From Treponema sp. (GTDB lineage Bacteria; Spirochaetota; Spirochaetia; Treponematales; Breznakiellaceae): a DNA stretch of 32,646 nucleotides. The DNA is taken from NCBI GenBank assembly GCA_012517385.1, contig JAAYUZ010000033.1:1-32646 (forward strand). The letters are read 5' to 3'. Below, in pieces: positions 1-32,646 of this stretch (position 1 is its first letter; each line of letters starts with the position of its first letter). Below the pieces are notes generated by a model. The model was not told the origin of the DNA. It ran no database searches and saw only the letters and a program-made list of their open reading frames with translations. A program made the position numbers and the translations under genes.

Positions 1-816
1 GGACTGGCTAAGCGGGGCTTGGCGGTAATCAGAAAACACGGTGAAAAAGAAGCCCTTTCTGCATGGCTTGAATCGGGATCTCTAAAAAAACTATTTCCGC
101 CCCTGCCTCCGGTGCCGCGAAGCCTGCTTTCAGGAATTCAGATAACCCTTGGAGTTATATCAGTCTTTGCTTTGACTATTGCTTTGGGAATATATACCAA
201 GGTTCTGCCTAATCCTTTTTCCCGCCTATCAAAACAGATGCGGCCGGGGCTGGAAAGCCTTATCTTAAATGAATCGGAACTGAAAGCTCCCGTTAAAACC
301 ACAGGCTCCTTCAGGTATGTGCTTACCCAGGATCAGGTGTTAAAAAGTTATGAACTGGCTAAACGCCGCTTTACTGAGTTCAGGGATGAGGCTGCAAAAG
401 TTGAAATCAATAGAATTTTAGAATCCAACGCATCGGACTCCATAAAGACAAAAGCCAATCTGCTCCTGTCTTATACCGTAATTCCTGGTTTTAATACCTT
501 AAAGGATTTCTATTCCTATATAGAGGTTCAGAAAGACCCCTATTTATACCAAAATGTGGTGGTCCGTTGGAAAGGCATGGCTGCCAATATCCAACAAAGT
601 GACCGATCTGTTAGTTTTGATCTCCTTGTTGGTTATGATCTTAAAACTGTACTTCAGGGTATCGTCCCTGTGGTGCTTCCCTTTGCTGCGACAATCAACC
701 AGGATGCACCGATAGAAGTACTTGGTTCCGTTGTTATTCAGGGAGAGGGCCAGCTTGCCCTCAGGGGGATTGCAATTCATCAGCCGGTAGCCTTACCCAA
801 GGCAGAGGATCAGTAA
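1..816 (+). CDS. Membrane-anchored hypothetical protein, 5' end outside window
   Basis: The reading frame is open from base 1. A TTG at 19 could be called a start, but no ribosome site is visible and the frame has no upstream stop, so this is more likely the C-terminal part of a longer protein. From the TTG the visible part is 265 residues. One hydrophobic segment lies near residues 38-58 ([20 protein letters not shown]), preceded by a basic, proline-rich stretch ([14 protein letters not shown]), so a cytoplasmic N-terminal part is probably anchored by one helix with the rest outside. The following 200 residues contain helical material and then a beta-rich end, and I do not recognise a domain. 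The stop overlaps the start of dtd (TAATG), so the two are probably co-transcribed. No function is assigned. Confidence 0.7.
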
Positions 817-1265
817 TGAGAGCGGTGGTTCAACGGGTTACAGATGCTTCGGTTACTGTTAATGATACAATTGTGGGAGCCATTCCAAAGGGGCTCCTTG
901 TCTATGTAGGAGTTGCCGCTGAGGATACAGAAAAAGATGCGGAATATCTTGCAGAAAAAGTGGTGGGATTGAGGATTTTCACCGATGAGGAAGACAAGAT
1001 GAATCTATCTGTACAGGATATCGGTGGTGAAATCCTGGTGGTTTCCCAGTTTACCCTCCTGGCGGATGGGCGAAAGGGGCGCCGGCCCTCCTATTCCAAT
1101 GCGGCTGAACCGGAAAAAGCAAACCGTTTATATCTTTATTTTGTTGATGAACTGAAACAACGGGGCTGCAGGGTTGCAACCGGTGTGTTTCAGGCCTCCA
1201 TGAGGGTCCGCTATATCAACGAAGGGCCGGTTACCATCCTCTTAGATTCAACAAAATTGTTTTAA
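816..1265 (+). CDS. dtd: D-aminoacyl-tRNA deacylase
   Basis: 149 residues, the usual length for DTD. The enzyme hydrolyses D-amino acids (and glycine mischarged on tRNA-Ala) from tRNA, a cytoplasmic translation proofreading step. The N-terminus [15 protein letters not shown], the SQFTLLAD motif followed by KGRRPSY, and the C-terminal NEGPVT carrying the family's Gly-cisPro element are all present. The usual GxFGAxM segment reads GVFQASM here, a small departure from consensus. The ATG overlaps the previous stop by one base. The gene ends six bases from the 3' end of the oppositely oriented prs-like gene. Confidence 0.95.
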
Positions 1266-1271
1266 TCACGG

Positions 1272-2372
1272 CTAAAGTAGCTTGGGCCTCCTGAGGTATT
1301 CTTCCGCATTAAAGGGTTTGAGTAAATTACCCAGGGATTTATCTTCTGCAATGGTGGCAATAATCTGGGCTGAAAGTTCAGTAGAAGGTACGATCTCAAG
1401 ATTTGGTAAATCTTCAAGAAAACATTCAGGACAGAATACCGTATCGGTAACCATGATATGTTTAAGCAGCCCCATTTTGCTTAGTTCTGTTAGCCGATCT
1501 AAGGCGGGAGGAGAAAATACCGCATGTACTGCAAGAAGGTTAATCTCCGCCGGTTCCAGATTCGCCAGGGTTTTTATAAGACTATAGACCGAACCTGCCG
1601 TATCAACCATGTCATCCACAATCCAGAGGGTTTTGCCCTTAATTGGCTCTGCAGAAAGTATATTGATGGACTCAACCGTGTTAACCTTAGAGTAATCCCG
1701 CTGTTTGTGGGCTACTACCAGGGGTGCTCCAAAGGCATTGGCAAAACTACGGGCTAATTTTTCCCCACCCGCATCAACGCTGCAGAAGGCCCATTGGGGT
1801 TTCACCGCCGAATAAAGCTGATCAATAGTTTGAATATAGGTATCACAGAGATGTTGTTTTAGCAGCGTAAGCCCCGGTACATCGTCGATAGCGCATATCG
1901 TTGGGTCTACCATACTCTTAGATTTATCCGAATGGAGTTGATAGGTAATAATGTGCTGAGTTCCCAGCGCTGCAAGGATTTTAAAATGGATCCAGAGGCC
2001 TACCGAATTTCGCCGGGTGGTTCTATCTGAACGGGAACAGGATACATAGGGTTCAAATACAATAATGCGTTCAGCCTGGGACCGTTTCAGGGCATCAACC
2101 GCATGGTAGAGTTCAATTTTTGCTTCCTCTACGGGTATTCCGGCCATATTTCTGGCCGCATTGGCAAAGAGATATACATCCTGACCGCGAAGGGATGAGT
2201 CTACCGATACTTCGAGTTCGCCGTCCGCAAACACCGAAACCTTTAGAGTATCAACCCGGTTGATGTGTCCTGCCTGTTCGGTAAAACTTGGAAAATGAAT
2301 GAGTTTTTGTACAACTTTTTCTGCATATTCCTGCATGGTTCTGGTAGCAACAATGGCGAATGAATTTTGCAT
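1272..2372 (-). CDS. prs: Ribose-phosphate pyrophosphokinase (PRPP synthetase), divergent type
   Basis: 366 residues against about 315 for classical bacterial Prs. The enzyme makes PRPP from ribose 5-phosphate and ATP for nucleotide, His and Trp synthesis. The PRPP-binding loop is clear (IVDDMVDTAGS), as is the phosphoribosyltransferase-like segment around it (CSVDAGGEKLARSFA, AHKQRDYSKVN). The N-terminal half keeps the frame of the family (DGELEVSVDSSLRGQDVYLF, DALKRSQAERIIVFEPY) but the usual Y[FGY]ARQDRK region reads YVSCSRSDRTTRRNS and the DLHxxQIQGFF region reads QLHSDKSKSMVDP. PRPP synthetase is the best call; substrate handling or regulation may differ. The ATG is preceded by TAGGATT. 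It is transcribed divergently from recA across a 117-base gap. Confidence 0.85.
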   Translation of the reverse strand: MQNSFAIVATRTMQEYAEKVVQKLIHFPSFTEQAGHINRVDTLKVSVFADGELEVSVDSSLRGQDVYLFANAARNMAGIPVEEAKIELYHAVDALKRSQAERIIVFEPYVSCSRSDRTTRRNSVGLWIHFKILAALGTQHIITYQLHSDKSKSMVDPTICAIDDVPGLTLLKQHLCDTYIQTIDQLYSAVKPQWAFCSVDAGGEKLARSFANAFGAPLVVAHKQRDYSKVNTVESINILSAEPIKGKTLWIVDDMVDTAGSVYSLIKTLANLEPAEINLLAVHAVFSPPALDRLTELSKMGLLKHIMVTDTVFCPECFLEDLPNLEIVPSTELSAQIIATIAEDKSLGNLLKPFNAEEYLRRPKLL

Positions 2373-2415
2373 AATGTAATCCTACGACGACTTTGAGAAT
2401 CCGTCGAGTCCTTGG

Positions 2416-2444
2416 TTGATAGAATTACAAATTTTGTGTACTGT
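2416..2444 (+). promoter_or_regulatory. Candidate sigma-70 promoter for the recA operon
   Basis: In the 117-base gap between the divergent prs and recA genes, TTGATA at 2416-2421 matches the -35 consensus at 5 of 6 positions. TACTGT lies 17 bases downstream (2439-2444) as a weak -10 (3 of 6). A perfect short inverted repeat, ACAAA-T-TTTGT, fills part of the spacer (2427-2437). No standard LexA-type SOS box was seen. Confidence 0.35.
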
Positions 2445-2489
2445 TAAAGCAGAAAGCTTAAAAAGCCGGTACTATGAGGGGAGGCTAAG

Positions 2490-3803
2490 GTGGCAAAGGT
2501 AGCAGAAAATTCTGGAAATCCGGATCAGCGGGTAAGTACTGAGGAAAAATTAAAGGCCCTGGAAGTTGCCCGTCTGCAGATCGAAAAGCAATTTGGTGCG
2601 GGCTCCCTTATGAAACTGGGGACCCATGTTAATGCAGCGGGGATAGAGATTATCCCCAGCGGTTCAATTTTATTAGATGAAGCCCTTGGCATCGGAGGGT
2701 ATCCCCGGGGCAGAATTATTGAAATTTACGGCCCGGAATCCTCCGGTAAAACGACCTTAGCCCTGCATGCCATTGCAGAAGCCCAGAAACGGGGCGGAAT
2801 CGCTGCCTTTATTGATGCCGAACATGCCCTTGACCCGGTGTATGCAAAGAATTTAGGGGTTAATATTGATGAACTCTGGGTCTCCCAGCCCGACACGGGG
2901 GAACAAGCCCTGGAAATTGCCGAAAGCCTTGTACGTTCCGGCGCGGTGGATGTGATCGTTGTTGACTCTGTAGCAGCCCTGACACCCCAGGCTGAAATTG
3001 AGGGCGAAATGGGAGACGCCCATGTGGGACTTCAGGCAAGGCTCATGAGCCAGGCCCTGCGGAAATTAACCGCAACTATAGGAAAATCCAGGACCATACT
3101 TATTTTCATCAACCAGATCCGTATGAAGATTGGTGTCATGTTTGGAAATCCGGAAACCACCACTGGCGGAAATGCCCTGAAATTTTATGCATCGGTCCGG
3201 CTCGAGGTTCGTAAGATGGAAACAATAGAGAAGGGCGAGGCCGATGCGGTGGGCAACAAGGTGCGGGTAAAGGTTGTTAAAAACAAGGTGGCGCCTCCGT
3301 TCCGAAAAGCCGAATTGGATATCATGTTTGGCAAGGGAGTCTCTGCGGTGAGCAGCATCCTTGACGCTGCGGTGAAGTATGAAATCATCGATAAAAAAGG
3401 CGCCTGGTATGCCTATGGAGAAGAAAAAATCGGGCAGGGCAGGGACAATGCCCGGGATTTCCTCGAAAATAATCCTGCTTTAACTGCGGAGATTGAAAAG
3501 AAACTCAGGGCTATCATGTTTCCCGGTATGAGGGAGCCTGAGATAATTTCACAGCCTGCGGCTACTTCCGGGCCGAGCACTCAGATGCCGGAAGGGCTTG
3601 CTCAGGGTACAAAAGCGGCTGGTATTGCAGCAAAACAGCAAAATCCGCAGGCTGCAGCTGCAGCATCTTCGCCTGCAGGAACTTCGACCGTTGGCTCCCG
3701 CCCAGGGACTGTCTCCGCAGCTGGCCCCCGGTCAGGGACAACCTCCGCAGCGGTTCCCAAGCCTGCAACGACAAAGTCAGCAGAAGATGACGAACTCTTC
3801 TAA
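2490..3803 (+). CDS. recA: Recombinase RecA with extended repeat-containing C-terminal tail
   Basis: 437 residues versus about 350 in most bacteria. RecA forms ATP-dependent filaments on single-stranded DNA, driving strand exchange and DNA repair. Walker A is GPESSGKTT at residues 81-89, Walker B is in [12 protein letters not shown], and the DNA-binding L1 ([20 protein letters not shown]) and L2 ([17 protein letters not shown]) loops are intact. The GTG start at 2490 is chosen because a strong GAGGGGAGG lies just upstream. The core ends near residue 350. The rest is an Ala/Ser/Thr/Pro/Gln-rich tail with three degenerate 10-residue repeats (402-431) and the usual acidic end EDDELF. The last 17 bases overlap folK, so recA probably heads a long operon. 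Confidence 0.98.
3693..3782 (+). repeat. 30-base tandem repeat within the recA 3' end
   Basis: Two adjacent 30-base units at 3693-3722 and 3723-3752 match at 23 of 30 positions by eye, and a third, weaker unit follows to 3782. They encode [20 protein letters not shown] and [10 protein letters not shown] (RecA residues 402-431). Length variation in multiples of 30 bases would keep the frame. Confidence 0.7.
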
Positions 3804-4305
3804 TCCGGTGGTGCTCGGCCTCGGTTCCAATCGGGGCGATAGCAGAACTATTCTGCAAAAGGCTATCGCCGATCTTGGTACGGTGCTGCAAAAAGGCCGA
3901 GCATCCCGGATCTTTATCAGTGAACCCCGCTATGTGGTGGATCAACCCGTATTCTATAATTGTGCAGTTTCTGGCCTGTTCGACGGAAAACCACTGGAAC
4001 TTTTAGCGAAAATTCAAGAGATTGAAACTCATTATGGCCGTAATCGGAGCCTTGAACGAAAGAAGGGAGAGCGAACCCTGGATATCGATATCCTCATCAT
4101 GGGCAATGCAATCATAGAAGAACCGCCCTCGCTCATAGTTCCCCATCCGCTGCTTACAGAACGTAAATTTGCACTTCTACCATTGCTCGAACTTGAACCG
4201 CAGCAACGGGATCCCCGAAGCGGTGAACACTACTGGAAAATCTATGAAAGCCTGGAAGCCCAGGGTATTTACTATGCTGATTTTGATGACTATAATCAGC
4301 GGTAA
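3787..4305 (+). CDS. folK: 2-amino-4-hydroxy-6-hydroxymethyldihydropteridine pyrophosphokinase
   Basis: 172 residues, near the usual 160 of HPPK. It transfers pyrophosphate from ATP to 6-hydroxymethyl-dihydropterin in folate synthesis, in the cytoplasm. The N-terminal LGLGSNRGD, the signature [13 protein letters not shown] and the C-terminal [18 protein letters not shown] are diagnostic. The frame stays open upstream to 3598 inside recA, but homology starts just after the ATG at 3787, which I chose as the start. It overlaps recA by 17 bases with only a weak AGAAG upstream, so translation is probably coupled to recA. The family signature usually begins with GPR before LDLDIL; here it is [10 protein letters not shown]. 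folB and folP are not in the window. Confidence 0.93.
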
Positions 4306-5060
4306 TGGAAGAACTCAACCAAAACACCGCTTATCAATTTAGACTACAGCAATTCGAAGGCCCTCTGGACCTCCTGCTGTTTTTAATTAAAAAAAATGAG
4401 GTCAATATTTATGATATCCCGGTTGCCGAGATAACGGAACAATACCTGGAATATCTTACCTATGCCACAGAACTTGATCTGGAAAATTTAACCGAATTTC
4501 ATTTAATGGCCGCCAATCTTCTCTATATAAAGTCCAGAATGCTGCTGCCGGTTGAAATAGAGGCGGATGATGATATCGAAGATCCCCGACAGGAACTGGT
4601 GGACAAGCTTATTGAATACCAGAAATTTAAAAAACTATCCGAACTGATGGAAGAGAAGGAACTGGAAGCTGAATGGGTCATAGAACGTAAAAAGCTTCAG
4701 CGGGCCCTTCCCTTTGCGGACGAAGAACTCTGGGAAAAGGTCGATGTCTGGGACCTCTTAAAAACCTTTTCCAGCCTCATGACTAACCTGACCAGTGAAC
4801 GGATAATCGATCTGTTTGAAGAAGTTACGGTTAATGAAAAAATGGCACTCATGACCGAACTATTGGAGACCAAAGGCCAGTGCAATTTTACCGATCTGGT
4901 TGTTCGAAGCGGTTCGGTAATGGACATAGTCTGTGCCTTCCTTGCCATTCTGGAAGCAGTTAAATTCAGAATGGTTTCTATATATCAAAACAAGATGTTT
5001 GGAGATATCATTATAAAACCCTATGAAAAGGTAAGTGTCGATGGAACCACAGTTGGATAA
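4305..5060 (+). CDS. scpA: Segregation and condensation protein A
   Basis: 251 residues, the normal size for this kleisin. ScpA bridges the SMC dimer and, with ScpB, forms the condensin that compacts and segregates the chromosome. The N-terminal FEGPLDLLLFLIKKNEVNIY, the AANLLYIKSRMLLP segment and the C-terminal winged-helix region (VVRSGSVMDIVCAFLAILEAVK) match the family. Its ATG overlaps the folK stop (TAATG), and its 3' end overlaps scpB by about 20 bases. This fits tight translational coupling of the two subunits. The smc gene is not in this window. Confidence 0.96.
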   Translation: MEELNQNTAYQFRLQQFEGPLDLLLFLIKKNEVNIYDIPVAEITEQYLEYLTYATELDLENLTEFHLMAANLLYIKSRMLLPVEIEADDDIEDPRQELVDKLIEYQKFKKLSELMEEKELEAEWVIERKKLQRALPFADEELWEKVDVWDLLKTFSSLMTNLTSERIIDLFEEVTVNEKMALMTELLETKGQCNFTDLVVRSGSVMDIVCAFLAILEAVKFRMVSIYQNKMFGDIIIKPYEKVSVDGTTVG

Positions 5061-5586
5061 GGAAACAGCCCTGATAGAAGCGATCCTGTACCTGGAAAAC
5101 GAACCTATCGAAGAATCATCCCTGGTACGCATTTCCGGCCTCTCAAAAGAGGTGGTAGAACGGGCGCTTGAACTATTACAGGAACGGTATAATCGCAGCG
5201 ATAGCGGAGTGGAGCTATCAAGGATTGGAGGCGGGGTACTCATTGCCCCTAAAAAGGAATACTGGGATCTGCTCCGGGACCGGTACGGCAAAAAAAATGA
5301 ATCAAAACTGTCTAAGGCCGCCCTGGAGACCCTTTCTATCATAGCCTATTCACAGCCCATTACTCGGGGCGAGATTGAAGCCATCCGGGGAGTCTCCGCA
5401 GACACCATGATCCGCCTGCTGCTGGATCGGGGCCTCATTAAAGAGGTTGGAAAAAAGGATATACCCGGGAAGCCCATCCAGTATGGTACTACGAAGGAAT
5501 TTCTTAAATTCTTCAGACTAGAAAGTATTGCAGATTTGCCCAAACTTGATGAAAGTGAACGGGATCGGTTTGAACTCAATGGATAA
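5041..5586 (+). CDS. scpB: Segregation and condensation protein B
   Basis: 181 residues. ScpB dimers of winged-helix domains bind ScpA in the SMC condensin. The signature ALETLSIIAYSQPITRGEIEAIRGVS followed by IRLLLDRGLIKEVGKKDIPGKPIQYGTT is clear. Two starts are possible: GTG at 5035 and ATG at 5041. AAGG at 5028-5031 is nine bases from the ATG but only three from the GTG, so I prefer 5041. The gene overlaps scpA upstream by 20 bases and the pseudouridine synthase downstream by eight. Confidence 0.95.
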   Translation: MEPQLDKETALIEAILYLENEPIEESSLVRISGLSKEVVERALELLQERYNRSDSGVELSRIGGGVLIAPKKEYWDLLRDRYGKKNESKLSKAALETLSIIAYSQPITRGEIEAIRGVSADTMIRLLLDRGLIKEVGKKDIPGKPIQYGTTKEFLKFFRLESIADLPKLDESERDRFELNG

Positions 5587-6331
5587 TGAAATTCGGCTTC
5601 AGGTATATTTAGCCCATTGCGGAGTGGCGAGCCGGCGGGCATCTGAAGAACTTATTCTCGCCGGCAGGGTCTCTGTGAATGGGCTAGTGGCCTCTACCCT
5701 TGGAACCAAGGTACGGGAGACAGATCTCATCCTCGTAGATGGAAAACCGGTCCGGCTGGAACAAAAAAAACGTTATATTGCCCTTAATAAACCTGCGGGT
5801 TACATCTGCAGCGCTAAAGATCCCCAGGGGCGTCCTTTAGCCCAGGACTTGCTTCCCAAGAACATTACCGAACGGGTGTATACTATCGGCCGCCTCGATT
5901 TTCGTTCCTCTGGGCTTATTCTTTTTACAAATGATGGCGACTTTGCCGCCGCCCTGGGGCACCCTTCTGCAGATCTTGAAAAGGAATACCTGGTGGAGTC
6001 CACCGTTCCAGTCCCTGATGCAATGCTTGATGCCTTCTTGAGGGGAGTAGAAATTGAGGGGGAACTCTACAAATGCGCTACTATAGAACGGTTGGGGAAA
6101 AAATCTGTTAAGGTAGTTCTAATAGAAGGAAAAAACAGAGAGATTCGGCGGGTATTCTCCCATTTTCATTTGCACCCAGAGAAATTACAACGGATCCGTA
6201 TAGGTCCCTTGTTACTTGGTGATCTGGCGGAAGGTAAAAGCAGGGCTCTGACTGAGGGGGAACTGCAATCATTTCAAACGTACATTGATGCCTACAGAAA
6301 AAGGAGAAAATCCAATGGTTATAGCAATTGA
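5579..6331 (+). CDS. rluB: 23S rRNA pseudouridine synthase, RluB/RsuA family
   Basis: 250 residues. It isomerises a specific uridine in rRNA to pseudouridine. An S4 RNA-binding domain comes first (LQVYLAHCGVASRRASEELI followed by AGRVSVNG), then the catalytic domain with RYIALNKPAGYICS, the active-site motif GRLDFRSSGLILFTNDGDFA containing the catalytic Asp, and EGKNREIRRVF. The frame is open upstream to 5528, but the ATG at 5579 sits exactly where the S4 domain begins, eight bases inside scpB. An rluB next to scpAB is a common arrangement in bacteria, which favours RluB (U2605-type) over RsuA; the exact site is inferred. Confidence 0.9.
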   Translation: MDNEIRLQVYLAHCGVASRRASEELILAGRVSVNGLVASTLGTKVRETDLILVDGKPVRLEQKKRYIALNKPAGYICSAKDPQGRPLAQDLLPKNITERVYTIGRLDFRSSGLILFTNDGDFAAALGHPSADLEKEYLVESTVPVPDAMLDAFLRGVEIEGELYKCATIERLGKKSVKVVLIEGKNREIRRVFSHFHLHPEKLQRIRIGPLLLGDLAEGKSRALTEGELQSFQTYIDAYRKRRKSNGYSN

Positions 6332-6947
6332 TGGCCCCGCAGGATCCGGTAAAAGTACCATTGCACGCCTTCTAGCTGAACGATTAGGCTTTATTTATAT
6401 CAATTCGGGAAATCTCTACCGAGCTATTACCCTCCGTTGTCTGCGAAAGCATATTAGTCCCATAGATCCGGAAAAAGCCCTTGCCTGTGCACGGGAAGCG
6501 GTTATAGATTATCAGGGTCAGCAGGTTAGTTTAGATGGAGAAGTGGTAGAAGATCTGCTTCATAGTGATGAAATAGATGCCTGGGTGGCCCAACTCTCGG
6601 CAATTGTTCCGATTCGGCATGTGGTTAATGATCTGATACGTAAAATTGCCCAGGGAAAAAACGTCGTAGTCGAGGGCCGGGATATAACTACCGTGGTTTT
6701 CCCCGATGCAGAATACCGGTTTTTTCTGGATGCCAGCCCTGAATCTCGGGCTCGAAGGCGATTTATGCAGGGAGTCTCCAAACTCAGCCTGGAGGAGATT
6801 GCAGAGGGTATCCGTAAACGGGATGAAATTGACCGTAATAAAGCAGAAGGGAGCCTTAAAATTGCCGATGGAGTGGTCTATTTGGACACATCGGACTTGA
6901 CCATTGAGCAAGTTTATGACAGATTGATAGAGAAAATTCAGTTATAA
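6315..6947 (+). CDS. cmk: Cytidylate kinase
   Basis: 210 residues, slightly shorter than most CMKs. It phosphorylates CMP and dCMP with ATP. The P-loop GPAGSGKST is at the N-terminus, and GRD-containing VVEGRDITTVVFPDAEYRFF and SRARRRFMQG follow. The ATG at 6315 is chosen because AAGGAG lies eight bases upstream (6301-6306); a longer frame from 6285 adds only residues with no homology. Two departures from consensus are visible: NSGNLYRA where most have DTGxMYRA, and GRDITT where most have GRDIGT. The gene overlaps the pseudouridine synthase by 17 bases and precedes rpsA by nine, a classic cmk-rpsA pair. Confidence 0.95.
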   Translation: MVIAIDGPAGSGKSTIARLLAERLGFIYINSGNLYRAITLRCLRKHISPIDPEKALACAREAVIDYQGQQVSLDGEVVEDLLHSDEIDAWVAQLSAIVPIRHVVNDLIRKIAQGKNVVVEGRDITTVVFPDAEYRFFLDASPESRARRRFMQGVSKLSLEEIAEGIRKRDEIDRNKAEGSLKIADGVVYLDTSDLTIEQVYDRLIEKIQL

Positions 6948-6956
6948 GGATCAATT

Positions 6957-8676
6957 ATGGATCAGATGGAAGTGGGAATGGATGAGTCTAAAAACTCCGC
7001 GGACAACATCCAGACACAATTACAGGAAGAGTATCTTAAATCCCTCGAACAACTTGAAGAGGGCCAGCTTGTCGACGGGTATGTCATTCAGGTAACCCAA
7101 GACCAGGTATTCGTCGATGTAGGCTACAAGTCGGAGGGAAAGATCCCAATAGCGGAGTTCACCGAAGTCCCGAAGGTTGGGGATACCGTTTCTGTCGTGC
7201 TTATAACCAAAGAAAACAAGCATGGCGAAGTTATTGTGTCCAAACAGAAAGCCGATATTAAGGTTTTCTGGAAAAATCTCAGGCAGGCTTTCCAGGATCA
7301 TGTTCCTGTGGAAGGGGTTATCGAAAAAGTAGTAAAAGGCGGCTATGAAGTCAATCTAGGCGCTGGAGTAAAAGCCTTCCTCCCTATCAGCCAGGCCGAT
7401 GCTAATAAGGTTGATAAGCCAGAAAAACTTCTTGGTGTAAAGTCTAAATTCTATGTAGAACGGCTCTATTCGGACGGCAAGGTTAATATCGTAGTTAACC
7501 GCCGTAAGTGGATGGAAGAAGAGGTTGAATCCCGCCGGCAGGCCTTTTTTTGCCAATACTCAGATTGGGGATGAGGTTGTTGGAACGGTTAAGAGCTTCA
7601 CTTCCTTTGGTGCCTTCATCGATCTGGGTGGTTTTGATGGACTCCTGCATATCAACGATATGAGTTGGGGTCATGTAACTCGGCCAAAGGATTTTGTAAA
7701 GAAGGGACAGGAGATCCGGCTTAAGGTGATCCGTATCGATCCTGCTGAAAAGCGGATCAATCTATCATTAAAACATTTTACCGATGATCCCTGGGTACAT
7801 TTTGAAGATAAATATCATGTAAATGATATTGTTAAGGGCAAGGTGACAAAACTCACCGATTTTGGTGCCTTCATCGAACTCGAAGAAGGAATTGAAGGAC
7901 TTGCCCATATATCAGAATTCTCCTGTGTGAAGAAGATTCAGAAGCCTGAAGAGGTTCTTAAAATTGGTGATGAAGTCGAATGCATGATCCTCGGTTATGA
8001 TCTCCAGGCTGGTCGGGTGTCACTTGGTCTAAAGCAGGTCACACAAAATCCCTGGGAAACAATTACTGAAAAGTATCCAGTTGGTACCAGACTTACCCGT
8101 AAGGTCGTGAAGTTAACCAATGCGGGAGCCTTTATCCAGTTGGAAGAAGGGATCGATGGTTTCCTTCATGTGGATGACCTGTCCTGGACCAAAAAGGTAA
8201 AACATCCCGGAAGCGAACTGCAGGTTGGACAGGAAGTTGAAGTGATGGTTATTTCCTGTGAACCTGAAAACCGCAGCATCCGTCTTGGTATTAAGCAGCT
8301 TTCCGAAGATCCTTGGACATCATTTGCTGCCGCATACAAGGTTGGGTCTCCGATTGAGGGTGAAGTGACTTCCGTAACTGATTTCGGTGTATTTGTCCGG
8401 GTTGCCGGAGGCATCGAAGGTCTTATTCACAAATCAAACCTGACCGAAAATCGGGAAGAAGATCCTGAAGAGGCACTTAAGAAGTACAAGGTTGGGGATA
8501 AGATTAAGGCCGTAGTTCTTGAACTGCAGCCTGAGAAACAGAAGGTAGCCTTCTCTATTCGGGACTATCAGAAGAAAGTTCAGCGGGAGGCAATATCCCT
8601 GTATATGGCCGAAGAAGAGACTAACGAATCTACCTTTACCCTTGGAGATATGTTAAAATCCAGGGATTCCAAATAA
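6957..8676 (+). CDS. rpsA: 30S ribosomal protein S1, interrupted by a one-base frameshift
   Basis: S1 binds mRNA on the 30S subunit and helps initiation. The ATG at 6957 has AAGGA six bases upstream. The first frame carries two S1 domains (starting at GQLVDGYVIQV and VPVEGVIEKVV) and runs to a TGA at 7572-7574. The second frame carries four more (GDEVVGTVKSF, NDIVKGKVTKL, GTRLTRKVVKL, GSPIEGEVTSV) and ends at 8676. Removing one T from the seven-T run at 7545-7551 joins them as RRQAFFANTQIGDE, a 572-residue protein with the full six domains. The second frame has no good start of its own; a TTG at 7525 abuts its SD-like bases. A sequencing error, a real mutation, +1 frameshifting or polymerase slippage are all possible. 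Both halves look well conserved, so I do not treat it as decayed. Confidence 0.9.
7545..7551 (+). other. T7 homopolymer at the rpsA frame change
   Basis: Seven consecutive T residues encode Phe-Phe in the first rpsA frame, which then goes out of frame and stops 21 bases later. Six T residues would keep the S1 frame open. An SD-like GAAGAGG lies at 7518-7524, about 20 bases upstream, farther than in known stimulated frameshift sites. Confidence 0.85.
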
Positions 8677-8694
8677 GGTAATGAGCCAAAGGAC

Positions 8695-10206
8695 ATGCTG
8701 GCATCGATCGACGTCCAAAAGTTCAATACTCTGATAGAGATTAATACTCTAATCAATTCGAACTATTCGGATGTTCGATCCTTGCTGACCCAGATCCTTG
8801 AGTCTGCTACTCGGCTTTGCGAGGGGGAGGCTTCCAGTCTCCTCCTGGTTAATAAACAGGAACAAAAATTATATTTCGAAATAGCCCTTGGATCTAAAGG
8901 GGCTGCTGTAAAGAAGTATTCCCTTAACATGGGTGAAGGGATTGCTGGATGGGTGGCACAGCATAATACATCGATTATCGTGAATGATGTAGAGAATGAC
9001 AGTCGGCATCTGGCGGAAATTTCAAAAAACATAGGCTATCCTTCCCGGACCATGCTGGCAGTCCCCATGCGCATGAAAGATGAATGTGTCGGGGTAATCG
9101 AACTTATCAATAAAAAGAATGGCAAATATTTTACTCAGGATGATTTGGAGTGGCTTGAAATATTTGCCAATCAGGCCGCTTTAGCCATACAAAATGCCCG
9201 TAGTTTTGAAAAAGCCCAGGAGGAAATACATTTTTTACAGGACCAGATACAAACCGATAAGGGATATCATACCCTTATCGCATCCAGTCCGGTAATCCTT
9301 GAAAAACTTGAAATTATTGACCGGGTTGCGAAAACTGATTCATCGGTTCTTATCTTAGGCGAGAGCGGGGTAGGGAAGGAACTCTTTGCCGAGCAAATTC
9401 ATCTGAAGAGCACTCGAAATCAGGGGCCCTTTGTTCGGGTCAATTGCGCTGCTCTGCCTGAAGGACTTCTGGAAAGCGAACTCTTTGGCCATGTAAAAGG
9501 AGCCTTTACTGATGCGGTTCAAAACCGACGGGGCCGCTTTGAAATGGCCGATGGGGGAACCATTTTCCTGGATGAAATAGGAGATTTGCCTCTTAAATTA
9601 CAGGCAAAATTGCTTCGGGTTATTCAACAAAAATCTTTTGAAAAGGTTGGTTCAGATACCACAATCAAGGTTGATGTACGTATTCTTGCAGCAACCAATC
9701 GGGATATTGAAGCTCTTGTGGAAAAGGGTGAATTCAGAAGTGACCTCTATTATCGTTTAAATGTTTTACCCATCTATATTCCACCGCTCAGACAAAGACC
9801 AGAGGACATCCCAGAACTGGCGAACTTCTTCCTTAAAAAATTCAGCAGGGAAACAAAAAAACAATTCGACGGCTTTTCCGATGAGGCCATGGAGATTATG
9901 CTCTCATATAGCTGGCCTGGTAATGTACGTGAACTGGAGAATTGTATTGAGCGGGCCTGTGTCATCAGCAAGGATCGCTGGATTAAGGCGGAGGACCTCC
10001 TGTTGCGTAATATGCAACATAATTCAGCCATGTCTGAACAGCGGAATTTAAAAAATGCTCTCACGGTTTTTAAAAAACACTATATAAAAAAAGTCCTGGA
10101 AGAAAATAACTGGAACCAGACCGAGGCTGCAAAAGCCCTGGATATTCAAAGGACATATTTGTCCAGACTTCTCAAAGAACTTGATATTGTAAATCCTAAG
10201 GAGTAG
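8695..10206 (+). CDS. GAF-domain sigma-54-dependent transcriptional activator
   Basis: 503 residues in three parts. A GAF sensor domain covers about residues 10-170 (GEGIAGWVAQ, FANQAALAIQNAR). A AAA+ sigma-54 activation domain follows, with Walker A GESGVGKE at 222-229, Walker B GGTIFLDEIGDL, and the FRSDLYYRLNVLPI and SWPGNVRELENCIERA motifs. A Fis-type helix-turn-helix ends the protein (WNQTEAAKALDIQRTYLSRL). There is no receiver domain, so control is probably by ligand or partner binding to GAF. The sigma-54 contact loop reads GAFTDA rather than GAFTGA. AAAGGA lies almost directly against the ATG, a poor spacing, so the start is not certain. It follows rpsA by 18 bases; its targets are unknown and I saw no obvious -24/-12 site here. 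Confidence 0.9.
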   Translation: MLASIDVQKFNTLIEINTLINSNYSDVRSLLTQILESATRLCEGEASSLLLVNKQEQKLYFEIALGSKGAAVKKYSLNMGEGIAGWVAQHNTSIIVNDVENDSRHLAEISKNIGYPSRTMLAVPMRMKDECVGVIELINKKNGKYFTQDDLEWLEIFANQAALAIQNARSFEKAQEEIHFLQDQIQTDKGYHTLIASSPVILEKLEIIDRVAKTDSSVLILGESGVGKELFAEQIHLKSTRNQGPFVRVNCAALPEGLLESELFGHVKGAFTDAVQNRRGRFEMADGGTIFLDEIGDLPLKLQAKLLRVIQQKSFEKVGSDTTIKVDVRILAATNRDIEALVEKGEFRSDLYYRLNVLPIYIPPLRQRPEDIPELANFFLKKFSRETKKQFDGFSDEAMEIMLSYSWPGNVRELENCIERACVISKDRWIKAEDLLLRNMQHNSAMSEQRNLKNALTVFKKHYIKKVLEENNWNQTEAAKALDIQRTYLSRLLKELDIVNPKE

Positions 10207-10212
10207 GACATC

Positions 10213-10902
10213 ATGGAAAAGGCATCTGAAAAACAGGAAGTAATTGGCTTTTCTGCCAAGGTAGTTAATTTTATTCAAAGAAACCGGGTGTGGCTCTTCG
10301 GTATTCTTGGTGGCATTGTTGTTGCGATTGTTGTGCTTGTGGTTGCAATAACCATTATTGATGCAACAAAAGTACAGGCTATTGAACAGGTTGAATCCTT
10401 TTCGGAACGGTATGACAAAATTCGTTTTGAATCCGATGATGCAAAAAAGGATAAGGAATTAACCGCTTTGATTGATGAACTTACATCCTTTGCATCTTCC
10501 CATTCTGCCTATGCAGGTGCCCGAGCCTTGAATATTTTAGCGGGTATTTATGCAGATAAAAAAGATTGGTCTGAAGCAGAAAAAGCCTGGGCTTCAATCG
10601 CGGAAAAACTGCCTAAAAGCTATCTCGCACCGGTTGCTCTCTACAATGCAGCCACTGCTGCAGAGGAACGGGGTGATTTTGTAAAGGCTATTGAATTGTA
10701 CTCTAAAACAGTTGACATCTATGGCGATGAATTTCCCCTGGCTCCCCGGGCTTATTTTGCACTGGGTCGTTTGCAGGAAACCCAGAAAAACAGTACCGCA
10801 GCAATTGCAGCCTATCAGAAATTGGTAGAAAAATGGCCCACTGACAGTTGGACAAAGCTTGCTCAGAGCCGTATACTTTTTATAACCGCGAATCAAAAGT
10901 GA
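10213..10902 (+). CDS. TPR-repeat inner-membrane protein
   Basis: 229 residues. A short cytoplasmic N-terminus is followed by one strong membrane helix at about residues 28-50 (LFGILGGIVVAIVVLVVAIT), then an extracytoplasmic helical region with TPR-like repeats (YLAPVALYNAATAAEERGDF, LAPRAYFALGRLQETQKNST). The layout resembles YfgM-like periplasmic TPR proteins, but I cannot assign a partner. The ATG has AAGGAG nine bases upstream (10198-10203). It sits seven bases before the adenylate cyclase gene, so the two are probably translated from one mRNA, and a role as envelope scaffold for the cyclase is only a guess. Confidence 0.85.
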   Translation: MEKASEKQEVIGFSAKVVNFIQRNRVWLFGILGGIVVAIVVLVVAITIIDATKVQAIEQVESFSERYDKIRFESDDAKKDKELTALIDELTSFASSHSAYAGARALNILAGIYADKKDWSEAEKAWASIAEKLPKSYLAPVALYNAATAAEERGDFVKAIELYSKTVDIYGDEFPLAPRAYFALGRLQETQKNSTAAIAAYQKLVEKWPTDSWTKLAQSRILFITANQK

Positions 10903-10909
10903 GGTAGCC

Positions 10910-13336
10910 ATGGCGAGAAAACGAGCAAAAATATTTGAAACCAAATACTTTGGGTTCATCATCGGTTTGTTTGTATTTCTCGCCATCCTCCTTCTAGATA
11001 CAAGCACCGCGATTTTTTCCAATTTAAATACTAAAGCTACAGATTTACAGTTCTTTCTTAAGGGCCTGGTAACCGCAACCAGCGTACAGGAAGGGGTGAC
11101 GGTTACCGAAAAAAATCCGAAGATTTCAGATGATATTATTATTGTAGGTATAGATTCGCGAAGCCTTTCTAAATTCGGCAAATGGCCCTTTCCTCGTTCT
11201 ACCCATGCTAATCTGATTGATGCCTTTGCACGGATAAAAGATCAGAATTCAAGAGAATCTTCCATATTTCTGGATGTCTTTTTTATAGAAAATGATAGAA
11301 AAGCATCTGAAGATGCACGGCTTATTACTAGTATAGAGCAGGCAAAAACAGTCTATCTTGAAACGCTCCTCGATGTAGGTATCTCAGATTATACAAATCA
11401 TGAAACAATGCTTAAAAGACAGGCTGTGTTATTTGACCGATTTGCGGGTTTTAAAAATGTAAGCGGCCCATGGCAGGAGATGCGCGACTTTAGAAGCGTT
11501 CAGGCACCGCTTATCCCCTATGCAATGGCTGTTTCTGGATATGGGCATGCAAATTATGTCCAGGATGTGGATCAAATATACCGGCGTCAGGCACTTATTG
11601 CTAAACTAAGCACAGAAGTAGAACAGATACCATTACAGGAGTTGCAGCCTGGATATTCGATTGATGAGGCACAATACGAACGATTGGTCTGGTATGATAC
11701 GAAGAGTGAAGTACATAATATTACAACACCTGTAACTAAAGAAATACTGCAACAGCTTGAAAAGGAACTTCAAAGATCAGCTCCGCCGGTAATAATTGAT
11801 AAGGATGGGGATGGAAATCCGGATGAAGAGTATTACATTGTAAGAAAAATAAAAGATTATTTTGTTCCATCTATTACCTTAAGTCTTGCATGTAATTATT
11901 TCGGGGTTGATCTGTCAGATCTCTCTGTTGAAATCGGCAAACAGATCATCATCCCAAATCCTACTGTAAAAGATGCTAAAACAGGTAATAGGATACCCTA
12001 CAGCATTCCAATTGGTCGAGATGAATATGATAAAGAGGGGAATCTTATCAAGGCTGCACCCCGAAGGGTTCTCTCTGAAATAAAGATACCTATAAATGAA
12101 AATGGCGAGATGGTTATCAATTACATGGGATATCGGTCATCCGCCGCTCTTGATGGCTATAGGACCTTCCCGGTCCGATCCTATGCCAGTTATGCTGAAC
12201 GGGCTCCTGGTCCTAACCCTGAAACCTGGCCTAAAACAAAGGCGGTAGACAATAAAATTCTTATGGTCGGTCCCTTTGCCGATGGAATTGCCCAGGATGA
12301 AAAACCGACCCCTTATGGACTCATGTACGGTATAGAAATACATGCAAATGCTTTAAATACCATATTGATGAACAACTTCCTTATCCCGGCTCCCAAATGG
12401 ATTGAATATGCACTACTATTGTTTCTCGTCATGCTTATTTGTTTCTATACATCCCGTTATTCAACCTTATGGGGTTTTGTATCTATTTTTATTGGAAACA
12501 TTATTCTCTTTCTTACCATATCAGTTGTTTTTGAAAGAAATAATCTGGTTATAGATTTCCCAAAACCTGCCATTGCAATGATAATATCCTTTATTGCGGT
12601 TGTTTCATATCGTGCAATGACAGAAGAACGGGATAAAAAGATGATAAAAACCACCTTTGGAAAGTACGTGAGCCCGAAAGTGGTAGAACAAATTTTGGAA
12701 AATCCTCCAGAACTTGGCGGGGTAGATAAGGAACTGACAGTCCTTTTCTCTGATATCCGAGGCTTTACGACCTTATCTGAAAATATGACGCCCCAAGAAT
12801 TGGTAAATCATCTTAACGTATATTTAACCGCCATGACAGATCTAATTCTTGAGTATGGCGGTACCTTGGATAAATATGTGGGTGATGAAATTATGTGTTT
12901 CTGGGGAGCTCCCATACCGCAGGAAGATCATGCTATTCTAGCCTGTAAATGTGCCCTTAAACAAATGGAAAAATTACGTGAGCTTAATGAGCAGTGGCCT
13001 GAAAACAGGCGTATCAATATCGGAATTGGTTTAAATTCCGGGATTATGACCGTTGGCAATATGGGATCCCCCGGAAGGATGAACTACACACTCATGGGCG
13101 ATAATGTGAACCTCGGTGCCCGGCTCGAAGGCACGAATAAACAATATGGAACCGGAATTATCATAAGCGAATTCACCTATGGATTAGTAAAGGATCATTT
13201 TATAGTTCGCGAACTAGATAATATCCGGGTTAAGGGGAAAAATAAACCGGTTCTCATTTATGAACTGGTTGATGCAATTGATTCTTTAGATCCGCCGATA
13301 TTAGATACGGGTAAAAAGAAACGGAGTAGGGGATAA
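10910..13336 (+). CDS. CHASE2-domain class III adenylate cyclase
   Basis: 808 residues. A membrane helix at about 14-32 leads into an extracytoplasmic CHASE2 domain (DDIIIVGIDSRSLSKFGKWP), then three helices at about 498-568 and a cytoplasmic cyclase domain (about 605-790). The catalytic set is complete: metal-binding Asp615 (FSDIRGFT) and Asp659 (VGDE), adenine-contacting Lys655, and Asn734 and Arg738 (VNLGAR). The second purine-selecting position is Thr727 (YTLMG), as in class IIIb cyclases, so cAMP is the expected product. The sensor domain is long and carries a DxDxDGxxD loop at 297-305 that resembles a calcium-binding loop. GAGG lies five bases before the ATG. The gene follows the TPR protein by seven bases. 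Confidence 0.93.
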   Translation: MARKRAKIFETKYFGFIIGLFVFLAILLLDTSTAIFSNLNTKATDLQFFLKGLVTATSVQEGVTVTEKNPKISDDIIIVGIDSRSLSKFGKWPFPRSTHANLIDAFARIKDQNSRESSIFLDVFFIENDRKASEDARLITSIEQAKTVYLETLLDVGISDYTNHETMLKRQAVLFDRFAGFKNVSGPWQEMRDFRSVQAPLIPYAMAVSGYGHANYVQDVDQIYRRQALIAKLSTEVEQIPLQELQPGYSIDEAQYERLVWYDTKSEVHNITTPVTKEILQQLEKELQRSAPPVIIDKDGDGNPDEEYYIVRKIKDYFVPSITLSLACNYFGVDLSDLSVEIGKQIIIPNPTVKDAKTGNRIPYSIPIGRDEYDKEGNLIKAAPRRVLSEIKIPINENGEMVINYMGYRSSAALDGYRTFPVRSYASYAERAPGPNPETWPKTKAVDNKILMVGPFADGIAQDEKPTPYGLMYGIEIHANALNTILMNNFLIPAPKWIEYALLLFLVMLICFYTSRYSTLWGFVSIFIGNIILFLTISVVFERNNLVIDFPKPAIAMIISFIAVVSYRAMTEERDKKMIKTTFGKYVSPKVVEQILENPPELGGVDKELTVLFSDIRGFTTLSENMTPQELVNHLNVYLTAMTDLILEYGGTLDKYVGDEIMCFWGAPIPQEDHAILACKCALKQMEKLRELNEQWPENRRINIGIGLNSGIMTVGNMGSPGRMNYTLMGDNVNLGARLEGTNKQYGTGIIISEFTYGLVKDHFIVRELDNIRVKGKNKPVLIYELVDAIDSLDPPILDTGKKKRSRG

Positions 13337-13346
13337 TATATACTCC

Positions 13347-14021
13347 ATGATACCTAACAATATGAAGTATATCTCCATATTCTTGTTATGTTTTTCGTTT
13401 ATTTTTCTTAACTCTTGCGGCATTGAAAATTATATTTATTTAACGCCAGTTACTGCAATAACAAAAACGGCTGATACAATTTCTGTCACATTACCATTAC
13501 TATCAGATCAACCTGTTGATTATTTTTCAGGTTATACGATTTATTATAGAATATATACAAGTCAAAACAATCTAACTTCGATTATCGAAAGTTCAAACTA
13601 TGGTGATATAAATAGTGCGATGAGTACAGATTATTCAAAACTGTCACCATATATATCGACTGATAGCTTTAATTCAATTAATATGTATTATTTTTTTAAC
13701 TCCATTGGTTTTTCGCAATTACAACTTGATAATTCAGATATGATTAATTTACTAAAAACAATAAATAACTTTGAATTACAAAAAAATGAAAATGGTCTTA
13801 TTTTAAAAAATTCTTCAAATAATTATTCATTAATCAGAATTAACAAAGAGGCATTCGTATATAAAAGTGATCTTTCTGGAGATGATGTGGTAGTAATAGA
13901 AAATCACATTTCTGCATACGCTATGTTTATTATTTTTGCCTATGGAGTAGATGAATATGGATCTCCTATATTCAGCAGGCCAACTTTACTTGGGGTATTA
14001 CAGTTGCCAGCCAGTAAATAG
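13347..14021 (+). CDS. Orphan lipoprotein, AT-rich
   Basis: 224 residues with a lipoprotein signal: MKYISIFLLCFSFIFLNSC, where LNSC is a fair lipobox and Cys24 the lipidation site. Two starts are possible: ATG at 13347, or ATG at 13362, which puts the lysine right at the N-terminus. Neither has a well-spaced ribosome site; the nearest purine run (AGTAGGGGA, 13325-13333) is at the end of the cyclase gene. The mature part is rich in Asn, Ser, Tyr and Ile, and I recognise no family. Base use is far more AT-rich than in the preceding genes, and it lies at the convergent point of two transcription units. This fits a fast-evolving or recently gained surface or periplasmic protein, but a lineage-specific partner of the cyclase cannot be excluded. 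Confidence 0.75.
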   Translation: MIPNNMKYISIFLLCFSFIFLNSCGIENYIYLTPVTAITKTADTISVTLPLLSDQPVDYFSGYTIYYRIYTSQNNLTSIIESSNYGDINSAMSTDYSKLSPYISTDSFNSINMYYFFNSIGFSQLQLDNSDMINLLKTINNFELQKNENGLILKNSSNNYSLIRINKEAFVYKSDLSGDDVVVIENHISAYAMFIIFAYGVDEYGSPIFSRPTLLGVLQLPASK

Positions 14022-14122
14022 TTTAATATAAAGTCAATAAGTTTAATAAAACACATTACTATACATAATGTATATTCTGTCTACTATAAATTATAATATT
14101 TGTATTTTGAAAAAACCTCATG
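14022..14122. other. AT-rich convergent intergenic region
   Basis: This 101-base gap separates the lipoprotein gene from the oppositely oriented radical SAM gene. It is very AT-rich. A 15-base perfect palindrome TATACAT-A-ATGTATA lies at 14060-14074. No GC-rich hairpin followed by a T run is visible for either gene; A6 and T6 runs at 14110-14115 and 14128-14133 could pair weakly across the radical SAM stop. Confidence 0.6.
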
Positions 14123-16537
14123 TTACATTTTTTCTGAATATAATTCTCTATATCTAGTAAAATAATCCGTATAGGCTCCAATCCCGTTATCGGCTAATAC
14201 GGTAAGCCTGGTTAAATCAAGCAGTGATTTGTCAGTATTTTTCAAATATGTTTCTCTGAATAATTTATCTTCATTTGCTTTAATATCAAAAACGCCTTCA
14301 TCTGTTTTATATCTATATCCCCATAGCAAGGATGGGCTTGAATATTTCTTTGATCCCTCAGGAATTGCGATCAGCAAGGCTTGCTTTATCTGTATATCCA
14401 TAGGTAACACTTTATTTAATTTATGTATAAATATGTTACTATCTATATGATTGGTAAGCTCTACGGTAGCGATTTCTTCAAGAGCTGTTACACCTATAGA
14501 TAAGGGTGCTGCTATATCAAGTCGCGGTAATGGGTTAAACCCTTCAGTAAATTGTATCGGCAGATCAGCACGGATAAAAGCTTTAGAGAATAGTTCTACA
14601 AGGCTTAAATGAGGAATAAATATCGCTGTGTGTTCTTTTGTATAAGAAAACACGATTTTATATGTTATTTTTTTTCTTACTATCATAGATGGACTTTCAT
14701 TAATAACGCCAGAAACGTTCTCAATCAAATGATAGTCTTTGTGAGCATGTATACTATTTTTAACAACATTTTCTTTGCTTCCGCAAATTCCACAGTTGTG
14801 GTTGCATTCTTCTAGACATGATGATGTCAGTTCTGAAGTCAAAGATTTTATATATTCATTTTTTAAAAAGTTTCTGGAAGTCTTACTTATAATAGAATCC
14901 CAAGGCAAATCGACATCTAGAGATCTTTCAGAAAGAAGTTCAGAAATGACTGTGTTATGTTGCTCAATTACTTGTTTCCAGATATCTCTTTTAAAATATT
15001 CATCCCACGCATCAAGTCTGCAGCCTAAAGAAAAGGCCTGTTCTATGATATCCCCTACCCGTTCATCACCACGAGATAAGATTCCTTCAATGGTTGATAT
15101 AAACGGATCATGGGTACTAACTTTAAAACCCAAGGGCCTTAAAGTATCACGAATAAATTTTAATTTATTATGTGCTACCTGTTCATCAATCTGTGCTACC
15201 CATTGATAGGGTGTGTGTGGCTTGGGAACAAAGGTTCCAATATTTACATGTATCTGAATATTAGTATTCCTATAAATATCAACGAGGAAATTAACAATTT
15301 CTTCCTCTTCATTATTATGTTCATATCCTTCTTTAAAGTTTCCAACAGGAAGCCCTATCATAAAATAAAACTTGGCGCTTTTCCATCCATGTTTTTTAGC
15401 TTCTTTTAATATAGAAATTACATTTTCTTTAGATACTTCTTTATTCAATGATAATTGCCATGCGTCAGCCGGAGTTTCTATAGCAAAGGTTAGACCGCTT
15501 TTTCTTGTTTCAGAAATACTTTCTATTAAAGGTAGAGAAAAAGAAGATACTTTTAATGAGGGTAATTGGAACGATATATGTCGATTTTTATATTTATCAT
15601 TTAAAAGTTTAATCAGTTCCTCTATACCAATAAAGTCTCCAGAGGATAGGGATGATAGGGTTATTTCTCTGTATCCGGCGGATTGAACGAATGTATCGAC
15701 TTCTTTTTCAATAGTTTCTATAGATTTCATCCGTGCTGGTCTATACCAGATACCAGCATGACAAAAGCGACATCCATTAGGGCAGCCCCTCATTATTTCT
15801 ACTGAACCATGATCTTGAATTACTTTTATAGATGGTACTGGCAAGGCTGGTATAACTTGATTTGGAGCAGCAAAATTGGTATCTATGTGCCGTTTTGCTT
15901 TTTTCCCAGGAACCCAGATTGCATCTTCTGCAGTAATTAATCTAAGCAAGTCATCACGGATTGCACCGGCTGTTTTTGCATCCCGAACCTTTTTTATAAG
16001 TTCAAAAAAGGCATCTTCAGCCTCACCAACCCAAACTGCATCGGCAAAATTCTGGAAAGGTAACGGATTTGATGCAGCAGGTCCTCCAATGATTATAATC
16101 GGATGCTCCTTAGTTCGATCTGTATTCTTAATTGGAATCCACCCACTTTTAAGAATTGAGAGCATCCCTGTTATACCTAATTCATAACCTAATGATACCC
16201 CGAGAATATCAAGCTGGAATAATGGTTTTCCCACATCAAGTGTATAAAGAGGCAAGTTTTTCTCTATTAATAGTTTTTCAAAATCTGGTGCAGGGGCAAA
16301 AACTCTATCACAGGATACATCTTCAATTTGATTCAAATTATTATACAGTATCTTTATTGCCTGGTTAGACATTCCAATCTCATAAAGATCGGGAAATGCG
16401 ATAGCCATTTTTAAAAGTTTATTTTCATGGCTGTATATTCCATATTCGCCACCGACATATCGACCAGGCTTTTCAACGTTTAATAGGTCTTTACCAATAT
16501 CTTTAATTGGATCTATATAAGTTTTTGCTGTAATCAA
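14123..16537 (-). CDS. B12-binding-type radical SAM protein fused to DUF2344 domain
   Basis: 804 residues. The N-terminal region (about 40-180, GGPAASNPLPFQNFADAVWVGEAE) resembles the cobalamin-binding-like part of TIGR03960 proteins. The radical SAM core has CPNGCRFC with Cys252, Cys256 and Cys259. A second cysteine group follows at 574-585 (CLEECNHNCGIC), probably another metal site. The C-terminus from about 624 matches the radical-SAM-linked DUF2344 (TIGR03936) family (FTEGFNPLPRLDIAAPLSIG). In many bacteria I recall these two parts as adjacent genes. The start is TTG at 16537, because a TGA lies in frame two codons upstream. That TTG overlaps the rodA stop (TTGA), so translation is coupled to rodA. 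The substrate is unknown; context suggests envelope or RNA work. Confidence 0.9.
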   Translation of the reverse strand: MITAKTYIDPIKDIGKDLLNVEKPGRYVGGEYGIYSHENKLLKMAIAFPDLYEIGMSNQAIKILYNNLNQIEDVSCDRVFAPAPDFEKLLIEKNLPLYTLDVGKPLFQLDILGVSLGYELGITGMLSILKSGWIPIKNTDRTKEHPIIIIGGPAASNPLPFQNFADAVWVGEAEDAFFELIKKVRDAKTAGAIRDDLLRLITAEDAIWVPGKKAKRHIDTNFAAPNQVIPALPVPSIKVIQDHGSVEIMRGCPNGCRFCHAGIWYRPARMKSIETIEKEVDTFVQSAGYREITLSSLSSGDFIGIEELIKLLNDKYKNRHISFQLPSLKVSSFSLPLIESISETRKSGLTFAIETPADAWQLSLNKEVSKENVISILKEAKKHGWKSAKFYFMIGLPVGNFKEGYEHNNEEEEIVNFLVDIYRNTNIQIHVNIGTFVPKPHTPYQWVAQIDEQVAHNKLKFIRDTLRPLGFKVSTHDPFISTIEGILSRGDERVGDIIEQAFSLGCRLDAWDEYFKRDIWKQVIEQHNTVISELLSERSLDVDLPWDSIISKTSRNFLKNEYIKSLTSELTSSCLEECNHNCGICGSKENVVKNSIHAHKDYHLIENVSGVINESPSMIVRKKITYKIVFSYTKEHTAIFIPHLSLVELFSKAFIRADLPIQFTEGFNPLPRLDIAAPLSIGVTALEEIATVELTNHIDSNIFIHKLNKVLPMDIQIKQALLIAIPEGSKKYSSPSLLWGYRYKTDEGVFDIKANEDKLFRETYLKNTDKSLLDLTRLTVLADNGIGAYTDYFTRYRELYSEKM

Positions 16538-17844
16538 TGTTCAAACCTTCTCACATAAATACTAAGTGATATGCCTATACCAATAAGGGCTGAAAGCAAA
16601 GATGAACCACCATAGGATAGGAAAATTAACGGGATGCCGGTAATAGGCATAATACCCATGGTCATACCTACATTAATTAAGAAATGGAATACCAGCATGC
16701 CTGAGAAGCCCGCTACAATATATGCACCAAATGGATCTGATGTTGTTTTCATTATATTCAATAATCTTAGAACGATTAATAAGAAAAGAGAAAATAAAAG
16801 AACTCCTCCAATAAATCCCATTTCTTCTGAAAATATTGAAAAAATAAAGTCAGTGCTTTGTTGCGGCAGAAAGCGGTAATGACTCTGGGTTCCCTGTAAA
16901 TATCCTTTTCCCCAAAACCCACCAGAACCTATGGCTGTGATGGACTGAATTATATTCCAGCCAGAACCTTTTGGATCTATATATGGATCTAAAAACACGA
17001 TGAGACGCATTATTTGATAGTCTTTTAAAACCCGGTGAGCAACTAGTGATGCAAGTAAGGAAATTATTAACAATGAGAGGAAATAAACAATCCAATAAAA
17101 ATAATCTTTTCTGTATCTTTTATATCCGTACCAGGCGATGCCAGATATAAGAATCATTGAAAATTCCATGATGCCTACAAATTTTAAATTCTGAAATATT
17201 TTTAAGAAAGGAAATGCGCCTTTTAAAATATGGATCTGCCAAAGGGGCAATATGGTAAAAAAGCCAATTAAACCTATAAGCAAAATTGAATACACTATAT
17301 AACGCTTGGTTATTCCTGCTATAAAACAGGTAACTAAAAAAATAGGGATAAATACTAAAGCGGTACCAAGATCGGGCTGCAATAGAATAAAAAGCATCGG
17401 GATACCAACGATACCCCCCGCAATAGTAAATCTTTTTAAATGTTCTTCTGATCTTTGGGTGCCCTCTAAATATTTTGAAAGCAGAATAATTGTAGCAAGT
17501 TTAAGAAATTCTGAAGGCTGTATTCCAAAGCTGCCAAAACCAATCCAGGCTCGGGCACCATTAACTAATTTCCCAAAAAAGACAGTATATAACACTAATG
17601 CTAAGAAAAAAGCATAAAAATATTCTGCATAATCATAGAGACGTCGATAATCATATAGAACGATGATACCTATTAAAAATATCCCAATAATTGCAAAAAT
17701 AATTTGTTTAATATATTCATTCGTCATTAACACACCAGAAGAATTAATACCCGATGAATAAATCATGAGAATACCAAAAAAAGTAAGAATTATTGTAGAA
17801 AAAAAGAGTGAAAAATCTATTTCAACTAAGCGTTTAATATTCAT
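16534..17844 (-). CDS. rodA: Rod shape-determining protein RodA (SEDS glycosyltransferase)
   Basis: 436 residues against about 370 in E. coli. RodA polymerises lipid II into glycan strands in the elongasome, paired with PBP2. Diagnostic SEDS motifs are present: GARAWIGFGSFGIQPSEFLK, LLQPDLGTALVF, FLDPYIDPKGSGWNIIQS, FLPQQSTDFIFSIFSEEMGF with the catalytic-site Asp, and GIPLIFLSYGGSS. Many hydrophobic helices are visible. Between the QPDLGTA motif (about 156) and DYQIMR (about 275) there are about 65 residues more than I expect from E. coli RodA, including two hydrophobic stretches near 221-238 and 246-268. The ATG overlaps the mrdA stop (ATGA), and its own stop overlaps the radical SAM start. 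Confidence 0.97.
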   Translation of the reverse strand: MNIKRLVEIDFSLFFSTIILTFFGILMIYSSGINSSGVLMTNEYIKQIIFAIIGIFLIGIIVLYDYRRLYDYAEYFYAFFLALVLYTVFFGKLVNGARAWIGFGSFGIQPSEFLKLATIILLSKYLEGTQRSEEHLKRFTIAGGIVGIPMLFILLQPDLGTALVFIPIFLVTCFIAGITKRYIVYSILLIGLIGFFTILPLWQIHILKGAFPFLKIFQNLKFVGIMEFSMILISGIAWYGYKRYRKDYFYWIVYFLSLLIISLLASLVAHRVLKDYQIMRLIVFLDPYIDPKGSGWNIIQSITAIGSGGFWGKGYLQGTQSHYRFLPQQSTDFIFSIFSEEMGFIGGVLLFSLFLLIVLRLLNIMKTTSDPFGAYIVAGFSGMLVFHFLINVGMTMGIMPITGIPLIFLSYGGSSLLSALIGIGISLSIYVRRFEH

Positions 17845-19715
17845 TCACGCCGCTCCCTTGGAGACATAAGATATTGTAGACCTAATGTTTTTACCGCTTC
17901 TTCATAGGTTTGCTGTGCAAATATACCTTGAAAAATAATTGCAGAGGCATAGGGTGCCCACCATTCCCATGAGTTGCTGGCTTCAACGATGATAGATACT
18001 ACAATTTGGTCATCCGGGTTATCAGAGTTATAGGGTGCGTATGCAGCAAACCAGGAATGCCATCGATCTGATAATCCAACTTCTCCAGTTCCAGTTTTTC
18101 CTGCGACTTGAACAGCCTTAATATTCATGGGGAATCTTGCAGTTCCTTCTGTTATTACAGAGCGCATATTATCGCGGACCGTTTGAAAAACTCCAGAGTC
18201 AATATCACTTTTATGCAGCACACTCGGTTTTATCGTCTTAACTATTGCACCAGAAACTGGATCCCTAATCTCTTTAAGCAGATGGGGTTGATAAATAACT
18301 CCATTATTTACCACCATAGCCACCATATTTGCCATTTGAAGCGGTGTAACCAGAGTATATCCTTGGCCGATTGACATATTCATAGTATCGCCGGCAAGCC
18401 ATTTTTCATGAAATTTACGTTCTTTCCATTGAGGGGTTGGAATAAAACCTGCAATTTCACCTGGAATATCAGTACCTGTTGGTTCACCAAACCCGAAATC
18501 TTTTGCATATGTTACAATTCTTTCCACACCTAGATAATCTCGGCCGGTTACCCAGAAATATATATCGCATGACTGAGCAAGGGCCTGCTGTAAATTTAAG
18601 AATCCATGGCCAGGTTTATGAATCCAACATTTCCAGACCCGATTACCGTAGGATATTTCACCCTTACATTCTACAGTTTTATCTGGAGGAAAGGCTTTCT
18701 CATTGAGAATCGCTGTAGACATAATTACTTTAAATGTTGAAGCTGGAGGATAACTAGATTGAATTGCCCGGTTCAATAAGGGTTTTTTGGGATCCTCTAA
18801 CAATTGTTGGTACGCAAGGGACGCATCATTTTTATTAAACAGATTAGGATCGTACCATGGATAGGAAACCATTGCAAGGATTTCACCGGTATTAGGTTTT
18901 AAAATAACCACCGATCCCATCCGCTCTCCCAGAGCCTTTTCAGCTAATGTTTGCATCGACCGGTCTATGGTGAGAACAAGATTTTTTCCCATTTCAGGGC
19001 TTTCTTTTATAGTGTTTTCTATACTTGATACCTTTTTTCCTCTAACATCAACTATTTTTATCTCCCGGCCATTTTTACCACGCAATATCTCATCATATTG
19101 TTTTTCGATACCCGCTTTCCCAATTATATCTCCCGATTGATACCCCTTATTGTATAATATTTTTAATTCATCCTTCGTTATATCACCAACATAACCGATA
19201 ATATGGGCCATGCTTCCTGTATCAACATAATTCCGTATCGGATTAGATCTCCAGCTCACTCCAGGCAATTCACTCTTTCGTTCCGCAAGCTTCGCGATAG
19301 TTTCAAAGGGTACGTTAACTGCAATATCTATCGGTTGATACATATGGTAATATTGGGTCGGTATTTTTGCATCGATTGATTTTTTAGAAATACCAATAAT
19401 ATCCGCCACATTCTGAAAAACGATGGCAATGGATTCTTTTGGAATTTCAGCTGGCGTTATTTGAACAGCAAATGAATCTATATTTAATACTATAGGCTGA
19501 TTGATATTGCGGTCGAATATTTCGCCCCGCTGGGCAGGGATGATTGAAACTTGCTGAGCAATATTTGTTGCTTTCGAGCGGTATACATTTCCTGAAATGA
19601 TCTGCATACTGAACAATCGTATGGCAAAGGCTATAAATATTGAAATGTAAATGATTTGCAATAAGGTTATTCGTTCAGCGGGTCGTTCTTCGCCGGTTGG
19701 AATTTTTAATGCCAT
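17841..19715 (-). CDS. mrdA: Penicillin-binding protein 2 (elongasome transpeptidase)
   Basis: 624 residues. PBP2 cross-links peptidoglycan on the outer face of the inner membrane and activates RodA. One N-terminal membrane helix (about 18-40) is followed by the pedestal domain and the transpeptidase. The active-site motifs are STFK (nucleophile Ser326, within YPPASTFK), SCD at 382-384 and KTG at 540-542. A TTG at 19718 would add one residue, but ATG at 19715 has AAAGGA at a better spacing of six. That ATG overlaps the mreD stop by one base (TGATG). The downstream end overlaps rodA by four bases. Beta-lactams acting on cell elongation would be expected to target it. Confidence 0.96.
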   Translation of the reverse strand: MALKIPTGEERPAERITLLQIIYISIFIAFAIRLFSMQIISGNVYRSKATNIAQQVSIIPAQRGEIFDRNINQPIVLNIDSFAVQITPAEIPKESIAIVFQNVADIIGISKKSIDAKIPTQYYHMYQPIDIAVNVPFETIAKLAERKSELPGVSWRSNPIRNYVDTGSMAHIIGYVGDITKDELKILYNKGYQSGDIIGKAGIEKQYDEILRGKNGREIKIVDVRGKKVSSIENTIKESPEMGKNLVLTIDRSMQTLAEKALGERMGSVVILKPNTGEILAMVSYPWYDPNLFNKNDASLAYQQLLEDPKKPLLNRAIQSSYPPASTFKVIMSTAILNEKAFPPDKTVECKGEISYGNRVWKCWIHKPGHGFLNLQQALAQSCDIYFWVTGRDYLGVERIVTYAKDFGFGEPTGTDIPGEIAGFIPTPQWKERKFHEKWLAGDTMNMSIGQGYTLVTPLQMANMVAMVVNNGVIYQPHLLKEIRDPVSGAIVKTIKPSVLHKSDIDSGVFQTVRDNMRSVITEGTARFPMNIKAVQVAGKTGTGEVGLSDRWHSWFAAYAPYNSDNPDDQIVVSIIVEASNSWEWWAPYASAIIFQGIFAQQTYEEAVKTLGLQYLMSPRERRE

Positions 19716-20218
19716 CAATTTTCCTTTCTAGGTGTAAGTACCTTTTTAAAAAGTTTTAAAAAAGCAAACACAAAGGGCCCTGCTATGGCATTCAGAGCAA
19801 CTTCGATCCATAAAATATTTGATGCAAAATTATAGGTTGGGGTATTTGCATTAAATAAAAAATGAATAATGCTGATAATAATTGCTTTAACAATTGTTGC
19901 TCCAGCACAAAGAAGAACCGGAAAGATAATTATATCAAGAAAAAAAGTTCCTTTCATCAATCCGATCAATGATCCAATGATTGTACGACTTAAGGCATTA
20001 AAACCTAAAGGAGCTAAGGACAAAAAGTCTAACAAGAACCCAGAGGCAAAGCCGGTAATTTGACCAGTCATCGCTCCATTAACATAGGATATATACACAA
20101 GTATAATTAATGCTATATCTGGTATTACATGAAATATGGCAATTTTTGATAACAAACTTGATTGTATTATTCCTGCTATGATTATTAAAACAGTAGCCCA
20201 GCCAATAGTTTTACTCAT
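19715..20218 (-). CDS. mreD: Rod shape-determining protein MreD
   Basis: 167 residues of mostly hydrophobic sequence with five or six likely membrane helices, the usual shape of MreD. Recognisable features are the early proline in FHVIPDIALIILVYIS and the GFASGFLLDFLSLAPLGFNAL segment typical of the family. Two adjacent ATG codons exist at 20221 and 20218; AGGAG lies three bases from the first and six from the second, so 20218 is preferred. The gene overlaps the mreC stop and runs into mrdA. MreD is the integral membrane partner of MreC in the elongasome. Confidence 0.92.
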   Translation of the reverse strand: MSKTIGWATVLIIIAGIIQSSLLSKIAIFHVIPDIALIILVYISYVNGAMTGQITGFASGFLLDFLSLAPLGFNALSRTIIGSLIGLMKGTFFLDIIIFPVLLCAGATIVKAIIISIIHFLFNANTPTYNFASNILWIEVALNAIAGPFVFAFLKLFKKVLTPRKEN

Positions 20219-21083
20219 CATCGGCTCCTGTGTTACTCTTTTCTATAACAAAGACATATTCAAGTCGGGAAAAATCGATGGAAGGTTCCAATTCCACGGT
20301 TAAAGATGTTTCATATTCCTGAAAAATTATCTTTGAAACACGTCCAATTTCGATACCCTTAGGATAAATTCCACCCAAACCGCTGGTTACGACCCTATCG
20401 CCATATTGTATTTCATCCTTCGCGCGTTTCTTTATATATTTCATGACTAAAGGACCATTAGAATCCCCCTGACCGGATACAATTCCTTCATAGAGGGATT
20501 GTGCAAAGCGGGCTGAAACATAAGAATTATAATCATAGACTGGCATTACCATGCTTTCATGACGCCCAACTTGCACTACAAGACCAACGAGCCCCTGGGT
20601 TCCATCTTGAAAAGCAATAACAGCCATGTTCTTTTTAATACCTTCTTTTATCCCCTTATCGATTACAAATGAAGAGAAAAGGTTATCTGGATCTTTACCA
20701 ATAATTTGGGCTGGAATATGCTTATAAAACAAATTTTGAGAAAAACTGAGCTGTTTTTTTAGATTGATGTTCTCCTGTTCAATATCTGCAGCACTTCTTG
20801 CCAGTTCTTCATATCGTTCTAACTGTTTCACCAATTGATCATATTCTTCTTTAAGTCTGCTTAATTCTTTTACGGAGAGAACGGTCTTTTGAACTGAGGC
20901 TGTAACTTCCTGTATCGCACCACGGATGCCTGAAAACAGAGAGAACCCTACATCCCGAACATCAATTACAAAACTACGGGTAGAAAAAAGCAAACAAGAG
21001 AAGGAAATGGTAACTAAGGCAAGAAACACATATAGGGTGTTATTAGACCTCTTAGGAGCAGGTCCATTCGTTCTTAAGGCCAT
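20211..21083 (-). CDS. mreC: Rod shape-determining protein MreC
   Basis: 290 residues: a short basic N-terminus, one membrane helix (about 17-34), a coiled coil (about 70-115) and the beta-rich extracytoplasmic domain. Family signatures include AQIIGKDPDNLFSSFVIDKG, MAVIAFQDGTQGLVGLVVQVG, GDRVVTSGLGGIYPKGIEIG and VELEPSIDFSRLEYVFVI. MreC forms periplasmic filaments that switch PBP2 to its active state. It starts nine bases after the mreB stop. AGAGG is only one base from the ATG, a tight spacing that may lower its translation relative to mreB. Confidence 0.96.
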   Translation of the reverse strand: MALRTNGPAPKRSNNTLYVFLALVTISFSCLLFSTRSFVIDVRDVGFSLFSGIRGAIQEVTASVQKTVLSVKELSRLKEEYDQLVKQLERYEELARSAADIEQENINLKKQLSFSQNLFYKHIPAQIIGKDPDNLFSSFVIDKGIKEGIKKNMAVIAFQDGTQGLVGLVVQVGRHESMVMPVYDYNSYVSARFAQSLYEGIVSGQGDSNGPLVMKYIKKRAKDEIQYGDRVVTSGLGGIYPKGIEIGRVSKIIFQEYETSLTVELEPSIDFSRLEYVFVIEKSNTGADDE

Positions 21084-21091
21084 GCCTCTTG

Positions 21092-22135
21092 TTATCCATT
21101 CAGATTATCATAGATGCTTATGGTATTATCAAAACCTTTGGCATACTCAAAGTATTTACCTGCACCAAGGGCAACACAATCGAGGGGCCGCTCTGCAAGA
21201 ATAACCGGAACGCCTGTCTCTTTTGAAATGAGTTTAGGCAGTCCTTTTAATAGGGATCCGCCGCCGGTCATAACTATACCCCGTTCAACAATATCTGCCG
21301 CCAATTCTGGCGGAGTCTGTCCAAGAGTCCGTTTTATTTCTTCTATGATTTGAGTAATCGGATCTTTTAGGGCCTCCCGTACCTCGACCGAATCGATTTC
21401 GAGCCGGCGCGGAAGCCCTGTAATTGCATCGGTCCCCTTAATTTCTACCTTTTCTATGGTTTTATCCGGTGAAGCATTACCGATTTCAATTTTTAGCTTT
21501 TCAGCAGTCTGTTCACCAATAATTAGATTATGGACACTGCGAACATGTTTAATAATTGCTTCATCAAATTCATCGCCACCAAGACGGATTGCGTTAGTCA
21601 CAACCATGCCGCCTAAGGATATTACGGAAATTTCAGTAGTACCACCACCAATATCACATATCATGTGACCTGCGGGTTCAAATATTGGAATATCAGCACC
21701 AATTGCGGCAGCAAGACTTTCTTCTATTACTTTGACATCCCGTGCCCCTGCTTTATAAGCGCTTTCTTCTACTGCCCTACGCTCAACTTCGGTTATACAG
21801 GATGGAACGCCGATTACCATTCGGGGCTTTACGAACCAATGCCGTGGAAGCACTTTAGAGATGAAATAACGGATCATCTTTTCTGTTGTTTCAAGGTCCG
21901 CAATTACCCCGTCTCGCAGCGGCCGAATTGCAATGATGTCTCCAGGTGTTTTCCATAACATCCGTTTAGCATCAGATCCAACGGCAACGACCTTTTTAGT
22001 ACCCCGTTCTACGGCAACTACCGAGGGTTCATTTATAACGATTCCTTTCCCTCGTACATAAATAAGGGTATTACAGGTTCCTAAATCTATTCCAATATCA
22101 GAGGAAAGATTGTCAAACAAATTTCCGCGAGCCAT
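21092..22135 (-). CDS. mreB: Rod shape-determining protein MreB (bacterial actin)
   Basis: 347 residues, the normal size. MreB polymerises into membrane-associated actin-like filaments that orient wall synthesis. The phosphate-1 motif [15 protein letters not shown], the [10 protein letters not shown] segment, phosphate-2 [17 protein letters not shown] and the C-terminal [20 protein letters not shown] are all intact. A start at 22141 would touch the ribosome site; GGAGG is six bases from the ATG at 22135, so 22135 is chosen. The gene follows the TPR gene by 14 bases. The N-terminal [12 protein letters not shown] keeps the amphipathic character used for membrane contact. Confidence 0.98.
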
Positions 22136-22149
22136 AAACATCCTCCGGT

Positions 22150-23085
22150 TTACATACTGAGCCGATTTCGAGCCGGCCCGTGGTTAGGATCTATTTTGAG
22201 CGTTTTACGCCATTCTGATCGTGCTTTTATGCTATCCCCTGAACTATAATAGAGTTCTCCAAGCTTAAAGTGGGCTTCTGCATTTTGATCATTATCAGCA
22301 ATAATTGCAAGGTACTGATCGATAGCTTCCTGTTGTTTCCCCTCTATAACAAGTAAAGGGGCTAACAGAAGTCGAGCACTAGATGTAAGCTCATCATCTT
22401 TGGTGCTCTCTATACATCTATATAGGTATGCCTTTGCATTATCATATTCTTCAAGACCGATATAGGATTTCGCAATTGCCAGAAGCAAGAGATCCGAAGC
22501 TGGTTTATCAGGCTGTAAGATTTCAGAGAATGCGGCTACACTGTTTCTATAATCATTAACAGATGCATAGGCCAGGCCCAGATATTCATTAAGATCGGGG
22601 GATGAAAACCCCAGATTCTTTGCTTTTTCCAGGTAAAGTATGGCTGAATCAGCAAATGAAGGACCGCTTTTAAAATAGGCCTTCCCTAAAACATAGGGTA
22701 TTCTGCCATCTTTAAGGTTAGAATCATGGAGGAGCACCTTCCGCAGGGCTGCAATACATTCATCATAATAAACCTGAGCATCCTGAGGCGCAGTTTGGGC
22801 TTCTGCTACCTGAAAAGACGCAAACCCGTAAAGCATTAGCAAGAAGGTGTCGAAAGGTTTTTTCTGCAAATTGATTTTTACTTCTCCCAGCAGTTCTTCA
22901 TACTGGCCATTATTCCATAGGGTAAGCAGATGATTTACGCTATTTGCTTTCTCGATCCGATTTTGACGAACAATAAAAAAGAGAGAAATTGACACTATAA
23001 GTAATAATCCCAAGAAGACAGCCAGCTTTATGGCCCGCTTTTTGAGTATTTCTGATGCATAGGATGAACGGGAGCGAGAAAACAT
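22150..23085 (-). CDS. TPR-repeat membrane protein heading the mre operon
   Basis: 311 residues. A basic N-terminus ([18 protein letters not shown]) precedes one membrane helix (about 19-38) and a long helical region with TPR motifs, for example [20 protein letters not shown] and [20 protein letters not shown] with the final [13 protein letters not shown]. The frame is open to a TTG at 23124, but that triplet belongs to a likely -35 box, so I use the ATG at 23085. No good Shine-Dalgarno site lies before it; see the promoter entry. Its place at the head of mreBCD-mrdA-rodA suggests an envelope scaffold role in cell elongation. No specific function is assigned. Confidence 0.85.
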
Positions 23086-23094
23086 GGTGGTTAT

Positions 23095-23124
23095 GATATA
23101 ACCTGTTTTTGAATAAAAAGTCAA
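23095..23124 (-). promoter_or_regulatory. Candidate promoter of the TPR-mre-rodA operon
   Basis: Read on the minus strand, TTGACT at 23124-23119 (5 of 6 to the -35 consensus) is followed after 18 bases by TATATC at 23100-23095 (4 of 6 to the -10). Transcription would start around 23088, only a few bases before the ATG at 23085, giving a nearly leaderless mRNA. The -10 lies inside a perfect inverted repeat, GGTTAT-GAT-ATAACC (23089-23103), which could be an operator. Confidence 0.4.
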
Positions 23125-23134
23125 CGTAAAAAAA

Positions 23135-23539
23135 CGATGGATCCATAAGCCGGGTTCTGTCTAACGGCTCCGGTATCCGGAACCGTAGGATTGCCATCTA
23201 TCTAGCAGTATTGTTGCCAACACTGTCGACGCAGTTAACCCGCGGATTAACGAAGGGGCCCTTCACTCCGCTGCTCAACTTTGCTCCTGATGAGGTTTGC
23301 CGTGCCATACCTGTTACCAGGTATGCGGTGGGCTCTTACCCCACCCTTTCACCCTTACTAAACTGCAAAATCCCATGATTTTGCAATAAAGCGGTATACT
23401 TTCTGTTGCACTGTCTGTCTCTGAAAAGACTTTCATCTCTTCAAAGCCCGGGTGTTACCCGGCATCATGCCCTGAGGAGCCCGGACTTTCCTCTTATAAT
23501 ATGTAAACCACATGTCATAAGCGGCAATCGGATCCATCG
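23135..23539 (-). ncRNA. rnpB: RNase P RNA, type A
   Basis: This is the catalytic RNA that matures tRNA 5' ends. On the minus strand the near-universal GAGGAAAGTCCGGGCTCC (plus strand 23476-23493) and the 3' ACAGAACCCGGCTTAT (23145-23160) form the conserved core. A 10-base P1 helix pairs 23530-23539 with 23135-23144. The middle region (GGGTGAAAGGGTG, then GGGTAAGAGCCCACC) and an 8-base helix capped by a GTAA tetraloop (23306-23325) resemble the E. coli type A fold. Another 9-base hairpin lies at 23364-23385. Seven U residues follow P1 (23134-23128), a likely transcript end. The 5' end lies ten bases after the zinc-ribbon gene stop, so it may be processed from that transcript. Ends are set by P1 and are approximate. 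Confidence 0.96.
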
Positions 23540-23549
23540 TTATAACTAT

Positions 23550-24404
23550 TTATTCGTCATACTCCATATCAACTTTATCGTCTTCTTCGTCCTCTTCTTC
23601 TTCGTCCTCTTCTTCCTCATCAAGGTCAAGATCATCAAGGTCAGAAAGGCTTCCCGAATCTTCGTCATTAAAGAAGTCCTGTTCACCCTGTTCGGATTCT
23701 TCATAATAAAGGATACGGGAGCAATAGGGACAGAATACGATTTCTTCACCCATCCGTACCTGGTTGGCAAACTGAGCAGGCAGGATCATGTGGCACCCAT
23801 TGCACACACCACCCTTTATTGGAACAATACCAAGGCCCATTTTATTACGGATAATCCGTTCAAATTTAAAATATACTTCCGGATCAAGTCCAGGGGTAAG
23901 GTTCTGTTCTTCTTCGATGAGGGCTGCTATTTGAGCTTTTTTTTCTGCAATCTCAGCTTCAATACCAGCGCGACGTTCAGCCAATTCTTTTTCTGCAGCT
24001 TCAATCATGGAAGCATCGGACTGTAATTCTTCTGCCAGAACAGAGAGCTGTTTTTCTTCCCGTTGCAGATCCTTTCGATACTGCTGTTCCTTTTCAGTCG
24101 CATCCTTAATTTCTTTGTCAAGGGCTTCATATTCTCTCTGGGTTGAAATCGTATCCATGTTGCGTTCAGCCCGTTCCCGATTAGCCTCTGCTTCGGCTAA
24201 CAGCGTTTTGAACTGGGCTACATTGGCTTTAACCCGATCATATTCCTGATTCTTTTCAATAAAAGATTTCTTCAGCCGCGCAAGAACATCTTCCTGGGTG
24301 GTGAGAATTTTAGGAATTTCCTGGATTTCATGTTCCAGCTCAATTTTTTGAGAAAGGATATCTTGCAGTGTCCGCAATTTTCCAAATACTTCATCCATTA
24401 CCAT
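23550..24404 (-). CDS. Coiled-coil zinc-ribbon protein (CT398-like) with acidic tail
   Basis: 284 residues. About residues 10-170 form a long charged coiled-coil hairpin (for example RERAERNMDTISTQREYEAL), followed by a zinc ribbon with two CxxC knuckles (GGVCNGCHMILP and IVFCPYCSRILYY). This matches the C4-type zinc ribbon (DUF164, CT398) family found in many bacteria, whose function is not settled. The last 45 residues are an added tail of almost only Asp and Glu (EEEEDEEEEDEEDD), encoded by a GAA/GAC-rich tract at about 23575-23640. AGGGG lies six bases before the ATG at 24404. It sits 14 bases after rpoD and just before rnpB. A link to transcription is suggested by this context only. Confidence 0.9.
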   Translation of the reverse strand: MVMDEVFGKLRTLQDILSQKIELEHEIQEIPKILTTQEDVLARLKKSFIEKNQEYDRVKANVAQFKTLLAEAEANRERAERNMDTISTQREYEALDKEIKDATEKEQQYRKDLQREEKQLSVLAEELQSDASMIEAAEKELAERRAGIEAEIAEKKAQIAALIEEEQNLTPGLDPEVYFKFERIIRNKMGLGIVPIKGGVCNGCHMILPAQFANQVRMGEEIVFCPYCSRILYYEESEQGEQDFFNDEDSGSLSDLDDLDLDEEEEDEEEEDEEDDKVDMEYDE

Positions 24405-24418
24405 GCTATTCCCCTCTA

Positions 24419-26155
24419 TTAGTGATCCAGATAATCCTTAAGCTTGCGGCTTCGCTTCGGATGTCGCAGTCGCCTCAAAGCTTTAGCTTCTATCTGCCGG
24501 ATTCGTTCCCGTGTTACGTTAAAATACAAACCTACCTCTTCCAAGGTAAGTGAATATCCATCATCGAGTCCAAACCGCATTTTTAAGACCTCCTGTTCAC
24601 GGGGAGGAAGGGTTTGTAATACAGTACGCAGCTGTTCCTGCAATAAGGTAAATGCGGTCTGGTTCGCAGGATTTTCAACATCCTTGTCTTCGATAAAGTC
24701 CCCAAGGAGAGAATCTTCTTCTTCACCGATAGGAGTTTCAAGAGAAATCGGCTCTCTAGCCACATTTTTAACCGATTTTACCCTTTGGGCGGTCCATCCA
24801 AGCCGTTCTGCAATTTCTTCATCCGTAGGTTCCCGACCAAGAACCTGCATAAGCTGACGGGACTCCCGCACGACCTTATTGATCTGTTCTATCATGTGTA
24901 CAGGTACCCGAATAGTACGTGCCTGATCGGAAATAGACCGGGTAATGGCCTGTCGAATCCACCAGGTAGCATAGGTAGAAAACTTATATCCCTTGCGGTA
25001 CTCAAATTTCTCTACAGCTTTAATGAGCCCGATATTTCCTTCCTGAACAAGATCAAAGAAATGGAGGCCCCTGTTAGTATATTTCTTTGCAATTGATACA
25101 ACGAGCCGAAGATTCGCCTTTATCAGCCGATCCTTGGCGCTCTTCATCATGATCCGGCCCCGGTTAATTTCCTTGGCCATTTTATTTATGTTTTCAATGG
25201 GCTCTTCAAATTCAGCTTCCATCTGGTGCATTTTCTTTTCTGTTACCTGGATATGCCGAATTAACTCCTTAATTTCATCAGAAGAGAGTCCGAGCTCCTC
25301 TTCTTTCCGTTCCCGTTCTTCTTTAATGGTCAAACTTCGACCCAGGGAACGTAATTCTTTAACAGATCCAACCCTGAGCCGTTTTTCGATTCGTTCCTGT
25401 TCCTTTTTATATTTTTTTATTTTTTTTGCGGCTTGAACAAATTTTTCAGAAAAACTACTGATTTCTTCTGGATGTATTTCAGCCTCAGCGAGAATAGGAA
25501 TAATTTTCTGACGAAGCGCTGCCAGTTCGCTGTTATCAAAAATATCCCCGCCTCTGGCGAGAATATGCCGCTTCATATCCATGTATTGTTTTAAATCGGG
25601 ACCTACCTGTTTCAGGGTATCCCGGTAATATTGATTCAGCCGGCGGCGTTCGGCCATATATTCAGTAATTTCTTTTTTAGAAAGGTTCATTTCCCGCGGG
25701 TCCTTCTTAGAAAAGGCTCGCTGGGCTATTGCATAGTATTCGGGAATTATCATTCCGGATTTTTTAACGACCCGTTTTATGATATTTTCCCCTTCTTCCA
25801 TCTGTTTGGAAAGCTCCACTTCCTGTTCTGCGGTAAGAAGATTTTCCTTTCCAATTTCACGCAAATAGAGTCGTATTGGATCATCAACAGAAGATTCTTT
25901 GTCATTATATACAAGTCGTTTTTTTTCTGTTTCTGAAGTCTTTTGTTCTTCGACTTCCTCTTCTTCGGATAAATTTTCTTCTTCGATAAGCTGGATGTTG
26001 TTTTCTTCCAGAAGAGCCAATACTTCTTCAATTTTTTCCGAATTAACGATGTGTTCCGGCAAAAAATCCGAAAGTTCGTCGTAGGAGAGGCTCTTTTTTT
26101 CTTTAGCGTATTCGATCAGCTTCGCAACTGCGGGGTCAAGCTGCAATTCCGTCAT
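24419..26155 (-). CDS. rpoD: RNA polymerase primary sigma factor RpoD
   Basis: 578 residues. This is the housekeeping sigma factor that directs RNA polymerase to promoters. A region 1.1-like N-terminus ([15 protein letters not shown]) and an acidic linker come first, then region 1.2 ([20 protein letters not shown]), the non-conserved insert, region 2 ([20 protein letters not shown] and [19 protein letters not shown]), region 3 and region 4 ([40 protein letters not shown]). The region 2.4 and 4.2 helices read like standard sigma-70, so -35 TTGACA and -10 TATAAT promoters are expected. The ATG overlaps the dnaG stop (ATGA), so the two are translationally coupled. Confidence 0.98.
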
Positions 26156-27990
26156 TCCTGGTCTTCCTTAAGCCGACGTAACTCGGCATCTATATGAACT
26201 TTTTCGGACAGGAGTTCTTCTATCTGCTGTTCAGATTGAAGCCCCCCTGTCCGTGCGGACCTGAGCTTAAGTATAATCTCTGCCCGGCGCCGCTCAAGGC
26301 GTTTTTCACGAATTCTTTTAATTCCGTCTAATACAAGCTGCTCCGGGTTCTGAGAAAAGGCCTTTGAGGAAGTCTTTTCTAAAACAAAATTCCGGAGTTC
26401 ATCATCCTGTATCTGATTTAATAGTCCATCAACATCCTGTATTTCATTCCTGTAACATTCTTCCAAGGCAATAAATAGTTCCTTTGCCCGTGGATCTTCA
26501 ACCTCCTCTATAGACAAGGATGATCGTAACCGAGGATAGAGGTTACGGTTTGAAATTATGGTCATCAACAGAAACAGTTCATCATTCATGCGGATCGGAG
26601 CTTTACTGCGGATCTCCGCAGGCTTTTGCTGTTCTAAACGATCAAGGCTGCGTTGTTTGTCCGCAGCACTTTTTTTAGAATAGGTTTCAAAATCCCGCAG
26701 AACTGCCGTCCGGTCGACCCCAAAAGTGTCAGCAATGGAACCCATACATCCATCTCTTGAAACTTCTGAATCCAAAGTTTCCAGATACGGAAAAAAGAAG
26801 GCCACTGCTTGAGCAAGGCCTTCTGTATGAGTAATATCGAATAGGGCTCGAGCTCGACCCACAAGATAATCGAAGTCATTTATAAAACATTTTACATATT
26901 TTTGCAACGCCCCTGGGCCATCTTCTTTTAAAATATCTGCAGGATCTTTGAAAATAATCCCCTTTTCTCCCGTTTTTTCCATACTGATGATTCTGCAGGT
27001 CAGCCCATTACGGCGACAGGTCAAAATTCCCTTGATTGTTGCGGCCTGTCCTGCTGGATCGTTGTCAAATACAAGGTACGCCGTCTTTGCCCATTGTCTG
27101 AGTAAACGGGCTTGTTCGTCCGTAAAGGCGGTGCCCAGGGGGGCTACAGCGGTCCCTATTCCCGCCTGATGGAGGGCAATAACATCCATATAGCCTTCAC
27201 AAATATGTACTTCTTCGGATTGCCGGATCTGCGGCAGGGCTATTTCTATGGCATAGAGGGTTTCTCTTTTTTTATAGAGGTTCGATTCGGCGGAGTTTAG
27301 GTATTTTGGACCATCACCCTGTAATAATCGACCTCCAAAGGCAACTGTTTGTCCCTTTTTATCTGATATAGGGAACATGAGCCGATCAGCAAAAAATGAT
27401 ATCCGTGTATTTTGACGGGAAAAGAGCCCGCTTTTACTAAGGAACTCCTCAGAATAACCTTTTTTTTGTAAAAAATTAAAAAGCCATTGCCGGTCAGAGG
27501 GTGCATATCCCAGACGAAATTTGCGTATCATTTCGTCTGAAACACCCCGTTCACGGACATAGGTAAGGGCTTTTTTTCCCGCTTCAGTAGCGGTGAGAAT
27601 GTGATGAAAACTGATGGCTACCCGGCGGTATAACTCTGCCAAATCTTCCCGTTGCTTTGTCCGATTGGTTTCTTCAGGATCAGGGGAACCAGCTTCATAT
27701 ATAACGGGAATGTTAAGTTTTTTTGCAAGCAATTCCAGAGTTTCCGGATAGGAAAGTTTTTCCAGTTCCATCACAAAGGAAATGATGCCTCCTCCCTTAT
27801 GACATCCGAAACAATAAAAAAAGTTCTTATCCGGGTCGACCGAGAAGGATGGGGTTTTTTCATTATGAAATGGACAGAGCCCCCAGTAGCGCCCTCCTTT
27901 TTTCTCGAGACGTACGTATTCCCCGATAATGGTAACCGCATCGGCCCTGCGCTGTATTTCCTGAATGGTTTCTTCAGTAATACGGCTCAT
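26152..27990 (-). CDS. dnaG: DNA primase
   Basis: 612 residues. DnaG makes RNA primers for replication. The N-terminal zinc site is Cys39, His42, Cys60 and Cys63 ([25 protein letters not shown]). The catalytic core contains the TOPRIM motifs [18 protein letters not shown] and the metal-binding [10 protein letters not shown]. The C-terminal part, which normally binds the DnaB helicase, is helical and poorly conserved. The ATG overlaps the mltG stop by four bases, and the end overlaps rpoD by four. A dnaG-rpoD pair is the core of the classic macromolecular synthesis operon; rpsU is not present here. Confidence 0.97.
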
Positions 27991-29069
27991 TTACTGCCCG
28001 CACTCCCTTTTACATAGATTACGCCAGCTTTAATATGTTCATCCAGGGTTTTCGAGAAACGGTGGCGACCTTCATTGGGATCAACAAGGCGAAAATAAAG
28101 AAAATTAGTTTGGGCTGGGTAAAACACAGCCCGTAATGCCACAAGTCCTGGATTAGAGATTGGTCCTGGTGGCAATCCTGCTCTGACATAGGTATTAAAG
28201 GGATTTTGTATGGCAATATCCTTAAAATAGAGCACTTCGGGGTGGGGCTTCCCTTGTATTTCTGTAATGACATATTCTACGGTTGCGCAGGACTGCAGGG
28301 CCATGCCGATCTTAAGCCGGTTATAGAATACACTTGCCATCAGAGGTGCCTCATCATCAACCCGGTATTCCCGTTCAATAATTGAGGCAAGAATAACCTT
28401 TTCATGTAAATCCTTTGGCAACATATTCTGTGATTCGGGGGCTATCTGTTTCAGTTTATTAAAAAAATTTTCTGTCATGAGGGAAATTATTTTTTCAGGA
28501 TTAAACCCCTTAGGAAACAGGTACGTATCTGGGAATAGATATCCTTCGAAGGATGAACTGGGAATTTGATACTTTTCCAGTAATTCACGGCTTGTTGCTG
28601 CAAGCATGAAATCCCGGCTCTCACAGATTCCAGATCGTTCCAGAATCTGGCTGATTTTTGAAAGGGTTGCCCCTTCAGGGATAGTAACGCGAATTTGTAA
28701 CTGCTGTCCCTTGGCAAAACGTTGATACAGCGTCAGAAGCGTCTCGGGACCTTTGATAATAAAAAATCCGGCTTTGATGGGCTCTTTGGCCATTCGATTT
28801 ATAAGGTTCCATGCGAAGTATGAACGGATAAGACCTGCTGTGGCCAGTCGTTTGCCCACACTCTGGGCTGATTCTCCCTGGTAAATTTCTATCAATATAG
28901 ACCCATCTTCCTGTTTTTCAATGCCCCGCTCAAGCTCTGGCCTCATGTTTGACCATGCGGGGGCTGAATTTACATAGGCAAATAGAGAAAGTCCTGTGAC
29001 AATGATCACCAAGATGCTGCCCACAATCCAGGCTGCTATTCGAAACAACAGTTGTAAAACCCTTGGCAT
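27987..29069 (-). CDS. mltG: Endolytic murein transglycosylase MltG
   Basis: 360 residues. MltG cleaves nascent glycan strands at the outer face of the inner membrane and sets their length. One membrane helix (about 10-33) is followed by a LysM-like part and the YceG catalytic domain. Family motifs are SSFEGYLFPDTYLFPKGFNP, LASIIEREYRVDDEAPLMASVFYNRL with the expected catalytic Glu, and NTYVRAGLPPGPISNPG. The conserved QTDPTV segment reads QSCATV here. A GTG at 29075 overlaps the ompA-like stop (GTGA), but the ATG at 29069 has GAGG five bases upstream and is preferred. It sits in one operon with dnaG and rpoD and links wall growth with replication and transcription genes. Confidence 0.95.
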   Translation of the reverse strand: MPRVLQLLFRIAAWIVGSILVIIVTGLSLFAYVNSAPAWSNMRPELERGIEKQEDGSILIEIYQGESAQSVGKRLATAGLIRSYFAWNLINRMAKEPIKAGFFIIKGPETLLTLYQRFAKGQQLQIRVTIPEGATLSKISQILERSGICESRDFMLAATSRELLEKYQIPSSSFEGYLFPDTYLFPKGFNPEKIISLMTENFFNKLKQIAPESQNMLPKDLHEKVILASIIEREYRVDDEAPLMASVFYNRLKIGMALQSCATVEYVITEIQGKPHPEVLYFKDIAIQNPFNTYVRAGLPPGPISNPGLVALRAVFYPAQTNFLYFRLVDPNEGRHRFSKTLDEHIKAGVIYVKGSAGSK

Positions 29070-29071
29070 GC

Positions 29072-32000
29072 TCACCTCATCAATATAAATTCCACCCGCC
29101 GGTTTTTCCAGCGGTTTGCCTCATCGGTGTGGGGCACCAGAGGCTCCCGTCCTCCAAGCCCCTTTGCTTCAAGACGATTTTTTTCAATACCCCGTTCAAC
29201 CAGAGCTGCCATAACTGCCCGGGCTCGGTCTAGCGAAAGGGCTTCCAGTTCGGTCCGTTCTTCCCGTTCAGTACCTGACAGGTTGACCCCGTGGCCTTCG
29301 ATACGAATACGATAGGATCCGTATTTTTTCAGAACCTCCGCAAGACGGTCAAGTATGGCCCGGTTACGCTGGTTCGTTTCGTTGTCCATTCCAAACAGAT
29401 TAGATGAATTCGGAGGGAATACAATCGAAGATATGCGGATTTTCAGCCTATCCCCATCCTTTATGACAAACACATCGGTGGAAAGGGAACCCGTTTTTGT
29501 TGCCATGTTCCCTAAAACATCCCGTACCTGTACAATATACGAATATTCCTGGGCAGCTTCAATCAATTCATTGTTCAAATTATAGCCATCCCAGAGAATT
29601 GGTTCGGGAGGAAGAGTTTTACCGGAGAAACTGGTAAAGATGCTTCCCGCAGGATCCAAAATGCTGAGTTTCCAGCCGTTTATTTCACTGGCGTCTTCGG
29701 CAGAAAGTTTGATTGATAGCACATCGTTTACACCATCCCCATCGGGGGAGAAGGGCTGCGGGCCTAGGCTGATAGAAATATTCGGCGGAGTTCTATCCAG
29801 ACGAATAGCTTTCCCAGAGAGGGTAATCTGGTCCCCCTTCGCATATTCAAGCTGAGCCCAGGGAGTATATTCCCCATCGAGGGCGATAGTAAGCCCGTCA
29901 TCAAGAGAACCGTCCCAGAGGAATTGGGCGCTCTGATCGAGGTGGGTGCCCTCCGTAAGGCGGCGCACTCTGGTCCCATTCCGATCCCGAATTTCCACTA
30001 TAAAATGAGCAAGCCCATCGGTAAATGCCGATACAAGCCGGATTTTTACCGAATCTGCAAAGCCGTCCTTATTTGGAGAAAAAGCAGTAAGGTCGCTGGT
30101 GATGGTTGCAGCGGGCCTGCGGGCATCGAGGGTAACTGGGGTAGATTCCACCACAGTTCGATTGCCCGCCAGATCAAGCCCTTCAAGCCTGAAACGGTAA
30201 GTTCCATCCGGTGCATGGCTATTGCCATCATCCGTTCCGTCCCAGATAATGCTGGCTGGAGGATTTCCCTTCCAGTTAAAACTTTTAATAACCCTACCAT
30301 CCGATGTAATAACAGAGCCGGTCCAATGGTTCCCACCATCAGCTCCTATTGTAAAAGTTGCAGCATCCTGTTTTCCATCTCCATTGGGAGAGAATATCAC
30401 CGGTTCTGCGGTCACCTTTGCCTGTGGTGGTGTTGCGTCAAGGATGATGGGCTGGCTTGTAGCGCTCAGAATACTGCCGTTTGCCAGAGCAAGCCGAAGC
30501 TGTGCCTGATAGCTGCCATCGGGACTCAGTATGCCCAGACTGTCCCTGCCGTCCCAGTTAAAGGTTCCCGGAAGGGTACCAGTATCTTCCTTCACAACCG
30601 CGCCGCTTTGGGTATTACGAATGGTAAACTGATAATTGGTGATGGTCCCAATATCCTGATACCGGGGTGTAAAAAGGACCCTGCCCTCACCCGAACGGCT
30701 GGAGAACAGCTGTGCACTGGACTGCAGGAGTAGTGTGCCCTTCTGGAGGGGTTCTACCACGATACGGATCGGGTTTGTACGGCCTGTAAGCCCTACCGAA
30801 TTAATTCCTTCAGCAACATACGAATAGGTGCCGGCTTCCGCAAGCTGCCCCGAATCGGTATCCCCCTGCCACGGAACTACCGCTTCGGTATTCCGTCCAA
30901 GGTTAAAGCTTTTTATAATATGCTGGTTCGCATCTCTGATAAAACCACGCCATTCAGCCTCCGGCGAAAGGTCATGATACAGAGTGATGCCCTCATTATT
31001 GTTAAATGACAGACTTGAACGGGAAGCCCTGACCAGCCCGGCGGGCTTTTGAGATTGGACGGTGAAAAAGGGGCTTCTTTGAATGAGTGTATCCCCATTG
31101 GTATATTCCATCGAAACTTCGAATCGATAGGTACCATCCGGAATCGGTTCTTTCTGATCGCTCAGTCCATTGAACTGCAGAATGGACGGGAATTGATCCA
31201 GACGATCCCGGGACCCCAGCCAGCTTCTGAAGCTGTCCCCCTGGGCATTAACCACCTTAATTGTCCAGTTGGTGAGCCCCTCTAGGATGTAATCAGAAAA
31301 CCGTGCCTGTATGGTCCCAAAGGGTGAACTTGGTTCGGTGGACATGGCCCCACTGGAAAGTGAAATCTGAAGCCTCCGCGGCTTGGCATCCACATAGATG
31401 GGTCCCGTGGTTGTTGTAATACTGTTCCCCCCCATGTCTATAGAGCTGAGTGTATAGGTATAGGTCCCATCGGACACCACGGTACCGGTACTATCCCGGC
31501 CATCCCAGACAAATTCTGGCGGCGACATGGCTTCCCAACTATAGGTCCTGACAGGAATCCCTTCTTTGTTTTGTATAGTACCTGTCCAGAGGTCTTCCTT
31601 CGTTCCACTTTGTAAAATTTTTAAAAGGTCCCTGACACCATCCCCATTCGGACTGAAAATTGTGTCTGCAATAAGGGTTGCCTGCGGGGGTGTGGAGTCC
31701 ACATTAAAGGACAAGGTTCTCGTACTTTCATTTCCATGAATATCTTGAGCCGAAATGAATAGGCGGTATTCTCCATCGGGCCAGGTAGTATCCAGGGGAA
31801 TTGAAATGGGAACCCGTACCAATGCTGTGTTTTTCGGTTGAGGATCCGACTTAGTAAATCTGCTCAGCCCCTGTTCATCCTGAATTGAAAGCTCCCAGGT
31901 TTTTATGGGTCCGTCGTCCTTAATAAGGATATCCAGATTGATGAAGGGCCGAGTCTTTGCAGAGTACACCATCTCCAGGGGTTTTGCTAACTCGATGGCG

Positions 32001-32646
32001 GGCCCCTGCCGATCCTTCTCACCCCTGCTCAATGTGACCGCAGTTTCAATACCTATTCCCTGGGACCAGACAGGCTGAACCCTAAAGCGAGGGATGAACC
32101 CCTGTTCGCTCCATTTCAATGCTAACGATATAGCCGGAAAGAGAGAGTTCATTTCTCCATTAAACAGCGCAAGATTCCAGTTTAGAGATAGGGTAAGGAT
32201 GTTTCCCAAGGTTATCGTTCCCGAGGGCTGTATCAAAAACTCCTGGAAAGCGGGGCTTGCCAACTGCAGGGCTCCAGCAATTTCAACAGGATTGGTAAAC
32301 AGCAGGGTTTTCCAACCCGTAACAATAGTAAATGGATAGGGGGTTTCGGTTCCATTACCTACATTTATTATGCTGCCAAAGAGGCTGCTCCCTCCCGCTC
32401 CTAAATTGGGAAAATCCTGTTGGAATCCTAAAGAAAATCCCATCCCCCATGCAAAAGCAGTAAGCCCCAGACCAGCATAAAAGGTATCCCCCAACCTTTT
32501 TGATATACCAGTGGAAAGGCTCATTCCCTCATCGCTTTTCATTTCTGGTATTAATTTGGGGCTTGCATGCCCTTCTATTCCGCCCCACAGAACTCCAAAA
32601 GAAAGCGGATAGACCGCTGCGCCAGAAATATAAGCCACAGCCCCCA
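29072..32646 (-). CDS. Large outer-membrane protein: barrel-like domain, seven Ig-like modules, OmpA domain; 5' end outside window
   Basis: At least 1188 residues; the frame stays open to the window edge and no signal peptide is seen, so the N-terminus is missing. Counted from a GTG at 32638, residues 1-225 are rich in alternating aromatic strands (GLGLTAFAWGMGFSLGFQQD), suggesting part of a beta barrel. Residues 315-1060 hold about seven FlgD-like Ig modules of about 100 residues, each with a WDG-type turn (378, 489, 590, 695, 799, 908, 1016) and several with SPNGDG-like loops (329, 750, 854, 964). The end (about 1070-1188) is an OmpA peptidoglycan-binding domain (RIRIEGHG, LSLDRARAVMAALVERGI, NRRVEFILMR). 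It probably ties the outer membrane to the wall. The stop lies next to mltG. Confidence 0.9.
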   Translation of the reverse strand, partial: GAVAYISGAAVYPLSFGVLWGGIEGHASPKLIPEMKSDEGMSLSTGISKRLGDTFYAGLGLTAFAWGMGFSLGFQQDFPNLGAGGSSLFGSIINVGNGTETPYPFTIVTGWKTLLFTNPVEIAGALQLASPAFQEFLIQPSGTITLGNILTLSLNWNLALFNGEMNSLFPAISLALKWSEQGFIPRFRVQPVWSQGIGIETAVTLSRGEKDRQGPAIELAKPLEMVYSAKTRPFINLDILIKDDGPIKTWELSIQDEQGLSRFTKSDPQPKNTALVRVPISIPLDTTWPDGEYRLFISAQDIHGNESTRTLSFNVDSTPPQATLIADTIFSPNGDGVRDLLKILQSGTKEDLWTGTIQNKEGIPVRTYSWEAMSPPEFVWDGRDSTGTVVSDGTYTYTLSSIDMGGNSITTTTGPIYVDAKPRRLQISLSSGAMSTEPSSPFGTIQARFSDYILEGLTNWTIKVVNAQGDSFRSWLGSRDRLDQFPSILQFNGLSDQKEPIPDGTYRFEVSMEYTNGDTLIQRSPFFTVQSQKPAGLVRASRSSLSFNNNEGITLYHDLSPEAEWRGFIRDANQHIIKSFNLGRNTEAVVPWQGDTDSGQLAEAGTYSYVAEGINSVGLTGRTNPIRIVVEPLQKGTLLLQSSAQLFSSRSGEGRVLFTPRYQDIGTITNYQFTIRNTQSGAVVKEDTGTLPGTFNWDGRDSLGILSPDGSYQAQLRLALANGSILSATSQPIILDATPPQAKVTAEPVIFSPNGDGKQDAATFTIGADGGNHWTGSVITSDGRVIKSFNWKGNPPASIIWDGTDDGNSHAPDGTYRFRLEGLDLAGNRTVVESTPVTLDARRPAATITSDLTAFSPNKDGFADSVKIRLVSAFTDGLAHFIVEIRDRNGTRVRRLTEGTHLDQSAQFLWDGSLDDGLTIALDGEYTPWAQLEYAKGDQITLSGKAIRLDRTPPNISISLGPQPFSPDGDGVNDVLSIKLSAEDASEINGWKLSILDPAGSIFTSFSGKTLPPEPILWDGYNLNNELIEAAQEYSYIVQVRDVLGNMATKTGSLSTDVFVIKDGDRLKIRISSIVFPPNSSNLFGMDNETNQRNRAILDRLAEVLKKYGSYRIRIEGHGVNLSGTEREERTELEALSLDRARAVMAALVERGIEKNRLEAKGLGGREPLVPHTDEANRWKNRRVEFILMR

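Follow-up and report, generated by a model that had tools for sequence, protein, structure and literature searches.

Several described groups of proteins can be compared with the gene product studied here. MgmA, TsrM, CysS and OxsB are cobalamin-dependent radical SAM enzymes, and MgmA and CysS use cobalamin. The methylthiotransferases MiaB, MtaB and RimO hold three cluster-binding cysteines in an N-terminal domain; MiaB and MtaB are tRNA enzymes, and RimO modifies ribosomal protein S12. Among the pseudouridine synthases TruA, PUS1, PUS3 and PUS10, the Asp residue of the R-T-D-x-G motif is catalytic in TruA. The closest match is the family pair TIGR03960 (rSAM_fuse_unch) and TIGR03936/DUF2344 (PF10105), which the window protein matches above cut-off in the same order. 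Literature searched by family name (PMC7955657 was the relevant paper) or by function terms yielded no study of what this family does, and the accessible part of a report on the essential RodA, PBP2 and Mre proteins of C. difficile (PMC12548448) does not mention it.

Organization of the locus

The window, a stretch of 32,646 nucleotides from Treponema sp. (contig JAAYUZ010000033.1), carries a tightly packed run of genes on the reverse strand. A TPR protein (22150-23124) is followed by mreB (21092-22141), mreC (20211-21083) and mreD (19715-20221), all four recognized by profile matches, then by mrdA, encoding PBP2 (17841-19718; TIGR03423, 625.8 bits), rodA (16534-17844; TIGR02210, 384.7 bits; PF01098, 289.4 bits) and, as the last gene of the run, the TIGR03960-DUF2344 fusion (14123-16537), which encodes 804 amino acids from a TTG start. 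The preliminary description had given 14123-17844 for the fusion; the gene does lie there, but that range also spans rodA. A TPR protein ahead of mreB was also seen in locus L128, with relatives in L129 and L131.

As had been described before, the TTG start lies within the rodA stop (TTGA, 16534-16537) and the rodA start within the mrdA stop (ATGA, 17841-17844); both overlaps were read directly in the DNA. The TTG was the sole in-frame start codon found ahead of the conserved RY motif of the fusion protein, and an AGAAGG sequence 8 nt 5' of it (16546-16551) could serve as a Shine-Dalgarno element. Since mreD and mrdA share a 4-nt overlap too, the junction between rodA and the fusion gene is not special, and the operon is simply tightly packed. 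Scanning for promoters and terminators returned 30 promoter-like and 5 terminator-like sites, which was not above the level of shuffled sequences.

The radical SAM half and the second cysteine cluster

The fusion protein matched TIGR03960 with 516.5 bits (cut-off 462.3), TIGR03936 with 98.4 bits (cut-off 71.9) and DUF2344 with 95.7 bits (cut-off 23.8). Its front half consists of a Radical_SAM_N2 domain (PF19864, residues 61-210; 15908-16357), which resembles cobalamin-binding N-terminal domains, and of a radical SAM core (PF04055, residues 246-402; 15332-15802; 67.8 bits). The core contains a CxxxCxxC [4Fe-4S] motif (C252, C256 and C259; 15761-15784), invariant in an alignment of 46 sequences, which together with the PF04055 match places the protein in the radical SAM superfamily. 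The putative cobalamin-binding character of the N-terminal domain is suggested by the whole-protein fold matches and by the family name; a B12-binding domain was not among the Pfam matches listed.

Top fold matches of this half included MgmA, TsrM, CysS and OxsB, along with the tRNA enzymes MtaB and MiaB. Likeness to the first four extends to a weak TIGR04014 match (49 bits; cut-off 360); compared with them, the fusion protein has in addition a cysteine cluster and a TruA-like domain, and its use of cobalamin is putative. With MiaB and MtaB it shares the radical SAM core, the fold match and a weak profile match, but it lacks their three-cysteine N-terminal domain, as there is only one cysteine (C76) before C252, and a TRAM domain was not among the Pfam matches listed. 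The same search of the front half also returned the dehydratase AprD4, RimO (4jc0), which acts on a protein substrate, and lipoyl synthases, so that methyl transfer as the reaction is a guess.

Behind the core lies a second cluster, C574-x3-C578-x3-C582-x2-C585 (14783-14818), recognized in the sequence, the profile and the alignments. The preliminary description regarded it as an extra element between TIGR03960 and DUF2344. We rejected this, as all four cysteines fall within the stretch matched by TIGR03960, the match ending at residue 585 (position 598 in a model of 605), and the cluster is a usual, conserved part of the family: in the alignment of 46 sequences the C574 and C582 columns are invariant and those of C579 and C585 at least 90% conserved. 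Most members that were read carry a three- or four-cysteine motif here, and it is absent from L026, L031, L032 and L033. The named-genome scan comprised the 80 best of 590 confirmed matches, and a regular expression for four cysteines recovered the motif in 60 of these loci and in 18 of the 30 read in the phylum of the window; these counts are too low for the three-or-four-cysteine cluster, because many Firmicutes carry three.

DUF2344 is predicted to be a TruA-type fold without its catalytic residue

The predicted structure of a canonical DUF2344 (locus L082; pLDDT 94.8, pTM 0.89) was compared with the PDB using Foldseek, and ranks 1-21 were all pseudouridine synthases, including TruA (1vs3, E=4.5e-8), PUS3, PUS10 and PUS1. 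VIA-align gave Z scores of 12.0-14.7 over its first 15 rows, in alignments that spanned nearly all of the model (PUS10: Z 14.7 over 210 residues at rmsd 3.6; TruA 1vs3: Z 12.7 over 187 residues at rmsd 3.5). The similarity is also detectable at the sequence level: TruA ranked first when the DUF2344 profile was searched against PDB chains (E=2.3e-4), and hhalign aligned the DUF2344 and TruA profiles locally with E=5.6e-5 and a probability of 66%, but end-to-end with a probability of only 19%, the TruA side comprising 30 sequences of which one (L150) is not TruA. At the Asp column of the R-T-D-x-G motif none of 38 DUF2344 sequences has Asp or Glu; S, P, G, A or T stands there instead, and the Gly of the motif is invariant. 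Thus, canonical DUF2344 shares its predicted fold with TruA, PUS1, PUS3 and PUS10 and differs from them in the loss of the catalytic Asp (38/38) and in being fused or paired with a radical SAM enzyme. Such a fold alone is not proof of RNA binding.

The assignment to the TruA fold holds for the canonical DUF2344 of L082, whereas the copy in the window (residues 627-723; 14369-14659) matches the profile only over its opening portion (positions 1-97 out of 176). Because it is incomplete, the claim of RNA binding is weaker for this copy. A short tail (residues 732-804; 14126-14344; low model confidence) replaces the end of the domain and is similar in near relatives. A frameshift was rejected as the cause, since the other frames contain no continuation and near relatives have similar tails; a DUF2344-like end in the second copy in the genome of the window was rejected as well (hhalign probability 0.2%, E 0.29).

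Distribution and gene neighbourhoods

TIGR03960 and DUF2344 occur across many bacterial phyla in the named-genome scan, which is not a random sample and includes at least one Spirochaetes genome (L035). They had been described as one polypeptide here and as often separate neighbours elsewhere. The first point stands, but fusion is the usual state outside Firmicutes and Thermotogae: it was found in 53 of the 80 loci of the scan and in 29 of the 30 loci of the window's phylum, and the remainder comprised 26 separate pairs (TIGR03960 frame shorter than 720 aa) and 2 loci cut by contig ends.

Among 100 sampled genomes of the phylum, where counts are subject to contig ends and incomplete genomes, the gene was present in 69 and not found in 31. 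A RodA/FtsW-type gene was present in all 100, including those 31, and the single-contig genomes G019, G031 and G056 have RodA without the fusion gene. The proposed coupling to the wall polymerase is real and recurrent as a gene order: the gene lies directly behind rodA in 23 of the 69 genomes and in an Aminicenantes genome (L096), the Spirochaetes genome L035 has the same order as the window, whose phylum is probably Spirochaetota, and five Firmicutes loci (L051, L086, L095, L108 and L113) have a RodA-like gene at an upstream distance of 1.8-5.2 kb. In the other 46, some of which may be affected by contig breaks, no direct link was seen; 12 of these carry the gene directly behind ksgA (L115, L119, L120 and L124 among them), the gene for the 16S rRNA dimethylase. 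No rodA place is listed for G013, G023 and G085, and the flanks in G013 (L005) and G023 (L017) lack rodA. Within the best 80 of 590 matches, rodA was directly upstream in 2 of the 69 loci with at least 1.5 kb of upstream sequence. The gene is thus not tied to rodA wherever it occurs, as a component of the elongasome would be, and the arrangement beside rodA is just one of several in which it is found. It had been granted from the outset that a family without a link to rodA in most spirochetes would make the neighbourhood incidental, and this is largely the picture obtained. Nor is a fixed translational ratio to RodA a generally conserved feature: of 20 rodA-linked loci from near relatives, only 5 showed the start-in-stop overlap, while 9 were spaced differently and 6 gave no clear reading.

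The commonest neighbour in the best 80 of 590 matches was RNase E/G: 45 of these loci carry it on the same strand, no more than 1.5 kb downstream (44 of the 74 whose downstream sequence extends 1.2 kb or more), and L21 and L27 were neighbours in 13 of the 80. RNase E/G was rejected as an obligate partner, as none of the 100 phylum genomes had a match above cut-off (11 had weak ones).

Proposed function

The fusion gene product probably modifies rRNA or tRNA, not the cell wall. We hold with moderate confidence that it is a radical SAM RNA-modifying enzyme, acting most likely on rRNA and next on the tRNA anticodon arm, with an inactive TruA-like module for RNA binding. The N-terminal half would do the chemistry, most likely methyl transfer to a carbon of an RNA base or, less likely, sulphur transfer through the cysteine cluster, and DUF2344 would hold the RNA. 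The neighbours RNase E/G, L21, L27 and ksgA act on RNA or ribosomes and count for this reading. We propose that the position behind rodA reflects an old neighbourhood (mre-mrdA-rodA next to radical SAM-DUF2344-RNase G-L21-L27) that may partly survive in the window, and not work of the enzyme on the wall. With RNA in place of the wall as the suspected target, the question becomes directly testable, and if true this reading would add a radical SAM enzyme, possibly cobalamin-dependent, that locates its RNA via an inactive pseudouridine synthase. The more specific version, a cobalamin-dependent enzyme that C-methylates RNA and grips it through a dead pseudouridine synthase, is a tentative suggestion; we know of no such enzyme.

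One candidate reaction, the t6A to hn6A step in tRNA, is a long shot. Thermotoga maritima matches both family models and contains hn6A by a pathway called unknown in 2018 (PMC6313347). However, the accessible part of that report gives T. maritima and Thermodesulfobacterium commune as the only bacteria with hn6A, and TIGR03960/DUF2344 is carried by far more, which weakens the candidate. DUF2344 was unmatched in all four archaeal control genomes although archaea make hn6A, and t6A enzymes are reported to accept hydroxynorvaline (PMC10702137); both count against it.

Among other readings, a ribosomal protein or assembly factor as target, with rRNA as the docking site for the TruA-like domain, is unlikely: the L21/L27/Obg/RNase G neighbourhood and the RimO fold match are in its favour, but the three N-terminal cysteines of RimO and MiaB are absent and nothing points to a protein substrate. 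Slightly less likely still is methylthiotransferase-like sulphur insertion into tRNA near the anticodon, with the second cysteine cluster as sulphur source. The MiaB and MtaB fold matches, the TruA-type domain and the conservation of the cluster in most members read would fit such a reaction; the four loci lacking the cluster, the lack of a three-cysteine N-terminal domain and the absence of TRAM from the Pfam matches listed argue against it. An envelope target (a peptidoglycan precursor, a lipid or an elongasome protein), with the enzyme made in step with RodA, is improbable, as the recurrent rodA links and a paralogue next to ftsZ stand against the many genomes with no such link to rodA seen, the scarcity of the start-in-stop overlap, the genomes with RodA/FtsW-type genes where the fusion was not found, and the predicted RNA-enzyme fold of DUF2344; the earlier wall link is therefore weak. 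Wall genes are nevertheless among the neighbours, and in L164 ftsZ is immediately followed by a short paralogue that lacks DUF2344, another envelope setting; both count against the RNA reading.

Organization of the fusion gene

In the window, the minus strand carries a TPR gene, mreB, mreC, mreD, mrdA, rodA and the fusion gene, in this order. The fusion gene (14123-16537) encodes 804 residues from a TTG start, and this start shares four bases with the rodA stop, as the preliminary description had noted. The overlap was confirmed in the DNA, as was that of rodA with mrdA, and a further four-base overlap is found between mrdA and mreD. The protein consists of Radical_SAM_N2 (residues 61-210), a radical SAM core (residues 246-402, with C252, C256 and C259), a Cys cluster (residues 574-585) and DUF2344 (residues 627-723), and exceeds the cut-offs of both NCBIfam models. 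On the plus strand (10910-14021), a CHASE2-guanylate cyclase gene, followed by the gene of a 224-aa protein that matched neither Pfam nor NCBIfam models at E<=0.001, converges on the fusion gene. Upstream of the mre genes, on the minus strand (24419-32638), the genes for a Sigma-70 factor, DnaG primase, a YceG-like protein and a 1188-aa OmpA/FlgD-Ig protein show 4-nt overlaps between neighbours.

TIGR03960 was over the cut-off in 64 of the 100 sampled genomes of the window's phylum, and five partial or sub-threshold matches brought the gene-bearing total to 69. The fusion with DUF2344, pointed out earlier, is not an unusual architecture: 29 of the 30 best-scoring phylum loci were fused, the other being interrupted by a contig end, and among the best 80 of 590 matches in named genomes 53 were fused, 26 separate and one cut. 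By record title, these separate loci belonged to Firmicutes or Thermotogae (25) and to an uncultured bacterium (one). The Cys cluster, previously called extra, falls inside the TIGR03960 model; it is missing altogether in L026, L031, L032 and L033, loci of families f31, f23 and f39. Families f31 and f23 also have ksgA directly upstream; f39 does not.

Genomic neighbourhood

The rodA neighbourhood, from which a link to the cell wall had been proposed, was found to be genuine. A directly adjacent rodA on the same strand was present in 22 of the 69 gene-bearing phylum genomes, or 23 with G067, whose incomplete rodA sits at a contig end (L018). Among near relatives (29 genomes searched, 23 loci), rodA was directly upstream in 20 loci, and no rodA match was seen in the 753, 786 and 29 upstream bases of the other three; the start-in-stop overlap occurred in five of the 20, with six having no clear start by the rule used. 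However, the arrangement is neither general nor needed for RodA, since adjacency was seen in 23 of 69 genomes, ksgA is found instead in 12, and RodA/FtsW-type genes occur in the 31 genomes where the TIGR03960 gene was not found. Such matches were present in all 100 phylum genomes (71 over the RodA cut-off), and the single-contig genomes G019, G031 and G056 have RodA at >400 bits and no TIGR03960 gene found. ksgA was directly upstream in all 12 gene-bearing sampled genomes of families f12, f23, f31 and f35, with 26-315 bases between profile matches; the two genes overlapped or were <=14 bases apart in four loci fetched, the called starts of L120 overlapping more. Both adjacencies together were seen in none of the 69 genomes.

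The best 80 of the 590 matches in named genomes were spread over Deltaproteobacteria/Desulfobacterota, Firmicutes, Calditrichota, Nitrospirae, Armatimonadota, Aminicenantes, Elusimicrobia, Thermotogae and further groups; the title of one record names Spirochaetes. An RNase E/G gene, identified by TIGR00757 (527 bits), followed within 1.5 kb on the same strand in 45 of these 80 loci. When the count is restricted to the 74 loci with 1.2 kb or more of downstream sequence, the figure is 44. None of the 100 phylum genomes had RNase E/G over the cut-off. In 13 of the 80, the DNA fetched downstream included L21 and L27; the run extends to rnpA, yidD, yidC, jag/EloR and mnmE in Desulfobacterota like L060. 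Of these 80 loci, 69 had at least 1.5 kb of upstream DNA; in 7 of the 69 a same-strand RodA-like gene lay upstream, directly so in L035 (Spirochaetes) and L096 (Aminicenantes), the latter having the order mreB-mreC-[mreD-sized gene]-mrdA-rodA-fusion gene. As the simplest history, we infer an old cluster of mre-mrdA-rodA beside radical SAM-DUF2344-RNase G-L21-L27, split differently in each lineage.

Predicted structure and possible function

The model of the full window protein (pLDDT 82.3, pTM 0.85) matched MgmA (E=3.6e-13) and TsrM first, followed by MtaB, AprD4, OxsB, CysS, MiaB and RimO and, lower, by lipoyl synthases. Three Cys residues mark the N-terminal domain of methylthiotransferases (MiaB, MtaB, RimO) and are missing from the window protein, whose modelled front half matches these enzymes.

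A canonical stand-alone DUF2344 (L082, Tissierella) was modelled with pLDDT 94.8. Foldseek ranked TruA, PUS3, PUS10 and PUS1 first, and VIA-align gave Z 12-15 over nearly all residues against pseudouridine synthases, where a best Z of 7 to 8 is typical for non-helical models with no clear match. This fold link is not new, since a passage of PMC7955657 already names DUF2344 together with PseudoU_synth_1 in its count of the Pfam families between which the pseudouridine-synthase domain is divided. TruA was also the first match of the DUF2344 profile among PDB chains (E=2.3e-4), and hhalign against TruA proteins of the window's relatives gave E=5.6e-5 and 66% probability over 65 columns (19% in end-to-end mode). 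The alignment pairs R-T-D-x-G-V of TruA with P-L-x-x-G-x of DUF2344; the Gly was retained in 38 of 38 DUF2344 sequences, whereas the Asp was present in none. Thus DUF2344 is predicted to share the fold of pseudouridine synthases and would, by this motif test, lack their catalysis. The window copy retains only the first part of the domain, and similar tails follow the shortened DUF2344 in near relatives.

Taken together, these observations make it rather likely that the protein is a radical SAM enzyme that modifies RNA and carries an inactive TruA-like arm. We favour rRNA as the substrate because the neighbours include ksgA, RNase G and ribosomal proteins; tRNA is a less favoured candidate, retained because of the TruA fold and the likeness to MiaB. 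Methyl transfer would be a first guess for the reaction. Within a limited paper collection, we found, by family name, no study of TIGR03960/DUF2344 function.

Related genes

A short TIGR03960 paralogue of about 455-517 aa, scoring under the cut-off of the family, was observed in G003, G016, G039, G061 and G068. In G003 it directly follows ftsZ (L164:4843-6207) in an ftsW-like-(266-aa gene)-ftsA-ftsZ run, and in the other four an ftsW-like gene is about 3.4 kb away; the paralogue is a second radical SAM relative ending a wall/division cluster. The window's own genome encodes a second diverged TIGR03960-like protein of 847 aa (L168:6492-9032, contig C130), with a CMACGAC cluster, 109.6 bits to TIGR03960 (below the cut-off) and no detectable similarity to DUF2344 in its C-terminus. 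The called start of its gene overlaps by about 11 bases a DEAD-box RNA helicase gene, whose best NCBIfam match, below the cut-off, is CshA.
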